From Pseudovibrio brasiliensis (GTDB taxonomy: Bacteria > Pseudomonadota > Alphaproteobacteria > Rhizobiales > Stappiaceae), in assembly GCF_018282095.1 (NCBI RefSeq), contig NZ_CP074126.1, positions 2,242,501 through 2,306,500 on the forward strand: a DNA stretch of 64,000 nt, given 5' to 3'. The position numbers and the translations under genes were made by a program. The notes below the pieces were generated by a model. That model searched no databases, was not told the origin of the DNA, and saw only the letters and a list, made by a program, of their open reading frames with translations. Positions 1 through 64,000 of the stretch are shown piece by piece. Within the stretch, counting starts at the first letter, position 1; each line of letters begins with the position of its first letter.

Positions 1-902
1 AGGTTCCTTATCGCTCGCAAGTTCCGGGCAGGGGCCATCTGTGCGGTCATGATGGGCATATGGTGATGGTGCTGGGCGTCGCGCATATGCTGGCAAAACA
101 TCCGCCGCAAAAGGGCCGTGTGCTACTCATGTTCCAGCCAGCGGAAGAAACAGGGGCGGGTGCTCCAGCTGTTATCGCGGATCCAAAGTTCGCTGAATTT
201 CGCCCTGATTTTGCATTCTCATTACATAACCTGCCGGGCCGCCCACTGGGAGAGGTGAGCATATGCCGTGAGTATGCCAACTGCGCCTCTCGTGGCATGC
301 AGATCAACCTGCGTGGCAAGAGTTCTCACGCGGCGGCTCCGGAAGATGGCTTGTCTCCGGCCACAGCAATGGCAACGCTTATGGGAGAGTTGGCTGCACT
401 GGGTGCTGGCGGAGAGGTGAATGATCAGTTTGCGCTCAGCACCTTAACCCATGCCCGTTTAGGAGAGCCGACATTTGGCATTGCACCGGGCTTTGGGGAG
501 CTGCGCGTCACGCTGCGCTCCATCAATGATGCCTTGATGGATGATATGGTCGCACGGGCAGAGCAAGCTGTTGCGAGTGCAACGAAAGATCTGGAAGTCT
601 CCATCTTCTGGCACGACATCTTTCTGGCTTGCGTCAACCATCCGGAGAGCCGGGATCACATCATCAAAGCAGCAAAGCACAATGGTGCAGCGCTGAAGGA
701 ACTGGACTACCCAATGCGATGGTCAGAAGATTTTGGTCGGTTCGGATTGGATGGAGCCAAATCAGCTATGTTCTTTTTAGGCTCAGGCGAAAACCAACCT
801 CAGCTGCATAATCCGGACTATGACTTCCCGGATGAGCTGATCCCAATCGGTACATCAATGTTCACCACATTGATTGACCAGCTGCTTGGATTAAATGATT
901 GA
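1..902 (+). CDS. M20-family metal-dependent amidohydrolase, N-terminus missing at window edge
   Basis: The frame is open from the left edge (first full codon at position 3), so this is the C-terminal ~300 residues of a protein usually near 390. It is a zinc/manganese amidohydrolase of the M20D type, related to hippurate hydrolases, IAA-amino acid hydrolases and N-acyl amino acid deacylases. The metal-ligand motif CGHDGH is encoded at 42-59 and the PAEE motif, holding the catalytic glutamate, at 138-149; a dimerisation-domain-like stretch follows. Family members cleave N-acyl or amide bonds of amino acid derivatives in the cytoplasm; the substrate here is not shown by sequence. It lies tail-to-tail with the citrulline/ornithine genes, so a role in releasing an amino acid for that cluster is inference. 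Confidence 0.9.
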   Translation, partial: VPYRSQVPGRGHLCGHDGHMVMVLGVAHMLAKHPPQKGRVLLMFQPAEETGAGAPAVIADPKFAEFRPDFAFSLHNLPGRPLGEVSICREYANCASRGMQINLRGKSSHAAAPEDGLSPATAMATLMGELAALGAGGEVNDQFALSTLTHARLGEPTFGIAPGFGELRVTLRSINDALMDDMVARAEQAVASATKDLEVSIFWHDIFLACVNHPESRDHIIKAAKHNGAALKELDYPMRWSEDFGRFGLDGAKSAMFFLGSGENQPQLHNPDYDFPDELIPIGTSMFTTLIDQLLGLND

Positions 903-912
903 TTTTTAAAGC

Positions 913-946
913 TCATGCCCGCCGCACAAAACCTCGACGGGCATGA
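913..946. terminator. Bidirectional hairpin terminator between convergent genes
   Basis: Nine-base arms TCATGCCCG (913-921) and CGGGCATGA (938-946) form a perfect stem, with AAAATT on the right and TTTTTAAA on the left. It sits between the convergent amidohydrolase and ctlX ends and could serve both. Confidence 0.7.
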
Positions 947-955
947 AAATTCACA

Positions 956-1879
956 TCAGTGACGCGGTGACAAATGCAGTCCCGCAATCGTGCAACGCAC
1001 AGAACCACCAGCCAGTTCCAATGTTGGAATAGCTAGCGGCAGTAATATCGCGGAAGCTGAAATACGTTCCCGCTGTTCTTCCGTCAGAACATCATAAGCC
1101 GTCTGAGAAAGCGCAAGCAGCGGACCGTCTTTGCCCATCAGCTCGATTGCATTGCCTGCAAAGGATGACACCTGCGCATTGCTCAGCTCAATCACATCAC
1201 GTCCGGTCGATTGCAAACGAGAGATCACTTCAGCACGCCGTGCAGTGTCCGTGATCATCTCAGTGCCGATCAGCGCAAAGTTGGTTCCAACGCACATCAA
1301 AACATTGGTGTGGTAGATGGAGGTGCCTTTGTCGTCTTCCGCCGCGAACACCATTGGCTCGAAGTTGAAGTGCGTACAAAAGCGCTCCAGTGCAATCGGG
1401 TTGGTCCGGTCACTTTCAACCGCATAGGCCACACGGTCGATATGATCGAGCACCATAGCGCCGGTGCCTTCCAGAAAAAGACCATCCTGCTCAAGGCCGG
1501 AATAATCAATCACATCCTGCACACGGTAGTTACTCTTGAGCATCTCAAGAATGTCCTGACGACGCTCCAGGCGGCGGTTTTCTGCCTTCATCGGGAAGAT
1601 GGCCACATGACCGCCCGCGTGGGTAGAGAACCAATTGTTTGGGAAAACGCAATCCGGAAGCCCCGGATTATCGCCCTCAAAAACATGCACCCGAACCCCA
1701 TGAGCTTCCAGCTGCGCAATCATGGCAGAGTGCTCATCGTAAGCCTGCTTGGCATGGTCCGCATCTGTTGTGATCTCTGCCTGAAAGGCATTGTCAGCAG
1801 CAGTTTCAGCGTTGACTGAGAAGTGATGGGGCCGAACCATCACAACGGCACCCGGAGCCTGAACAGAGGTCCGGTTCAT
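956..1879 (-). CDS. ctlX: CtlX-like citrulline/arginine hydrolase (amidinotransferase fold)
   Basis: A 307-residue protein of the guanidino-group-modifying superfamily (arginine deiminase, DDAH, amidinotransferase). It resembles the CtlX citrulline-utilisation hydrolase group, which would turn citrulline into ornithine. Visible motifs are DCVFPNNW near residue 75, an HTNV segment with the probable catalytic histidine near residue 187, and GGSVRC, whose Cys296 matches the nucleophile of the fold. Its start overlaps the stop of the upstream ornithine cyclodeaminase gene by 4 bases, so the two are translationally coupled and form a two-step citrulline to ornithine to proline route (inference from pairing). 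An arginine-deiminase or dimethylarginine substrate cannot be excluded from sequence alone. Confidence 0.85.
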   Translation of the reverse strand: MNRTSVQAPGAVVMVRPHHFSVNAETAADNAFQAEITTDADHAKQAYDEHSAMIAQLEAHGVRVHVFEGDNPGLPDCVFPNNWFSTHAGGHVAIFPMKAENRRLERRQDILEMLKSNYRVQDVIDYSGLEQDGLFLEGTGAMVLDHIDRVAYAVESDRTNPIALERFCTHFNFEPMVFAAEDDKGTSIYHTNVLMCVGTNFALIGTEMITDTARRAEVISRLQSTGRDVIELSNAQVSSFAGNAIELMGKDGPLLALSQTAYDVLTEEQRERISASAILLPLAIPTLELAGGSVRCTIAGLHLSPRH

Positions 1880-2946
1880 GCAGTCTCTCCACCTTCAGGA
1901 TTGGCGCGCATCACCATCCCAAAGAGGTCGCGTGGATCATCCGGATCTGCCAGCATGTCTAGATCATGATAAAGGCCAGTACCTTCCAGCTGATCGCGAA
2001 CATAACGCAGAGCGGAGAAGTCCTCGATCGCAAAGCCAACGCCATCAAACAGAGTAATCTGACGATCGCTGGTGCGGCCCTCTGCCTGTCCGGTGATAAC
2101 CTTCCACATTTCAGTAACCGGGAAGTCTTCCGGCATCTGCTGGATTTCACCTTCAACACGGGTCTGTGGTGGATACTCAACAAACACGTCAGAGCGGGAG
2201 AGAATTCCGCTCGCAAGCTCGGTTTTGCCTGGGCAGTCACCACCAATTGCGTTGATGTGCACACCGGTGCCGACCATATTGTCGGAAAGAACGGTCGCGT
2301 TCTGCTTGTCAGCCGTACAGGTGGTGATGATCTGCGCGCCAAGAGCGGCTTCTTCCGGGCTCTTGCATGGTTGCAAGGTCAAACCACGACCTTCCAGATT
2401 ACGCATTAGTTTCTCTGTCGCTTTTGGATCAATGTCATAAAGGCGCAAGGTTTTGATGCCGCAAATCTCCTTCATGGCCAGCGCCTGAAACTCGGACTGA
2501 GCTCCGTTGCCGATCATGGCCATGGTTTGGGCATCCTTTGGAGCCAGATGCTTGGCCACAACGGCAGAAGTTGCAGCAGTGCGTAGCGCGGTCAGCACAG
2601 TCATCTCGGTCAGCAGCACCGGGTAGCCGGTGTAAACATCGGCCAGAAGACCGAAGGCAGTTACAGTCTGCAGACCTTCCTTGGTGTTCTTTGGGTGACC
2701 GTTCACATACTTGAAGCCGTAGGTTACGCCATCAGAGGTCGGCATCAGTTCGATAACGCCTTCCTTGGAGTGGGAGGCTACGCGAGGGGTCTTGTCAAAC
2801 AGCTCCCAGCGACGGAAGTCCTCTTCCACATACTCGGCAATGCCGGAGAGCATGGTTTCAACGCCAATGCGGTGAACCAGCTTCATCATGTTGTCGACGC
2901 TGACGAATGGAACGAATGCACGTTCTGACGGGGCAGGGGCTGACAT
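1876..2946 (-). CDS. Ornithine cyclodeaminase family protein
   Basis: A 356-residue member of the ornithine cyclodeaminase/mu-crystallin family. These enzymes use bound NAD to convert L-ornithine to L-proline and ammonia; relatives act on alanine, ectoine intermediates or other amino acids. The Rossmann segment MIGNGAQSEFQ lies near residue 143, and the substrate-side residues of the family are in the preceding TALRTAATSAV stretch. The ATG at 2946 has a GAGGA ribosome site six bases upstream. The gene is first in a two-gene operon with ctlX and is divergent from an Lrp/AsnC regulator, the usual arrangement for amino-acid-induced catabolic genes. Ornithine is the most economical substrate given ctlX next door. 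Confidence 0.9.
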   Translation of the reverse strand: MSAPAPSERAFVPFVSVDNMMKLVHRIGVETMLSGIAEYVEEDFRRWELFDKTPRVASHSKEGVIELMPTSDGVTYGFKYVNGHPKNTKEGLQTVTAFGLLADVYTGYPVLLTEMTVLTALRTAATSAVVAKHLAPKDAQTMAMIGNGAQSEFQALAMKEICGIKTLRLYDIDPKATEKLMRNLEGRGLTLQPCKSPEEAALGAQIITTCTADKQNATVLSDNMVGTGVHINAIGGDCPGKTELASGILSRSDVFVEYPPQTRVEGEIQQMPEDFPVTEMWKVITGQAEGRTSDRQITLFDGVGFAIEDFSALRYVRDQLEGTGLYHDLDMLADPDDPRDLFGMVMRANPEGGETA

Positions 2947-3010
2947 GAGCTTTCCTCAAGTAATTACAGTTTCCCTAGTATCAACTGTACAAATTGCAAA
3001 AAACATATCA

Positions 3011-3031
3011 ATCTTGCTAAGTATGCAAGAT
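3011..3031. promoter_or_regulatory. Palindrome in divergent Lrp/ornithine cyclodeaminase promoter region
   Basis: ATCTTGC (3011-3017), a 7-base spacer TAAGTAT, then GCAAGAT (3025-3031): a perfect inverted repeat centred in the 148-base space between the divergent genes. AT-rich imperfect palindromes of this kind are typical Lrp/AsnC sites, so autoregulation plus control of the catabolic pair is likely. Confidence 0.5.
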
Positions 3032-3094
3032 AGTTTTTGACAGATTGCTATGTGATTTTTATATTATTGTTAAACCCATGGGTTGAGGCGGGGC

Positions 3095-3541
3095 ATGAAG
3101 CAAAACCAGATTGCGAAACACATATATGACGACCTTGACAGGCAACTGATCGGTCTGTTGCGTCAGGATGGGCGTGCTCCGGTTTCAAAACTCTCTCAGA
3201 TTATGGGTGTCTCAAGGGCGACCGTGCAGGCACGCATGGATCGCCTTCTGGAGACGGGAGCGCTTCTTGGGTTTACTGCCCGAGTGCGCGAAGATTATGA
3301 CAGCGGTGAAATCAGAGCGGTCATGATGATCGAGGTGATGGGTCGCAACACCTCGCAAGTCATTCAAAAACTTCGCGGTTTGCCAGAGCTTCAGGTGCTG
3401 CACACCACAAGTGGAAAATGGGATCTGGTCACAGATATCCGTGTCGAAAACCTCTCGGAGTTCGATCGCGTGTTGCGCGAAGTACGCCTGATTGAAGGCG
3501 TCATGAACAGCGAAACCAGCATCCTCCTCTCAAGCGTCTAA
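3095..3541 (+). CDS. Lrp/AsnC-family transcriptional regulator
   Basis: A 148-residue protein with an N-terminal winged helix-turn-helix (recognition region around VSRATVQARMDRL) and a C-terminal RAM ligand-binding domain, near the family's usual length of about 150. A TTG at 3083 is in frame, but the ATG at 3095 has GAGG five bases upstream and is preferred. These proteins are amino-acid-responsive octameric or dimeric regulators. Its divergence from the ornithine cyclodeaminase-ctlX operon suggests it senses ornithine, citrulline or arginine and controls those genes. Its 3' end overlaps the convergent LysR gene by four bases. Confidence 0.9.
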   Translation: MKQNQIAKHIYDDLDRQLIGLLRQDGRAPVSKLSQIMGVSRATVQARMDRLLETGALLGFTARVREDYDSGEIRAVMMIEVMGRNTSQVIQKLRGLPELQVLHTTSGKWDLVTDIRVENLSEFDRVLREVRLIEGVMNSETSILLSSV

Positions 3542-4425
3542 ACCACCCCGTCATGCAGCAAGGCCTTGATGAACCATTCTACGGCCTGTCTGTGAGACTG
3601 GGATTTGCGAGAGGCCACGTAAAATTCTGAGGTCCACGTCAGGTTAGGGTGTTCTAGCAAGCGCATATTGCCGGTTTCGACCCACTGCGTTGCATAGTGG
3701 TCCGGTAGAACGCCCAGAAACTTCCCGCTCAGAATAAGCGCGGCAGCAGCTTCCATGTTCGTCACTATTGCCTTGGGCTCAGGTGTTTTGGCATCACGCG
3801 CGACAATCATATCGTAAGAGCGTTGGCACACAGCATGATTACTCAGGATTTCCGGCGAGATCTCATCCTTGCCTGCATCAAATAACTCATGCTCGCGGCC
3901 ACAGTAGAGAAAGTGGTTCTCGCTGCAGACCTTGATGTACTCCAGCTCATCCCGTTTTCGTTTAAACGGCGCCAACGCAATATGCAGACTGCCGGTGATC
4001 AGGCCCTCTTTCAGATCATTGGGAGAGGTAACCACGATCTCCAGATTGACGTCGTTTTCCTTTGAAAAGAACCGCTGCAATGCAGGCACAAGCGGAAAGC
4101 CCGGCAGGCTGATCACCGTATCCACGATGCCAATGCGCAACTGCCCGGTGATGGTACCGCGCAGCTCCAGAAGCTCCGCATCAAAGTCCTCAACCATCCG
4201 GATGATTTCGCAGGCTTTCTCATAGGCGATCTTTCCGCGCTCGGTCAGCTGAAAGCCACTGCGCCCGCGCTCACACACGCGATATCCCAGCGCAATTTCC
4301 AGATCTCGGATCCGGCAACTGATGGCGGATTGAGAGATCCCCAATCGGAACTGAGCCTCTGAAAAACCACCACATTCCACCACAGCACAAAATGCTTCCA
4401 GGAGATTGTTTCTGAGAAGTTTCAT
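3538..4425 (-). CDS. LysR-family transcriptional regulator
   Basis: A 295-residue LysR-type protein: N-terminal helix-turn-helix around SEAQFRLGISQSAISCRI (residues about 22-40), linker helix, and a two-lobed periplasmic-binding-protein-like effector domain from about residue 90. It is divergent from the TRAP transporter and ureohydrolase genes, so by the usual LysR arrangement it should activate that operon in response to the transported substrate or a product. The intergenic region is AT-rich but no single T-N11-A site stands out. Ligand unknown. Confidence 0.9.
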   Translation of the reverse strand: MKLLRNNLLEAFCAVVECGGFSEAQFRLGISQSAISCRIRDLEIALGYRVCERGRSGFQLTERGKIAYEKACEIIRMVEDFDAELLELRGTITGQLRIGIVDTVISLPGFPLVPALQRFFSKENDVNLEIVVTSPNDLKEGLITGSLHIALAPFKRKRDELEYIKVCSENHFLYCGREHELFDAGKDEISPEILSNHAVCQRSYDMIVARDAKTPEPKAIVTNMEAAAALILSGKFLGVLPDHYATQWVETGNMRLLEHPNLTWTSEFYVASRKSQSHRQAVEWFIKALLHDGVV

Positions 4426-4565
4426 CTAATGTTCTTTCTGTTCTCAGATAATTTAATTACATTGATATATTTCATGTAAACATAACTTATTTGATATTTT
4501 TTCTCAGTTCAACATCGAGTGTGCTGGTGGCGAGGAAGGAAGAGCGAGTTCTGTGGGAGGATCAA

Positions 4566-5588
4566 ATGAGCTCAATTCTTAAGTCGCTAAAAGCAATGAC
4601 TGCTGCAATGGTTCTGAGTGCTGCACCGCTCAGCGCCCATGCGGAAGACTGGAAGTTCGCTATTGAAGAAATTCCTGGCTCCATCATGGATGCGTACGCG
4701 CAGGAGTTCAAAAAACGTATTGAAGCCAAAACCAACGGGGATGTGACCATCACAATCTTCCCAATGGGCACACTTGGCACACCAACGGACACGGTGGAAC
4801 AGGCAACGGACGGGCTGATCCAGTTCACCAACGTCTCTATTGGCAATCTGGGCACCATCGTCCCGGAAAGTCAGATTTTCCTGCTGCCTTATCTGTTCCC
4901 TTCTGATGCCAAGGCAGTCTCTGACATTCTGAACAACTCCAAGACCATTTACGGTGATCTGAACGATGATTTCCGCAAGCGTGGTCTGGAAGTTCTGACC
5001 ATGTACTCCGAAGGGCCACAGGTCTGGACGACGAACAAGGAAATCAGAAACCCGGATGATTTCTCCAACTTCAAGATGCGTGTGATGGTCTCTCCAATTC
5101 TGCTGGAGACCTACAAGAACATGGGCGCCAGCCCAACACCGCTGCCATTTGGCGAAGTGTTCGGCGCATTGCAGCTTGGCGCCGTTGATGGACAGGTCAA
5201 CCCGGTCCCGACCATCGAGGAAATGAAGTTCTATGAAGTGACCGATTACCTCATCTGGGCAGGTGAGCAAGAGCTGGTCACCACTGTTGTTGCCGGCACA
5301 GATTGGTTTGACACACTCTCGCCAGATCGTCAGCAACTGGTCCGGGAAACCATGGCCAGCATGTCCGGCTTCATCGATGGTGTTGTCACAGACTTCAACC
5401 AGAAACGCCTCGATATCATCAAGTCCAGCAAGCCGGATATCAATCTCGTTGTTCTGTCAGAAGAAGAGCGTGATGTCTTCCGCGCCCGCAGCGAAGCAAC
5501 CGAAAGCGCGTATGTGGATGCAGCCGGGGATCGCGGCAAAGTTCTGCTCGATGCTCTGAGAACTGAGATCGCGTCAACTCATCAATAA
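4566..5588 (+). CDS. TRAP transporter solute-binding protein (DctP type)
   Basis: A 340-residue periplasmic binding protein of a tripartite ATP-independent transporter. The ATG at 4566 is chosen over an in-frame upstream start because GGGAGG lies at 4555-4560 and the resulting N-terminus is a clean signal peptide (hydrophobic core, cleavage after SAHA). Family features include the KMRVMVSPI region carrying the conserved arginine that clamps a carboxylate. It delivers substrate to the membrane subunits encoded downstream. The substrate is an organic acid, possibly a guanidino or amino acid derivative given the ureohydrolase gene in the same operon (inference). Confidence 0.93.
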   Translation: MSSILKSLKAMTAAMVLSAAPLSAHAEDWKFAIEEIPGSIMDAYAQEFKKRIEAKTNGDVTITIFPMGTLGTPTDTVEQATDGLIQFTNVSIGNLGTIVPESQIFLLPYLFPSDAKAVSDILNNSKTIYGDLNDDFRKRGLEVLTMYSEGPQVWTTNKEIRNPDDFSNFKMRVMVSPILLETYKNMGASPTPLPFGEVFGALQLGAVDGQVNPVPTIEEMKFYEVTDYLIWAGEQELVTTVVAGTDWFDTLSPDRQQLVRETMASMSGFIDGVVTDFNQKRLDIIKSSKPDINLVVLSEEERDVFRARSEATESAYVDAAGDRGKVLLDALRTEIASTHQ

Positions 5589-5595
5589 AAGAATA

Positions 5596-5627
5596 CCCAC
5601 ACTCCAGCGAATAGCATGGGGTGTGGG
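5596..5627 (+). promoter_or_regulatory. Hairpin in mRNA between TRAP binding protein and membrane genes
   Basis: CCCACACTCC (5596-5605) pairs with GGGGTGTGGG (5618-5627), a ten-pair stem with one G-U pair, starting eight bases after the stop codon. No T-run follows, so it is more likely a 3'-end stabiliser or processing hairpin that keeps the binding protein in excess than a terminator. Confidence 0.5.
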
Positions 5628-5647
5628 CTCACTGGAGGAGGGAACCG

Positions 5648-6253
5648 ATGGAACCCCGTTCTGTCCCCTTTAAGCTCCTCGGGAAAGTTGACGGCATAAT
5701 CTGCAAGATTGAGGTCTTCATCCTCAGTTGGGGCATCATCGCCATGGCCGTAAACACCATCGCGAATGTGTTCGGGCGCTATGTCTTTCATCAGTCGATC
5801 TACTTTTCAGAGGAACTCAATGAGTTCTTGATCGTCATCATCACGTTCATGGGACTGGGCTATGCCACGCGAAAGGGCATCCATATTCGCATGTCCGCCA
5901 TCTACGATGCATTGCCAAAAAAGATGCGCAAGATCCTGATGATCCTGATCACGATCATGACCGCAACAATGATGGCCATCCTGACTTGGTACGCCGTTGA
6001 ATATGTTGCCAAAGTCGCCAGCCGTGGCCGGGTCACACCAGCGCTGCAGGTGCCGCTTTATCTCACCTACATCTGGGTAGTGATCGGCCTTGCTCTGGCA
6101 ACCTTGCAATATCTCCTGACAGCCCTACGCAACCTGAATCTGGCTGAGGAAGAGATCTACGTCTCCTATCTGGAAGTGGACAGCTACGAAGACCCGGAAA
6201 CAGCCGCTGCTGTGGCGCGCTTCGTGGAAAAAGAAGAGGGGGCAGCAAAATGA
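5648..6253 (+). CDS. TRAP transporter small membrane subunit (DctQ type)
   Basis: A 201-residue membrane protein with four predicted hydrophobic segments, as in TRAP DctQ subunits. The ATG at 5648 follows a strong GGAGGAGGG; a GTG at 5621 in the same frame is less likely because it lies inside the intergenic hairpin. The family partner forms a complex with the large subunit and helps dock the binding protein. The C-terminal ~40 residues are charged and longer than the minimal fold. Its stop overlaps the next gene's start (ATGA), indicating coupled translation. Confidence 0.9.
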   Translation: MEPRSVPFKLLGKVDGIICKIEVFILSWGIIAMAVNTIANVFGRYVFHQSIYFSEELNEFLIVIITFMGLGYATRKGIHIRMSAIYDALPKKMRKILMILITIMTATMMAILTWYAVEYVAKVASRGRVTPALQVPLYLTYIWVVIGLALATLQYLLTALRNLNLAEEEIYVSYLEVDSYEDPETAAAVARFVEKEEGAAK

Positions 6254-7530
6254 CAGAACTTATGCTCACGGTCATGATCGCTCTGCTGCTCTTCGGCTTC
6301 CCCATGAAGATGCCGCTCATTTCGGCAGCGTTCATAGGCTTTCTGATCTACTTTCCAAACTTCAGTCCGCAAATCCTGATCCAGCAGATGATTGGCGGCG
6401 TCAAGCCATCCGCCTTGGTGGCCGTGCCCATGTTCATCCTTGCCGCTGACATCATCACGCGAGGCCATTCAGCTGATCGCCTGATTGATGTGGTGATGCG
6501 GTTCATGGGGCATATCAAAGGCGGTCTGGCCATCTCAGTCACCAGCGCTTGCGCGTTGTTCGGGGCGGTCTGTGGCTCAACACAGGCCACCGTGGTGGCA
6601 GTTGGTGGTGCCATGCGTCCGCGCATGCTCAAGTCCGGCTATTCAGACAGCTTCACCATCGGCCTCATCGTCAATGCAGCTGATCTGGCCTACCTGATCC
6701 CGCCGTCTATCGGCATGATCATTTACGGCGTTGTGTCAGGCACATCGATCTCCCAGCTCTTCATCGCAGGGATCGTACCTGGATTGATCATCGTGGCGTT
6801 TTTTTCTGCCTACTGCATGTGGCATGCCTATAAGCATGACATTCCGGTGCTGGAACGCTCAGACTGGGGTGAACGACTGACGGCCGTCAGACGCGCCGTC
6901 TGGCCCATGGGCTTCCCGGTCATCATCGTCGGCGGCATCTATGGTGGTGTCTTCTCACCAACAGAAGCCGCAGCCATCTGCGTGCTCTATGCGGTTGTTC
7001 TGGAAGCGTTGATCTTCAGATCCATCCGCCTGCGGGACCTGCCGGACATAGCTCTCTCAACGGGCGCAATCACCTCCGTGGTGTTCATCCTGATCGCGGC
7101 TGGCGCGGCGTTCTCATGGACCCTGTCTTTTGCGCAGGTGCCACAAACCATCATCAGCTCACTCGGCCTCAACGAAGCCGGTCCAATGCTTACGCTGACG
7201 GCGATCATTCTGGCCTTCTTTATCGGCTGCATGTTTGTCGATTCAATCGTAGTGATTTTGATCCTGGTGCCGATCTTCGCACCGCTCATCAAGTCCACGG
7301 GTCTGGATCCGGTTTTGGTCGGTGTTCTCATCACACTGCAGGTCGCCATCGGGGCAGCAACACCGCCATTCGGCTGCAATCTGTTCACAGCTATTGCTGT
7401 GTTCCGCAGACCGTTTGTCGATGTTGTGCGCGGCGTGCCGCCATTCCTGCTGATCCTGCTGCTGACCACGGCACTGGTGATGGCGTTCCCACAAATTGCG
7501 TTGTTCCTCCCGGAACTCGCCTACAGATAA
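6250..7530 (+). CDS. TRAP transporter large membrane subunit (DctM type)
   Basis: A 426-residue, very hydrophobic protein of the DctM/ion transporter superfamily, the sodium-coupled permease of TRAP systems, with 11-12 membrane segments. Typical motifs include the CGSTQATVVAVGGAM segment near residue 100 and GAATPPFGCNLF near residue 370, where the family has helical hairpins lining the transport site. It overlaps the small subunit gene by four bases and is followed after 19 bases by the ureohydrolase gene, so the four genes form one operon. Confidence 0.93.
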   Translation: MTELMLTVMIALLLFGFPMKMPLISAAFIGFLIYFPNFSPQILIQQMIGGVKPSALVAVPMFILAADIITRGHSADRLIDVVMRFMGHIKGGLAISVTSACALFGAVCGSTQATVVAVGGAMRPRMLKSGYSDSFTIGLIVNAADLAYLIPPSIGMIIYGVVSGTSISQLFIAGIVPGLIIVAFFSAYCMWHAYKHDIPVLERSDWGERLTAVRRAVWPMGFPVIIVGGIYGGVFSPTEAAAICVLYAVVLEALIFRSIRLRDLPDIALSTGAITSVVFILIAAGAAFSWTLSFAQVPQTIISSLGLNEAGPMLTLTAIILAFFIGCMFVDSIVVILILVPIFAPLIKSTGLDPVLVGVLITLQVAIGAATPPFGCNLFTAIAVFRRPFVDVVRGVPPFLLILLLTTALVMAFPQIALFLPELAYR

Positions 7531-7549
7531 TCAAGTAACGGAGAAAAAT

Positions 7550-8518
7550 ATGTCTGAACATGGATATGCGTCCGGGCGTTTGAACCTACCATTTGTCGGC
7601 ATCTCAACCTTTGGCAAAAAAGAGTACGTATGGGATTGGGATGCCATTGATGCAGACGTAGCTGTCCTCGGTGCACCATTTGATTTTGGTGCCCAGTGGC
7701 GCTCCGGTGCACGCTTTGGCCCACGTGCTGTCCGCGAAGCATCCACGCTGTTTTCCTTCGGTCACGCGGGGGCTTACGACCATGAGGATGATGCGACTTA
7801 TCTGGGCGGTGATGTCCGTATCGTTGATATTGGAGATGCAGATATCATTCATACGAAAACGGAGGAAAGCCACGCAAACATTCAGGTCGGCGTCAAGAAA
7901 ATCCTGGATGCAGGCGCGCTGCCTGTGGTGATCGGCGGAGACCACTCCATCAATATCCCATGCATTCGCGCGTTTGAGGAAGACTGTGCCAAGAACGGTC
8001 CAATCCATGTCATTCAGATCGATGCACATCTGGACTTCGTAGATGAACGCCACGGCGTGACTGAGGGCCACGGCAACCCGATGCGCCGCGCGATTGAGAA
8101 AGACTACGTTTCCGGCATGACCCAGCTGGGCATCCGAAACGTTTCCTCAACCGCCAAAGAAGGCTACGACGATGCCCGTGCAAGAGGATCTGACATCCTG
8201 TCTGTTCGTCAGGTGCGTGAGCTGGGTCCGGAAGCTGTGCTCAGCCGCATTCCGGAAGGCGCACGTTATTATGTGACCATTGATATCGACGCGTTCTGTC
8301 CGTCCATAGCATCCGGCACCGGCACCCCAAGCCATGGCGGCTTCCAGTACTACGATGTTCTGGAAATCCTGCAGGGCCTCAGCAAACGCGGCGATGTGGT
8401 TGGCATGGATCTGGTGGAAGTAGCCCCAGCATACGACCCGTCAGATTCAACCCAGATCCTTGCTGCCCAACTCCTCCTCAACTTCATCGGCTTCATCTTC
8501 CATAACAAGAAGAGCTGA
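7550..8518 (+). CDS. Agmatinase-like ureohydrolase (arginase superfamily)
   Basis: A 322-residue manganese ureohydrolase that cleaves a guanidino compound to urea and an amine. The metal ligands are visible in GGDHS (residues 129-133), DAHLD near 155 and DIDAFCPS near 240, and the family length is normal. The ATG at 7550 has GGAG six bases upstream; an in-frame start inside the preceding transporter gene is rejected. It is the last gene of the TRAP operon, so the substrate is probably what the transporter brings in: agmatine, guanidinobutyrate, guanidinopropionate and arginine are all possible, and sequence reading alone does not separate them. Confidence 0.88.
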   Translation: MSEHGYASGRLNLPFVGISTFGKKEYVWDWDAIDADVAVLGAPFDFGAQWRSGARFGPRAVREASTLFSFGHAGAYDHEDDATYLGGDVRIVDIGDADIIHTKTEESHANIQVGVKKILDAGALPVVIGGDHSINIPCIRAFEEDCAKNGPIHVIQIDAHLDFVDERHGVTEGHGNPMRRAIEKDYVSGMTQLGIRNVSSTAKEGYDDARARGSDILSVRQVRELGPEAVLSRIPEGARYYVTIDIDAFCPSIASGTGTPSHGGFQYYDVLEILQGLSKRGDVVGMDLVEVAPAYDPSDSTQILAAQLLLNFIGFIFHNKKS

Positions 8519-8546
8519 TTGAGCTGAAAACGCTTAAAACCAAAAG

Positions 8547-8573
8547 AAATCCCGGGTCATAAGCCCGGGATTT
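8547..8573. terminator. Bidirectional rho-independent terminator
   Basis: A perfect ten-base stem AAATCCCGGG (8547-8556) / CCCGGGATTT (8564-8573) with a 7-base loop, T-rich on both sides. It ends the TRAP-ureohydrolase operon and the convergent flavoenzyme gene. Confidence 0.85.
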
Positions 8574-8606
8574 TCATTTTGAGGAGTTGGAGTCGGTGAC
8601 CGCAAA

Positions 8607-11168
8607 TCAGCTTCGCGGTTTCAGGTTCTCCGGGTCATACAGCGGAGCGTAGCCGATGCCGACCACTTCTACTGGATACACCTCATCGAAGTAAGAGACT
8701 TCAAGCTTACGGCCTTCCTCGCAGTACTCTTTGGGCAGGTAAGCGAGAGCGATGTTTTTGCCGATGCTCGGACCAAAGGCGATGGAGGTTGTGTAGGAAC
8801 GCCGACCCAGTTCATCCATCAGGGTCTCACCCGTCTCTGGATGCATGACGGGCAGATTGCCAACCGGGAAGCGGGCCACTCCCTCCTTGTCGATGTTGTC
8901 TGTCATCACCAAAGTGCAGAGCATCGCCGGCTGAGCCTCACGAGCACGATACGCAACATGCTTCTCCTTGCCCCGGAACTCAGCAGCCTTCACCTTCGGA
9001 CGGGCCAGATCAGCTTCAAACAGATTGTACTGCGTATGCAGATCAGCATTTTGCAGGCGCAGGGATTTTTCAACACGGCGAGAGTTTGCGTAGGTCTCAA
9101 CGCCAACCGCAATCACTCCAATCTCACGAAGGGCATCCCATACGGCAAGCCCATCCTCATAGCGCATATGCAGCTCCCAGCCTTGCTCACCCACATAGGA
9201 AATGCGGAACGCTGAAACCGTTTTGCCTGCAATGGTAATCTCGCGGATGGCTGCAAATGGGAAGTTCTCCACGCTCAAAGCGTCGGGATCATCAACCACC
9301 TTCTGCAGGTTCTCACGGGCGTTCGGCCCCCAGATGCCAATGGTGGTGTACGCCTCAGTCACATCGGTAATGGTCACGTCCCAGCCGTTATCATCCGCAA
9401 CGCGCTGCATATAAACAAGATCACGTGGCCCCGCATCAGCGCCATTCACTAAGCGGCAACGATCTTCCATACGAAACACCGTAAAGTCCGCACGCACATT
9501 GCCATCATCGTCCAGCATGTGGGTGTAAATGCCTTTACCGATGTTGGTGTCACCGCCAATTTTCGCAGCACACAACCACTCCATAAGCATGACATGATCC
9601 GGACCGGAAATATCCGTGAGATGGAAGTGTGAGAGGTTGATGAGGCCGCAATCCTCACTCATCTCCAGATGCTCAGCATTGGAAACCCGCCAGAAATGCC
9701 GGTTGTCCCATTCATTCTCGCGCTCAGGCACCCGATTACCATGCTTAACCAGCAAGTGTTCGTTGGCCGCATACCCGTGCGCACGTTCCCAACCACCCAG
9801 TTCCATGAAGTATCCGCCCAGCTCAACCTCACGCTCATAAAACGGCGAGCGCCGGATACCGCGTGCATTGGCAAACGGCTCACGCGGATGAACTGGTGGG
9901 TTGTAGATCTTCTTCGCTGTTTCCCAGCAGCGATCATGAATGTACTGCTCGTTCAGCTGGAACTCGTTGAACCGGGAAAAATCGACGGAGTTGTGGTCGA
10001 TATGGGTCTTGCCATGGGTCATCCAGTCGGCAATCAGCTTGCCCATACCCGGACCGTCCTTGATCCAGATGCCAACCGCATACCAAAGCCCGCGCAGCTT
10101 ACGGCTTTCACCCATGGACGGGCCGCCATCAATGGACGTTTGCAACAGACCGTTGAAGGAATGGCTTTCGTTGAACCCCAGCTCTGCCAGAACTGGCGTC
10201 AGCTCCATGGCTTTCTCAAGCGGTTCAATCACGTCTTCGAGCACCAGATCCCGCTGAGACGGGGACAGGCGGGCCTGATCTTTCTCCAAAATCTCACGTG
10301 GATGCACAAGGCGAGGGTTTTCTTCGTAATAGTAACCCCATTCGATCTGGCCACCCTCAGTGCTCTTCGGATCGCCCGTATCACGCATATAGGCTGAATT
10401 GCCCTGATCCCTCAAAAGCGGCATGCCGATCTCGGCGCCGGTGCCTTCAAACTCGTTGTAAGGGCCAAAAAAGGTGAGGGGGTGATCCACCGGCATGACG
10501 GGCAGGTCCTCACCCGCCATCTCTGCAATCAGACGGCCCCACAGCCCGGCACACACCACCACATGATCCGCATGGATCGTACCGCGCTCTGTCACCACGC
10601 CGGTGATACGACCATCATCTGTCACCAGTTCCAGCGCGGAGGTGTTGGCGAAAATCTTCAAGCAGCCGCTGTCTACGCCCTGATCAATCAGCTTGCCCGC
10701 AACGGTCTGCGAGCGCGGTACCACAAGGCCTGCATCCGGATCCCACATGGCGCCCTGGATCTGGTCTTCTTCCAGAAGCGGGAACTTCTCTTTTGCTTCT
10801 GCTGCGCTGATGATCTTCACATTGGTGCCAAACGCCTTGCCGGAATCCACCCGCCGCTTCAGCTCCGCCATGCGTTCATCATCACCCACACGGGCCACTT
10901 CCAAACCACCGATCCGCGCGTAGTGGCCCATCTTCTCGTAAAAATCCATAGAGTACATGGTGGTCCAGCAGGTCAGCAGATCGTGGCTGGTGGCATAGCA
11001 GAAGTCGGAGGCGTGCGCCGTGGACCCGATATCTGTCGGAATCCCCGACTTATCGATGCCAACAATGTCGTCCCATCCGTTCTCGATGAGGTGATGAATG
11101 ACCGAGGCTCCAACAATGCCGCCAGCGCCAACAATCACAACTTTCGCTTTGCTTGGAAATGCGGACAT
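8607..11168 (-). CDS. FAD-dependent oxidoreductase with GcvT domain, dimethylglycine/sarcosine dehydrogenase superfamily
   Basis: An 853-residue two-part enzyme: N-terminal FAD/DAO domain with GAGGIVGAS near residue 14, then a linker domain and a C-terminal folate-binding aminomethyltransferase (GCV_T and GCV_T_C) half from about residue 430. Relatives oxidise N-methyl groups of glycine derivatives and pass the carbon to tetrahydrofolate. The usual covalent-flavin motif HAAG is replaced by HASD at His52, within an unusual FCYATSHDLL context, so it is not a simple copy of the enzyme at 25149-27593 and its substrate may differ. purU lies 62 bases upstream in the same direction, supporting one-carbon handling. 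Start ATG 11168 has AGGA upstream. Confidence 0.85.
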   Translation of the reverse strand: MSAFPSKAKVVIVGAGGIVGASVIHHLIENGWDDIVGIDKSGIPTDIGSTAHASDFCYATSHDLLTCWTTMYSMDFYEKMGHYARIGGLEVARVGDDERMAELKRRVDSGKAFGTNVKIISAAEAKEKFPLLEEDQIQGAMWDPDAGLVVPRSQTVAGKLIDQGVDSGCLKIFANTSALELVTDDGRITGVVTERGTIHADHVVVCAGLWGRLIAEMAGEDLPVMPVDHPLTFFGPYNEFEGTGAEIGMPLLRDQGNSAYMRDTGDPKSTEGGQIEWGYYYEENPRLVHPREILEKDQARLSPSQRDLVLEDVIEPLEKAMELTPVLAELGFNESHSFNGLLQTSIDGGPSMGESRKLRGLWYAVGIWIKDGPGMGKLIADWMTHGKTHIDHNSVDFSRFNEFQLNEQYIHDRCWETAKKIYNPPVHPREPFANARGIRRSPFYEREVELGGYFMELGGWERAHGYAANEHLLVKHGNRVPERENEWDNRHFWRVSNAEHLEMSEDCGLINLSHFHLTDISGPDHVMLMEWLCAAKIGGDTNIGKGIYTHMLDDDGNVRADFTVFRMEDRCRLVNGADAGPRDLVYMQRVADDNGWDVTITDVTEAYTTIGIWGPNARENLQKVVDDPDALSVENFPFAAIREITIAGKTVSAFRISYVGEQGWELHMRYEDGLAVWDALREIGVIAVGVETYANSRRVEKSLRLQNADLHTQYNLFEADLARPKVKAAEFRGKEKHVAYRAREAQPAMLCTLVMTDNIDKEGVARFPVGNLPVMHPETGETLMDELGRRSYTTSIAFGPSIGKNIALAYLPKEYCEEGRKLEVSYFDEVYPVEVVGIGYAPLYDPENLKPRS

Positions 11169-11230
11169 GATCTCGATCCTTTACTTCAGTAGAGCACTCG
11201 CTGGTGTGGGGGAGCGTTTAACAAGGGGAT

Positions 11231-12088
11231 TTAAGAGGTGAAGACGACGGTGCTGTTGTCGTTGAGCATGACCCGGCCTTCCAGATGGAACTTGACCGCC
11301 CGGGCCAGCACGCGCGATTCAATATCGCGGCCTGTTGCCACGAAATCTTCCGCCGTCATACCGTGGGTCACGCGCTCGGTTTCTTGCTCGATGATCGGCC
11401 CTTCATCCAGATCCGGCGTCACGTAATGCGCCGTCGCTCCGATCAGTTTCACACCGCGATCATGCGCTTGATGGTAGGGCTTCGCGCCTTTGAAGCTTGG
11501 CAGGAACGAGTGGTGAATGTTGATGATCATGCCAAAGAACTTGCTCGACATCTCATCCGTCAGCACCTGCATGTAACGCGCCAGCACCACAAGTTCGGCA
11601 TTGGTGCTTTCAATTAGTTCCGACAGCTTGGCTTCCTGCTCAAGCTTGTTCTGTTTGGTGATCGGCCAGTGGTGGAACGGAATGCCTTCATGATCGGCAA
11701 CGCCCTGACTGTCCGCATGGTTAGAGACGATTGCGACAACCTCCGCATCCAGCCAGCCCACTTTGATCTGATAGAGCAGATGCAGCAGCGCATGATCAAA
11801 TCTGGAGACCATGATGATGATCTTCGGTCGCCGCGAGAAATCCTCCACCTTCAGCCGCATCTTGAAACGATCGAGCGCAGGCGACATGGCCAGTTCCAGA
11901 GCGGCCTTGTCGATGTTTTCAGGCACACGCACGGCAACACGGAGGAAAAACTGGTTGGTCTTGCGATCACAGAACTGGTTCGCTTCAACAATATTCGCGC
12001 CGCGGGACGCCAATGCAGAGGTCACTGTCGAAACAATGCCCGGCTGATCAACACAGGTGAAGCGGAGGATGAAGGTGGTCTCACTCAC
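11231..12088 (-). CDS. purU: Formyltetrahydrofolate deformylase
   Basis: About 285 residues: an N-terminal ACT domain (residues 5-80) and a C-terminal formyltransferase-fold hydrolase domain. The catalytic Asn-His-Asp set appears in NIHHSFLP and LDEGPII. It hydrolyses 10-formyl-tetrahydrofolate to formate and free tetrahydrofolate. I prefer the GTG start at 12088, downstream of GGGAGAG, which gives the usual family length; a TTG at 12106 would add six residues. It precedes a folate-linked demethylating flavoenzyme gene, and purU copies are known in glycine betaine catabolic clusters of Pseudomonas, where they recycle folate loaded by demethylation. Confidence 0.93.
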   Translation of the reverse strand: MSETTFILRFTCVDQPGIVSTVTSALASRGANIVEANQFCDRKTNQFFLRVAVRVPENIDKAALELAMSPALDRFKMRLKVEDFSRRPKIIIMVSRFDHALLHLLYQIKVGWLDAEVVAIVSNHADSQGVADHEGIPFHHWPITKQNKLEQEAKLSELIESTNAELVVLARYMQVLTDEMSSKFFGMIINIHHSFLPSFKGAKPYHQAHDRGVKLIGATAHYVTPDLDEGPIIEQETERVTHGMTAEDFVATGRDIESRVLARAVKFHLEGRVMLNDNSTVVFTS

Positions 12089-12559
12089 TGGAATTGTCTC
12101 TCCCAATCAAATTCCCAAATGAAACAAGGCGTTTTGCAGCGACCTTGGCATCATCAAACCATCAATTTGGCGAGATTTACCGCCCGGAAATAGGAGATTT
12201 GCGTCACAATGGCATTACCCAGACGACATTTGCCGCCCCGGTCACTCCCCATCTCACGCTTGATCAACTTTCACGGCAAAGCAAATTCAATGCATAGCCA
12301 ACCAGACTCAAATTAAGTATAAATACTGCATGACTTAGATGCGTTTGCTGCATCTCGTCTGATTGGTAGTGCCACAATCAAACAGGCAGCCAACGGGAAG
12401 GGGAATGGCAAGCGCAGATCAAGTCGAGATGGTCAGAGCAACAGGATATTTGTGCCACTGAAGACAGGTTGAAACTGACCGGGATCGCATGGACCCGGAG
12501 CGCGAACGCCAATGGAAACATGGGCTGAGACCGCTCCGCATTTTGGGAGAGCATCTTGT
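12089..12559. other. Non-coding divergent promoter region
   Basis: This 471-base space between purU and the divergent AraC-type regulator holds no convincing gene. It contains a TATAAAT-like element near 12319 and a short inverted repeat GATGC (12338-12342) / GCATC (12350-12354). Promoters for both directions are expected here. Confidence 0.5.
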
Positions 12560-13597
12560 ATGACACAAGCGACCTCGCAACCGACCACCGCGCTTCGCAA
12601 ACCTGTTGCCAGGCAGGAGAAAACCCGCTTGTCCGTGGGCTTCATCCTCGCCAAACGCTTCACACTTTGCGCCTTTGCCAACTTTGTGGATGTGCTGCGC
12701 CTTGCCGCCGATGAAGGTGATCGCAGTCGCCCGATCCTGTGCAACTGGACGGTTCTCTCCGACACCATGGACCCGATCCCATCAAGCAGTGGCATCTCCG
12801 TGCATCCAAAGGAACGGCTGGGAGACCCGCGCAGGTTCAACTACATCGTTGTCGTTGGTGGTCTCATTGAAGACGGCACAGATCTGAGTGCGGGCTATCA
12901 GAACTTTTTGCAGGAAGCTGCCGCTGCCGGAGTGCCGCTTGTGGGCGTTTGCACCGGCGCATTCCTTCTGCACCGCGCCGGATTGCTGGATGGATACCGC
13001 AGCTGCGTCAGTTGGTTCAGCCATTCTGATTTCAAAGAACAGTTCGACGGGCTTGATCCGGTCACCGATCAGATCTTCGTTGTCGACAGAGATCGCCTGA
13101 CGTGCGCAGGTGGTGTCAGCTCTGCGCATCTGGCTGCCTATCTGGTGGACAAACATGTAGGCACGGCACATGCCAACAAAAGCCTGCATATCATGATCAT
13201 CGATGATGCCCATCAGGCCGAAAAGCCCCAACCTGGTATCCCGCTGGATCTCAAAACACAGAACCCCATTGTGCAACGCGCGCTGCACATCATGCAGCAA
13301 AACATTGATGCCCCGATCTCCATTCAGGAAATTGCGCAGCGCATGGGTAAGAGCAAGCGGCAGATTGAGCGCTACTTCCGCCTGTCTTTGGAAACCTCAC
13401 CACAAGTCGCGTTCCTCAACATCCGGTTGGACCTTGCTCGCCATCTCGTTCTCACCAGCCAGAAGTCCGTGGCTCAAATCGCGGTCGACTGTGGGTTCTG
13501 CGATTCATCCCACCTCAGCCGCATGTTCCGCCGCCGATATGGCTGTACCCCGCAGGTCTTGCGCGGCCTGCCAGCCCCACAGGAGCAGGTCGCCTGA
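12560..13597 (+). CDS. GbdR-like regulator: GATase1-like domain plus AraC helix-turn-helix
   Basis: A 345-residue regulator with an N-terminal DJ-1/class-I-glutamine-amidotransferase-like sensor domain (residues ~25-210, with VCTGAFLLHRAG at the nucleophile-elbow position) and a C-terminal AraC DNA-binding domain (residues ~235-335). In Pseudomonas this architecture includes GbdR (glycine betaine/dimethylglycine), SouR (sarcosine) and CdhR (carnitine). Its place beside the betaine transporter, gbcAB and purU points to betaine-type control. ATG 12560 is chosen because GGGAGA lies nine bases upstream; an in-frame ATG at 12512 lacks support. It is clearly paralogous to the regulator at 23683-24678. 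Confidence 0.88.
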   Translation: MTQATSQPTTALRKPVARQEKTRLSVGFILAKRFTLCAFANFVDVLRLAADEGDRSRPILCNWTVLSDTMDPIPSSSGISVHPKERLGDPRRFNYIVVVGGLIEDGTDLSAGYQNFLQEAAAAGVPLVGVCTGAFLLHRAGLLDGYRSCVSWFSHSDFKEQFDGLDPVTDQIFVVDRDRLTCAGGVSSAHLAAYLVDKHVGTAHANKSLHIMIIDDAHQAEKPQPGIPLDLKTQNPIVQRALHIMQQNIDAPISIQEIAQRMGKSKRQIERYFRLSLETSPQVAFLNIRLDLARHLVLTSQKSVAQIAVDCGFCDSSHLSRMFRRRYGCTPQVLRGLPAPQEQVA

Positions 13598-13604
13598 CGC
13601 AAAA

Positions 13605-13634
13605 ATGCCGCCGGGGCCTGAACCTCAGCGGCAT
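13605..13634. terminator. Hairpin terminator between convergent regulator and BCCT genes
   Basis: ATGCCGC (13605-13611) pairs with GCGGCAT (13628-13634), extended by a GGGG/CCTC inner stem. It is followed by TCTTCATT on the plus strand and flanked by TTTTT on the minus strand. Confidence 0.6.
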
Positions 13635-13658
13635 CTTCATTCGCAACATCAATCGGTG

Positions 13659-15305
13659 TTATCGTGGCTCGTTCGCCAGACCGCGCCAAATCGCAACGCA
13701 CATGATAAGCAGCACGATCGTGAACGGCAGACCGGTTGAAATCACCATGGATTGCAGCGACTTCAGACCGCCCGCTGAAAGCAGCAATACAATCGCGATC
13801 AGGCCCTCAAACAGACACCAGAACACACGCTGTGGCGCAGGCGCATCCACCTTGCCGCCAGCTGCGATGGTGTCGATCACCAGTGAGCCGGAGTCGGAGG
13901 AGGTGACGAAGAACACGATCACCAGAACAATACCGACAAAGCTTGTGATGGTTGCCCATGGCATAGCATCCAGCATAGTGAACAGCTGAACCGGCAGAGC
14001 AGCTTGCTGAACTGCGGTATATCCGTCATTGATGATCTGGCTGATCGCAGCACCGCCAAAGATAGACATCCAGAGCACACACACCAAAGACGGGATCAGC
14101 AGCACGCTGACAAGGAACTCACGAACCGTACGCCCACGGCTCACACGTGCAATGAACATGCCCACAAATGGCGACCAGGAGATCCACCAGGCCCAGTAGA
14201 ACGAGGTCCAACCTTGCATGAAGTTTACATCTTCACGACCAACCGGACTGGAAAGCGCAGGCAGGTACTGCAGGTAAGCGCCGAGGTAGTTCAGAACATC
14301 CGGCAGCAGGATCATGCTTGGGCCCGCGATAACCACGAACATGACCAGCAGAACGGCAAGGCCCATGTTGATCTCAGAAAGCAGCTTCACACCTGCTTCC
14401 AGCCCGCGCACAACAGAAACCAGAGCAACTGCGGTGATGCCGGTAATCAGAATAACCTGCCACGTGCTGTCAATCGGCATGCCAAACAGCTTGTTAAAGC
14501 CGGAGTTGGCCTGCACGGCGCCAAGGCCGAGAGAGGTTGCCAGACCGAACAGGGTCGCAAACACTGCCAGAATATCAATGATATGACCCGGCCAGCCCCA
14601 CACACGCTCACCGAAGATCGGATAAAAAGCAGAACGGATGGTCAGCGGCAGACCTCGGTTATAGCTGAAGAACGCAAGGCTCAACCCAACCACAGCATAG
14701 ATCGCCCATGGGTGCAGACCCCAATGGAAGATGGAGGCCGCCATACCCAGACGGATCGCTTCTTCCTGCGTCGCAGCTGCACCAAGGGGCGCCCAGTCTG
14801 TGCGCACGCCATCTGCACCAACAGTGGTGCCACCAAGGGCTGAGGAGAAGTGGCTAATTGGCTCAGAAACGCCGTAGAACATCAGGCCGATGCCCATACC
14901 AGCGGCAAACAGCATGGAAAACCAGCTCATATAGCTGAAATCAGGCGTCGCTTCCTTACCGCCAAGGCGGATCTTGCCATAAGGGCTGACCACGAGAACC
15001 AGACACAGAATAACGAAGATGTCGGCTGAGCCGATGAAGAACCAGTCAAAGCCTTTGGTCACTGTCGAAAAAAGCAGGCTGAAAACAGAGTTTGCCTGTT
15101 CTGGCAAAAAGAGGGTGTAAGCAACAAAAGCAACAACAGTCAGCGCTGAAATCGCAAATACCGGATTGTGAATGTCAAAGCCAATTGGCCCAAGTTTTCC
15201 TTCAATATTGTCCTGGCCAAGACTGTAATCCGAGTCTGCCAGTTCGTCCGATGGACTATCTAAAACCCCCGCCGGGGGGCGGTCAGTATTGCGTAAATCA
15301 GTCAT
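13659..15305 (-). CDS. BCCT-family betaine/choline/carnitine transporter
   Basis: A 548-residue membrane protein with twelve predicted segments and the BCCT signatures GMGIGLMFYGVSEP near residue 145 and the tryptophan-rich WAWWISWSPFVGMF near residue 375. The glycine-rich first motif is of the sodium-coupled type, as in BetP, so it likely imports glycine betaine with sodium. A ~50-residue hydrophilic N-terminus precedes the first helix. ATG 15305 has AGGAG close upstream. It lies 132 bases downstream of gbcB in the same direction, with no obvious terminator between, so uptake and oxidation of glycine betaine may be co-transcribed. Confidence 0.92.
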   Translation of the reverse strand: MTDLRNTDRPPAGVLDSPSDELADSDYSLGQDNIEGKLGPIGFDIHNPVFAISALTVVAFVAYTLFLPEQANSVFSLLFSTVTKGFDWFFIGSADIFVILCLVLVVSPYGKIRLGGKEATPDFSYMSWFSMLFAAGMGIGLMFYGVSEPISHFSSALGGTTVGADGVRTDWAPLGAAATQEEAIRLGMAASIFHWGLHPWAIYAVVGLSLAFFSYNRGLPLTIRSAFYPIFGERVWGWPGHIIDILAVFATLFGLATSLGLGAVQANSGFNKLFGMPIDSTWQVILITGITAVALVSVVRGLEAGVKLLSEINMGLAVLLVMFVVIAGPSMILLPDVLNYLGAYLQYLPALSSPVGREDVNFMQGWTSFYWAWWISWSPFVGMFIARVSRGRTVREFLVSVLLIPSLVCVLWMSIFGGAAISQIINDGYTAVQQAALPVQLFTMLDAMPWATITSFVGIVLVIVFFVTSSDSGSLVIDTIAAGGKVDAPAPQRVFWCLFEGLIAIVLLLSAGGLKSLQSMVISTGLPFTIVLLIMCVAIWRGLANEPR

Positions 15306-15437
15306 GCAGCTTCTCCTGTGTTGAACCTTCTATTTTGTGGTCAGGAGAGATCCTTTGGCTGGACCTTTCTTATCGTTCTTGTTGATCGGATACCCGTTTT
15401 TTGTATTTATTTTCAATGGTTGGGGGAGCGCCTGACA

Positions 15438-16568
15438 CTAAAGGTCTACTTCAATGTCAGAAAGTGGTGTCGTGCAGCAGATCAGGATCTTGCCCTGATC
15501 AATCTCTCGTTTGCGAATGCCGCCGCCATGCTGCATGTCGGTTTCACCCGAAACGAGTTGAGATTTGCATGTCCCGCAAATGCCGCGTTGGCAGGACGCC
15601 ATCGGCAAAATGCCAGCCTCGCGGGCAGCAGAAAGGATCGTCATACCCGGACCGCACTCCACCACATGGCCGGTCTTGGTAAAGCTGACCCGGTAGGTCT
15701 GATCACTGATCTCTGGCGCTGCAACTTGCTCTTCAAACGTGCCGGCTGTTTCAGCGCCAAAGTCAAAGCTCTCTTCATGGTAGTTGGTCATGTCAAAGCC
15801 GGCTTCCAGCAGCATGTTCTGCACGCCTTCCATAAAGCGGGCAGGGCCACAGCACAGGATCTTCCTGTCCTTGAAGTCCGGTGACATCAGCGAAAGCATC
15901 TGCAGGCTCAAGCGTCCCTCAAACCCGCTCCAGCTGTTATGGCCGGATGTTGTGCTGCACGTAAAAGACAGCTTAAAAGCCGGGTTTTGCGCTGCCAGCA
16001 ACTCCAGCTCATCCTTAAAGATGATATCTGCCGGAGTGCGTGCTGCATGAATAAAATGCAGATCAGCCGGCGCACAAAGATCACAAGCCGTTCGCGTCAT
16101 GGACATCATCGGTGTGATGCCACTGCCTGCCGAAATGAACAGCAGTTTCTCTTCCTGCGTGGCATCCGTGGTGAAGTCGCCAGCAGGACCGGTTACATTC
16201 ACTTCCTTGCCCGGCACCATGTTGTCCAGCAGCCAGTTTGAGCCCGGACCACCCGGTACCCGTTTGACTGTGATTTCAATGCGATAAGGCCGCGCAGCAC
16301 TTGCTGAAATCGTATAGCTGCGCATGATCATGCCTTCGACAGGAAGTTCAAAGGTCATATGTTGGCCGGGATAAAACCTGAAAACACGGGGCTCGCGCGC
16401 AGAAAACAGGAATGTCTTCACATCATGCGTTTCCTGCCGAACCTGCCGACAGACCAGAACATCATCCACCTCCGGATCCCACATAGGGATCCGGGTTGCT
16501 TCGGTGAAGTGCTCTTCATCGTAGTCCGTGACGGTCTTCAGATCATCAAAAGTTACATTCTGGGTCAT
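15438..16568 (-). CDS. gbcB: Glycine betaine monooxygenase reductase component
   Basis: A 376-residue ferredoxin-NAD(P)H reductase fusion: FAD-binding barrel with RSYTIS (from residue 83), NAD-binding domain with ISAGSGITPM near 146, and a C-terminal plant-type 2Fe-2S ferredoxin with Cys326, Cys331, Cys334 and Cys364 or Cys365. It passes electrons from NAD(P)H to the Rieske oxygenase GbcA. Its start overlaps the gbcA stop by four bases (ATGA), so the two subunits are made together. Assignment to the betaine system rests on this pairing and on the neighbouring transporter, regulator and sarcosine oxidase genes. Confidence 0.9.
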   Translation of the reverse strand: MTQNVTFDDLKTVTDYDEEHFTEATRIPMWDPEVDDVLVCRQVRQETHDVKTFLFSAREPRVFRFYPGQHMTFELPVEGMIMRSYTISASAARPYRIEITVKRVPGGPGSNWLLDNMVPGKEVNVTGPAGDFTTDATQEEKLLFISAGSGITPMMSMTRTACDLCAPADLHFIHAARTPADIIFKDELELLAAQNPAFKLSFTCSTTSGHNSWSGFEGRLSLQMLSLMSPDFKDRKILCCGPARFMEGVQNMLLEAGFDMTNYHEESFDFGAETAGTFEEQVAAPEISDQTYRVSFTKTGHVVECGPGMTILSAAREAGILPMASCQRGICGTCKSQLVSGETDMQHGGGIRKREIDQGKILICCTTPLSDIEVDL

Positions 16569-17839
16569 GCATCCGCCATTTCAATCGTATCGGCAGGCAT
16601 GTGCGCTTTGTGGCGCTCAATGTACCATTCACACAGCACCTCTACATGAGGCTCCGTGTATTCAGAATAAGGACCTTGCTCATAAGCCGGGTCTTCACTG
16701 CCCAGCTGCGCCAACCGCACAAGATCCGCATCCTGCTGGTTGGTCATCATCCAGACCTGTTTCAGATTATCGAGGTTGTAATCCTCACCCTCAATCGCAT
16801 CCTTGTGCACCAGCCACGTGGTCCGCACCAGCGTACGATCCGGCGACAATGGGAAGGACGCAAACGTCACGATGTGATCGCTCATGAAGTGGTGCCATGA
16901 GTTGGGATTATGCCAGAAGCTCAGGCCCCCAAGTTTGGCGTCTTTGAAGTCACCGAGAAGCTTCTTACAGGCAATCTTGGTGTCCAGCGTATGGGACTCA
17001 CCTTCACCCATCAAAGGCAGGCGAATGCAGCGGAAGCTAGTGGTGTTGGAAAGCTTGTCTACCTCAGCAGAGGGCAGGCCCGCAGCCTCCCAGCGCTTAT
17101 GCTCGCTTTCAAGTAGAGACAGGTATTTGTTGACGTCCGCAGTGCGCCGCTCATCCATTTCATCAGGCGAAAAGCCAAAACCAAACTCGGAAAGCGGCAC
17201 GGTTAGCTGCGGATGCGTACCTTCACAGTGATAGCACTCACGGTTGTTCTCAAGCGTCAGCTTCCAGTTGCCTTCCTCCACCAGATCAGCGGTGTAAGCC
17301 ACCTTGCAGTTGGCAATATCATGAGGCGCAATATACCGCTCCATGGTTTGCGCCATCTCTTCGATGTCTTCCGGCGGATTCTTGGCAAGGCAGATGAAGA
17401 GAAGGCCAGCAATGGAGCGAACATGAACGGTCTTCAGGCCATGGCAGGTCTTGTCAAAGTCCTTGCCCATATGCTCAGCCAGAATGAGTTCGCCATCCTC
17501 ATTGTACGTCCAGCCATGATAGCGACACACGATGTTGCCGATGGTCGCTTCAGGCTCATCAATGAGCTTCGCACCACGATGTCGGCAGATATTGTGAAAA
17601 CCACGGATCTCCATGTCATCACCGCGTAAAAGCAGGACAGATGTCTTGCCAATCTCTACGGTGATGCAATCACCTGGTTCGGGAAGTTGAGGCTCAACAG
17701 CCACGAAAATCCAGTGCTTGCGAAAAAACACTTCTGTGTCCAAATCGAGAATTGCTGGATCACTGTAGAAGGGGGCTCTGAGGCTTTTGCCCTTTTCGCG
17801 GTGAGCTATAAGATCTTTGATATAAGACGGAACGCTCAT
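16565..17839 (-). CDS. gbcA: Glycine betaine monooxygenase, Rieske oxygenase subunit
   Basis: A 424-residue Rieske non-heme iron oxygenase. The Rieske cluster ligands are Cys85, His87, Cys105 and His108 (CRHRGA and CRYHGW), and the mononuclear iron histidines are His204 and His209 in the NRECYHCEGTH segment. Family members of this type remove one methyl from glycine betaine as formaldehyde, giving dimethylglycine; close relatives act on stachydrine, carnitine or choline. Pairing with gbcB, a BCCT transporter and a GbdR-like regulator supports glycine betaine. ATG 17839 has GAGG nine bases upstream. Confidence 0.88.
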   Translation of the reverse strand: MSVPSYIKDLIAHREKGKSLRAPFYSDPAILDLDTEVFFRKHWIFVAVEPQLPEPGDCITVEIGKTSVLLLRGDDMEIRGFHNICRHRGAKLIDEPEATIGNIVCRYHGWTYNEDGELILAEHMGKDFDKTCHGLKTVHVRSIAGLLFICLAKNPPEDIEEMAQTMERYIAPHDIANCKVAYTADLVEEGNWKLTLENNRECYHCEGTHPQLTVPLSEFGFGFSPDEMDERRTADVNKYLSLLESEHKRWEAAGLPSAEVDKLSNTTSFRCIRLPLMGEGESHTLDTKIACKKLLGDFKDAKLGGLSFWHNPNSWHHFMSDHIVTFASFPLSPDRTLVRTTWLVHKDAIEGEDYNLDNLKQVWMMTNQQDADLVRLAQLGSEDPAYEQGPYSEYTEPHVEVLCEWYIERHKAHMPADTIEMADA

Positions 17840-18486
17840 GTTCAGATACCTCGGCTAAAATGGTGCCTGGGGAGTTGACCGGTGCAGGTTGCTGAGATGA
17901 TCAGGTTGGATGCCTGATCGCGACAAACGAGTGAGTTGAGGGATGAAGCTGACTCAAGGGAAAGCGAGTGCAGATTCTTCTTGGGGTTTAGATGCTTGGG
18001 GCATCTGCTTAAAGTGACAAGTGAAAGGCGTCGGGAGACTTTATTATAGCTCTGCCGAACCTGAGGGGGAAAATGATCAGCGACCATCATTGGCTCAGCA
18101 CAGTAGAGCCTTTGGTCTGCTTGCAATCCAGAAGACTTGAACGGAGCACAAGCCCTGAAAAATGCTGACTGATACACTTTAAGCCTCCCTCTTATAGTGC
18201 GGCAGCTCTCCTAATTTTCAGGTGCCGTATCTTTGCGTCACGAACCCGAAAATCGAGAGTAATCAGGAAATCTAGTTCGAATTAATCTCACACTGGCAGG
18301 AAGTTTGAGGCATTTTGCCAGTAAAAATGCGACGCCTGAACACTGTGATTGGTGTAATCATGACAAGCGCTCAACTGCACGCAGCAACGCCTTGCCAAAT
18401 CAGCGGATGCTGATGCAGCACATGTCGCAATACTTCTGGTGGAATCTGTTGGAAGTCATGGGTCACTATATGTGAGTGCCATAAAA
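17840..18486. other. Long non-coding region upstream of gbcA
   Basis: About 650 bases between the sox operon terminator and gbcA with no credible gene. Two inverted repeats are visible: GATCAGG/CCTGATC at 17899-17919 and ACTGGCA/TGCCAGT at 18292-18322. The gbcAB promoter and regulator sites should lie here. Confidence 0.5.
17899..17919. promoter_or_regulatory. Inverted repeat 60 bases upstream of gbcA start
   Basis: GATCAGG (17899-17905), spacer TTGGATG, CCTGATC (17913-17919): a perfect 7-7-7 arrangement. It may be an operator or a 5'-leader hairpin for gbcAB; the binding protein is unknown. Confidence 0.4.
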
Positions 18487-18509
18487 AATGCGGCCCTAAA
18501 GGCCGCATT
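18487..18509 (-). terminator. Rho-independent terminator of soxBDAG, overlapping the soxG stop codon
   Basis: On the minus strand a perfect nine-base stem (18501-18509 with 18487-18495, five-base loop) is followed by TTTTTTA. The soxG stop codon (18498-18496) lies in the loop, so the last soxG codons form one arm of the terminator. Confidence 0.85.
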
Positions 18510-19008
18510 CAAACTCTTTTGTAGCAACGGAAAGCAGCCCCATTACATGGGGCACAAACGATCGCCAGACATCCAGCCGAAACTGGTTCTGCTCCTCCCG
18601 CGTCAGGATCACCTGCACACTGTCAAAAACAGTCCGCACCCCACGCCCAACCGTCAGCTCCCTCAAATTGCGGGGACACGACGTGGATAACAGCTCCTCA
18701 GCTTCTGGTCCCGAAACCCGGATACTCACTTCACGGCTGGAAACCTCCGTCAAACTATGAACGGCATCTGCATACACTGCTGCCAGAGGTTCTGTGATCC
18801 TCATCCGCTCATCCATCAGGCAGGTCAGCATCCATTCATCCGGCCCCAACTTGAGAGCGGTCACGTCGCCGGAGCGAACCAGCTCGCTGATGGAGGTAGG
18901 CAGCTCAAATCCGAGGGCTTTTGACATAGCAACGGTGTTTTCGCGTTTACAACGCAAACTAAAACGGCCCATTGCTGGCAGAGTTTCGACTGTGGTGTTG
19001 AAAGCCAT
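18496..19008 (-). CDS. soxG: Sarcosine oxidase gamma subunit
   Basis: A 170-residue SoxG-type subunit of heterotetrameric sarcosine oxidase, slightly short for a family usually near 180-200 residues. The ATG at 19008 is preferred because AAGGAG lies eight bases upstream; longer in-frame extensions overlap soxA and lack a ribosome site. It is the last gene of soxBDAG, 13 bases after soxA. The subunit shows weak similarity to aminomethyltransferase folds and probably supports assembly; it has no obvious catalytic motif. Its final codons double as a terminator arm. Confidence 0.88.
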   Translation of the reverse strand: MAFNTTVETLPAMGRFSLRCKRENTVAMSKALGFELPTSISELVRSGDVTALKLGPDEWMLTCLMDERMRITEPLAAVYADAVHSLTEVSSREVSIRVSGPEAEELLSTSCPRNLRELTVGRGVRTVFDSVQVILTREEQNQFRLDVWRSFVPHVMGLLSVATKEFECGL

Positions 19009-19021
19009 TTGCGCTGCTCCT

Positions 19022-22021
19022 TTAAAGATTAATCCGCTCGCCATCAGGATCGTAAAACACGGTCCCGGTAACGGTTGCACGATGGGTTTGTCCCGGCATC
19101 GGAACGTCAATCGACTTTCCATCCCGCTCAAAACCACCTTCAATCAAGGCCATAGCAATGGAACGCCCCAAAGCTTCACTCCAGTAGGAAGATGTCACAT
19201 GTCCCAGCATCTTAGCCGGAATGGACGTATCTCCACTCTCAACAATCTGAGCACCTTCCTCCAGCACAACACTCGGATCTTCCGTCAAAAGCCCAACCAG
19301 CTGTTTGCGGTTTGCAAGCAACATGTCAGGCCGCGTTAAAGACCGCTTACCAACAAAGTCAGGCTTCTTCTTACCAATCGCCCAAGTCAGCCCCGCATCG
19401 GCAGGCGTTACTGTCCCATCAGTGTCCTGGCCGACGATGATGTAACCCTTTTCTGCGCGCAAAACATGCATGGTTTCAGTGCCATAGACACACATGTCAT
19501 ATTTCTTGCCTTCCTGATAAAGCATCTCCCAAAGTGCTCGACCATGCTCAGATGGAACGTTCACCTCAAAACCTAGCTCTCCGGTAAAGCTCACCCGGAA
19601 CAGCCGTGCCTCAAATCCACCAACGGTACACTCACGAAGTGCCATATGCGGAAACGCTTCAGCAGAAAGATCAGTGCCTTCTACGAATGGTTCCAATACC
19701 TTACGGGCGTTCGGGCCATTGAGCGCGATGGTGGACCACTGCTCAGTTGTTGACGTCAACCACACATCCAGATCAGGCCATTCAGTCTGCAAAAAGTGCT
19801 CCATCATGGTCAAAACCCGCGCAGCACCACCAGTTGTCGTCGTCACATGGAACCGATCTGGACTTATCCTCCCGATCACACCATCATCACGAATGAATCC
19901 ATCTTCACCCAGCAACAGACCATAACGACACCGACCCGGCGCCAGCTTGGTCCATGGGTTGGTGTACATCCGGTTCATGAACTCGGCAGCATCCGGCCCA
20001 ACCACTTCAATCTTACCGAGGGTAGATGCATCGAACATGCCCACAGAAGCGCGGGTTTCTCTGCATTCCCGCACAACAGCCGCGTGTATATCTTCGCCTG
20101 CCTTTGGGTAGTACCAGGCGCGGCGCCAGAGAGAGACTGGCTCAAAAACAGCACCGTTCTCTTCAGCCCAACTGTCAATGTTGGTTTTACGCGTCACTTC
20201 AAACAGCTCATCCTTGTGGTAACCCGCAAAGGTGCCAAAGGTGGTCGGCGTGTAAGGCGGGCGGAAGGTTGTCAAACCAACCTTGGGGGCAGGGCGTCCC
20301 AGCTCGTCAGCTGCGATCTTTAGCCCGTTCATGTTGGACATCTTACCCTGATCAGTCGCCATGCCATTGGTTGTAAAGCGTTTTACGTGCTCAATGGAGA
20401 GCATACCTTCACGCACAGCAAGACGAATATCCTTCGCTGTCACATCATTCTGGAAGTCTACAAAAGCCCGGCGAGCCAACTTATCATCATTGCTCGGCAG
20501 CTCTTCCATCACAATGCCAGACCCGGCACGGTCTCCATCCACATCAACCGAAATGGTTTTCGCAGTCTGTCCCAAAGATGCCAGTGCTTGCTCTGCTGCA
20601 TGCACACCATCATCAAACGCCGCCTGCTGGCTCCACAAGCCGCGACCACCACCAGCAATATGGCAGCGCTCTGTCTTCTCACCGGGCAGGAAAACCTCGT
20701 TCTCCTCATCCCAATGCAGGCTGCCCTTGGTGTGAGAGAACAAATGCAGCGACGGCGTCCAGCCGCCACTCATCAACACTGTATCACAGGAAACAGACGT
20801 AATATCAGTGACTTTGCCGTCACCAGTTACCCTACCAATCTGAACGCCAGAAACGCGCTTCTTACCAGAAACGCTCGTAACAGTGTGACCTGTCTTGGCA
20901 GTTATACCCCGCGCTTGCGCCTCAGAAAACAGATGATCGCCAACGGAAGAGCGCACATCAACCAGTGCAGCGATCTTCACGCCTGCTTCAGCCAAATCAA
21001 ACGCCGCATACCAGGCTGAATCATGCGAAGTCATAACAACAGCCGCAGTGCCAACCTTCACCCCATAGCGGTTGAGGTAAGTCTGCGCAGCACTTGCCAT
21101 CATCACGCCCGGACGATCATTGCCATCAAACACCAATGGCCGCTCCAGCGCTCCTTGTGCCAGAATGACTTCCTTCGCCCGAATGCGCCACATCCGCTCC
21201 CGCGGTGCACCAGTAGGTGGGGATGCCAGATGATCCGTCAGCTTCTCAGCCACGCCCACCATGTTCTCATGGTAATAGCCGATCGCAACAGATCGTGTCA
21301 TGAGGCGTACATTCGGGCAGGCTTTAAGCTCTTCAATACATTCAGAAAGCCACGTTTCTGTAGACTTACCATCAATGCTGGTTGGTGCTTCTGAGAGCAG
21401 AGAACCACCCAGCTCCCGGTTCTCATCCACCAGCACCACGTCCGTGCCATTCCGCGCTGCTGTGAGTGCTGCAGCAAGCCCAGCAGGGCCAGCGCCAACA
21501 ATCAGCAACTCAGCGTGCAGGTAGCGTGAAGCATACGTGTCTGCATCCGGCTCGCTTGGTGAAACACCCAAACCAGCAGAGACACGAATGACCGGTTCAT
21601 AAACCTTGTCCCAGAAGCTCTTCGGCCACATGAAGGTCTTGTAGTAAAAGCCTGCCGCAAAAAGCTTATGCAGCTTGTCATTGATCGCACCAACGTCAAA
21701 GTTCAGGCTTGGCCACTTGTTCTGACTGGCGGTTGTCAGTCCCTCATAGATCTCCTGAACTGTTGCGCGCGTGTTCGGCTCAAACCGCCCGGCACCACGA
21801 GACGTTCCAATCAGCGCATTGGGCTCTTCTGATCCTGCAGTAACAGGCCCACGAGGGCGATGATACTTGAACGAACGCCCCATAAGATGCACGCCATTCG
21901 CAAGCAGGGCGGAAGCAACCGTATCGCCCTCAAACCCTTCATAGAAAACGCCATCAAAGGTGAAGCGAATGCGCTTGTCGCGATTGATACGACCTTTGCC
22001 ATCAACTCTCAAGTTGCTCAT
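19022..22021 (-). CDS. soxA: Sarcosine oxidase alpha subunit
   Basis: A 999-residue subunit: an N-terminal 2Fe-2S-ferredoxin-like domain (residues 1-100), an NAD(+)-binding flavoprotein-like domain with GAGPAGLAAAL near residue 175, and a C-terminal GcvT/GcvT_C tetrahydrofolate-binding half from about residue 600. With SoxB it oxidises sarcosine to glycine and, with tetrahydrofolate, yields 5,10-methylene-tetrahydrofolate and hydrogen peroxide in the cytoplasm. The start at 22021 (MSNLRVDG) fits known alpha subunits and overlaps the end of soxD by 20 bases; an upstream in-frame start at 22072 is inside soxD and is rejected. Confidence 0.95.
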   Translation of the reverse strand: MSNLRVDGKGRINRDKRIRFTFDGVFYEGFEGDTVASALLANGVHLMGRSFKYHRPRGPVTAGSEEPNALIGTSRGAGRFEPNTRATVQEIYEGLTTASQNKWPSLNFDVGAINDKLHKLFAAGFYYKTFMWPKSFWDKVYEPVIRVSAGLGVSPSEPDADTYASRYLHAELLIVGAGPAGLAAALTAARNGTDVVLVDENRELGGSLLSEAPTSIDGKSTETWLSECIEELKACPNVRLMTRSVAIGYYHENMVGVAEKLTDHLASPPTGAPRERMWRIRAKEVILAQGALERPLVFDGNDRPGVMMASAAQTYLNRYGVKVGTAAVVMTSHDSAWYAAFDLAEAGVKIAALVDVRSSVGDHLFSEAQARGITAKTGHTVTSVSGKKRVSGVQIGRVTGDGKVTDITSVSCDTVLMSGGWTPSLHLFSHTKGSLHWDEENEVFLPGEKTERCHIAGGGRGLWSQQAAFDDGVHAAEQALASLGQTAKTISVDVDGDRAGSGIVMEELPSNDDKLARRAFVDFQNDVTAKDIRLAVREGMLSIEHVKRFTTNGMATDQGKMSNMNGLKIAADELGRPAPKVGLTTFRPPYTPTTFGTFAGYHKDELFEVTRKTNIDSWAEENGAVFEPVSLWRRAWYYPKAGEDIHAAVVRECRETRASVGMFDASTLGKIEVVGPDAAEFMNRMYTNPWTKLAPGRCRYGLLLGEDGFIRDDGVIGRISPDRFHVTTTTGGAARVLTMMEHFLQTEWPDLDVWLTSTTEQWSTIALNGPNARKVLEPFVEGTDLSAEAFPHMALRECTVGGFEARLFRVSFTGELGFEVNVPSEHGRALWEMLYQEGKKYDMCVYGTETMHVLRAEKGYIIVGQDTDGTVTPADAGLTWAIGKKKPDFVGKRSLTRPDMLLANRKQLVGLLTEDPSVVLEEGAQIVESGDTSIPAKMLGHVTSSYWSEALGRSIAMALIEGGFERDGKSIDVPMPGQTHRATVTGTVFYDPDGERINL

Positions 22022-22319
22022 TGCTCTCTTCACCTTCTTCAGAACCTGTCGGACGAGGCTGCCCAATCTCATAGGTCGCGATAAACTTGTCGCTCACAGT
22101 GTTGCGCAAGGCATTGAAATAACGCCCACATCCATGCGTATGACGCCATTGCTCAGCGTGATCACCGCGCACATTGGAGCGAATGAACAAGTAGTCCCGC
22201 CACTCCGCGTCGCTCTGCTCAGCAGGGTTCAGTGGACGAGAGATATGCGCTTGTCCTGCATATTTAAACTCAAGTTCGGGTAGTTTTTCCTTGCAATAAG
22301 GACAGTGAATTAAAAGCAT
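22002..22319 (-). CDS. soxD: Sarcosine oxidase delta subunit
   Basis: A 105-residue zinc-binding small subunit. Zinc ligands are visible in HCPYC near residue 5-9 and in the THGCGRYFN segment near residue 61-69. The last ~15 residues are acidic and serine-rich. In known heterotetrameric enzymes the delta subunit binds zinc and packs against alpha. The gene starts 11 bases after soxB and overlaps the start of soxA, consistent with tight operon expression. Confidence 0.93.
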   Translation of the reverse strand: MLLIHCPYCKEKLPELEFKYAGQAHISRPLNPAEQSDAEWRDYLFIRSNVRGDHAEQWRHTHGCGRYFNALRNTVSDKFIATYEIGQPRPTGSEEGEESNEQLES

Positions 22320-22330
22320 CGGCTGCCTCC

Positions 22331-23584
22331 TTAATGCGCAACAGCAGCAGCGGCTGCTTCGTCGATCAGACGTCCGGTTTCAAAACGCTCAAGCGTAAAT
22401 GGCGCGTTGATCGGGTGTGGTTCATCTTGTGCGATCGTATGTGCAAACACATGCGCAGAGCCCGGCGTTGCCTTGAAACCACCCGTGCCCCAGCCACAGT
22501 TGAGGTAAAGCCCTTTCACTGGCGTCTTGCCAAGGATTGGAGAGCGATCCGGTGTCACATCAACAACACCGCCCCATTTACGCAGCATGCGCATGCGTCG
22601 GAAGATTGGGAACACCTCGCAAATCGCAGCCAACGTATGTTCAATCAGCGGAAGCCCGCCACGTTGGGAGTAAGACACATACTGGTCAGTCCCGGACCCA
22701 ATCACCAGCTCGCCCTTGTCAGACTGGCTGATATAAGCGTGCACAGTATTGGACATAACCACTTGAGGGAAGATTGGCTTTACGGGTTCTGAGACAAGCG
22801 CCTGCAAGGGATAACTTTCCAGCGGAAGACGAACCCCAGCCGTATCCATCACAACAGATGTGCCACCCGCCGCTGAAACTGCGATCTTCTTCGCTTTCAC
22901 AAAACCACGGGCCGTTTGCAAACCACTTACGGCCCCATCAGGTCCGCGCTCAATGGAAAGAACAGGGCAGTTCTGAATGATATCAACGCCGCGTGCTGCC
23001 GCCGCACGCGCATAGCCCCAAGCCACTGCATCATGACGAGCCGTCCCACCGCGCTGCTGGAAGGCAGCACCCATCACCGGATAACGTGCGTTTGGTGAGA
23101 TGTTGAGCGGCGGGCACTTCTCTTTTGCCTGCTCTGGTGTGAGCCACACATTGTCGACGCCGTTCAGTCGGTTGGCATGGATATGCCGCTTAAAGCTCTG
23201 CACATCATGAACATTATGCGCCAGCATCATCACGCCGCGCTGCGAAAACATGACGTTGTAATTGAGATCCTGACTAAGCCCATCCCACAGATCAACCGCA
23301 TGATCGTAAAGACGCGCGCTTTCGTCATAAAGGTAGTTGGAGCGGATGATGGTGGTGTTGCGACCCGTGTTGCCACCGCCGAGCCACCCCTTATCAATCA
23401 CTGCCACATTGGTGATACCATGTTCTTTGGCCAGATAATAAGCAGCGCCAAGACCATGGCCGCCGGCACCCACGATGATGACGTCATACTCGCTCTTAAG
23501 CTCAGCATCAGGCCATTGCGGCTCAACATTCTTATAGCTCGTAAGCGCGCCCTTCAGGAGCGATACTGCGGAAAATCTTGACAA
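22331..23584 (-). CDS. soxB: Sarcosine oxidase beta subunit
   Basis: A 417-residue flavoprotein subunit carrying the sarcosine oxidation site. The FAD motif VGAGGHGLG lies near residue 38, and His184 in GGTARHD matches the position where this family attaches FMN covalently. The start is a TTG at 23584 preceded at ideal distance by AAGGAGG; this gives MSRFSAVSLL, the standard beta-subunit N-terminus, and rejects a longer frame reaching into the divergent regulator. It is the first gene of soxBDAG, divergent from a second GATase-AraC regulator likely to control it. Confidence 0.95.
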   Translation of the reverse strand: MSRFSAVSLLKGALTSYKNVEPQWPDAELKSEYDVIIVGAGGHGLGAAYYLAKEHGITNVAVIDKGWLGGGNTGRNTTIIRSNYLYDESARLYDHAVDLWDGLSQDLNYNVMFSQRGVMMLAHNVHDVQSFKRHIHANRLNGVDNVWLTPEQAKEKCPPLNISPNARYPVMGAAFQQRGGTARHDAVAWGYARAAAARGVDIIQNCPVLSIERGPDGAVSGLQTARGFVKAKKIAVSAAGGTSVVMDTAGVRLPLESYPLQALVSEPVKPIFPQVVMSNTVHAYISQSDKGELVIGSGTDQYVSYSQRGGLPLIEHTLAAICEVFPIFRRMRMLRKWGGVVDVTPDRSPILGKTPVKGLYLNCGWGTGGFKATPGSAHVFAHTIAQDEPHPINAPFTLERFETGRLIDEAAAAAVAH

Positions 23585-23682
23585 GGCTACCTCCTTGGTA
23601 TTCAAGCAAGTTTGCCCGCTAAGTAAAATCATGTATGGTACCTTTACGAAGAATTTAGAGTATTTTTGCGCAAGGGGTGCAG

Positions 23683-24678
23683 ATGGCAAATACCGTTAGT
23701 CCTTCACGGAAATCTCGACCTGCACTCAATGTTGGCTTTATTCTTGCCAACCGTTTCACGCTTTCAGCGTTCGCTAGTTTCATCGACGTCCTGCGCCTTT
23801 CTGCAGATGAAGGAGATAGCAGTCGTCAAATTCTTTGTAATTGGAGCGTTATTGCACCCGACATGAAGCCCATCCGGGCCAGCTGCGGTGTGCGCATTCA
23901 TCCCGATACCGGTCTGGCCGATCCATCAAGCTTCGATTACCTGGTTGTTGTTGGCGGCCTGATTGAGCACATAGAGCGACTGGATCGCCGTTATGTAGAC
24001 TACCTACAAAGCGCAGTGGCTAAGAATGTCCCGTTGATCGGATTGTGCACCGGTAGCTTCATCCTACACCGGGCGGGCCTCATGAACGGATACAAATGCT
24101 GCGTCAGCTGGTTCCACCGTACTGATTTTCTGGAGCAGTTCGATGGGTTGGAGCCGGTCTCGGACAGGATTTTTGTAGTGGATCGGGACCGGATCTCCTG
24201 TTCTGGCGGAACAAGCGCTGTCCATGTGGCTGCTTATCTAGTGGAACGACATGTTGGTCTACGGCAGGCGCGCAAAAGTCTAAACATCCTCATGGTGGAT
24301 GAAGCACAGGATGACAGTAAAGCCCAGCCGTTCCTGCCCACATCGCTGAAAGCCAAGGATAATCTGGTTCAGCGTGCAGTCCTCATAATGCAGCAGGAGA
24401 CCGAAAACCTACGCAGTATCGAGCAACTCTGCAAAATGCTGGGAGTAGGGCGCCGCAGTCTGGAAATGAAGTTCAAAGCGGATTTGGGGAAGTCACCCGC
24501 CGAAGCCCTCAGTCACATTCGCATAGAAGAAGCCAAACGTTTGCTGGATGAAACAGACGCCACCATAACAGATGTAGCAATTCGCTCCGGCTTCTTTGAT
24601 GCATCCCACTTCAACAAGGTCTTCCAAAAACACACCGGTCAAACCGCCAGCACCTATCGCAAATCCCTGACCGCTTAG
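23683..24678 (+). CDS. SouR/GbdR-like regulator: GATase1-like domain plus AraC helix-turn-helix
   Basis: A 331-residue regulator with the same architecture as the one at 12560-13597 and strong similarity throughout, for example NVGFILANRFTLSAF near residue 16 and LCTGSFILHRAG near residue 125, then an AraC domain from about residue 225. It is divergent from soxB by 98 bases. In Pseudomonas, SouR of this type activates sarcosine oxidase genes in response to sarcosine, which is the most likely role here. ATG 23683 has AAGGGG just upstream; a GTG two codons earlier is possible. Confidence 0.88.
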   Translation: MANTVSPSRKSRPALNVGFILANRFTLSAFASFIDVLRLSADEGDSSRQILCNWSVIAPDMKPIRASCGVRIHPDTGLADPSSFDYLVVVGGLIEHIERLDRRYVDYLQSAVAKNVPLIGLCTGSFILHRAGLMNGYKCCVSWFHRTDFLEQFDGLEPVSDRIFVVDRDRISCSGGTSAVHVAAYLVERHVGLRQARKSLNILMVDEAQDDSKAQPFLPTSLKAKDNLVQRAVLIMQQETENLRSIEQLCKMLGVGRRSLEMKFKADLGKSPAEALSHIRIEEAKRLLDETDATITDVAIRSGFFDASHFNKVFQKHTGQTASTYRKSLTA

Positions 24679-24932
24679 CTACGCAGTTTCTTAATCCCAA
24701 AACCGATCAGCCCGAACACAGCCGCCCAGAAAGCAACCGAGAGCACTGTTGACCACACAAGCAGCAGTACTGACATGTCTCCTAATGGGATACCAGAGGA
24801 CCAGCTGACAACGATGAAGGGTAACAAGAGGATGTTCGCCAAACCAGGCGAAACCTGCAAACCAACAAAAAAGCCCAGAGGAACAACGATAATCCCGAAG
24901 AGAGCGCCGACAATGATGAAGATGTTTGTCAT
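24675..24932 (-). CDS. Small hydrophobic membrane protein, function unknown
   Basis: An 85-residue frame that is almost entirely hydrophobic, with two to three membrane segments (about residues 3-25, 30-45 and 53-80) and a positively charged end (KKLRS). It overlaps the end of the convergent regulator gene by four bases. I recognise no family. Support is limited to its composition, a plausible ATG start with a weak GGTTGGA upstream, and the absence of another gene in the space. It could be a small transporter accessory or a non-coding frame. Confidence 0.5.
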   Translation of the reverse strand: MTNIFIIVGALFGIIVVPLGFFVGLQVSPGLANILLLPFIVVSWSSGIPLGDMSVLLLVWSTVLSVAFWAAVFGLIGFGIKKLRS

Positions 24933-25083
24933 GATCCAACCAGAAGCGCAAAACTAAGACAAATCTCAAGCTGCCTTCAAACTTACGGTTCTTCTGTAAA
25001 CAAGAAAATAAACCCTAAGCTAGGAAGCTCCTAATCCGCTTAGGGAAACCGTTTCAGTTTACCGACCTGAAAAGCAGAAAAGG

Positions 25084-25115
25084 GCTCTCCGAGGTTTTTG
25101 CGTTCCTCGAAGAGC
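25084..25115 (-). terminator. Terminator of the dimethylglycine dehydrogenase-like operon
   Basis: Arms 25084-25094 and 25105-25115 form an eleven-pair stem with one G-U pair and a ten-base loop. On the minus strand it is followed by CCTTTTCT, 34 bases after the stop codon of the preceding gene. Confidence 0.7.
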
Positions 25116-25148
25116 AGGGTGGTTTTGAGGTCAAGCAGGCTATGTAGA

Positions 25149-27593
25149 TTATGCTTTCACACGTAACATCTTTGGATCATATAGCGGCGCAAGGTGTACC
25201 TCGCAGGGGACACGTTCTGTGGCGACTTCAAGTTCGTAGTGGCCACCCAGAACGAAATCTGTATCGACACCGTCGCTGTTTCGGACATATCCAAGACCAA
25301 TGGATTTTTGCAGGGTATGCCCGAAACCACCTGAGGATAGCCAGCCGACACGAACGCCATCGCGGTAGATCGTCTCGCGGCCCGAGAGGATGATGTCGCT
25401 ATCTGTCACAAAGGTTGCGAGCATTTTCTTCACGCCGTGGGTCCTTTGCTGTTCGATCGCATCGCGCCCTTTAAAGGCAATGTTCTTTTTCAGCTTCACA
25501 GCCCAACCAAGGCCTGCTTCTTCCGGCGTATGGTCCGGCCCGATGTCGCTGCCCCAAGCTCGATACCCCTTTTCAAGGCGTAGCGTTTCGATGGCTCGGT
25601 ACCCAGCATTACGCAAGCCAAACTCTTTGCCAGCCTCATGGAGAGCCGCATAAACACTGGTGGTATACTCCACTGGCAAGTGAAGTTCCCATCCGAGTTC
25701 CCCCACATAGGTCACTCTCAGTGCGTGGACTGGGCAACCTGCAATGCCGATCTTGCGCGCTTGACCGAAACGAAACCTCTCATTGCTCACATCATCTCGT
25801 GTAGCGCGCTCAAGGATGTCGCGTGACTTTGGCCCCATGAGGGAAAGCACCGAATAGGCAGAGGTGACATCGACCAGCTGTACATTCATCCCTGCGGGGA
25901 TGTTGCGTGAGATCCAGTCGAAATCATGGGTGGCAAAACCGGTTCCAGTGACGATGTAGTACTCGTCCTCCGCAACACGAACACAGGTCAGATCGCACTC
26001 AATACCGCCACGATCATTCAGCATCTGCGTGTAGATTAATGTACCGATTGGCTTGTCGACATCGTTGGCAGCAATCCAGCTGAGGGCATCAACCGCATCA
26101 GGACCTTTCAACGTAAACTTGGCAAAGGACGTCTGATCAAAAAGAACAGCTGCTGACCGCGCTGCCTCGTGTTCCCGGCCTACAGGTTTGTGCCAGTTTG
26201 GCCTTGAAAAGGTATAGATATCCCGCTGTTGCTCGTCGTTTTTGATATCTGCATACCAGTTGGGGCGCTCCCAGCCCAGCTTCTCTCCAAACACAGCACC
26301 ATCTGCTTTCAGGTACTCATAGAGTGGTGACTTGCGGCAGGGGCGACCACTTTCATGCTCCTCATTTGGCCACGCCATAGTGTAGTGCTTGGCGTAGGCT
26401 TCTTTCGTACGCGTTCTGATCCAGTCACTGTCAAAATGGGGTCGGCCAAAGCGGCGGATATCAACGGGCCATAAATCAAACGGCGGCTCACCCTTCGCGA
26501 TCCATTCAGCCAGAGCCAAGCCGGCTCCGCCACCAGCTGCGATACCAAAGGCGTTAAAGCCCGCGTTGACGTAAAAGTTTTTCAGCTCCGGAGCTTCCCC
26601 CATAATGAAGTTGCCGTCGGGTGTGAAACTCTCCGGTCCGTTGATCAGTTCCTTGATCCCGGCAGTCTCTAGTGCTGGCACACGGCCTAGAGAGAGTTCC
26701 ATCAAAGGTTCAAAGTGCCCAAAATCGCTGTCGAGCAAGGTGTAGTGGAAGCCTTTTGGAATACCGTCTTCTGCCCAGGTCAGCGGATTGGCTTCATATC
26801 CACCCATCACAAGACCGCCCACCTCTTCTTTGTAGTAGGTCAGTCTGTCCGGATCCCTCAATGTCGGCAGGTCTCTGGGAACACCGGGAATGGGCTCAGT
26901 CACAAGATACTGATGTTGCATTGGAACCAACGGCACATTCACGCCAACGCTTTTTGCAAAGTCTCGCGTCCATTGCCCGCAACACGCCACCACAACAGAA
27001 CAGTCGATCCGACCGCGGGAAGTCTCAACACCCTTGATCACACCCTTTTCAACGTCAACACTCAGTACTTTGGTATCTTCAAAGATCTGCGCACCAGCCA
27101 TTCGTGCGCCTTTGGCAAGAGAAAGGGTAATGTCCGATGGATTGGCTTGACCGTCACTTGGCAAAAAGGCGGCCCCAACCACATCGTCCACCTGCATCAG
27201 CGGCCACAGGTCCTGTGCCTCCTTTGGCGTCAGCAACTGCATATCAAGCCCGAAGGAATGGGCAGTCGTTGCTTGCCGTTGAACCTCTGTCCAGCGTTCA
27301 TGGTTGCAGGCTAGCCGAAGCCCGCCGTTCATTTTCCAGCCCGTCGCTTGCCCTGTTTCCTCTTCGAGGCGCTTGTAAAGATCTACGGAGTAGCCAAGCA
27401 GTTGAGTGATGTTGGCATTAGACCGCAACTGCCCCACCAAACCGGCAGCATGAAAGGTCGTACCGGAGGTCAGCTTTTTTCGCTCCAGCAACACGACGTC
27501 CCAGCCCAGTTTGGCAAGGTGATACGCTGTTGAGCATCCAACAATGCCGCCACCAACGATCACAGCTCTGGCCGTTTTCGGTAATTCCTTCAT
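25149..27593 (-). CDS. Dimethylglycine/sarcosine dehydrogenase-like FAD and folate enzyme
   Basis: An 814-residue member of the DMGDH/sarcosine dehydrogenase family. The FAD motif VGGGIVGCST lies near residue 13, and TTFHAAG holds His48, the residue that binds FAD covalently in this family. A substrate and linker domain follow, then GCV_T and GCV_T_C folate domains from about residue 430 to the end. It should oxidatively remove an N-methyl group and form 5,10-methylene-tetrahydrofolate. This is the best candidate for dimethylglycine to sarcosine in the window, but it is encoded in a transporter-kinase operon rather than with gbcAB, so another N-methyl substrate is possible. ATG 27593 has GAGG five bases upstream, overlapping the kinase stop. 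Confidence 0.9.
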   Translation of the reverse strand: MKELPKTARAVIVGGGIVGCSTAYHLAKLGWDVVLLERKKLTSGTTFHAAGLVGQLRSNANITQLLGYSVDLYKRLEEETGQATGWKMNGGLRLACNHERWTEVQRQATTAHSFGLDMQLLTPKEAQDLWPLMQVDDVVGAAFLPSDGQANPSDITLSLAKGARMAGAQIFEDTKVLSVDVEKGVIKGVETSRGRIDCSVVVACCGQWTRDFAKSVGVNVPLVPMQHQYLVTEPIPGVPRDLPTLRDPDRLTYYKEEVGGLVMGGYEANPLTWAEDGIPKGFHYTLLDSDFGHFEPLMELSLGRVPALETAGIKELINGPESFTPDGNFIMGEAPELKNFYVNAGFNAFGIAAGGGAGLALAEWIAKGEPPFDLWPVDIRRFGRPHFDSDWIRTRTKEAYAKHYTMAWPNEEHESGRPCRKSPLYEYLKADGAVFGEKLGWERPNWYADIKNDEQQRDIYTFSRPNWHKPVGREHEAARSAAVLFDQTSFAKFTLKGPDAVDALSWIAANDVDKPIGTLIYTQMLNDRGGIECDLTCVRVAEDEYYIVTGTGFATHDFDWISRNIPAGMNVQLVDVTSAYSVLSLMGPKSRDILERATRDDVSNERFRFGQARKIGIAGCPVHALRVTYVGELGWELHLPVEYTTSVYAALHEAGKEFGLRNAGYRAIETLRLEKGYRAWGSDIGPDHTPEEAGLGWAVKLKKNIAFKGRDAIEQQRTHGVKKMLATFVTDSDIILSGRETIYRDGVRVGWLSSGGFGHTLQKSIGLGYVRNSDGVDTDFVLGGHYELEVATERVPCEVHLAPLYDPKMLRVKA

Positions 27594-27600
27594 TGCAACC

Positions 27601-28494
27601 TCATTTTAACTGGAGCTCAGCATAAGCACGTTCAAACCGGAGCAGGTTTTCTCTGGTGTAATTGGCGTAATCAAACTGGATCTTGGATGTCTGCTCGGAA
27701 ACCATGCTCCACATGCTTTCACGCAGCAAAGACGCGCATTTCATCGCGTTGTATCTCTCCCACAACTCATCTGAAACGGGCGTGTCGAAATAGATTGCTA
27801 GAAGTAACTTCTGCAAGTTTTCCGTAAGACTGGCGTTGGTGGCCAAACCTCCAAGATCAAACAGTGGAGAGTTCATGCCGGCATACTCCCAATCCACCAG
27901 CCAAAGCCGACCATTCTCATTCAAAATGTTGGCAGGCAGTAAATCGTTATGGCACAGCACCAGTTGCACCTTGCCAACAGCAGCCTCAAGCTTTTGCGCT
28001 TTTTGCATCAGGTCATCTAGTTTGGGTATGTGATCGGAATCGAGTAAGCGCAGGGTTTCTGTGTAATCCCGAAGGATATGAAATACCCAGAAAGCCAAAA
28101 CAGGCCCCCGGATCAGCTGAGTTGCGTCTCTATGAACTTTTCCAAGCAATGCGACGATCAACTCAAGCATCTCTGGCTGCTGTATTTCTTCCTCACTGAG
28201 CGGTTCAGCTGGAATGTAATCCTGAACAAGCGCACCTTTTTGAAAGTATCGAACCGCAGGGGCTACACCAGCTGCGTGTGCGGCCCGGCATGCCGAAAGT
28301 TCATTAAATCGCATCACCCCATGTTCAACGATGTCTTCTCCCAGCCGAACAACATAGGTGCGGCTTTCATCGGTAATTTTCACGTTGAAGTTCGTAATGC
28401 CACCACCCAGTATCTCAGCATTGCTGGGCGCTTTCCAGAAGGGCAGTTCAAGTGCTTTGGTTACAGCTAATTCCTTTGTCAACGTCTCAGTCAT
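27601..28494 (-). CDS. Choline kinase / aminoglycoside phosphotransferase-like kinase
   Basis: A 297-residue small-molecule kinase of the choline/ethanolamine kinase and APH fold. The catalytic loop is CHNDLLPANIL near residue 181, followed by the metal-binding VDWEYAG near residue 201; the N-lobe starts with a GGGITNFN glycine loop near residue 30. These match LicA-type choline kinases better than antibiotic kinases. It lies between the permease and dehydrogenase genes, overlapping the permease by four bases, so the substrate is probably imported by this transporter: choline, an N-methylated amino alcohol or a related compound (inference). It would be cytoplasmic. Confidence 0.82.
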   Translation of the reverse strand: MTETLTKELAVTKALELPFWKAPSNAEILGGGITNFNVKITDESRTYVVRLGEDIVEHGVMRFNELSACRAAHAAGVAPAVRYFQKGALVQDYIPAEPLSEEEIQQPEMLELIVALLGKVHRDATQLIRGPVLAFWVFHILRDYTETLRLLDSDHIPKLDDLMQKAQKLEAAVGKVQLVLCHNDLLPANILNENGRLWLVDWEYAGMNSPLFDLGGLATNASLTENLQKLLLAIYFDTPVSDELWERYNAMKCASLLRESMWSMVSEQTSKIQFDYANYTRENLLRFERAYAELQLK

Positions 28495-30497
28495 GTCACC
28501 AGCCCCAATCTTGCTTGAGAGGATTTAGCGAGTGCGGATAAAATACGGTCCGCAATAATGGCAATGAAGGCAACGGCAAGACCCGCTATGATACCTTGCC
28601 CGGTGTTTGCTTTGGTAAGAGCGATGTAAACTTCTTGGCCCAGGTCGCGCGTTCCAACCAATGCGGTGATCACAAGCATTGAAAGTGCCAGCATGATAGT
28701 TTGGTTCAATCCCAGAAGAAGGGAAGGGACCGCCAATGGCAGTTTGATACGCCAGAGCAACTGCCAGCGCGTGCATCCTGAAACTTTGCCAGCCTCAATA
28801 ACCTGCGGATTGATCTCGCGTATGCCGTGCGCGGCATATCGTAAAGCGGGCGCCATAGCGTAAAGCACAATCGCCACCATGGCGGAAAATTCGCCAACCC
28901 TGAACAGCATGACAACCGGAATGAGATAAACGAAGCTTGGGAGCGTCTGCAGCGTATCAACCAGTGTGCCAAGAACACGGTTCGCCCGTTCAGACTGCCC
29001 CGCCCAAACCCCAAGCGGCATGCCTATGGCCGCGGCCAGTAAGACCGACACCCCGCAAAGATAAACGGTGATCATCGCATCCCGCCAGAGCCCATTAACC
29101 GCAATGAAACTTGCAAGAAATGAGCAGAGTAAGCCAAGCTTAAGGCCACCAACACGCCACCCTACAAGCCCTAGCGCCACAATGCCCCATGCCCACGGGA
29201 TGCCAGCAAAAAAGCGCTTTATCGGTAACAGAAGATAGGTCAGAAGTGCCGTCTTGAATGCTTCAAACACCTCAAAGAAGTTGATGTTGATCCACTTAAT
29301 GGCCTCATCCCAGAAAGAACTGGTCGTGACTGTCAACGTTTCCGGATAGCTTTGCAGAAATGGAAACAACTTCCCCAGCAATGCCAGCACGACAGTGCTT
29401 AGAAGTGCCATCCCAACTAGTGGAAGCGGCTTGATACGATCAATACCGAGCCAATCACTTTGCCCGTGGTCTTGCTGAGAAAACGCCTGGCTCAACCGGT
29501 CTAATGCAATTGCGATGACGACGATGGCTAGTCCGGCCTCGATGCCCCCGCCAATATCTAATCGTCGCAGGGCTGCCAAAACGTCATAACCCAACCCTCC
29601 AGCGCCAATGATTGATGCAATGATGACCATGTTCAGGGAGAGCATGATGACCTGATTGACGCCAACCATCAGTGTTGGCAGAGCTGAAGGCAGCAGAACC
29701 TTCCACATCATTTGACGAGGTGTACACCCGGCCATCTGCCCAGCTTCATGCAGCTGTGTGGGTACAGATTGAAGAGCAACCAACACAACGCGCACCATCG
29801 GCGGCATGGCATAGATGATAGTTGCGACCAGCGCAGAAACCGGCCCAAAGCCAAACAGGAACAGGATTGGCACCAGATAGGCGAAGATGGGAACGGTCTG
29901 CATAAGATCCAAAACTGGACGCAGAAGTCGCTCAAAACCTGCAGATTTGTAGGCCAGAATGCCAAGTGCAAGCCCGCCAAACACACCAAACGGCACCGCA
30001 ATAGCAATTGAAGCCAGCGTCACCATCGCGCTTTGCCATTGCCCGAAGATCGCGAGAAAGAGGAAGCAACCAGCGACCAACAGCGCCAAGCGCCTGCCAC
30101 CAACACGGAATGCCAGTAGTGTCAGCAACAGTGTAACCGCAATCCAGCTTAAGGATGGCAGAACCTCGACAACCTGCTGCCCCACGCCGGAGTTAAAGCC
30201 ATCCGCCAGCAAGGCCCTCACAGCATCATAAGGAACTTCAATCAAGGCTGAGAAGAAACGTGTGAGCTCACGAAATGTGAAAAGCCCAAAACTGGCGTCT
30301 TCAACCAACCACGACATGAAACTGCTAATCCGGTTGTCTAACTTCCATTCCCACACGCTGGGAAATTTAATGATCCATCGCGCCCCAAAGGCTTTGTACA
30401 GCTGAAACGAATAGCTGGAGAGCAACCAGGTTGCAGCAAAAAGAACGCCCCAGAACAGAGCAGGACTGCGAAAGCGTTCCGAGAGTTGGTTGATCAT
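28491..30497 (-). CDS. Fused double permease of betaine/choline-type ABC transporter
   Basis: A 668-residue protein with two ProW-like permease domains in tandem, the first at about residues 150-340 and the second at about 480-660. Each carries the EAA-type loop contacting the ATPase (HEAGQMAGCTPRQMMWKV and EAGKVSGCTRWQLLWRI) and each is flanked by extra membrane segments. Most systems of this class use one permease gene working as a homodimer, so this looks like an internal duplication and fusion giving a pseudo-heterodimer. It overlaps the genes on both sides by four bases, showing tight operon coupling. Confidence 0.9.
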   Translation of the reverse strand: MINQLSERFRSPALFWGVLFAATWLLSSYSFQLYKAFGARWIIKFPSVWEWKLDNRISSFMSWLVEDASFGLFTFRELTRFFSALIEVPYDAVRALLADGFNSGVGQQVVEVLPSLSWIAVTLLLTLLAFRVGGRRLALLVAGCFLFLAIFGQWQSAMVTLASIAIAVPFGVFGGLALGILAYKSAGFERLLRPVLDLMQTVPIFAYLVPILFLFGFGPVSALVATIIYAMPPMVRVVLVALQSVPTQLHEAGQMAGCTPRQMMWKVLLPSALPTLMVGVNQVIMLSLNMVIIASIIGAGGLGYDVLAALRRLDIGGGIEAGLAIVVIAIALDRLSQAFSQQDHGQSDWLGIDRIKPLPLVGMALLSTVVLALLGKLFPFLQSYPETLTVTTSSFWDEAIKWININFFEVFEAFKTALLTYLLLPIKRFFAGIPWAWGIVALGLVGWRVGGLKLGLLCSFLASFIAVNGLWRDAMITVYLCGVSVLLAAAIGMPLGVWAGQSERANRVLGTLVDTLQTLPSFVYLIPVVMLFRVGEFSAMVAIVLYAMAPALRYAAHGIREINPQVIEAGKVSGCTRWQLLWRIKLPLAVPSLLLGLNQTIMLALSMLVITALVGTRDLGQEVYIALTKANTGQGIIAGLAVAFIAIIADRILSALAKSSQARLGLVT

Positions 30498-31525
30498 TCG
30501 GCCAACTCCTGTTCCAGCATCAGGCTCACAATCTTATCGCGATCTATGGTTCCAATTGGCTCACCATCATCATTCATCACACGAAATGGACGGTTTGATT
30601 TTCCAACTTGAACCGCCACATCCGCCACCTTCAGATGCGCCCTCAAATCTCCGGCATATGAGCCCGCAGAGCATCCTTGCTCCATGATCGTTGCAAGCTG
30701 AATGACTTTGGTCTTGGGAATATGCTGGGTGAACTCTTCCACGTATTCTGTAGCCGGATGAGTGACCAGCTGTTCCGGCGTTGCAATCTGGACGATCTCG
30801 CCATCCTTCATCACGGCTATTCGGTCTGCTAACCGAATAGCCTCTTCAAAGTCATGGGTGATGAAGATGATGGTCTTGTGAAGCTTGCTTTGAAGCCGCA
30901 AAAATTCATTCTGCATCTCACGCCGGATCAAGGGATCCAGCGCAGAAAAGGGTTCATCCAGAAACCAGAGATGAGGATCGCCAACGAGAGACCGCGCAAT
31001 CCCAACCCGCTGCTGTTGCCCGCCAGAAAGTTCCCGAGGATAGGCGTTTTCACGCCCCGTCAGGCCGACGGTATCAATCATCTCCTGTGCACGAGATTCG
31101 CGTTTTGCGCGGCGTACACCCTGCACATCCAATGGAAAGGCAACGTTTTGAAGGACGGTTAGATGTGGCAACAAAGCAAACTGCTGAAACACCATACCCA
31201 TCTTCTTGCGCCGGACCTCAATGAGTTCGCACTCAGACATACTGAGCAAGTCTTGCCCTTCAAAACGTATCGCACCTGCGGTGGGTTCCACCAAACGGGA
31301 AAGGCAGCGCACCAAAGTTGACTTGCCGGAACCGGAAAGGCCCATGATTACGAAGATCTCGCCCTTCATAATCTGCAGACTGGCTGCGCGAACAGCACCT
31401 GTTAGCCCAGCAGTATCCAGCGCTTCGAGGTCTGGCGTAGACGGTCTGTCACGCAGAAAAGTATCCGCGTTAGACCCATAGATCTTCCAAAGATCCTGGC
31501 AATCCAAAAGGACAGTCTGGTTCAT
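30494..31525 (-). CDS. ATP-binding subunit of betaine/choline-type ABC transporter
   Basis: A 343-residue ProV/OpuAA-type ATPase: Walker A GLSGSGKST near residue 62, signature LSGGQQQ near 165, Walker B WFLDEP near 187, and a C-terminal tail with a CBS-like segment (about residues 270-340) that in OpuA-type systems senses ionic strength or nucleotides. The ATG at 31525 (MNQTVLL) has GGGGA upstream and is preferred over a start 13 codons earlier. It overlaps the fused permease gene and follows the binding protein gene by 81 bases. Confidence 0.92.
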   Translation of the reverse strand: MNQTVLLDCQDLWKIYGSNADTFLRDRPSTPDLEALDTAGLTGAVRAASLQIMKGEIFVIMGLSGSGKSTLVRCLSRLVEPTAGAIRFEGQDLLSMSECELIEVRRKKMGMVFQQFALLPHLTVLQNVAFPLDVQGVRRAKRESRAQEMIDTVGLTGRENAYPRELSGGQQQRVGIARSLVGDPHLWFLDEPFSALDPLIRREMQNEFLRLQSKLHKTIIFITHDFEEAIRLADRIAVMKDGEIVQIATPEQLVTHPATEYVEEFTQHIPKTKVIQLATIMEQGCSAGSYAGDLRAHLKVADVAVQVGKSNRPFRVMNDDGEPIGTIDRDKIVSLMLEQELAE

Positions 31526-31606
31526 GAAACATCCCCACAAGCGCTGATCGTCAACTGAAAGCAAAGGAAGATCTGGCCTTACTTCAAGGCCAGACCCGGG
31601 GTAGAG

Positions 31607-32548
31607 TTATTTCAACCAGCCCTGCCATCTTTCTTCATTTGCAGAGAGCCATTCACTGACAACAGCATCAACGGCTTGCCCCTCCAGATCCACTTTGGAG
31701 ATCATGGCGCTCATTTCAGCATTGCTGACGTGGAAGTTGGAGATTGCCTGTGCAGCGCCTGGCCATTTTTGACCTAGACCCGCCCAGGCAACCTTCCAGA
31801 TGGGGCCAGTGGGTTTGCCACAATCATAGGCCGCACTGGGGTTAACACCAGTTGTCGCGTCCTGATAACAGGCGACAGAGTAGGGCGGAAACTCAATGAA
31901 CTTACCATCATATTTTGCAGGCGCCCAATGGGGCTCATAAAGCCAGAGGATTATGGGCGCCTTGCGTTGATAGGCAGACTCCAACTCTGCAAACAACGCA
32001 GCATCCGTACCGGCATGGACAACTTCAAAATCCAGCTCTAAAGCCTCAACCCGCTCTTCATCAAAACCGCCCCAGGTGACCGGACCACCCAGATAACGCC
32101 CTAGTGGTGCAGTCTCGGCAGTTGAAAATGCCTCGGCACAGTCTTTGAGAGCTTCCCAGTTCGGCAAGCCGGGACAAACATCCTCCATATAGGATGGATA
32201 CCACCATTCCTCGATGGCGATCATGCCGCTTTCACCCAGGCTCACCACATTCCCGGTTTCAATGGCTTCATCCATAGCTTCCCGGCCTGTGGTTTCCCAA
32301 ATCTCCATGGCGACGTGTAGATCACCGGTCTTCAGGCCAGCAAACTGAGCAATGTAATCGGCTTGAACATACTCGATGTTATAGCCAGCCCGCTTCAGAA
32401 CTTCCCCCATGATGGTGGTGGTGATGATCTGACCGGACCAGTCATGCGTTGTGATTTTGATTGGATCGAGAGATTCAACGTCGGCCTTGGCTGCACTGAT
32501 GCTCAAAGCCATGACCAAAGCAACTGATGGAATTCCAGAGTATTTCAT
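31607..32548 (-). CDS. Periplasmic binding protein of betaine/choline-type ABC transporter (OpuAC/ProX family)
   Basis: A 313-residue secreted binding protein: signal peptide ending AAKA near residue 22, then an OpuAC-type fold rich in tryptophan and tyrosine (HDWSGQ, EIWETTG, EEWWYPSY), the residues that form cation-pi cages for quaternary ammonium groups in this family. Several cysteines (Cys124, Cys137 and two later) could form disulfides in the periplasm. It is the first gene of the five-gene operon and has GGAGGGG before its ATG. Ligand is probably choline, glycine betaine or another methylated amine. Confidence 0.92.
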   Translation of the reverse strand: MKYSGIPSVALVMALSISAAKADVESLDPIKITTHDWSGQIITTTIMGEVLKRAGYNIEYVQADYIAQFAGLKTGDLHVAMEIWETTGREAMDEAIETGNVVSLGESGMIAIEEWWYPSYMEDVCPGLPNWEALKDCAEAFSTAETAPLGRYLGGPVTWGGFDEERVEALELDFEVVHAGTDAALFAELESAYQRKAPIILWLYEPHWAPAKYDGKFIEFPPYSVACYQDATTGVNPSAAYDCGKPTGPIWKVAWAGLGQKWPGAAQAISNFHVSNAEMSAMISKVDLEGQAVDAVVSEWLSANEERWQGWLK

Positions 32549-32795
32549 CCTGTCCCCTCCTGCAGATGATTATCCTCATCTCAACGCTGCACGAATTGAA
32601 ATCCAACCCCCGAACAACTCCATCAGCGTGCACTTAGCTTACGTTGAGGTATTTGAGAAAATCAACATAATCCCACAGATATAATTCTCAAATAGTGTGC
32701 TGATGTGTGGGTTAATGTGGTTATTTGAGTTATTTTGTGTTTTGAATGACGGGACTTAACACTGGCATATGCAAAGCTGTTGTGGAGCGGATTTC
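32549..32795. promoter_or_regulatory. Divergent promoter region with three TATTTGAG repeats
   Basis: Between the ABC operon and the DeoR gene, TATTTGAG occurs at 32650-32657 and 32722-32729, and its inverse CTCAAATA at 32687-32694. The first and inverse copies extend to a perfect ten-base inverted repeat, TATTTGAGAA and TTCTCAAATA. Repeats of this kind are a likely operator array for the DeoR protein. Confidence 0.6.
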
Positions 32796-33569
32796 ATGGA
32801 AAACATTAATAATCAAACCCAAAGTGAAATCCTGGAAGCGGTCAGAAAAGCCGGAGGAACGAGCCGAATCGTAAGCCTCGCCAAGCACCTCGCGGTCTCA
32901 GAAGAAACCATTCGCCGCAATGTGAAATCACTCGCGAAAGAAGGATTTCTGGAGAAAGTCCATGGGGGCGTTCGACTGCTCCATGAAGAAAATGAGGAAA
33001 GCGACTTCCACGCACGAATGCTTGAGTGTCCGGCAGCAAAGAGAAAGATTGCTGCAACTGTCGCAAATATGATCGAAGACGATAGCTCACTCTTTTTGGA
33101 TGTGGGCAGCTCCACCGCTTTCATCGCCGATGCGCTCAAAGATCATAAACGCCTGATGGTCGTTACCAACTCGGTGGCCGTTGCCTACAAGCTCGCCACA
33201 CGAAATGAAAACCGCGTCTTCATGGCTGGCGGAGAACTGCGCGCCCATGATGGCGGTGCCTTTGGAGCCACAGCAACAAGCTTCTTTGAGAACTTCCAGA
33301 CGGACTACGCAATCTTGTCCGCCGCAGCCATAAGCCCAAGCAAAGGCATTATGCTGTTTGACCTTGAAGAAGCTCAAATCTCCAGAACAGTCATGCAACA
33401 CGCCAACTGCAAAATCGTGGCCGCAGATTCCAGAAAATTCACCCGAACAGCCCCCATCAATGTCTGTGATCCAACTTTGATTGACACACTTGTCACAGAG
33501 CAGAAACCAACCGATACGTTTTATCAGTCAGCAGAGAGATGGAAGGCCAGAATTATCGTTGCAAACTAG
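32796..33569 (+). CDS. DeoR-family transcriptional regulator
   Basis: A 257-residue DeoR-type protein: N-terminal helix-turn-helix (recognition around VSEETIRRNVKSLAKEG, followed by KVHGGVR) and a C-terminal DeoRC sensor domain with LDVGSSTA near residue 105, TNSVAVA near 126 and the DSRKF motif near 220. Family members usually repress and are released by phosphorylated sugars or similar phosphorylated ligands. It is divergent from an operon that includes a kinase, so the phosphorylated product of that kinase is a plausible inducer (inference). ATG 32796 has GGAG eight bases upstream; a start nine codons earlier is possible. Confidence 0.88.
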   Translation: MENINNQTQSEILEAVRKAGGTSRIVSLAKHLAVSEETIRRNVKSLAKEGFLEKVHGGVRLLHEENEESDFHARMLECPAAKRKIAATVANMIEDDSSLFLDVGSSTAFIADALKDHKRLMVVTNSVAVAYKLATRNENRVFMAGGELRAHDGGAFGATATSFFENFQTDYAILSAAAISPSKGIMLFDLEEAQISRTVMQHANCKIVAADSRKFTRTAPINVCDPTLIDTLVTEQKPTDTFYQSAERWKARIIVAN

Positions 33570-33730
33570 CGCGCCTTAAAGGCATGAACGAGCGTCAATG
33601 CGAGGCTGACTGCTATGGAGCTCAATCTCACCTGTATTGCTTGTCATTCAATCTAAAGGCAACGTCACAGACAGCTTTGAGACTTCCATGAAGCTCAACC
33701 ATCACATTCAGCCATGATGAACCAGCTGAG

Positions 33731-34351
33731 TCAGTTTATCCGCAACAACCGCTTCAGCTTTGTTTGGAAGCCGCCGCGCTTTTCTTTCCGTGCCAGCTCT
33801 TCCTCCGAGATCAGGAACGTGGTTTGAACCACGTAGCGTTCGCCCTTGAAGGATGGGTGTCCATGCCAGCTTGTTTCTGAACGTTTGAAGGCGAAGACAT
33901 TGCCAGCAAGAGGAGACACCTCTTCGGCATAGTCATCCATGTCCTTGTCACCATTCAGCGCGCGGATAGCCCCGCCTTCGGCGTTGTCCCAATCATCGTT
34001 GAGGTAGATCAGCATGGTACAGATCTTAGATTTTGAATCGTTGTGTATCCGGCCATCACCATGTTTGGAAAGGCGGCGCACGGTGATCATCCGTGGTTTG
34101 TCTATGAGGTCCAGATCCAGTTTGTCAGAAAGGATCTCCGCCAACTCAGGCTTCTGTAAATCCTCAATCAAGCTTTGAAAAGCACCGCTCGATTCCAACT
34201 TGGATAGAGGCAAATAACCTGTTTGTTTGATTTCAGGATAATCACGACGAATGTCAGCAGCTTGTTCTTTGGTAAGAACGTTCTCGCCAACCATGTATTG
34301 GAAAGGACTTGTACGAGTATTGGAGGCCCTGAGAGCATCGAAATTGATCAT
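33731..34351 (-). CDS. 2-oxoglutarate/Fe(II)-dependent oxygenase-like protein
   Basis: A 206-residue protein with the prolyl-4-hydroxylase-like jelly-roll pattern. The iron ligands are IHNDSKSK (His and Asp, near residues 102-104) and a later histidine in SWHGHPS near residue 161, followed by ERYVVQTTF, whose arginine would bind 2-oxoglutarate. Such enzymes hydroxylate proteins, sugars or small molecules. No operon partner indicates the substrate: it is flanked by the convergent DeoR gene and, upstream, by a 2.2 kb betT gene in the same direction with a hairpin between. Similar small oxygenases occur beside polysaccharide or glycosylation genes, but none is here. Confidence 0.75.
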   Translation of the reverse strand: MINFDALRASNTRTSPFQYMVGENVLTKEQAADIRRDYPEIKQTGYLPLSKLESSGAFQSLIEDLQKPELAEILSDKLDLDLIDKPRMITVRRLSKHGDGRIHNDSKSKICTMLIYLNDDWDNAEGGAIRALNGDKDMDDYAEEVSPLAGNVFAFKRSETSWHGHPSFKGERYVVQTTFLISEEELARKEKRGGFQTKLKRLLRIN

Positions 34352-34524
34352 TTTCTGACTTCCCTGAAAGCGCTGCTGCCGCGTCGTTAAACTTATATGA
34401 ATGCAAGCTGTAACACGCTGCGAAAGCTTCCAAAATTGTCAGTTTTTAGTGCAGAATAATCACGTTTGGATTTTGAATGAGAAGAAGTCAGCGGCTTGAA
34501 TTCGTTGCTTCTGAGGAACGAGAA

Positions 34525-34555
34525 GCATGCTGAAACCTTGAAGGTTCCAGCATGC
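34525..34555 (-). terminator. Long hairpin after betT
   Basis: Fourteen-base arms 34525-34538 and 34542-34555 with a three-base loop and one G-U pair, eleven bases after the betT stop. The following minus-strand bases (TTCTCGTT) are only weakly T-rich. Confidence 0.6.
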
Positions 34556-34566
34556 CGTTGTGCGGT

Positions 34567-36561
34567 TCAGATCAGTTCAGCTTGAGAGAGATGTAGATAC
34601 TGCATGAAGCGTTCGTATTGTGTCACCACATCCGCGATCAGCTGTTCTTCTGTATAGCCAAGAACATCGTACTCCTGACCACCTTGAGCCAGAAACACTT
34701 CTACGCGATAGTAGTTTGTACCTTCATCATCACTTTCTTCTTCGCCGTCTTCTTCATCAATCAGATGACCGGGGCCAATCGCGAGAGCTGTGGTGAAGTA
34801 GCGCTTGCGCAGGCCATAGACGAAGATGATTTCCTCCGATTGCTCAATGGTCAGGCGGTAGTTTTTGGAGCCCGTCAACGTAGTGGTGAAACCGCGTTTC
34901 TCGAACTCCTCCTGAACCTTCTCCAATGCAGGCTTGCCTATGGTCTGCATAAACTGCCGGGCGTCTTGCAATGTGGCATTCTCGGTCAAAGTTCCAATGC
35001 GCTGGCGCCAGTCCACCGTGCTCTTGGTGTATTGAACGGTGGTGTGGTGCATCTGCAGATTTTTGGTGCGCAAAGCATCGTCCTGTAAAGCTTTGTAAAG
35101 CCCAAAGCACATCAGCAGCATCACGATGAGGAAGGGCAAGGCGCTGGCAATCGTCGCCGTCTGAAGAGCACCCAGACCGCCGGCATAGAGCAGGATGATA
35201 GCCACAAGCCCCTGCAAGACGGCCCAGAACACACGCTGCCATACAGGTGAGTTGATGTCGCCGCCAGATGTGAGGCTATCAATTACCAGCGAACCGGAGT
35301 CTGAAGAGGTCACAAAGAATACGACCACCAGAACGATGCCGAGCATAGAGAGTACGGATGAAAACGGCATGTACTCAAAGAACTTGAAGAGCGCCAGTGA
35401 TACATCCGATGAGACTGCTTCAGCCAGATTGTCCGCACCGCCATGAAGGATCAGATCAATACCGGTGTTCCCGAAAATGGTAAACCAGATCAGACTGAAA
35501 CCGGTTGGTACAAACAGCAAGCCAACAAGAAACTCACGAATGGAACGCCCGCGAGAAACACGGGCGATGAATGTGCCCACAAACGGCGACCATGAAATCC
35601 ACCAGCCCCAGTAGAGCAGGGTCCAACCACCCAGCCATTCGTCCTTTCTGTCATAAGCATATAGGTTGAATGTCTTATGGATCAGGTCTCCCAGATACGC
35701 TCCCGCATTTTGAACTGCAGTTTGAAGCAATGTTACAGTTGGTCCAACAATCAGAACCAGCAACATGATGCAAACAGCCAGTATCAGGTTCGTCTCGGAA
35801 AGCCGCTTCACGCCTCTGTCGAGGCCAGAAAAGACCGAAGCCGTTGCCATACTAGAGATCAGCACAATCAGAATAATCTGCGAGGTTGTCGAAACCGGAA
35901 CATCAAACAGATAATTCAGGCCTGCGTTAACCTGAAATGCGCCATACCCAAGCGAAGTAGAAACGCCGAATAAGGTGCCAAGTACTGCAAAAGTATCTAC
36001 CGCATGACCAATTGGGCCATAGATGCGTTCTCCAATGAGCGGATAGAGCGCTGAACGAGGAAGCAACGGTAGTTGGTGGCGATAGGTGAAGTACGCCAGC
36101 GACAAGGCAACCACGCCATAGATCGCCCAGGCATGCAGCCCCCAATGGAACATGGTGATCTTCATGGCTTCGCGGGCGGCTTCAATCGTATAACCCTCCA
36201 TTCCTGGAGGGGACATGAAGTGCATGATTGGCTCAGCAACACCAAAAAACACCAGTCCGATCCCCATGCCTGCAGAAAACAGCATGGCAAACCAGCTTTT
36301 GTAGCTGTAGTCAGGCTCGGCATGGTCGGGCCCCAATTTGATGTCCCCAAACCGGCTCACCATGATGAACAGAATGAACAGCAGAAAGATCGCAACGGCG
36401 AGAATGTAAAGCCACCCGGTATTGGTTTCGATCCAGTCCTGAATGCTGGTGTAAAACTCCTGAGATCCCTTCGGCCAGATCACCGCAGTGAGCAGCAACA
36501 GGAAGATCAGCGAGATCGAACTGATAAAAACGGGGGGATTGAACCTATGTTTTATTGTCAT
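34567..36561 (-). CDS. betT: BetT-type high-affinity choline transporter (BCCT family)
   Basis: A 664-residue BCCT transporter with the motif AGMGIGLVFFGVAEP near residue 90 and WGWWISWSPFVGTF near residue 325. It has a ~150-residue C-terminal cytoplasmic domain ending in an acidic stretch and a YYRVEVF...YEER-type segment close to E. coli BetT (677 residues), in which this tail tunes osmotic response. This length and tail distinguish it from the shorter BCCT at 13659-15305. The ATG at 36561 gives the standard N-terminus; longer in-frame starts up to 36747 are possible but add no recognisable domain. No betIBA genes lie nearby, so choline oxidation must be encoded elsewhere. Confidence 0.85.
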   Translation of the reverse strand: MTIKHRFNPPVFISSISLIFLLLLTAVIWPKGSQEFYTSIQDWIETNTGWLYILAVAIFLLFILFIMVSRFGDIKLGPDHAEPDYSYKSWFAMLFSAGMGIGLVFFGVAEPIMHFMSPPGMEGYTIEAAREAMKITMFHWGLHAWAIYGVVALSLAYFTYRHQLPLLPRSALYPLIGERIYGPIGHAVDTFAVLGTLFGVSTSLGYGAFQVNAGLNYLFDVPVSTTSQIILIVLISSMATASVFSGLDRGVKRLSETNLILAVCIMLLVLIVGPTVTLLQTAVQNAGAYLGDLIHKTFNLYAYDRKDEWLGGWTLLYWGWWISWSPFVGTFIARVSRGRSIREFLVGLLFVPTGFSLIWFTIFGNTGIDLILHGGADNLAEAVSSDVSLALFKFFEYMPFSSVLSMLGIVLVVVFFVTSSDSGSLVIDSLTSGGDINSPVWQRVFWAVLQGLVAIILLYAGGLGALQTATIASALPFLIVMLLMCFGLYKALQDDALRTKNLQMHHTTVQYTKSTVDWRQRIGTLTENATLQDARQFMQTIGKPALEKVQEEFEKRGFTTTLTGSKNYRLTIEQSEEIIFVYGLRKRYFTTALAIGPGHLIDEEDGEEESDDEGTNYYRVEVFLAQGGQEYDVLGYTEEQLIADVVTQYERFMQYLHLSQAELI

Positions 36562-37080
36562 GGCGTGCTTCAACAAGCGCCGAAAAATGCAAAAAGACGC
36601 ACGAGTGACGAGACCTGCATTTTTCATGGTCAAACTAACTTGGTTGTGTAGACGGTCCCTTAAAACAACCAGTCCAACTCTGGCTTGTTCTGATTGAAGT
36701 CTAAGCAGAACTGCAAAAGCGGGGCGCTGGAAATACGCCCACGCCATCAGCTTCGCAATTGCTTTAGTGTCGCAGTCCGCATGACCTATTACTCGGTTGT
36801 TTTTTGCGGTTTGGGCTTACTTTAAAGTAATGCGTGCAGATGGAATGGTATTCACGCCGCCATGGGCTAAGAAAAGGCCTGCTCAACACTCTAATCATTT
36901 AAAAAAGGCACTTAAAAACGCTTCTCAGAGTGTTTTGGTGCAACCAATCCTGAAAAAGCCTGATTTAGCGCCTGTATGGTGTTGACCGTTCAAATCCAAA
37001 AAGGTTAGCTGCGGCATTACAACTATTTCTCGCGTGGGCTGTGCCATAGGGGCACGAACCACCAGACAAAGAAAAACACC
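36562..37080. other. Non-coding region between divergent betT and predicted reductase
   Basis: About 520 bases with no credible gene. It is AT-rich around 36890-36920 and should hold both promoters. A GTGCC/GGCAC inverted repeat lies at 37041-37055. Confidence 0.4.
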
Positions 37081-37128
37081 ATGTTCATGCAGCACCAACG
37101 TGCGCGCGAAGTGGTCTATCATTGTTAA
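37081..37128 (+). other. Possible 15-codon upstream reading frame
   Basis: ATG at 37081 opens a 15-codon frame (MFMQHQRAREVVYHC) that stops at 37128, 18 bases before the ATG of the reductase-like gene. No ribosome site is visible. It might be a leader peptide or chance. Confidence 0.25.
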
Positions 37129-37146
37129 ACTCCTTGGAAGATCTTG

Positions 37147-38460
37147 ATGAACACATCCAGACCGCTCGAAAAAATCAGTCACAACACCCTGTTCCGGGAA
37201 GGTGATATCTTCGTTCTGTTCGGCGAGCTTTTTGGACGCGGCTATGCCACTGGCCTGCTGGAGCAAGCCAAAGCTGCAGGCATGGACGTCATTGGCATCA
37301 CCGTTGGTCGCCGCGACGCTGACAACACTCTGCGTGCGCTGACCGATGAAGAGCTGGCAGAAGCCGAAGCGAACCTTGGCGGCAAAATCATCAACGTGCC
37401 TCTGATGGCTGGTTTTGATCAGGATGCGCCAGAAGGAACACCAACGCCAACCGAACTGGTCAACGAAATGACCATGGATACCTGGCAGGAGCACAAGCTC
37501 GACTGGGATCATCTGGCAAAATGCCGTGAGCTGGGCACTGAGCGCTTCAAGGGATCTCTGGCAAAGATCATGGAACAGCTGAATGGCATGATCCCGGCAG
37601 GCAAGAACGTGTTCTTCGCCCACACCATGGCTGGCGGCATCCCACGTGCAAAAGTCTTCATGGCAATCGCAAACCGCATCTATAAAGGCCGCGGTGCACG
37701 TCACATGCCATCTCAGAACCTGATCGACAGCGATCTGGGCAAGCTGATCCTGCAGAACTTCGACGAAGTGACCGCAAACAGCTTCGGTCATCTGTTGGAA
37801 GCAAGTAAATCCATCCGTGAGCGCATTGAAGCGGACGGCGGCCAGGTGCGTTACACCGCTTATGGTTACCACGGCACTCGCGTTCTGATCGAGGGCGAGT
37901 ACAAATGGCAGACCTACACCAGCTACACGCAGGGTTTTGCCAAGATGAATCTGGAAAACTTTGCGAAAGCGGCCTGGGAAAATGGCGTGAAGGCAACTGT
38001 CTTCAACTGTCCTGAAATCCGCACCAACTCTTCTGACGTTTTCGCAGGCATTGAGCTGTCTCTTCTGCCTCTGCTTGCAGCCTTCAAAAAAGAAGGTGGC
38101 GGCGCATGGGTGGATGGTATCTGGCAGAAGTGTCAGGACCTGCTGAAAGACGACGCCACCGTGGAAGACATGCTGCAGAAAGTCTCTGACTATCAGCAAG
38201 ATGACGCCATGCAGCCGTTCTACAACTTCGAAGCATGGCCAATGCAGAACTCTGCAGCGCAGGTCGACAAGACCGTTGGCACCTCTCAGGAAATCGTAGA
38301 CCTGCACAAAAACCGCAAAGAGCTGATCAGCGATGAGCTGAGCCAGCACGTGGTCGCAGCAACCGGTGCGCTCATCTTCGGCGAAGCCAGCGAACCAGCA
38401 GCACCAGTCCTCTGGCTCGATCATGACATGGTCGCCCAAAGCCTCATTCAGTCAAACTGA
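37147..38460 (+). CDS. Predicted Rossmann-type oxidoreductase, resembles FabMG-family enoyl-ACP reductases
   Basis: A 437-residue soluble protein with an N-terminal nucleotide-binding-like segment, FVLFGELFGRGYATGL near residue 22, followed by VIGITVGRR, a pattern seen in SDR-like folds. The overall length and N-terminus resemble proteins I recall being annotated as the FabMG family of enoyl-ACP reductases, found through triclosan-resistance screening of metagenomes; I could not check this. A TAYGYHGT segment near residue 237 could hold a catalytic tyrosine. The gene stands alone with its own strong terminator and is divergent from betT. ATG 37147 has GGAAG seven bases upstream. If not FabMG-like, it is a conserved protein of unknown function. 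Confidence 0.6.
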   Translation: MNTSRPLEKISHNTLFREGDIFVLFGELFGRGYATGLLEQAKAAGMDVIGITVGRRDADNTLRALTDEELAEAEANLGGKIINVPLMAGFDQDAPEGTPTPTELVNEMTMDTWQEHKLDWDHLAKCRELGTERFKGSLAKIMEQLNGMIPAGKNVFFAHTMAGGIPRAKVFMAIANRIYKGRGARHMPSQNLIDSDLGKLILQNFDEVTANSFGHLLEASKSIRERIEADGGQVRYTAYGYHGTRVLIEGEYKWQTYTSYTQGFAKMNLENFAKAAWENGVKATVFNCPEIRTNSSDVFAGIELSLLPLLAAFKKEGGGAWVDGIWQKCQDLLKDDATVEDMLQKVSDYQQDDAMQPFYNFEAWPMQNSAAQVDKTVGTSQEIVDLHKNRKELISDELSQHVVAATGALIFGEASEPAAPVLWLDHDMVAQSLIQSN

Positions 38461-38490
38461 ACCTGAGCTGTAAAAGCGAAACATTTCGGG

Positions 38491-38524
38491 AAACGGCCCT
38501 TCATTTGGAGGGCCGTTTTTTTGT
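38491..38524 (+). terminator. Strong rho-independent terminator
   Basis: A perfect ten-base stem AAACGGCCCT (38491-38500) / AGGGCCGTTT (38509-38518) with an eight-base loop, followed by a run of eight T. It ends the reductase-like gene. Confidence 0.92.
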
Positions 38525-38917
38525 TGCAAACACAGATTGTCTTGGTAATTGATGCAAAACCTTGCGGTAAGGGCTGAGCTGCGTTTATGCTGAGAAACTG
38601 ACAGACAGCAAGAACAATGGATTAATCGGAAATTTGCGGTGGACTCCGGTTGTCTGGTGGCAAGCGGTTACCTATATGGATATTTTCTTAGCACAGCTCG
38701 GAACCAAGTTTGGGTCACAGGAGCGTGCTTGAAGTCAAACATAGCCGCTGAGCTAGGAGAATTCTCAGGTGACATTCAAAGGAATTTGCGAAATCGATTC
38801 CATCGGACATCCGCAAATTTAGGACATTCGTCCTTTCAAGATTGTCACATTCTTCCCATAATCGAAAATTCAAATTGCATTGCCAAAAACAGAGAGCTTT
38901 GAGGAGCTTACTTCGCT
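38525..38917 (+). other. Non-coding region upstream of OsmF-type operon
   Basis: About 390 bases without a convincing gene. It contains palindromes GAGAATTCTC (38757-38766) and AGGAC/GTCCT (38821-38834) that may be operators. The operon promoter should lie in the AT-rich stretch before 38900; GAGGAG at 38901-38906 is the likely ribosome site. Confidence 0.4.
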
Positions 38918-39826
38918 ATGACACTTAATCGAATTCTTGCTGCAATCGGCATGACCGGAGCCCTCATAGTTGCAGCTCACGCTGAAATCATTGTTTCATC
39001 CAAAATTGATACAGAAGGCGGTCTCCTCGGAAACATCATCGCTCTTGCACTTGAAGATGCTGGCCTGCCTGTTGAACGTCGTTTGCAGCTCGGTGGTACG
39101 CAAGTGGTGCGTGAAGCGCTGCTGGCAGATCAAATTGATATCTATCCAGAATACACTGGAAACGCTGCTTACTTCCACAATGAAGCGGACAGCAATATCT
39201 GGAAAGATGCAAAGGCTGGTTATGCCCGCGCAGCTGAGCTGGATGGTGAGAAGAACGGTCTGGTCTGGCTTCAACCAGCGCCAGCAAACAACACCTGGGC
39301 AATTGCCGTAACTGGTGCTCTGGCAAGCCAGAACAACCTTGCCACCATGTCAGATTTCGGCGCATGGGTTGCAAACGGCGGTGATGTCAAACTAGCCGCT
39401 TCAACCGAGTTCGTGTCGTCTCCTGCAGTTCTGCCGGCTATGCAGGAAGCTTATGGCTTCAAACTCTCACCAGATCAGACAGTCGTCCTGTCTGGTGGTG
39501 ATACGGCTGCAACCATTCAGGCAGCAGCACGTGGAACCTCCGGTGTGAATGCAGCGATGGCCTACGGTACCGATGGCGGTGTGGCAGCAACAGGCCTTGT
39601 TGTGATGACTGACGACAAGGGTGTGCAGCCGGTCTATGAGCCCGCACCAGTTATCCGCAGCGAAACGCTGAAAGAGTATCCGCAGGTTGCTGAGGTTCTG
39701 AACCCAATCTTTGCTGGTCTGGATCTGGCGACGCTTCAGGAACTCAATGGCCGCATTCAGGTTGGCGGTGAACCTGCCGCAGCTGTTGCGAAGGATTATC
39801 TGACCAAGACTGGTGTTCTGGACTAA
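38918..39826 (+). CDS. OsmF/YehZ-like osmoprotectant binding protein
   Basis: A 302-residue periplasmic binding protein with a signal peptide cleaved after AAHA (near residue 22). The fold is the OpuBC/OsmF type: SSKIDTEGGLLGNI near residue 28, QLGGTQVVREALL near 58 and DIYPEYTGNAAY near 73, the last being a hallmark of this family. These proteins bind glycine betaine, choline or related osmolytes. It heads a four-gene ABC operon matching E. coli yehZYXW (osmF). In E. coli the system has low affinity and little role in osmotic protection, so the ligand here is open. Confidence 0.92.
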   Translation: MTLNRILAAIGMTGALIVAAHAEIIVSSKIDTEGGLLGNIIALALEDAGLPVERRLQLGGTQVVREALLADQIDIYPEYTGNAAYFHNEADSNIWKDAKAGYARAAELDGEKNGLVWLQPAPANNTWAIAVTGALASQNNLATMSDFGAWVANGGDVKLAASTEFVSSPAVLPAMQEAYGFKLSPDQTVVLSGGDTAATIQAAARGTSGVNAAMAYGTDGGVAATGLVVMTDDKGVQPVYEPAPVIRSETLKEYPQVAEVLNPIFAGLDLATLQELNGRIQVGGEPAAAVAKDYLTKTGVLD

Positions 39827-39837
39827 TTACCCACGTT

Positions 39838-41007
39838 ATGCCTAGCAGGATCAAATCAGCAGTCTCAGGACCCGGACTTTTGTTCGCGGTTCTGGGACTT
39901 TTTGCCTTGTTCGCACCTTTTCTGACGCTTGCAGCCAACCGGATCGTGGCAGGTGAGGGTATCCCTGTCTGGGCAGTTGCTGCATCGGAAGTGACGGGTC
40001 CCGGACTGGTCGTCATAGCGCTGAGCCTTGTTCTGGGTCTGCCAGCCGCTCTCCCTAAGTTGAGGCTGATAGGTGCAGCTTTGGGCGTTGCGGCTTTGGT
40101 CTGGCTGCTCATGCAAGGCAGTGAAACGCTCCTACAAGGGGCAGGGACGTATGCAAGGGTATCTTTAGGAAGTGGCTTCTGGTTCCTCTTTGCGATCCTT
40201 CTTCTGCTCGCAGCAGATGCCTTGTCGTATCTCGCTCCCGGTCCGCTCACGCGCGGTGCGCTCTTGATTGGGACGATAGCAGCTCTGGCCCTGATCCTGC
40301 GGTCAGGGGCTTTGACGGACCTTTCCATCTTCAAAGAATACGCCAGCAGACAGGACGCCTTCTTTGATGCAGCAGGACGGCATTTAGGATTAGCCTTTGG
40401 CTCTCTGGCTGTTGCCGCAGCCATCGGCTTCCCGCTCGGGGTTCTAAGCCATCGCAACGAAAATCTGCGCAGTGCAGTGCTGCCGATACTCAGTTTCCTC
40501 CAGACAATTCCATCACTTGCCATGTTCGGCATCATGATCCCGATTTTGGCATGGGTTGGCACAACAGTGCCCGGCGCGCGGGAACTTGGCGTGGCTGGAA
40601 TTGGATTTCTCCCAGCCTTTCTGGCGCTTGTCATCTATTCATTTCTACCGGTCGTAGCCAACACCGTTGCGGGTCTGGAAGCGGCCCCGCCAGCGGCAAT
40701 GGATGCAGCGCGCGGTATGGGCATGACACGCAATCAACGACTGTTGCAAGTCCAGTTACCGCTTGGCCTACCTGTCATGCTCGCAGGCATCCGCATTGTT
40801 CTGGTGCAAAATATCGGTCTTGCTGTCATCGCCGGACTGATTGGCGGCGGTGGTTTTGGAACCTTTGTTTTCCAGGGCCTCAATCAAACCGCGACAGATT
40901 TGATCCTGCTCGGAGCCTTGCCAACGGTGGCACTGGCTCTGGTCTCTGCGATCACAATGGACATTCTGGTCGAACTCGCCCAGCCAAACACAATGAGGCA
41001 TCAATGA
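39838..41007 (+). CDS. YehY-like permease of osmoprotectant ABC transporter
   Basis: A 389-residue membrane protein. The first ~180 residues add several membrane segments before a C-terminal ABC permease domain (about residues 185-385) with the ATPase-contact loop DAARGMGMTRNQRLLQVQLP near residue 285. This long form matches YehY. The ATG at 39838 lies 11 bases after the binding protein stop with no clear ribosome site, so it probably relies on coupled translation. The stop overlaps the ATPase gene start by four bases. Confidence 0.9.
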   Translation: MPSRIKSAVSGPGLLFAVLGLFALFAPFLTLAANRIVAGEGIPVWAVAASEVTGPGLVVIALSLVLGLPAALPKLRLIGAALGVAALVWLLMQGSETLLQGAGTYARVSLGSGFWFLFAILLLLAADALSYLAPGPLTRGALLIGTIAALALILRSGALTDLSIFKEYASRQDAFFDAAGRHLGLAFGSLAVAAAIGFPLGVLSHRNENLRSAVLPILSFLQTIPSLAMFGIMIPILAWVGTTVPGARELGVAGIGFLPAFLALVIYSFLPVVANTVAGLEAAPPAAMDAARGMGMTRNQRLLQVQLPLGLPVMLAGIRIVLVQNIGLAVIAGLIGGGGFGTFVFQGLNQTATDLILLGALPTVALALVSAITMDILVELAQPNTMRHQ

Positions 41008-41948
41008 TTGAGATCGACAACATCACTAAGATCTATGAGGGGCGCCCTGCTGTTGATGCCGTTTCAATGACCATTGAGAGCGCAACGATCACCGCTATTG
41101 TCGGCACGTCGGGCTCCGGCAAAAGCACTCTGCTGCGTATGATCAACCGTCTTGTTGAACCAACTTCAGGTGAAGTGCGGATCAGCGGAGAGCCAACAAC
41201 GGGCATGGCGAAGAACGCGCTGCGCAGACGGATCGGCTACGCCATTCAAGGACACGGCCTCTTTCCGCACCACACCGTTGCCCGCAACATTGGCGCTGTT
41301 CCAAAGCTTCTTGGATGGGACAAGGCAAAGATACAGGATCGGGTTGACGAACTCCTCGATCTGTTCTCCATGCCACCTGAAGAGTTTCGCAGTCGCTATC
41401 CGGCAGAACTTTCAGGCGGACAGCAGCAACGCGTCGGTGTCGCCCGTGCTTTGGCATCCCGCCCGGATCTTCTGCTCATGGACGAACCTTTCGGCGCGCT
41501 CGATCCCATCATCCGCACAAGAGCACAGGCAGACCTGCACCGCATTCAGCGCACTCTCAGCTCCACAATCCTTCTTGTGACGCACGACATGGAAGAGGCC
41601 ATCCAGCTGGGGGATCAGGTCGCAGTCATGGATCAGGGTCGCCTGGTCCAGCATGGAACCCCGGCAGAGATTATCAGCAACCCAGCGACGGACTTTGTTG
41701 CGGAGATGGTTGGCGGTGTTGATCGCCCACTCCGCTTGCTGTCTTTGCTATCCATCTCTGACATTTTGGAGGACGGAGCTGCTGAAGGTGAGCCAATAGA
41801 TGAGAAGGCGAACCTGCGTGAGGCTTTGTCTGCGTGTCTGTGGAGCGGAAGAGATTCTGTCCCGGTGGAACGAAATGGCGTTCTGATCGGTCATGTGACT
41901 TTGAAGGCAATCCGGTCCAGAGCGGAGGGCACCCATGAGCTGGGCTAA
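41004..41948 (+). CDS. YehX-like ATP-binding subunit of osmoprotectant ABC transporter
   Basis: A 314-residue ATPase with Walker A GTSGSGKST near residue 34, Q-loop, signature LSGGQQQ near 135 and Walker B LLMDEP near 158, plus a C-terminal regulatory tail of ~70 residues. The start is the ATG at 41004 overlapping the upstream stop; a much longer in-frame extension to 40551 runs through the permease gene in another frame and is spurious. The 3' end overlaps the next permease gene by 14 bases. Confidence 0.93.
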   Translation: MIEIDNITKIYEGRPAVDAVSMTIESATITAIVGTSGSGKSTLLRMINRLVEPTSGEVRISGEPTTGMAKNALRRRIGYAIQGHGLFPHHTVARNIGAVPKLLGWDKAKIQDRVDELLDLFSMPPEEFRSRYPAELSGGQQQRVGVARALASRPDLLLMDEPFGALDPIIRTRAQADLHRIQRTLSSTILLVTHDMEEAIQLGDQVAVMDQGRLVQHGTPAEIISNPATDFVAEMVGGVDRPLRLLSLLSISDILEDGAAEGEPIDEKANLREALSACLWSGRDSVPVERNGVLIGHVTLKAIRSRAEGTHELG

Positions 41949-42675
41949 CCTTCTCAGAGCTTTTGTTTGTGCCTTGATGCTCGCGCTCGTTCTGCATCCT
42001 GAATGGTTTGAACCCATGTTCGCACCATTTGCACCACAGGGCGCCGCTATCATCTACGATCGCGCATCACTCTTGTCGCTCTCGCTCAGCCACCTCGGCA
42101 TTGTCGCCGCTGCCTCTGTGGCTGCAATTATTGTAGCCGTGTTGCTGGCCATCCTCGTGACACGACCATCCGGCAAAGCCTTTCTGCCACTCTCCCGTAC
42201 AATCGCGAATATGGGCCAGACATTTCCGCCTGTTGCCGTACTTGCGCTGGCTGTTCCCATGCTGGGGTTTGGCTCAGGTCCAACGCTGGTCGCCTTGTTC
42301 CTCTATGGCATCCTGCCGATCTTCGAAAACACGATGACCGGCCTTTCAACTCTGCCACCAGCCACGATGGAAGCGGCCAGAGGAATAGGCCTCAGCCGTC
42401 GCCAGCGTTTGTTTCAGGTTGAGCTCCCGCTGGCACTCCCTCTGATCCTCACCGGCATCCGCCTGTCGGTTGTCATCGCGATCGGCACCGCCACAATCGG
42501 CTCAACCGTTGCAGCCCGCACACTGGGAGAGGTCATCATCGCCGGCCTGCTCACCAACAACACCGCCTACGTCCTGCAGGGCGGACTCATCGTCGGCCTG
42601 TTTGCTGTCCTGATTTACGACGCACTCACCCAGCTGGAAGCCTTCTTCCCAAAACGCCTTGGGTTGGCCCACTAG
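41935..42675 (+). CDS. YehW-like permease of osmoprotectant ABC transporter
   Basis: A 246-residue permease with about six membrane segments and the ATPase-contact loop EAARGIGLSRRQRLFQVELP near residue 145. It is the short partner of the long permease at 39838-41007, so the transporter is a true heterodimer in the membrane, unlike the fused permease at 28491-30497. It ends three bases from the stop of the convergent acetolactate-synthase-like gene with no terminator between, so read-through antisense transcription is possible. Confidence 0.92.
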   Translation: MSWANLLRAFVCALMLALVLHPEWFEPMFAPFAPQGAAIIYDRASLLSLSLSHLGIVAAASVAAIIVAVLLAILVTRPSGKAFLPLSRTIANMGQTFPPVAVLALAVPMLGFGSGPTLVALFLYGILPIFENTMTGLSTLPPATMEAARGIGLSRRQRLFQVELPLALPLILTGIRLSVVIAIGTATIGSTVAARTLGEVIIAGLLTNNTAYVLQGGLIVGLFAVLIYDALTQLEAFFPKRLGLAH

Positions 42676-42678
42676 CGG

Positions 42679-44346
42679 CTAAATCAAGCAGGTCTTTGCG
42701 GCCAGCTCGTCAATCAGAACCCGTTGATTTTCACTGTAATCAACGGGGACATCCACCAGATGCACACCGCCAGCTTCAAAGGCCTTCTCGAACGTCGGGA
42801 CAAGATCTTCTGTGCGCGTGATGCGATGGCCGGTGGCGCCATAACTGTTTGCATAGGCAACGAAATCCGGATTGCCGAATTGCAGGCCCCAATCAGGGAA
42901 ACCGGCATGGGCCTGCTTCCAGCGGATCATGCCGTATGAGCTATCATCAAGCACAACGACCACCAGATTGAGCTTTTCCCGAACGGCGGTCTCCATCTCC
43001 TGGCTGTTCATCATAAAGCCGCCATCTCCACAAATCGCCATCACCCGTTTATCCGGATTAAGCTTCGCAGCCATCATGGCTGAGGCCAGACCAGCGCCCA
43101 TTGTCGCCAGTGCGTTGTCCAGAAGAATGGTGTTGGGCTTATGAGCTTTGTAGTTACGGGCATACCAGATTTTGTAGATGCCATTATCCAGCGCGATAAT
43201 GTCGTCATCTCTCATCACCCTGCGAGTATCCGCCACCAACCGCTGTGGGATCACCGGAAAGCGGGAGACATCGGACCCTTCTGAGGTGTGCAGGTCTGTT
43301 TCCTTCTTGATGCGCTCAAAATAGCTGCGATCAAACTCCAGAGGTCCGCCGAGGATATCTCCAAGACGGGTAATGGATTTTGCAAGATCACCAACCACTT
43401 CCACCTGAGGGAAGTATACCTGATCCACCTGCGCGGCCTTATAGTTCAGGTGAATGACCTTTGTTCCACCGGGTTCCATCAGGAAAGGCGGCTTCTCAAC
43501 CACATCATGGCCCACATTGATAATAAGATCCGCCCGCGCGATTGCGCAGTGGATGTAGTCGCCATCGGACAGGGCAGCAGTTCCTAAAAACAGATCGGAG
43601 CGCTCATCAATCACCCCTTTGCCCATCTGGGTATTGAAGAACGGGATCTGTGTTTTTTCAGCAAAAGCACTCAGCGCAGCGTGCGCGTCCTTCCGGTTCG
43701 CACCAGCCCCCAGAAGGAGCAGTGGCATCTTGGCGTCGCGGATCATCTCCGCTGCTTCATCAAGCACTGTATCGCCAGCAATGGCGTAGTAGCGTGGGTG
43801 AGGCAGCAGCAACGGTTCATCAGTTTCTTCAATTGCAATGTCTTCCGGCAGCTCCAGAAGCACGGTGCCGGGGCGTTCTTCTTCCGCGACCCGAAAGGCT
43901 TCACGAACGAGAGCAGGGATGGTGTTCCCGTTGATAATGGCCTTCGACATCTTGGTGATCGGCTCATAAAGGCTCACGATATCAACGATTTGAAATTGCC
44001 CTTGTTTGGATTGCTTGATCGGCTTTTGACCTGTGATCATGATCAGCGGCATCCCGCCAAGGTAGGCATAGGCCGCTGGTGTCGCCAGATTGGTGGCGCC
44101 GGGCCCAAGCGTTGCCATGCACACACCGGCCTTACCTGTCAAACGCCCATAGGTCGCTGCCATAAAGCCTGCGCCTTGCTCATGCCGGTTGAGTACCAAC
44201 TCAATCGTTGATGTGCGCAGCGATTCAACGATATCGAGGTTTTCTTCGCCGGGAACGGCAAAAACGTACTCAACCCCTTCCGCCTCCAGTGCCGCCACAA
44301 GAAGATCAGAAGCTTTCATCGGCGCTTTCGGTGCAGTCTCAGGCAT
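42679..44346 (-). CDS. Acetolactate synthase-like thiamine diphosphate enzyme
   Basis: A 555-residue ThDP enzyme with the three expected domains: N-terminal PYR domain with the catalytic glutamate in RHEQGA near residue 55, central domain, and C-terminal PP domain with the metal and ThDP motif GDGGFMMN near residue 442. It resembles catabolic AlsS-type acetolactate synthases more than biosynthetic IlvB, and no small regulatory subunit gene is adjacent. AlsS makes acetolactate from two pyruvates; related enzymes act on oxalyl-CoA, glyoxylate, sulfoacetaldehyde or phenylpyruvate, so the substrate is uncertain. ATG 44346 has GGAGG seven bases upstream. Confidence 0.82.
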   Translation of the reverse strand: MPETAPKAPMKASDLLVAALEAEGVEYVFAVPGEENLDIVESLRTSTIELVLNRHEQGAGFMAATYGRLTGKAGVCMATLGPGATNLATPAAYAYLGGMPLIMITGQKPIKQSKQGQFQIVDIVSLYEPITKMSKAIINGNTIPALVREAFRVAEEERPGTVLLELPEDIAIEETDEPLLLPHPRYYAIAGDTVLDEAAEMIRDAKMPLLLLGAGANRKDAHAALSAFAEKTQIPFFNTQMGKGVIDERSDLFLGTAALSDGDYIHCAIARADLIINVGHDVVEKPPFLMEPGGTKVIHLNYKAAQVDQVYFPQVEVVGDLAKSITRLGDILGGPLEFDRSYFERIKKETDLHTSEGSDVSRFPVIPQRLVADTRRVMRDDDIIALDNGIYKIWYARNYKAHKPNTILLDNALATMGAGLASAMMAAKLNPDKRVMAICGDGGFMMNSQEMETAVREKLNLVVVVLDDSSYGMIRWKQAHAGFPDWGLQFGNPDFVAYANSYGATGHRITRTEDLVPTFEKAFEAGGVHLVDVPVDYSENQRVLIDELAAKTCLI

Positions 44347-44561
44347 AAGAAGGCCTCCATTCAGTCAAGGCGTTGTTTTGGCAGGGCAGGTGGAAAACCT
44401 GACACTCGCAGCCAGCCTAAAGTGAACAGATCGCGCCCACAATCTTGGGAAATAGAGGGAAGCGGCAGATAGTTAATCATCTGCCATTTCTCATTTCACC
44501 TGTTTGATTAAAGAGATACGCACTTTCCTAAGGCAAAGCCTAGGTGCTTTAAGCGGTAAAT
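44347..44561 (-). other. Upstream region of the acetolactate-synthase-like gene
   Basis: No gene is visible in the space between nrdJ and the ThDP enzyme gene. This part is AT-rich around 44480-44520 and should carry the promoter of the latter. Confidence 0.4.
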
Positions 44562-44590
44562 TAAGAACATCGCGATTGCCGATGTTCTTA
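44562..44590. promoter_or_regulatory. Eleven-base inverted repeat upstream of the ThDP enzyme gene
   Basis: TAAGAACATCG (44562-44572), seven-base spacer, CGATGTTCTTA (44580-44590): perfect arms, about 215 bases upstream of the start codon and separate from the nrdJ terminator. It could be an operator or a second hairpin. Confidence 0.45.
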
Positions 44591-44603
44591 CATCCAGACG
44601 CAA

Positions 44604-44635
44604 AAAAGGCCCTGAACCAAAGCTCAGGGCCTTTT
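44604..44635 (-). terminator. Rho-independent terminator of nrdJ
   Basis: A perfect twelve-base stem (44604-44615 with 44624-44635, eight-base loop). On the minus strand it ends in TTTTTT, about 57 bases after the nrdJ stop. Confidence 0.92.
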
Positions 44636-44691
44636 CATAATTAGTCATCAAAGATCAGCGAATATAGATCCCGTTGATCTCAGGTTCCCAA

Positions 44692-47600
44692 TCAGCTACA
44701 GCCGCTTGTGGAGCCGCAGGTGTCGCATTTTAGGCAGGTGCCATTGCGGACCATGGTGAAGTTACCGCACTCTGCGCAGCTTTCGCCTTCATAGCCTTTC
44801 ATGCGGGCCTGAGCGACCTGGCTGGCAACAGATGGCTGTGCAGCAGCTGGTGTTGCAGTGCCAACAGTTGCTGTTGCGGTTGCTTCACCGCCACGCTGGA
44901 ACGCGGTTGCAATGGCATCAGACTGAGCTGTGATCGCACCGGCCAGCTGAACAGCTGGATCACCACCTGGAACCAGACGGAACTTTTCGGTTTGACCACG
45001 TACAAGGCCGTGAGACACGATAGCCGGTCCACCTTCATCACCCTGACCTTCAGCAGAAGAGCGGGAGGTAGAAGTTGCGCTGTCCAGCGCTTCCGGTGGA
45101 ACGTGTGCCAGATCGTTACGACCCAGATAGGACACAGCCAGCTCACGGAAGATGTAGTCAAGAATGGATGTTGCATTCTTGATCGCATCGTTACCCATCA
45201 CCATGCCAGCAGGCTCAAAACGGGTGAAGGTGAATGCGTCTACATATTCTTCAAGCGGCACGCCGTACTGCAGGCCAAGAGAGATCGCGATCGCGAAGTT
45301 GTTCATCAACGAGCGGAATGCAGCGCCTTCCTTGTGCATGTCGATGAAGATTTCGCCGATGCGGCCATCTTCGTATTCACCGGTTGTCAGGTACACTTTG
45401 TGGCCACCAACGGAAGCCTTCTGAGTGTAGCCTTTGCGGCGATTTGGCAGCTTTTCACGGTTGCGAACAGCACGCTCAATGATGCGCTCAACAACACGCT
45501 CTGCAACAGCTTCCGCACGTGCAGCTTGTGGCTGTGCGAGGATGTCATCAACGGTGTCTTCTGCATCATCGTCTTCATCTTCCAGCAGCTGAGCGTTCAG
45601 CGGCTGAGACAGCTTGGAACCATCGCGGTAAAGCGCATTGGCTTTAAGGCCCAGCTTCCAGGAGAGCATGTAGGCGTCTTTACAATCCTCAACACTAGCA
45701 GTGTTTGCCATGTTGATGGTCTTGGAAATCGCACCGGAGATGAACGGCTGAGCCGCTGCCATCATCTTGATGTGACTGTCGACAGACAGGAAGCGCTTAC
45801 CAATGCGGCCGCATGGGTTTGCACAGTCAAACACTGGGTAGTGCTCTTCCTTCAGGTGCGGAGCACCTTCCAAGGTCATAGCACCGCAAACGTGGGTGTT
45901 TGCTGCCTCAATGTCTGCCTTGCTGAAGCCCATGTGAGTGAGGAGATCGAACTCCATGTCTTCCAGCTGCTCAGCGGAAACGCCCAGCTTGCCGGTCAGC
46001 AGATCGTCACCAAGGGTCCAACGGTTGAACACGAACTTGATGTCGAAGGCAGAGCCAAGGGCGCCAGCCAGTTTCTCAAGCGCTGCATCATCAAAGCCTT
46101 TTGCCTTCAGGCTGGCTTCATTGATGGCAGGGGCCTGAGCAATGGAACCGTGACCAACAGCGTAAGCTTCGATCTCACCAATTTCAGCCTCAGAATAACC
46201 CAGAGCGCGAAGAGCTTCAGGCACAGCGCGGTTGATGATCTTGAAGTAACCGCCACCAGCAAGCTTCTTGAACTTCACCAGAGCAAAGTCAGGCTCAATA
46301 CCAGTGGTGTCACAGTCCATCACCAGACCAATGGTGCCGGTTGGCGCGATAACAGTGGTCTGCGCATTGCGGTAACCGTGCTTTTCACCCAGTTCCAGAG
46401 CCTTGTCCCATGCCAGACGAGCACGCTCAACAAGGTCAGCCTGTGGGCAGTTGGCAGCGTCCAGAGGAACAGGCAGAGTGCTGAGTTTCTCATAACCTTG
46501 CGTATTGCTGTGAGCAGCGCGGCGGTGGTTGCGGATCACGCGCAGCATGTCCTTCGCGTTTTCCTCATAACGAGGGAACGCACCAAGCTCCCCAGCCATT
46601 TCAGCGGAAGTGGCGTAACACACACCGGTCATGATCGCGGTGATTGCACCACACAGTGCACGGCCTTCGTCACTGTCGTAAGCAATACCGGAGGTCATCA
46701 GCAGGCCGCCGATGTTGGCATAGCCCAGACCCGTGGTGCGGTATTCGTAGGACAGCTCTGCAATCTGCTTGGATGGGAACTGCGCCATCATGACGGAGAT
46801 CTCAAGCACGATCTGCCAGAGGCGGGTCGCATGCTCAAACTTGTCAAAGTCGAACTGACCGTCATCCTGACGGAACTGCAGCAGGTTCAGGGAAGCAAGG
46901 TTACACGCAGTGTCATCCAGGAACATGTACTCAGAACATGGGTTGGATGCGCGGATCTCGCCGCCCTGCGGGCAGGTGTGCCACTCATTGATGGTGGTGT
47001 GGTACTGCAGGCCTGGGTCAGCAGATGCCCATGCTGCGTAACCAATCTGCTCCCAAAGCTCAGCAGCTTTGATGGTCTTCTTGGTTTCACCGTCGATACG
47101 GCCAATCAGATCCCACTCACCATCAGCGGAAACAGCTTTCAGGAAGCCATCAGTCACACGAACGGAGTTATTGGAGTTCTGGCCGGAAACGGTCAGGTAT
47201 GCCTCAGAATCCCAGTCTGTGTTGTAGGTTGGGAATTCAATGGTCTTGTAGCCCTGACGTGCGAACTGAACCACACGCTGGATGTAGTTTTCAGGAACCA
47301 TTGCCTTCTTGGCTGCGCGCATTTCGCGCTTTAGGGCAGGGTTCTTTTTCGGATCAAAGCAATCGTCGCCGCTGCCTTCGCAGTTGACGCAAGCTTTCAT
47401 CACAGCCTGAAGGTGCTTCTGACAGATTTTGGAACCAGTTACGATCGCCGCAACCTTCTGTTCCTCATGTACCTTCCAGCTCACGAATTCTTCGATATCC
47501 GGATGGTCGATGTCGACCACAACCATCTTCGCTGCGCGGCGGGTGGTACCACCGGATTTGATCGCGCCCGCTGCACGGTCGCCGATCTTCAGGAAGCTCA

Positions 47601-48363
47601 TCAGGCCGGACGACTTGCCGCCGCCTGCAAGACGCTCACCGCTTGCACGCAAAGAGGAGAAGTTGGTGCCGGTACCGGAACCGTATTTGAACAGACGCGC
47701 TTCACGAACCCACAGGTCCATAATGCCGTTTTCATTCACAAGATCATCATCAACGGACTGAATGAAGCAGGCATGCGGCTGCGGATGTTCATAGGCGGTC
47801 GCAGAGCGGGTCAGCTTGCCGGTTTCAAAGTCAACGTAATGGTGGCCCTGGCTCGGGCCATCAATGCCGTAGGCCCAATGCAGGCCGGTGTTGAACCACT
47901 GCGGGGAGTTTGGCGCGACTTTCTGAGTGGCGAGCATGTACCGCAGTTCGTCATAGAACGCCTGCGCATCAGCTTCGCTGTCAAAGTATCCACCTTTCCA
48001 GCCCCAGTACGTCCAGGTGCCTGCCAGACGATCAAAGACCTGACGGCTGTCGGTTTCAGAACCGAAGCGCTTGTCTTTAGGCAGCTTGTTCAGCGCCTTG
48101 TCGTCTGCAGTTTTGCGCCACAGCCAGGAAGGGATCGTGTTTTCTTCAACGGCCTTCAGCTTTGCAGGCACACCCGCTTTACGGAAATACTTCTGAGCAA
48201 GAATATCTGAGGCAACCTGAGAGAATTGCTTTGGAACCTGGATGTTCTCAAGGCGAAACACAACGGACCCGTCTGGGTTACGGATCTCACTTGTGGCATT
48301 GCAGAATTCAATATCTGCGTAGGGGGATTGTCCTTCCGCAGTATATCGGCGCTCAATTCTCAT
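44692..48363 (-). CDS. nrdJ: Adenosylcobalamin-dependent (class II) ribonucleotide reductase
   Basis: A 1223-residue class II reductase that makes deoxyribonucleotides with adenosylcobalamin as radical source, independent of oxygen. Features include the N-terminal NrdJ domain, an NSPQWFNTG segment near residue 140, the long alpha-barrel core with [16 protein letters not shown] near residue 480, and a C-terminal zinc-ribbon-like tail with four cysteines in two CxxC pairs (CAECG and CDTCG). The start at 48363 (MRIERRY) has AGGGG upstream and gives the normal family N-terminus; an ATG-less extension to 48396 is unlikely. Paired NrdR-box-like sites lie upstream. No class I genes are in the window. 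Confidence 0.96.
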
Positions 48364-49061
48364 ATTTAGCCCCTTATCGCACCCGGTAAAGACCACCGCG
48401 GTGCATCTCGGTTTTGAGAGATCAGATAGCTAAGATTTTAATCAAAAATCCGCCGCCGGTTTTGATCGATCCGCCATCTGGCAATTATACTAGTTAACGC
48501 AGGCAAAGTGGTGCGCAATTTGATGCTATCACAATATCTAGTGTGTCGATAATATATTAACACAATATTTAGCTTGCAATTGGCAAAAAAAAGCGACCGC
48601 CGGAACTGAAATTAAATCCAACTCCTAGCACTCGAAGCTACTTAAATTTGGTGAACTCCCGGCCGAGGCCGCACTATCCTGAACACGTCTTGATTTCGAC
48701 CTCAAACTAGATTGAATCGGAAACCATCGTCAAGGTCGATCTGTCCACTGCTTGTGTGCATAAGAGGGATCGGAACACCAAATATTGTAATCTGTGTGGA
48801 TTGTGTGGAGCTTCGAGTATGTCCGAAATGGGGCAGAGGCAGCAGAACCCCGCCATTTCCGCAAAGCCAAGCGAAAAAGCAAACTCAACCTCATTTTTTC
48901 TGGGGGATATTTTTCGGAAAAATTATTCAGTGGATCACAAAAAATCGCAGGTAAAAAAGTCTGTGCACCCCACGCAATTTTACGCAGTAGTTGTATGGAG
49001 AGATCATATATAGTTTCTCAAATACCTTCAGTATCTGGTTAGGTTAAATTAGCGAGCAGAT
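48364..49061. other. Divergent non-coding region between nrdJ and the receiver protein
   Basis: About 700 bases. The nrdJ-proximal part carries the two NrdR-box-like sites and a TATAAT at 48489-48484 (minus strand). The other part has overlapping short open frames in all three plus frames but no convincing gene, and a GAAATGG/CCATTTC inverted repeat at 48825-48859. Confidence 0.5.
48529..48575 (-). promoter_or_regulatory. Pair of NrdR-box-like sites upstream of nrdJ
   Basis: TCACAATATCTAGTGT (48529-48544) and ACACAATATTTAGCTT (48560-48575) match the NrdR consensus as I recall it (ACACWATATMTWGTGT) at 15 and 13 of 16 positions. Their starts are 31 bases apart, three helical turns, as expected for cooperative NrdR binding. 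Confidence 0.75.
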
Positions 49062-49751
49062 ATGCATCACACCTCCTTCGGCAAGGACATTTCTCAGTTA
49101 GATGTGGTTCTTGTGGAACAGTCAAAACCCACCCAAGCAATCCTAAGGGGCATATTAAGCACCCTGAAGTTGGGGCGCGTACGTGTCTATGACAGTCCCA
49201 AAGATGCATTGCCGATGCTTATCTCTGACCCGCCAGATATAGTTTTGTCCGGATGGGAGATGAAACCGGTCAGCGGCTTCCAGCTATTAAAGCTGATGCG
49301 CTCTGGCCGAATCCCTGAACTCATCAACGTTCCACTTGTCTTTATCACCGCTTACGGCACCCGCGCGCTCGTAACCCGGGCGATGGAAGCAGGGGCCCAC
49401 CATCTGCTGGTGACACCGATCTCCTCTGCAGTGCTAAAGAAATCACTGGAATCAATCTGTAAGGATCGCCGACAATTCATACGCAATGACGATGGTGGTT
49501 TCATTATTGATGGCACGGCAAGGCGTCTGGAACAGAATCAGGCCAAGTTCGCAGCGCTCAATAAAGCGCGCGAATACCAGAAGGACGAAAACGCACCCGC
49601 ACCCGAATCTGAACCAGCGCCTCCGAAGCGCAGACGGCGGGGCATAGATGACAATGAGCCGCTTTCCCTCAAAGATCTGGAGGTTGGCAACATTTCACCT
49701 GCAGACAAGTTCAGTCAAAACCCGTACTTGCCGCGCAGAGCAAAGAAGTGA
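49062..49751 (+). CDS. Degenerate CheY-like receiver protein with basic/acidic C-terminal tail
   Basis: A 229-residue protein: residues ~12-130 follow the response-regulator receiver fold, but key residues are lost. The phospho-accepting aspartate position is glycine (SGW at 63-65), the conserved lysine is threonine (VTP near 118), and one acidic pocket residue is glutamine (VEQ at 18-20). The ~100-residue tail is hydrophilic, with a PPKRRRR segment near residue 187, and lacks a DNA-binding or output domain I recognise. It would thus be a pseudo-receiver acting without phosphorylation, perhaps as a binding or scaffold protein. No sensor kinase is adjacent. Confidence 0.82.
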   Translation: MHHTSFGKDISQLDVVLVEQSKPTQAILRGILSTLKLGRVRVYDSPKDALPMLISDPPDIVLSGWEMKPVSGFQLLKLMRSGRIPELINVPLVFITAYGTRALVTRAMEAGAHHLLVTPISSAVLKKSLESICKDRRQFIRNDDGGFIIDGTARRLEQNQAKFAALNKAREYQKDENAPAPESEPAPPKRRRRGIDDNEPLSLKDLEVGNISPADKFSQNPYLPRRAKK

Positions 49752-49920
49752 AGTCGCAAAATGAGGGGCAGAATTGGGAAATTGCTAACTGACCCTAGGA
49801 TATTTTAAGCGACTTCCGGTGAATAGTTGAAACTACGGTACTCAAAGACTGGACAGGCAGGCCAACACTCGTCATATTCCAGCAAAATTTACAAGCCAGC
49901 GATCTGGAAAGGCCAGACAC

Positions 49921-50307
49921 ATGAAACACCTTCTGCTTACGTTCTTCACATGGTGGAACAGTGACACGTGGGGCACTCGCTTCTTCACTTGGAGAAAGGG
50001 TGAGTTCGTCGGTACCGATGAGTTTGGCAACAAGTACTATAGAGAGCGTGGCGGCAAGCGTCGCTGGGTGATCTATAAGAACCTCGCAGAAGCCTCCCAG
50101 ATCCCTGCCGGTTGGCACGGTTGGATGCACTATCGCACTGACACGCCTCCAACTGAGATGGAATACGTCAAGCGCGACTGGGAAGCAGATCACCAGCCAA
50201 ATCTGACAGGCACACCGAATGCCTACCGTCCAAAAGGCTCCATCCTGACCCCGGAAAAACGTCCGGAAGTGACAGGAGACTACCACGCCTGGACACCTGG
50301 CGAATAA
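49921..50307 (+). CDS. NDUFA12-like accessory subunit of respiratory complex I
   Basis: A 128-residue protein of the NDUFA12/B17.2 family, found in mitochondria and alphaproteobacteria. Typical features are the N-terminal TWWNSDTWGTRFFTW, then FVGTDEFGNKYY and RRWVIYK, WHGWMHY and a C-terminal tail ending near ATRP/GDYHAW-type residues. It attaches to the matrix-side arm of complex I (NADH:ubiquinone oxidoreductase) and aids stability. The core nuo genes are not in the window, which is normal for this gene. GAAAGG precedes the ATG by about eight bases. Confidence 0.95.
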   Translation: MKHLLLTFFTWWNSDTWGTRFFTWRKGEFVGTDEFGNKYYRERGGKRRWVIYKNLAEASQIPAGWHGWMHYRTDTPPTEMEYVKRDWEADHQPNLTGTPNAYRPKGSILTPEKRPEVTGDYHAWTPGE

Positions 50308-50324
50308 GTCAGAACATCAGTTAC

Positions 50325-50357
50325 AAAAAAAGCCCGGTCATCTGACCGGGCTTTTTT
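50325..50357. terminator. Bidirectional rho-independent terminator
   Basis: AGCCCGGT (50331-50338) pairs with ACCGGGCT (50345-50352), flanked by six A on the left and six T on the right. It separates the convergent NDUFA12 and hydrolase genes. Confidence 0.92.
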
Positions 50358-50377
50358 ATTCAGAAAATCTGCGCTGA

Positions 50378-51037
50378 TTACATCGCGTCTTCACCGATCA
50401 AACCGAGACGGCGATCGAGATAACCGGCACAGTTATCAATCAGGCCATCAACGTGGTTCTCGAAGAAGTGGTTCGCGCCAGGCATCTCCTGGTGATCGAT
50501 GATGATACCCTTTTGGGTCTTCAGCTTGTCGACCAGAGCCTGAACGTCTTTCTGCGGAACAACCTTATCCTGCTCACCGTGAATGATGAGGCCGGAAGAC
50601 GGGCAAGGCGCAAGGAAAGAGAAGTCATGCAGGTTTGCTGGTGGAGCAACGGAAATGAAGCCTTCCACTTCCGGACGACGCATCAGAAGCTGCATACCAA
50701 TCCATGCACCAAACGAGAAGCCTGCAATCCAGCACGCGCGTGCATCCGGATGAACAGTCTGCACCCAGTCCAGCGCTGCTGCTGCATCAGACAATTCGCC
50801 CTGGCCATGATCGAACTGACCTTGTGAGCGACCGACACCACGGAAGTTGAAGCGCAGAACCGCAAAGCCACGTTTCGCAAACATGTAATACATCTGATAG
50901 ATGATCTGGTTGTTCATCGTACCGCCGAACTGCGGATGCAGATGAAGCACCAATGCGATTGGAGCATTGCGTTTTTTAGCTGGATGGAAACGGCCTTCTA
51001 GCCGCCCTGCAGGGCCATTGAAGATCACCTCAGGCAT
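50378..51037 (-). CDS. Alpha/beta hydrolase, dienelactone-hydrolase-like
   Basis: A 219-residue alpha/beta hydrolase with the nucleophile elbow GFSFGAW near residue 109 and a late catalytic histidine in GANHFF near residue 191; an oxyanion segment LHPQFGG lies near residue 29. Alphaproteobacteria often carry such a conserved hydrolase divergently beside the suf genes, but its substrate is unknown. ATG 51037 (MPEVIFN) is preferred over a longer in-frame start; the ribosome site is weak. The gene starts 328 bases from the cysteine desulfurase gene, across the suf control region. Confidence 0.88.
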   Translation of the reverse strand: MPEVIFNGPAGRLEGRFHPAKKRNAPIALVLHLHPQFGGTMNNQIIYQMYYMFAKRGFAVLRFNFRGVGRSQGQFDHGQGELSDAAAALDWVQTVHPDARACWIAGFSFGAWIGMQLLMRRPEVEGFISVAPPANLHDFSFLAPCPSSGLIIHGEQDKVVPQKDVQALVDKLKTQKGIIIDHQEMPGANHFFENHVDGLIDNCAGYLDRRLGLIGEDAM

Positions 51038-51365
51038 ATACTGCAAAATCCTTTTGTTTTGGTCGGCAGCAAATAGCCGCCGGTTTCTTGGTACACTGGA
51101 TCGCTGTCGATTAAACTTGACTGCCAAGGGCAAGTTTATTAGAACCAGTTTAGAATTATTCTACGATGAAACTCAAGAGCTACACTGAAAATCGGCCTCT
51201 ATTGGAGAAAGGTATATCCAACTCGGCGCACTCACGTTATAGACCTCAACGAATTCAAAGGGAACTCACTAACCCTTATCGTAAGCACCGTGGAAAATAT
51301 CAAGGTTTCCATTTCCATAGAGACCCAATTAGGGCACTAAAGAACCCCATTTTCTGTGTTAAACT
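51038..51365. promoter_or_regulatory. Suf control region with Irr-box-like palindrome
   Basis: The 328 bases upstream of the suf operon hold no gene. GTTTAGAATTATTCTAC at 51148-51164 (TAGAA, TTA, TTCTA) resembles the Irr iron-control element, recalled as TTTAGAA-N3-TTCTAAA. No iscR gene is present here, unlike in some relatives. Confidence 0.5.
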
Positions 51366-52532
51366 ATGACAACGAACCGCGAACTGACATATTTAGACTA
51401 TAACGCCAGCGCTCCGTTGAGGGAAGAATCTCTTTTAGCTCTTCAGGAAGCCTATAAAGCCGCAGGCAACGCGTCCTCTATTCACAGCAGCGGTCGGCGC
51501 GCCCGGGCGTATATCGAAGATGCAAGGCACAAAATTGCAGATCTGGTAGATGGCAATCCGGCCAACATCATTTTTACAAGTGGCGCATCTGAGGCAAATG
51601 TAACGGCATTATCGCCCACTTGGTTGAAAAATGGCGAGCCCTATATTCTGACCCAGGCTTTTGTGAGCGCAATCGAGCATCCCTCCGTCATCGCAGGTGG
51701 CCGATTTGCAGCTCAGAACGTACAGAGCATTCCGGTTGATGAAGAAGGTCGTGTCATCGTCGGCGAACTTTCCAAGATGCTGGATGCTCTGGGTGAAGAT
51801 GAAACAGTTCTTATTTCCGTAATGGCCGCAAACAGCGAAACCGGTGTTTTGCAGCCCCTACAGGAAATAGGCGTACTGGTAGAAGATAAAGGTCATATCT
51901 TCCATGTGGATGCAGTCCAGATGGCGGGTAAGGAACCAATCTCCATGGCCATGATTGGCTGTAACTCCATGTCGATCTCCTCCCATAAAATCGGAGGTCC
52001 GCAAGGAGTAGGTGCTCTTATCTTAGGTAAGGGTGATTTCAGACCAATCCCGCTGCTCACCGGCGGCGGACAAGAGTCGTGGAGAAGAGCAGGCACAGAG
52101 AACACAGCAGGGATTGCAGGATTTGCAGTTGCGGCAGCGCAATCAACTGATCCTGATGAACATGCTAGAATTTTGCGCCTGCGAAACCATATGGAGGAGA
52201 GATTAAATGAAATCTCTCCTGATGCGATTATCTTTGGTAAAGATGTCGCGCGTCTTGGCAACACGACGTGTTTCGCAGTTGAAGGGATTTCAGCTGAAAC
52301 CGCGCTCATCAACTTTGATTTGTTTGGTGTGGCAGTTTCATCTGGATCAGCTTGTTCTTCCGGCAAAGTAGGCGCATCCCATGTGCTTCTTGCGATGGGG
52401 GTGTCGGAATCACTGGCACGGGGCGCAATCCGGGTAAGCCTGGGTTGGGCAACGACCGAAGACGATCTCGAGTGCTTTTTGGGCGCTTGGGCGAAAATTT
52501 ATAAACGAATGAAGCCCACACAGAAGGGGTGA
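51366..52532 (+). CDS. Cysteine desulfurase (IscS/NifS class)
   Basis: A 388-residue class V PLP enzyme that releases sulfur from cysteine as a protein-bound persulfide plus alanine. Lys208 in SSHKIGG should bind PLP, and Cys330 in SSGSACSSG lies on a long mobile loop as in IscS/NifS (class I) desulfurases. It precedes sufB by 143 bases, the usual first gene of alphaproteobacterial suf operons. The operon also encodes SufS (class II) downstream, so two desulfurases are available and no sufE gene is seen. Confidence 0.93.
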   Translation: MTTNRELTYLDYNASAPLREESLLALQEAYKAAGNASSIHSSGRRARAYIEDARHKIADLVDGNPANIIFTSGASEANVTALSPTWLKNGEPYILTQAFVSAIEHPSVIAGGRFAAQNVQSIPVDEEGRVIVGELSKMLDALGEDETVLISVMAANSETGVLQPLQEIGVLVEDKGHIFHVDAVQMAGKEPISMAMIGCNSMSISSHKIGGPQGVGALILGKGDFRPIPLLTGGGQESWRRAGTENTAGIAGFAVAAAQSTDPDEHARILRLRNHMEERLNEISPDAIIFGKDVARLGNTTCFAVEGISAETALINFDLFGVAVSSGSACSSGKVGASHVLLAMGVSESLARGAIRVSLGWATTEDDLECFLGAWAKIYKRMKPTQKG

Positions 52533-52551
52533 GCGCCGTATATAAAAATAA

Positions 52552-52605
52552 ACGAGGACAAAACCCTCGTATAAATAAGGATGCACTGTGTTGCGACAGC
52601 GCATC
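52552..52605 (+). other. Two hairpins in the desulfurase-sufB intergenic mRNA
   Basis: ACGAGG/CCTCGT (52552-52570) and a GATGC-A-CTGT/ACAG-C-GCATC stem (52580-52605). Neither has a T-run, so they may be processing or stabilising elements within the operon transcript. Confidence 0.35.
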
Positions 52606-52675
52606 TGTTAGTTAGGGCATAAGGGTCCAATAAGGTGTACCCAATGCGGCTTTGAACCGCGTATGGAGACAAAGC

Positions 52676-54148
52676 ATGGCGGCAGTCCAGGAAACAATTG
52701 ATCAGGTCAAAGCAATTGACGTTGATCAGTATAAATATGGCTTTGTAACGGATATCGAAAGTGAGCTTGCTCCCAAAGGGCTCAATGAAGATATCATTGC
52801 GTTTATCTCAGCTAAAAAAGAAGAACCGGAATGGATGCTAAACTGGCGTCTGGAGGCGTTTCGTCGTTGGAAAACGATGGAAGAGCCAACATGGGCGCGT
52901 GTTGAATATCCGAAGATCGACTTCGAAGACCTTCACTATTACGCAGCACCAAAGAACACTGAAGGGCCCAAGTCCCTTGATGAAGTGGATCCTGAACTGC
53001 TGGAAACCTACAAGAAGCTAGGTATTCCGCTGTCCGAACAGGAAATCCTCGCCGGTGTCGCACCTGAAAACCGCGTCGCAGTTGACGCCGTGTTCGACAG
53101 TGTGTCCGTTGCAACCACCTTTAAGGAAGAGCTTGCCAAAGCTGGCGTGATTTTCTGCCCGATCTCCGAAGCGGTTCGTGAGCATCCGGAACTGGTGCAG
53201 AAGTATCTTGGCTCAGTCGTGCCGGTCTCCGACAACTTCTACGCAACTTTGAACTCCGCAGTGTTCTCTGACGGCTCGTTCGTGTACGTACCACCAGGCG
53301 TTCGCTGCCCAATGGAACTGTCCACGTACTTCCGTATCAACGAGAAGAACACCGGTCAGTTCGAGCGTACACTCATCATTGCAGATAAGGGCTCTTACGT
53401 GTCTTATCTGGAAGGCTGTACAGCTCCTCAGCGCGATGAAAACCAGCTTCACGCAGCTGTTGTTGAGCTCGTTGCGCTCGAAGATGCAGAAATCAAATAC
53501 TCCACCGTTCAGAACTGGTATCCAGGCGACTCTGAAGGCAAGGGTGGTATTTACAACTTCGTGACCAAGCGTGGCGATTGCCGCGAAAAGAACTCCAAGA
53601 TCTCTTGGACACAGGTTGAAACTGGTTCTGCTATCACTTGGAAATACCCAAGCTGTATTCTGCGTGGTGATAACTCACAGGGTGAGTTCTATTCCATTGC
53701 GATTTCCAATGGTCACCAGCAGATCGACAGCGGTACCAAGATGATCCACTTGGGCAAGAACACGGCCAGCCGGATTATCTCCAAGGGTATCTCAGCAGGT
53801 GTTTCTCAAAACACTTATCGCGGGCAGGTTTCCGCGCATCGCAAGGCATCTAACGCACGTAACTTCACCCAGTGTGACTCGCTTCTCATTGGCGATAAGT
53901 GCGGTGCCCACACCGTCCCATATATCGAAAGCAAGAACTCCTCAGCGGTGTTCGAGCACGAGGCGACAACCTCCAAGATCTCCGATGATCAGATGTTCTA
54001 CTGTCAGGCCCGTGGCCTTGATGAAGAAGAAGCTGTCGCGCTGATCGTGAATGGTTTCGTACGGGACGTAATCCAGCAACTGCCAATGGAATTTGCAGTT
54101 GAAGCTCAAAAACTGATTTCCATCAGCCTTGAAGGAAGTGTGGGCTAA
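52676..54148 (+). CDS. sufB: Fe-S cluster assembly scaffold subunit SufB
   Basis: A 490-residue SufB, the main scaffold that builds Fe-S clusters with SufC and SufD in the cytoplasm. The YGFVTDIE start region, the core [19 protein letters not shown] near residue 190, the YLEGCTAP segment near residue 252 and the conserved C-terminal cysteine region (FTQCDSLL near residue 400) are all present. ATG 52676 has GGAG eight bases upstream; a start eight codons earlier is less likely. The length is normal for alphaproteobacteria. Confidence 0.97.
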
Positions 54149-54211
54149 AACGCGGATAGATCCCGCGTTTGCCTCGTACCTATTGAAGAATTGAAAAGAC
54201 GAGAACGATAG

Positions 54212-54964
54212 ATGCTTGAGATTAAAAACCTGCACGCCGAAGTTGATGGCAACAAAATCCTTCGCGGCATTGACCTGACTGTTCGCCCGGGCGAAGTCCA
54301 CGCAATCATGGGTCCAAACGGTTCTGGAAAGTCCACCCTGTCTTATGTTCTGGCAGGCAAAGAAGACTACGAGATCACCGAGGGTTCCATCACCTACAAC
54401 GGTGTGGACTGGTCTGAGCTTGGCGCTGATGAGCGCGCAGCAGCTGGCATGTTCCTGGCATTCCAGTACCCGATCGAAATTCCGGGTGTTGCGACCATGA
54501 CCTTCCTGAAGACAGCTTTGAACGCACAGCGCAAAGCACGTGGTGAAGACGAAATCTCCACCCCGGACTTCATGAAGCTCGTACGCGAAAAGTCCAAAGA
54601 GCTCAAAGTCACACCTGACATGCTGAAGCGTCCACTCAACGTTGGTTTCTCCGGCGGTGAAAAGAAGCGCGCTGAAATCCTGCAGATGTCTCTGCTTGAG
54701 CCAACACTTTGCGTTTTGGATGAAACAGATTCAGGTCTGGACATCGATGCACTGCGCATCGTTTCCGAAGGCGTCAACCAGCTTCGCTCTCCAGAGCGCT
54801 CCATGATCGTGATCACTCACTATCAGCGTCTGCTCGATCACATTGTACCGGACGTCGTGCATGTTCTGTCCAAAGGTAAGATCGTAAAGACCGGCGGCAA
54901 AGAGCTTGCTCTTGAGCTGGAGAAAAACGGCTACGCTGACTACGTCGACGAAGAAGCTGCTTGA
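54212..54964 (+). CDS. sufC: Fe-S cluster assembly ATPase SufC
   Basis: A 250-residue ABC-type ATPase without membrane partners. It has Walker A GPNGSGKST near residue 34, signature FSGGEKKRAE near residue 147 and Walker B CVLDETDSGLD near residue 170, the last typical of SufC. It powers the SufBC2D scaffold during cluster assembly. It lies 63 bases after sufB and 15 bases before sufD. Confidence 0.97.
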   Translation: MLEIKNLHAEVDGNKILRGIDLTVRPGEVHAIMGPNGSGKSTLSYVLAGKEDYEITEGSITYNGVDWSELGADERAAAGMFLAFQYPIEIPGVATMTFLKTALNAQRKARGEDEISTPDFMKLVREKSKELKVTPDMLKRPLNVGFSGGEKKRAEILQMSLLEPTLCVLDETDSGLDIDALRIVSEGVNQLRSPERSMIVITHYQRLLDHIVPDVVHVLSKGKIVKTGGKELALELEKNGYADYVDEEAA

Positions 54965-54979
54965 GCTGGAGGGTAACCG

Positions 54980-56263
54980 ATGAATGCTCCGGCAAAAATT
55001 CAAGAGACAAAAGCAGAGCAGAGCCTGAATGCTCAGTTCGACGCAACTCTCGCGCAAACAACGCAAGATAACGCAAACCAACGCAAACAGGCGTGGGACG
55101 CTTTCAAAGCGAAAGGTATCCCGCACCGCCGCGTTGAAGAGTGGCACTACACTGACCTGCGCACCAAGATGACCGATGCGTTTGCATTGTCATCCAAGAC
55201 GTCGCCAAAGGCTGACGCTCTGAAGGGCGCTGGTGGTCTGGAGACCTACCGCATTGCGATCGTCAACGGTCGCTATGTGCCGGAACTGTCTTCAAATCAG
55301 GCACTTGCAGGTCTCACTGTGACCGAGGCTGACGGCTTCCTGGCCGCTCAGCTTGGCACAGACGATGCCATGGCACACCTCAATCAGGCTCTCGTTCAGG
55401 GCGGCATCACCATCAAGATTGATGCAGATGCAACCATTGAGACGCCAATTGAGATCGTGCGTTACACCGACGGTACGGAAGTCAGCTCCTATGCTGGCAC
55501 CTCCGTTGAAATCGGTTCCGGCGCAAAAGCGCTCATCATCGAAAGCTTCGAAGGTGACGCGGAAGCGGCTTACCAGTCCAACGCTCTGACAGAAGTGAAA
55601 GTGGGCGATAAAGCCAACATTCACTGGCTGAAGCTGCAGGTGGAAAGCGAAAAAGCGCAGCACATTGAAACGCTTAGCATCGAGCTAGGTGCGGAAACCA
55701 ATTTCCAGCACTTCATCTACAATGAAGGCTCAGCTCTGTCTCGCGCACAGCTCTTCCTGGAGTTCAAAGGCGAGGGCACCCACGCAGGTCTGCGCGGCAC
55801 ATGTCTGCTCAAAGACAGCCAACATGCTGATATTACACTGTTTGTGAACCATGCAGTGCCAGAATGTGAAAGCCGCGAATACTACCGTGCCGTCGTAGAC
55901 GACAAAGCCCGCGCAGTCTTCCAAGGCAAGATCATTGTGGAGCCAGGCGCCCAGAAGACAGACGGTCAGATGATGATCAAGTCTCTTCTTTTGAGCGATA
56001 CTGCTGAAATCAATGCCAAACCTGAGCTGGAAATCTTCGCAGACGACGTTCAGTGTGCCCACGGTTCCACCACCGGTGACATTGACGAAGACCTGCTGTT
56101 CTACCTCATGGCACGCGGTATTCCGGAAGCACAGGCGCGCAAAATCCTCGTTCTCGCATTCCTCTCTGAAGCTATTGAGGAATTTGAAGAGGAACGCTCT
56201 GTAGAATTGCTGGAAGCAATGACACGCAAGTGGCTTCACGCCGATGAGATGGTGAGCGAATGA
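54980..56263 (+). CDS. sufD: Fe-S cluster assembly subunit SufD
   Basis: A 427-residue paralogue of SufB forming the SufBC2D scaffold. The conserved RRVEEWHYTDLR segment near residue 49 and the C-terminal QCAHGSTTGDIDEDLLFYL-type region (split near residue 355) identify it; it has few cysteines. A GGAGGG ribosome site precedes ATG 54980. Its stop overlaps the sufS start (ATGA). Confidence 0.95.
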   Translation: MNAPAKIQETKAEQSLNAQFDATLAQTTQDNANQRKQAWDAFKAKGIPHRRVEEWHYTDLRTKMTDAFALSSKTSPKADALKGAGGLETYRIAIVNGRYVPELSSNQALAGLTVTEADGFLAAQLGTDDAMAHLNQALVQGGITIKIDADATIETPIEIVRYTDGTEVSSYAGTSVEIGSGAKALIIESFEGDAEAAYQSNALTEVKVGDKANIHWLKLQVESEKAQHIETLSIELGAETNFQHFIYNEGSALSRAQLFLEFKGEGTHAGLRGTCLLKDSQHADITLFVNHAVPECESREYYRAVVDDKARAVFQGKIIVEPGAQKTDGQMMIKSLLLSDTAEINAKPELEIFADDVQCAHGSTTGDIDEDLLFYLMARGIPEAQARKILVLAFLSEAIEEFEEERSVELLEAMTRKWLHADEMVSE

Positions 56264-57507
56264 CCAAGGTCGACAACACGGCTTTCACAGCTCCATATGA
56301 CGTAGGGAAGGTTCGGAAAGATTTTCCGATCCTCTCAACGCAGGTCTATGGCAAGCCGTTGGTGTACCTGGATAATGGCGCTTCGGCCCAGAAACCGACT
56401 GCGGTGATTGACGCAATCACCAAAGCCTACAGCCAAGAATACGCCAATGTGCACCGTGGCTTACACTATCTGTCGAACACAGCCACTGAAAACTTTGAGG
56501 CGGCACGCGAGGTCGTGCGCCGCTTCCTGAATGCTCCAAGCGTGGACGAGGTGATCTTCACCAAGTCAACCACGGAAGCAATCAACCTTGTGTCCTACGG
56601 TCTGGAAGAGGATATCCAGGAAGGCGATGAGATCATCATCTCCATTCTGGAGCACCATTCCAACATCGTCCCTTGGAACTTCCTGCGGGAACGCAAAGGC
56701 GCGGTCATCAAATGGGCACCGATTGCAGAAGATGGTACATTCCTGATCGAGGAGTTTGAAAAGCTCCTGACGGATCGCACCAAAATCGTTGCAATCACCC
56801 ACATGTCCAACGTCACTGGAACAGTTGTTCCTGTGAAGGAAGTGACACGTCTTGCGCACGAACGTGGTGCAAAAGTCCTGATCGACGGCTCACAGGCTGC
56901 AGTTCATATGCCTGTAGACGTTCAGGATATCGGCTGTGACTTCTATGCGGTCACCGGGCATAAGCTGTATGGCCCAAGCGGCATCGGCGTGATCTACGGC
57001 AAGAAAGAACTTCTCAACCAGATGCGCCCGTTCCAGGGTGGTGGTGAGATGATCAAAGACGTGACCGAGTGTCTCGTCACCTATGCTGAAGCACCGCATC
57101 GCTTCGAAGCTGGTACCCCGCCAATCGTCCAGGCTATTGGATTAGGGGCCGCTCTTGACTATATGGATAGTCTGGGGCGCGAAAATATCGCATTGCATGA
57201 AGCGTCCCTACGTGATTATGCAGAGCAGCGCTTAAAGGAAGTCAATTCCCTCAAGATCTTTGGTAATGCCAAGGATAAGGGATCTATCTTCTCCTTCGAG
57301 ATTGAAGGCGTACATGCCCACGATATCTCAATGGTGATTGACAGAGCTGGCGTTGCAGTTCGGGCAGGTACGCATTGCGCGCAGCCGCTGCTGGCTCGCT
57401 ATGGTGTGACCAGTACATGCCGTGCAAGTTTTGGCCTGTACAACACCCATGAAGAAGTCGACCTTCTGGTAGAAGCTTTGCGTAAAGCGCAGATGATGTT
57501 TGGTTAG
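56260..57507 (+). CDS. sufS: Cysteine desulfurase SufS
   Basis: A 415-residue class II PLP desulfurase. Lys235 in TGHKLYGP binds PLP and Cys373 in VRAGTHCAQP forms the persulfide on a short loop. SufS supplies sulfur to the Suf scaffold, normally boosted by SufE or SufU, neither of which is seen here. It overlaps sufD by four bases and lies five bases before sufT. Confidence 0.96.
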   Translation: MTKVDNTAFTAPYDVGKVRKDFPILSTQVYGKPLVYLDNGASAQKPTAVIDAITKAYSQEYANVHRGLHYLSNTATENFEAAREVVRRFLNAPSVDEVIFTKSTTEAINLVSYGLEEDIQEGDEIIISILEHHSNIVPWNFLRERKGAVIKWAPIAEDGTFLIEEFEKLLTDRTKIVAITHMSNVTGTVVPVKEVTRLAHERGAKVLIDGSQAAVHMPVDVQDIGCDFYAVTGHKLYGPSGIGVIYGKKELLNQMRPFQGGGEMIKDVTECLVTYAEAPHRFEAGTPPIVQAIGLGAALDYMDSLGRENIALHEASLRDYAEQRLKEVNSLKIFGNAKDKGSIFSFEIEGVHAHDISMVIDRAGVAVRAGTHCAQPLLARYGVTSTCRASFGLYNTHEEVDLLVEALRKAQMMFG

Positions 57508-57512
57508 GACCT

Positions 57513-57908
57513 ATGACAGACAACACACAAACAAGCGAGTTCTCTGACGGACCTTTGACAACTCCGGAAATCAACCAAAGCTCTGCAATCCCTGCAGAAG
57601 AACTGGAACGTTTGACCGGTGATATCATTGCTGCGATGAAGACCGTTTTCGATCCGGAAATTCCGGTCGATATCTACGAACTCGGTTTGATCTACAAGGT
57701 TGATATCGAGGACGATCGCACGGTCAAAATCGACATGACCTTGACCGCTCCAGGCTGCCCGGTTGCTGGCGAAATGCCGATCTGGGTAGAAAACGCAGTA
57801 AGTTCAGTGCCTGGCGTTGGTGCTGTGCAGGTGGATATGACCTTTGATCCTCCATGGGATCCAAGCCGCATGTCTGACGAAGCTCGCGTCGCATTGAACT
57901 TCTTCTAA
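57513..57908 (+). CDS. sufT: SufT-like Fe-S assembly protein (MIP18/DUF59 family)
   Basis: A 131-residue protein whose DUF59 domain (residues ~35-125) has the family signature DPEIPVDIYELGL, followed by TLTAPGCPVAGEM with the conserved cysteine. SufT proteins help cluster delivery or maturation. A poorly conserved ~35-residue N-terminus precedes the domain. It follows sufS by five bases and is normal for alphaproteobacterial suf operons. Confidence 0.94.
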   Translation: MTDNTQTSEFSDGPLTTPEINQSSAIPAEELERLTGDIIAAMKTVFDPEIPVDIYELGLIYKVDIEDDRTVKIDMTLTAPGCPVAGEMPIWVENAVSSVPGVGAVQVDMTFDPPWDPSRMSDEARVALNFF

Positions 57909-57973
57909 GGTTCGAACAGCGCTTACAATGTATGGCACCTTGACAGTGTTGAGGTGCCCATGGAGGGTGCAAA

Positions 57974-58351
57974 ATGGCCTCAGGATTTCAGGTATTACAG
58001 CTGACAGAGGAAGCAGCTGAGCACATCCGCACACTGCTTGATGCAAGTGACGCTGATCCACTTGGACTGCGCGTTTCCATCAAGTCCGGTGGCTGTGCTG
58101 GCATGGAATATGAACTGGATCTGGTAACAGAAGCAAAGTCTGGTGACGATGTGGTGGAAGACAAGGGTGTGAAGGTCTTTGTTGATCCAGCTGCAACACT
58201 TTACCTGCTTGGAACAGAAATGGGTTTTGAATCCACCAAGTTCCGCTCTGGTTTTACCTTCAAAAATCCAAATGAAGTATCTGCTTGCGGCTGCGGTGAA
58301 TCCGTAGAGTTGCAGGCGGCTGATCTTTCAAAGTTCGCTCAGAAAAACTAA
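57974..58351 (+). CDS. sufA: A-type Fe-S carrier protein (SufA/IscA-like)
   Basis: A 125-residue A-type carrier with the three conserved cysteines: one in SGGCAGMEY near residue 40 and two in ACGCGES near residues 107-109. It passes clusters to target proteins. The gene follows sufT by 65 bases, across a small GGCACCT/AGGTGCC hairpin, with GGAGGGT just before the ATG. Confidence 0.95.
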   Translation: MASGFQVLQLTEEAAEHIRTLLDASDADPLGLRVSIKSGGCAGMEYELDLVTEAKSGDDVVEDKGVKVFVDPAATLYLLGTEMGFESTKFRSGFTFKNPNEVSACGCGESVELQAADLSKFAQKN

Positions 58352-58393
58352 TAGTGCTCCTTCAAGGGCAGCTATGGCAATAGGTGGGGTGCC

Positions 58394-59053
58394 ATGTCTC
58401 TTTTTAATTCATTGAAAAACGATAATCTCGAGACGTGGCATTCCTACACAAAACATGAGTTTGTCCAAGGCCTTGGCAACGGAACTCTGCCGATTGAGGC
58501 CTTCAAAAAGTATCTGGTTCAGGACTATCTCTTCCTCATCGAGTTTGCCCGTGCTTACGCACTTGGCATGTACAAGTCCACTGATCTGACCCAGATGAGG
58601 AAGTGCCTTTCCTCCGCGAAAGGCATTTTGGAAGTAGAGATGGGTCTTCACATCCGTCTTTGCGAAAGCTGGGGGCTTTCAGAAGCTGAGATCGTGGCAA
58701 CGCCGGAAGAGCCAGCCAATCTGGCATACACCCGATATGTTCTCGACACCGCGATGAAAGGCGACATGCTCGACCTGAAAGTCGCGCTTGCACCATGTGC
58801 AATCGGATATGGCGAAATCGGCGCGGAACTTGCTAAGCAGGATGGTGCACTAGATCCGAGTAATCCGTATGCGGAATGGATCAAGGAATATTCCAGCGAT
58901 GAGTATCAGGAACTTGCAGCAGATGCTGTGAAAGAGATCGATGATCTCGGCGAACTCTACGCCACAGACGCCCGCTACGCCAAATTATCTAGAATATTTA
59001 GAGAGGCCACTAGACTTGAGGCCAATTTCTGGCAAATGGGCCTCGAGCTATAA
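58394..59053 (+). CDS. tenA: TenA-family thiaminase II / aminopyrimidine aminohydrolase
   Basis: A 219-residue all-helical TenA protein. The catalytic cysteine lies in LAPCAIGYGEIG near residue 136, and the C-terminal ANFWQMGLEL carries the conserved glutamate. TenA hydrolyses aminomethyl-pyrimidine from degraded thiamine so it can be reused. It follows sufA by 42 bases and may be co-transcribed with the suf operon, a mild link between Fe-S and thiamine metabolism. GGTGGGG precedes the ATG. Confidence 0.92.
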   Translation: MSLFNSLKNDNLETWHSYTKHEFVQGLGNGTLPIEAFKKYLVQDYLFLIEFARAYALGMYKSTDLTQMRKCLSSAKGILEVEMGLHIRLCESWGLSEAEIVATPEEPANLAYTRYVLDTAMKGDMLDLKVALAPCAIGYGEIGAELAKQDGALDPSNPYAEWIKEYSSDEYQELAADAVKEIDDLGELYATDARYAKLSRIFREATRLEANFWQMGLEL

Positions 59054-59168
59054 TCACTCAAAAGATCACATCACATTTCTGTGAGTGGATGAAGGAGGCA
59101 ATATTCTTGTCGGTGTTTGGCAGAATATTGCAAGCTTTCGGTGTATTTATTTCTTTTGGTGATAGCTT

Positions 59169-59579
59169 ATGTCTTTGTCCGCATTTTTTCTCTCTGATAA
59201 ACGCCCGTTATTTCTAAAGAATATCCGCTGCCGCCCCATGTTTGGCGGTCACGGATACTATGCAAACGGCAAAATGTTCGCGCTTGTGCGTGAGAAATCT
59301 TTGTACCTCAAGGCAGGTTCCGGCAACGTCGCAGACTTTCTTCTGACCGGTCAGTTACCCTACATCCATCAGTGTTTTGGTGAGTATTTCCCGACAAACT
59401 TCTATTCAGTTCCGCTGGATGTTGTTGAGGATGAGGATCAACTGATCAAGTGGATTGCTAAAGCTATCCGGCAGTTAGAACAGGCCGAGAAAACGGCGAA
59501 GGCATCTGTCACTCTGGACAGCCGACAAAAAAAGACGGCAACCATACGATCTGCCGTCCCGAACCAGTTCTTTTTTTAA
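59169..59579 (+). CDS. TfoX N-terminal domain protein
   Basis: A 136-residue protein with only the TfoX N-terminal domain (residues ~8-105), marked by RPMFGGHGYYANGKMFALV near residue 21. In gammaproteobacteria full TfoX controls competence; the isolated domain in alphaproteobacteria has no assigned role. The C-terminal ~30 residues are lysine-rich. Its 3' coding sequence also contains the terminator of the convergent GGDEF gene. The ATG at 59169 has GGTGAT upstream. Confidence 0.85.
   Translation: MSLSAFFLSDKRPLFLKNIRCRPMFGGHGYYANGKMFALVREKSLYLKAGSGNVADFLLTGQLPYIHQCFGEYFPTNFYSVPLDVVEDEDQLIKWIAKAIRQLEQAEKTAKASVTLDSRQKKTATIRSAVPNQFFF
59534..59558 (-). terminator. Terminator of the GGDEF gene, inside the TfoX-N coding sequence
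   Basis: GACGGCA (59534-59540) pairs with TGCCGTC (59552-59558). On the minus strand the stem is followed by TTTTTTTG, 37 bases after the GGDEF gene stop. Confidence 0.8.
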
Positions 59580-59594
59580 GATTAGTCGCTTAAA

Positions 59595-60653
59595 TCAAGC
59601 AACCTGTGTCACGCTGGGGATTTTCTTCTCTTCCTCAGCTTTCACCAGGTTGCGACCAGCCTTCTTCGCTGCATAAAGCGCAAGATCAGCACGAGAAACC
59701 ATGCTCTCCGCACTGTCACCCGGACGGAAAGTGGAGATGCCGATAGAAATCGTGATACGGCCAAGGTTCTCACCCGTGGAGCGTTTCACCAGTTCCTTTG
59801 CAACAACGTTCTTACGGATCTTCTCCGCAATCACTTTTGCATCTTCAATGGTGGTGCGTGGCAGGATGATGCCAAACTCTTCACCGCCATAACGACATGC
59901 GATGTCGTTGTTTTTCACGTTCTGCTTCACAGCCAGTGCAACGAGGCGAAGAACCTGGTCACCAGTCTGGTGGCCGTAGTTGTCGTTGAACTGCTTGAAG
60001 TGATCAATATCTGAAATCAGCAAGGAGAGGGGCGCATGGCTCTCTTCCGCTTCCTTCACCGCGCGCACCAAACTCTGATCGAAGTGCTTACGGTTGTTCA
60101 GTGTGGTCAGCTCATCGGTGAGCGACTCATAACGGATCGCTTCCAAACCTTCCTGCAGAACACCAATCTGGCGACGAGAATCAACCAGCTGTTCGCGAAG
60201 CTCCTGATTGCTTTCAGCAGTTTCAGTGGTCAGCTTGGCAAGATGGATCACAAGTTTGGAAAGTTGAGAACGATCACTCACGTTCTCCAGAGCGCTCAAA
60301 GTGCGGGCAAGCTCTTCACCGTATTCGGTGGTTTTCAGTGTGCCTTTATCAAGAGCGGAAATCAGTTCCCGGACTTCCTCGGAGATCTTGTCGCCAACTT
60401 CGTCAATGCGCTCACCCAAACGGTTTGGCGACAAAAAACGGTTGTAGATCTTCTGAGTTTCTTCAGGAGAGATTTTGCCGTCACGGGCAAGAATCTTATT
60501 GATGGTCCGGTTGAGAGCCCGGTTAAATCCGGATGCGTAAGAATACCACAGCTCATAGTTGCGTGGAAACGCTGGAAGCTTATTCGTTTTGATGTAATCG
60601 AGCGCACTGTCTGCATAAACAATAGTACGCTTGAACTCGTCTTCTTGACTCAT
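59595..60653 (-). CDS. GGDEF-domain diguanylate cyclase
   Basis: A 352-residue cytoplasmic protein: an N-terminal helical region (~170 residues, with coiled-coil character at 110-170) and a C-terminal GGDEF domain (residues ~180-340) with an intact RYGGEEF active site. It should make cyclic-di-GMP from GTP. The product-inhibition I-site RxxD upstream of the motif reads KNND, so feedback inhibition may be weak. No membrane or known sensor domain is visible; similar helical N-termini occur in PdeA/DgcB-type alphaproteobacterial cyclases. It lies 110 bases downstream of the helicase gene in the same direction. Confidence 0.9.
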   Translation of the reverse strand: MSQEDEFKRTIVYADSALDYIKTNKLPAFPRNYELWYSYASGFNRALNRTINKILARDGKISPEETQKIYNRFLSPNRLGERIDEVGDKISEEVRELISALDKGTLKTTEYGEELARTLSALENVSDRSQLSKLVIHLAKLTTETAESNQELREQLVDSRRQIGVLQEGLEAIRYESLTDELTTLNNRKHFDQSLVRAVKEAEESHAPLSLLISDIDHFKQFNDNYGHQTGDQVLRLVALAVKQNVKNNDIACRYGGEEFGIILPRTTIEDAKVIAEKIRKNVVAKELVKRSTGENLGRITISIGISTFRPGDSAESMVSRADLALYAAKKAGRNLVKAEEEKKIPSVTQVA

Positions 60654-60693
60654 GATTGCATCACCGCGTCACGGATAGGGCTACCCCATAGTT

Positions 60694-60720
60694 AATAAGC
60701 TAATTTAACATTAGCTTATT
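60694..60720. terminator. AT-rich hairpin between helicase and GGDEF genes
   Basis: AATAAGCTAAT (60694-60704) and ATTAGCTTATT (60710-60720) form a perfect eleven-base stem with a five-base loop. It may end the helicase transcript or serve as an operator for the GGDEF gene, 40 bases before its start. Confidence 0.5.
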
Positions 60721-60763
60721 TAATGGGATATACCTAACCAGTGGTTAACCTCAGGAAAATGGG

Positions 60764-62194
60764 CTATCGGCTTTGAACTTTGGAACGAGTTTCCCGCAGC
60801 AGGAACGCCGGAATGTGGCTTGCATTACGGAAAATCGCTTCATCCTTAGGTTGGTTAGTGCGGCGACCACCTCGTGCACGTGCTGGAGCACGACGTTCGG
60901 TGTGCATTGGAACCATAGGTTGCTCTTCCAAACCAGCTGGAACAGAATCAGCTTCCTGAACCGGAGCTTCCTGCGCTTCTGCTTTGGACTTACGTGAGCG
61001 ATTTTTATCTTTCTGGCCACGGGTAGAGCGGCGGCGAGATTTCTTTTCTTCGACAGGTGCTGAGAAGTCGACAGGTTCGCCAACCCATTCCAGTTCCTTG
61101 CCAATGGTCTCGTTGATCGCTTGCAATGCTTTCTCGTCCTTACCCGTCACAATGGAGATTGCGGTGCCGTCACGGCCTGCGCGTCCTGTCCGACCAATCC
61201 GGTGGACGTAATCTTCGGCCTGAATCGGCAGATCGAAGTTGAATACGTGACTTACGCTCGGAATATCCAGACCGCGTGCCGCAACATCACTGGCAACAAG
61301 GATCTTGATGTTACCTTTTTTGAAGTTGTCCAGCATGGTCATGCGGGAGCGCTGGTCCATATCGCCGTGCAAGGCGCCAACGGAAAACTCGTGACGAACA
61401 AGCGAGCGGAAGAGGGTGGCCACATCGCGCTTGCGGTTACAGAACACGATCGCGTTTTGAAGATCTTCAGCGCCTTCGATCAGCTCACGCAGCTTAGCGC
61501 GTTTCTCATAATCTTCTGGCTCGGCAGCTGCAATACGCTGTGTCACCGTATCAGCTGTAGTGGAGGCTTTAGCTACTTCAACCTTGGCAGGGTTCTGCAG
61601 GAATGTATCGGTCAGACGTTGAATTTCGCTCGGCATTGTTGCGGAGAAGAACAGAGTCTGACGTGTAAACGGGATAAGCTTACAAATGCGCTCAATGTCC
61701 GGAATGAAGCCCATGTCCAGCATGCGGTCAGCTTCATCAATCACGAGGATATCAACGCCCTGCAAAAGCAGTTTGCCGCGCTCGAAATGATCCAACAGGC
61801 GGCCTGGTGTCGCGATCAGAACATCAGCACCACGCTCCAGCTTGCGATCCTGCTCAGCGAAGGATACGCCGCCGATCAGCAGAGCCACGTTCAGCTTGTG
61901 ATTGACACCATAACGGTTGAAATTGTCTTCCACCTGCGCAGCAAGCTCACGGGTTGGCTCAAGAATAAGAGTTCTTGGCATCCGGGCGCGCGCACGGCCT
62001 TTTTCCAGAAGAGTAATCATCGGCAAAGTAAAGCTTGCCGTTTTCCCGGTTCCGGTTTGAGCAATGCCGAGGACATCTCTGCGTTCTAAAACGTAAGGGA
62101 TGGCGCCTGCCTGAATGGCAGTCGGCTCTGTGTAACCAGAGGCTTCAACAGCGGCGAGAACTTTCTCACTAAGTCCGAGAGTGGAAAACGACAT
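60764..62194 (-). CDS. DEAD-box RNA helicase, RhlE-like
   Basis: A 476-residue ATP-dependent RNA helicase with Q-motif, Walker A AQTGTGKT near residue 44, DEAD near 152, SAT near 183 and HRIGRTGR near 330. The VIDEADRMLDMGFIPDIERI segment is typical of the RhlE group. The C-terminal ~95 residues are low-complexity and rich in lysine and arginine, as in RhlE-type tails that bind RNA. The role is likely in ribosome assembly or mRNA decay, especially in the cold. The start ATG 62194 has only a weak ribosome site. Confidence 0.93.
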   Translation of the reverse strand: MSFSTLGLSEKVLAAVEASGYTEPTAIQAGAIPYVLERRDVLGIAQTGTGKTASFTLPMITLLEKGRARARMPRTLILEPTRELAAQVEDNFNRYGVNHKLNVALLIGGVSFAEQDRKLERGADVLIATPGRLLDHFERGKLLLQGVDILVIDEADRMLDMGFIPDIERICKLIPFTRQTLFFSATMPSEIQRLTDTFLQNPAKVEVAKASTTADTVTQRIAAAEPEDYEKRAKLRELIEGAEDLQNAIVFCNRKRDVATLFRSLVRHEFSVGALHGDMDQRSRMTMLDNFKKGNIKILVASDVAARGLDIPSVSHVFNFDLPIQAEDYVHRIGRTGRAGRDGTAISIVTGKDEKALQAINETIGKELEWVGEPVDFSAPVEEKKSRRRSTRGQKDKNRSRKSKAEAQEAPVQEADSVPAGLEEQPMVPMHTERRAPARARGGRRTNQPKDEAIFRNASHIPAFLLRETRSKVQSR

Positions 62195-62346
62195 ATGGCA
62201 TGTTCTTTACGATAATTAAGGAGAGAAGCTGGAATCCGTAAGATCTACAGGTTTCTCCAACCAGTTTGGCGGAACACTACATTTCTAAGCAGCGTTGTCA
62301 ATAAATTCTGCGGCATAACCGATATATTCCTTCAAGTTATGCCAAG

Positions 62347-62381
62347 GTTGCTGAGTTCTAACCTACGTAAAACTCAGCAAC
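62347..62381 (-). terminator. Hairpin after parE
   Basis: GTTGCTGAGTT (62347-62357) pairs perfectly with AACTCAGCAAC (62371-62381), 21 bases past the parE stop. There is no T-run, so it may act as a stabiliser or need rho. Confidence 0.55.
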
Positions 62382-62401
62382 TATTCAGAATTAAGGCTCT
62401 T

Positions 62402-64000
62402 TTAAATATCCAGATCAGTCGCGAACTCCGCGCGCTCCTGAATGAAGTTGAAACGAGCCTCAGGTTTGTTGCCCATCAGCTGCTCTACAGCGCTGCGGGT
62501 CTCAATCACTTCATCTTCGCCAACAACAACCTTCAAAAGGGTGCGGCGTTTCGGGTCCATGGTGGTTTCTTTCAGCTGCGCTGGCAGCATCTCACCCAGG
62601 CCTTTAAAGCGACCAATTTCAATCTTGCCGTTCTTCTTGAAAGAGGTCTTCAGCAGCTGCTCACGGTGCTCATCATCACGGGCATACAGCGTCTTGCCGC
62701 CCTGACTGATGCGGTAAAGCGGCGGAACAGCCAGATAAAGGTGCCCGTTGTTGATCAGATCAGGCATCTCTTTATAGAAGAAGGTAATCAGCAGTGCTGC
62801 AATGTGCGCACCGTCAACGTCCGCATCGGTCATGATCACGATGCGCTCATAACGCAGATCTTTGTCATCGTAGTTGGAACGCGTGCCACACCCCAGTGCC
62901 TGAATAAGATCAGAGAGCAACTGGTTGGCCACGAGCTTATCGCGACCAGCATTGGCAACGTTCAGGATCTTACCACGCAGCGGCAGTACAGCCTGTGTTG
63001 AACGGTTACGGGCCTGCTTTGCAGATCCACCCGCTGAGTCACCCTCCACGATGAACAGTTCAGTGCCATCAGACTTGCTGGTAGAACAATCCGCCAGCTT
63101 ACCCGGCAAACGCAGGCGGCGAACAGCTGTCTTACGAGCAACGTCTTTTTCCTGACGGCGCTTCAGACGCTCTTCCGCGCGATCAATAACCCATTCCAGC
63201 AACTTGTTGGCCTGGTTCGGAGAAGCCGTCAGCCAGTGATCAAAGGCATCACGAACGGCATTCTCTGCAATACGCGTCGCTTCATTGGTCGCCAGCTTGT
63301 CTTTTGTCTGTCCAACAAACTCAGGTTCACGCACAAATACAGAAAGCATACCAGCTGCAGACGTCAGAACGTCATCACCAGTTATGATGGACGCCTTCTT
63401 GTTGCCGATCAGCTCACCATAAGCCTTCAGGCCGCGGAGCAGGGCATAACGAAGACCGGTCTCGTGCGTACCGCCTTCCGGGGTTGGAACGGTGTTACAG
63501 TAAGAGTTGACGAACCCGTCGCCCGCAAACCATGCAACAGCCCATTCAACTGCACCATGTTTACCGGTGGCCTGTGTGCGGCCAGCAAAGACTTCATCAG
63601 TCACGCGGCGCTCTTTGCCCAACGCTTCTTCCAGATAATCCTTCAGGCCACCCGGGAAGTGGAAGGTTGCACTCTCAGGAACACCATTGGCTTCATCAGC
63701 CAGAGATTTGGCGCAGCGCCAGCGAATCTCAACACCGCCAAATAGATAGGCTTTGGAGCGTGCCATCTTCATCAGGCGGGCAGGCTTGAACTTCAGTGTT
63801 TTGCCAAAGATCTCCGCATCTGGTTTGAAGCGCACCATGGTGCCGCGGCGGTTGTGAACATCACCAACCAGCTCCAAGCCACCATCGGCAAGGCCGCGAC
63901 GGAATGTCTGGCGATAAAGTTTCCGGTTACGGGCAACTTCAACCACAAGCTCTTCAGAGAGCGCGTTCACAACGGAAATACCCACGCCGTGCAAACCACC
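62402..64000 (-). CDS. parE: DNA topoisomerase IV subunit B, N-terminus missing at window edge
   Basis: The frame is open to the right edge; 533 C-terminal residues are present, starting inside the ATPase domain at GGLHGVGISVVNALSE. The toprim EGDSAGGSAKQARN motif (near residue 320 of the fragment) and TDADVDGAHI near 400 are intact. ParE rather than GyrB is indicated by the KQARNRSTQAVLPLRGK context and the short C-terminus. With ParC it separates linked chromosomes after replication. The mechanism and partner are known for the family. Confidence 0.96.
   Translation of the reverse strand, partial: GGLHGVGISVVNALSEELVVEVARNRKLYRQTFRRGLADGGLELVGDVHNRRGTMVRFKPDAEIFGKTLKFKPARLMKMARSKAYLFGGVEIRWRCAKSLADEANGVPESATFHFPGGLKDYLEEALGKERRVTDEVFAGRTQATGKHGAVEWAVAWFAGDGFVNSYCNTVPTPEGGTHETGLRYALLRGLKAYGELIGNKKASIITGDDVLTSAAGMLSVFVREPEFVGQTKDKLATNEATRIAENAVRDAFDHWLTASPNQANKLLEWVIDRAEERLKRRQEKDVARKTAVRRLRLPGKLADCSTSKSDGTELFIVEGDSAGGSAKQARNRSTQAVLPLRGKILNVANAGRDKLVANQLLSDLIQALGCGTRSNYDDKDLRYERIVIMTDADVDGAHIAALLITFFYKEMPDLINNGHLYLAVPPLYRISQGGKTLYARDDEHREQLLKTSFKKNGKIEIGRFKGLGEMLPAQLKETTMDPKRRTLLKVVVGEDEVIETRSAVEQLMGNKPEARFNFIQERAEFATDLDI

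Follow-up and report, generated by a model that had tools for sequence, protein, structure and literature searches.

A conserved kinase–demethylase operon in Pseudovibrio and a candidate route from N-methylated ethanolamines to glycine

An operon of a marine Pseudovibrio that combines an ABC importer, a kinase and a DMGDH-type flavoenzyme serves, with a probability that we put at about 0.55, the breakdown of N-methylated ethanolamines. The likeliest substrates, N,N-dimethylethanolamine (DMAE) and N-methylethanolamine, would be phosphorylated, N-demethylated onto folate, dephosphorylated and converted to glycine. Judging from related genomes, this route seems to be common to many related bacteria. 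The earlier note on this DNA had proposed an amino-alcohol-type substrate, a single pathway for the kinase and the demethylase, and a linked DeoR regulator, and comparative genomics supports these proposals. The wider pathway, with a phosphatase, gamma-glutamyl-ethanolamine genes and EutH, emerges from relatives and lay beyond the single window on which that note was based.

Methylated ethanolamines are lipid head groups. Anaerobic demethylation of choline yields DMAE (PMC12155760). A literature search turned up no set of genes for degrading methylated ethanolamines aerobically. If the proposed route is correct, many kinase-family proteins and their flavoenzyme partners could be assigned a common role, and the cycling of lipids, nitrogen and one-carbon units would be connected in a testable way, although the 7947 relatives (out of 8000 scored candidates) that match the operon kinase at E <= 1e-20 need not all have one function. 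These relatives are currently named phosphotransferase, thiamine kinase-like enzyme or choline/ethanolamine kinase.

Organization of the operon and its regulator

ORF and profile matches identify six genes at 25149..33569 of the window (the whole 64-kb stretch of DNA analysed), five on the minus strand and a DeoR gene facing them, all at the place and over the range given in the earlier note. In gene order, the minus-strand genes encode a binding protein of the OpuAC family (31607..32548; PF04069, E 6.8e-49), an ABC ATPase of the TIGR01186 proV subfamily (30494..31564, as an ORF from TTG; 340.6 bits, cut-off 326.6), a fused double permease of 668 aa with two stretches matching PF00528/BPD_transp_1 (28491..30497), a choline/ethanolamine-kinase-type phosphotransferase, hereafter KIN (27601..28494; PF01633, E 1.1e-28, and PF01636), and a DMGDH-type FAD/tetrahydrofolate N-demethylase of 814 aa (25149..27593). 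The gaps between them are 42, -4, -4 and 7 nt, so that a single transcript is likely. The ATPase gene more likely starts at the ATG at 31525 than at the TTG, which would extend the first gap to 81 nt; an RNA hairpin with a 13-pair stem lies between the binding-protein and ATPase genes (31569..31597, minus strand; -19.8 kcal/mol, z -3.9). Betaine and sarcosine genes are located nearby in the same window.

The divergent regulator (32769..33569, plus strand) matches both HTH_DeoR (PF08220) and DeoRC (PF00455) and thus belongs to the DeoR/GlpR family, the members of which commonly respond to sugar phosphates. The intergenic region (32549..32768) contains a candidate DeoR site, CAACATAA, at 32663-32670, which overlaps the -10 element of a promoter-like match on the minus strand (32691-32664). 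The motif CMACAWAA occurs at 52 sites in 47 intergenic regions of the operon-DeoR type, compared with a mean of 4.06 and a maximum of 8 in 100 shuffles, but this enrichment is suggestive only because the motif was picked after the sequences had been viewed and the loci are related to each other. Across the entire window, the motif is not enriched (7 occurrences versus 9.67 expected).

The conserved core

The gene order is kept in related loci, with the divergent DeoR gene present in 41 of the 44 importer-bearing named loci; given this conservation, the grouping of the genes is far beyond chance. The conserved core of the operon consists of the kinase and the demethylase: the gene immediately 3' of the kinase gene is of the DMGDH type in 74 of 78 named and in all 20 sampled loci, and the kinase (E <= 1e-20) and the demethylase (>= 59% identity) are found in the same 33 of the 87 family genomes. 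A second paralogous pair, with both genes, is present in 23 of the 80 named loci; no second kinase was found in the Pseudovibrio genome that carries the operon. The importer, found in 44 of 68 named loci but in only 1 of the 20 sampled ones, is accessory. The expected co-occurrence of the kinase with the other genes thus holds for the demethylase and only in part for the importer. Orphan kinases without a demethylase (L136, L137, L108) count against the pathway reading.

A methyltransferase gene between the demethylase and second kinase genes in L160 and Shinella HZN7 was considered as a possible PmtA; the nearest solved relative of the L160 protein is METTL27, its NCBIfam matches include no phospholipid methyltransferase model, and this lead was dropped.

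Linkage to ethanolamine genes

Neighbouring genes suggest an ethanolamine skeleton for the substrate. The ethanolamine permease EutH, which exceeds the cut-off in a single genome (G400) out of 385 sampled in the class, adjoins the kinase-demethylase pair in a Desulfobulbaceae MAG (L104), in G400 itself (L168) and in Nitratireductor OM-1 (L181). The latter two loci represent one cassette (77% identity for the kinase, 81% for the demethylase and 81% for EutH); L104 is a second arrangement, with the kinase and the demethylase 44-49% identical to those of L168 and L181. On a plasmid of Salipiger abyssi, phosphatase, DeoR, importer, kinase, demethylase, ETF, folate and gamma-glutamyl-ethanolamine genes occur together, which puts the genes for the whole proposed route in one place. 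These linkages, along with clusters in Cognatishimia and Litoreibacter, point to ethanolamine.

At least two gamma-glutamyl-ethanolamine genes are present in 6 of the 80 named loci, and the gamma-glutamyl ligase in 4 of 80 compared with 0.31 expected, counts that include the source of the module queries (L063); without it, the ligase is found in three loci from two genera (Poisson 0.004, or 0.04 with the two Litoreibacter loci taken as one). Three loci with one module gene apiece (L048, L103, L109) were left out of the count, as was Shinella HZN7 (L179), where two genes adjoining the operon are annotated as glutamine-synthetase family and N-formylglutamate amidohydrolase but have only 26% and 39% identity to the module. 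Among the 20 sampled loci, the module was found in none and EutH in one.

Across the family, co-occurrence of the kinase with the module is uninformative, given that the ligase is present in 84 and the ADH in 85 of the 87 genomes; for the same reason, the presence of the ligase in the operon's genome proves little. That genome carries the genes of the module (GS-like ligase, ALDH, Fe-ADH, FGase-type amidohydrolase and TRAP transporter) away from the operon, on contig C3 (L129), with identities to L063 of 71% (ADH), 73% (ALDH), 60% (GS) and 55% (GGAH), and with DctP, DctM, DctQ and FGase recognized by Pfam. An inositol-monophosphatase (IMPase)-type gene is present in 33 of the 80 named loci, and in L130 and L178 it directly follows the demethylase gene in the same direction; no orthologue was found in the operon's genome (best match 35%), which, like the lack of a second kinase there, counts against the proposed route.

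Substrate readings

The closest solved relative of the binding protein is TmoX (4xz6, 261 bits). The pocket equivalents W37, W84, E113, W159, W202 and Y204 are invariant in all 54 binding-protein sequences, and G88 is present in 53, with A in one. Equivalents of TmoX W55, W102, E131 and W177 are kept, whereas F106 is replaced by G (53/54), F220 by W and W222 by Y (both 54/54), so that the complete TMAO pocket, with four of its seven residues retained, is absent from these 54 sequences. With this altered pocket, and with no kinase or DMGDH-type partner named in the available literature text, the homarine and TMAO pathways were set aside. The permease exceeds the cut-off of the ChoXWV permease model (406.3 versus 363, two stretches in one chain), but the ATPase (300.2 versus 483.75) and the binding protein (43.3 versus 379.05) fall below the respective NCBIfam cut-offs, so the importer does not qualify as ChoXWV. 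A quaternary amine would fit the cage of the binding protein as well, which is a point against the methylethanolamine reading.

The departure from the TmoX pocket at F106 (G88) is compatible with a different hydroxylated or N-oxidized methylamine (such as a hydroxybetaine, an N-methylated amino sugar alcohol or an amine N-oxide), in which case the ethanolamine genes would be linked only secondarily. Along the same lines, among NCBIfam models the kinase comes closest to that of the pre-guanitoxin N-oxide kinase GntI, albeit at 157.8 bits, under the equivalog cut-off of 357 and hence outside that family; sugar phosphates are common DeoR ligands; sugar-type ABC genes are found near the pair in Shinella; and, in at least one sampled locus (L152), an importer of a different type (SBP_bac_1 with a MalK-type ATPase) directly precedes the kinase gene, which also counts against the methylethanolamine reading. 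This explanation is nevertheless unlikely, given the linkage to EutH and the clusters in Salipiger, Cognatishimia and Litoreibacter.

The kinase belongs to the choline/ethanolamine kinase superfamily (PF01633, 100.8 bits versus a cut-off of 29), with the motifs HNDLLPANI and LVDWEY, and the catalytic HxDxxxxN ... D residues (D184, N189, D201) are conserved in all 108 KIN sequences. The catalytic Asp and Asn are shared with the choline kinase LicA (4r77, 4r78; PMC4364537), and three of the four aromatic residues of its choline cage are kept (LicA Tyr197, Trp251 and Tyr268 correspond to KIN Tyr204, Trp262 and Tyr279). In contrast, LicA Trp254 is lost (Val265 here, mostly Val among the KIN sequences) and Glu213 is replaced by Asn220 in 108 of 108 sequences, so that the ammonium site differs from that of LicA and the LicA-type pocket is incomplete.

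These substitutions bear on choline as the starting compound, a quite doubtful scenario in which phosphocholine made by the kinase would lose all three methyls to the flavoenzyme, acting by itself or together with a partner. DMGDH-type flavoenzymes oxidize tertiary and secondary amines and are not known to act on quaternary ones; moreover, the Glu partner of the choline ammonium in LicA is missing from KIN, and no MttB-family protein, a possible remover of the first methyl, was found in the operon's genome. Membership of the kinase in the choline/ethanolamine kinase family, the resemblance of the binding-protein cage to that of TmoX, which holds a trimethylated nitrogen (PMC8918994), and the demethylation of phosphocholine by Eubacterium limosum (PMC12155760) favour choline. 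Still less probable is the broader proposal that the pair forms the core of a general aerobic phosphocholine-to-phosphoethanolamine route, converting choline to ethanolamine and glycine while bypassing glycine betaine and trimethylamine.

The demethylase contains DAO, FAO_M, GCV_T and GCV_T_C, each over the cut-off, in one chain, which defines it as DMGDH-type, and aligns over residues 7-798 with DMGDH (4p9s, 543 bits); the score with dimethylglycine oxidase (1pj5) is 410 bits. This nearly full-length similarity to an authentic DMGDH, the nearby betaine and sarcosine genes and the occurrence of orphan kinases would fit separate substrates, with the demethylase acting on dimethylglycine and the kinase scavenging ethanolamine or choline, for example, for lipid synthesis, but this is the least probable reading, considering the near-invariant pairing, the 7-nt spacing in this operon, the paired second paralogues in 23 of 80 named loci and the presence of sarcosine oxidase genes in the 10-kb flanks of only two of the 80 loci, both from Pseudovibrio (L032, L034).

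The proposed route and known systems

What the sequences show is the order of the genes, the families they belong to, their conservation and their neighbours; from this we infer the substrate, the order of phosphorylation and demethylation, the phosphatase step in the operon's genome, the repression and the inducer of the N-methylated ethanolamine route. The importer would take up a methylated amino alcohol via its aromatic cage, and the kinase would phosphorylate the hydroxyl, trapping the substrate and endowing it with the negative charge for which DMGDH-type enzymes rely on a carboxylate. The flavoenzyme would then oxidize the N-methyl groups, passing the one-carbon unit to tetrahydrofolate and yielding phosphoethanolamine, from which a phosphatase (of the inositol-monophosphatase type in many relatives) would free ethanolamine for conversion to glycine via the gamma-glutamyl pathway. 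DeoR would act as the operon repressor, with one of the phosphorylated intermediates as inducer.

LicA operates in a cell-wall context and KIN in an apparently catabolic one; the importer differs from the TMAO importer TmoXWV of Ruegeria pomeroyi and Pelagibacter in being partnered with a kinase and a DMGDH-type flavoenzyme. The demethylase shares the full domain order, FAD followed by GCV_T, with DMGDH and dimethylglycine oxidase but, unlike these, its 59-100% identity group is found, in the family sample, in exactly the kinase-bearing genomes, and the carboxylate of the DMGDH substrate would be replaced by a phosphate. Several relatives have, next to the operon, genes with the functions of the gamma-glutamyl-ethanolamine pathway known from Phaeobacter MED193 (PMC10132767) and Streptomyces coelicolor (PMC6529630), a match to MED193 by function rather than by sequence; as described in the accessible parts of these sources, that pathway starts from ethanolamine itself, without a kinase or demethylase step, and uptake in MED193 is by the TRAP transporter EtoX (PMC10132767).

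The earlier note knew of no characterized pathway with this combination, a statement that has to be qualified: E. limosum phosphorylates choline and then demethylates phosphocholine, albeit by other chemistry, and its MthK, a kinase with LicA-like motifs, acts before methyl transfer to tetrahydrofolate by the MthK/MthB/MthC/MthA system, in which, the authors suggest, phosphate replaces the carboxylate (PMC12155760). By analogy, this precedent lends support to the proposed route. The MttB family (PF06253) has no match in the operon's Pseudovibrio genome, which sets the operon apart from MthKBCA. In the acetogen, a cobalamin-dependent MttB-type methyltransferase removes one methyl from a quaternary amine, whereas the operon encodes a flavin/folate oxidative enzyme, so that, if the reading proposed here holds, the phosphate-for-carboxylate trick would be common to two different demethylating chemistries.

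Operon architecture and its conserved core

All six genes that the earlier note had claimed, namely the binding protein, ATPase, fused permease, kinase and DMGDH-type demethylase on the minus strand and a divergent DeoR regulator on the plus strand, are present where it placed them. The gaps between successive operon genes are 42, -4, -4 and 7 nt, the first becoming 81 nt when the ATG is taken as the ATPase start. Between the binding-protein and ATPase genes lies a stable RNA hairpin with a 13-pair stem (window 31569-31597, z -3.9), a frequent layout after the binding-protein gene of such importers. The operon is real, conserved and common to many Alphaproteobacteria, with the kinase relatives at 78-96% identity found in Pseudovibrio.

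Species-representative genomes were scanned with a 23-sequence kinase alignment, and in the best 80 of at least 553 confirmed relatives (L031-L110, a sample skewed toward the closest relatives), the gene immediately 3' of the kinase is of the DMGDH type in 74 of 78 loci with sufficient sequence, the binding protein and permease lie upstream of the kinase in 44 of 68 loci with sufficient sequence, and DeoR is divergent from the importer in 41 of the 44 importer-bearing loci. The exceptions to the kinase-demethylase order are L037, L046, L104, where the DMGDH-type gene is directly 5' of the kinase instead, and L108, where no demethylase was found within 20 kb; at L074, the gene 3' of the kinase is closer to the second-paralogue demethylase described below. 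The second sample consisted of 398 genomes drawn from the phylum, 22 of which encode the kinase at E <= 1e-35; leaving out the P. brasiliensis genome itself and G005, 20 loci were taken in, and the demethylase follows the kinase in all 20 whereas the importer is present in one. This search for the five-gene order with DeoR, a check suggested in the earlier note, thus marks the kinase and demethylase as the core, the importer being one among several means of uptake. At L152, for example, the kinase is immediately preceded by an importer of the SBP_bac_1 type and its MalK-type ATPase. Among 87 genomes of the family, 33 encode the kinase at E <= 1e-20, and the same 33 encode the demethylase at >= 59% identity; two orphan kinase copies (L136 and L137, 47-50% identity) have no demethylase within 20 kb.

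The motif CMACAWAA, chosen after inspection of the sequences, occurs in 37 of 47 intergenic regions, with 52 sites in total, whereas 100 shuffles gave 4.06 on average and never more than 8. A candidate site of this type, CAACATAA (window 32663-32670), overlaps a promoter-like -10, promoter-like matches in this intergenic region being at chance level (7 vs 6.5). The divergent DeoR gene and the recurrent motif suggest that the operon and its regulator may be controlled from one region.

A second pair and a phosphatase

A second, paralogous pair (demethylase 2 and kinase 2) is present at many loci, frequently together with a DeoR of its own. Among the best 80 of at least 553 relatives, both genes are present in 23 loci, kinase 2 in 27, and an inositol-monophosphatase-type gene (PF00459) in 33, many beside the first DeoR; at L130 and in Ruegeria AD91A, the demethylase gene is immediately followed by the phosphatase gene in the same orientation. 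Both pairs come after the importer within a single run in Rhizobium rosettiformans and Ciceribacter; the co-directional R. rosettiformans genes (L183, 4887-15694) would permit comparing the pairs in one strain. TRAP small (DctQ) and large permease genes directly precede kinase 2 at L036 (1268-4245), which suggests another uptake route for its substrate. At L179 and L184, the demethylase is followed by genes annotated as a metal/formaldehyde-sensitive repressor and DmeF, which could be of use if formaldehyde is released under folate shortage.

Linkage to ethanolamine genes

The Salipiger abyssi plasmid pPABY1 carries a gene set with the order phosphatase-DeoR / binding protein-ATPase-permease-kinase-demethylase, continuing with ETF beta-ETF alpha-FolD-PurU-amidohydrolase-ligase-ALDH-ADH-GlyA (ETF subunits assigned by Pfam; 52-78% identity across the eleven genes compared). 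Upstream, beyond three unrelated genes, are genes for GlyA, serine ammonia-lyase and PurU. This set reads as a complete route leading from a methylated ethanolamine towards serine and pyruvate and including sinks for electrons and one-carbon units. Across 12 regions from 19 kinase-bearing plasmid records (two unannotated and searched by sequence only), the ethanolamine module is linked in one and EutH in one.

EutH (PF04346) adjoins the pair at L104, from a Desulfobulbaceae MAG (demethylase-kinase-EutH), in genome G400 (L168, DeoR / kinase-demethylase-EutH) and, in the latter order, in Nitratireductor sp. OM-1 (L181). Of the 398 genomes from the phylum, 4 have EutH above its cut-off; of 385 from the class, a single one does, and this is G400. 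Being 77-81% identical, L168 and L181 represent one cassette; L104, where the kinase is 44-46%, the demethylase 48-49% and EutH 68-69% identical to theirs, is a second arrangement despite the EutH identity. After EutH, L104 (12095-14041) encodes a GntR-UTRA regulator as well as a protein of 386 aa that matches no Pfam family at 1e-8.

Downstream of the Cognatishimia operon (L063) are genes for an FGase-type amidohydrolase, a glutamine-synthetase-like ligase, an aldehyde dehydrogenase and an iron alcohol dehydrogenase, which match by function the ethanolamine gamma-glutamyl pathway. Proteins of these functions increase on phosphoethanolamine in Phaeobacter MED193 (PMC10132767), and the initial reaction of the pathway has been characterised in Streptomyces (PMC6529630). 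At least two module genes at orthologue-like identity occur in 6 of the best 80 of at least 553 loci (L063, L074, L075, L081, L086 and L093; only ALDH and ADH in L074 and L086). The ligase is in 4 of these 80 compared with 0.31 expected (assuming a single copy in every 4.5 Mb; Poisson 3e-4), but because L063 was the source of the queries, a fair count would be three loci (0.004) or two genera (0.04); the module was found in none of the 20 sampled loci. The EutH linkage and the Salipiger plasmid are stronger finds than these counts.

The P. brasiliensis genome

On contig C3, the P. brasiliensis genome (6.03 Mb, six contigs) carries the ethanolamine module together with genes for a TRAP transporter (DctP, DctM and DctQ). 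Since this ligase type is present in 84 of 87 family genomes, the module indicates no more than that the cell could make use of the proposed product. Searches of this genome found no orthologue of the dedicated phosphatase (best match 35%), no second kinase and no MttB, and a general phosphatase would have to remove the phosphate. By profile matches and ORFs, the window also contains a glycine-betaine/sarcosine island (8607-24678) with a second DMGDH-like gene (853 aa), a formyltetrahydrofolate-deformylase-like gene, AraC regulators, a BCCT transporter, SoxG, SoxA (from its ORF), SoxB and a Rieske oxygenase-reductase pair resembling GbcA/GbcB. A small 2OG-Fe(II) oxygenase (33731-34351), with weak similarity to the peptide-modifying YhhC (48 bits against a cut-off of 150), lies beside a BetT-like BCCT transporter.

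Predicted substrate pockets

In alignment with the TMAO-binding protein TmoX, W55, W102, E131 and W177 correspond to W37, W84, E113 and W159 of the operon binding protein, whereas F106, F220 and W222 are replaced by G88, W202 and Y204 (residue roles, and the bond of the glutamate to the TMAO oxygen, from PMC8918994). These positions are invariant in 54 sequences except for one alanine at 88. Such an aromatic cage with a glutamate would fit a methylated ammonium carrying a hydroxyl. At kinase positions equivalent to catalytic and pocket residues of the choline kinase LicA (PMC4364537), D184, N189, D201, Tyr204 and Trp262 show no variation among 108 kinase-1 and 38 kinase-2 sequences, and Tyr279 is conserved in 107 of the former and all 38 of the latter. 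Residue 220, the LicA Glu213 position, is Asn in all 108 and Glu in all 38; by this alignment it is a clean marker separating the paralogues, which therefore probably prefer different N-substitution.

Proposed route

Catabolism of N-methylated ethanolamines via phosphorylated intermediates is the most likely role of the operon, being supported by the gene neighbourhood and consistent with the residue conservation. The absence of MttB from the searched genome favours N,N-dimethylethanolamine (DMAE) and N-methylethanolamine over choline. Among the open-access papers listed in our literature searches, we found no description of this gene set, or of an aerobic N-methylethanolamine pathway, in the titles and abstract openings. 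Substrates of DMGDH-type enzymes have a carboxylate close to the amine; the kinase, by converting the alcohol to a phosphate monoester, would provide the missing negative charge. The same reasoning is given for Eubacterium limosum in PMC12155760: MthK phosphorylates choline, and MthB then demethylates phosphocholine but not choline. The MthB product, DMAE phosphate, is the intermediate proposed for this operon.
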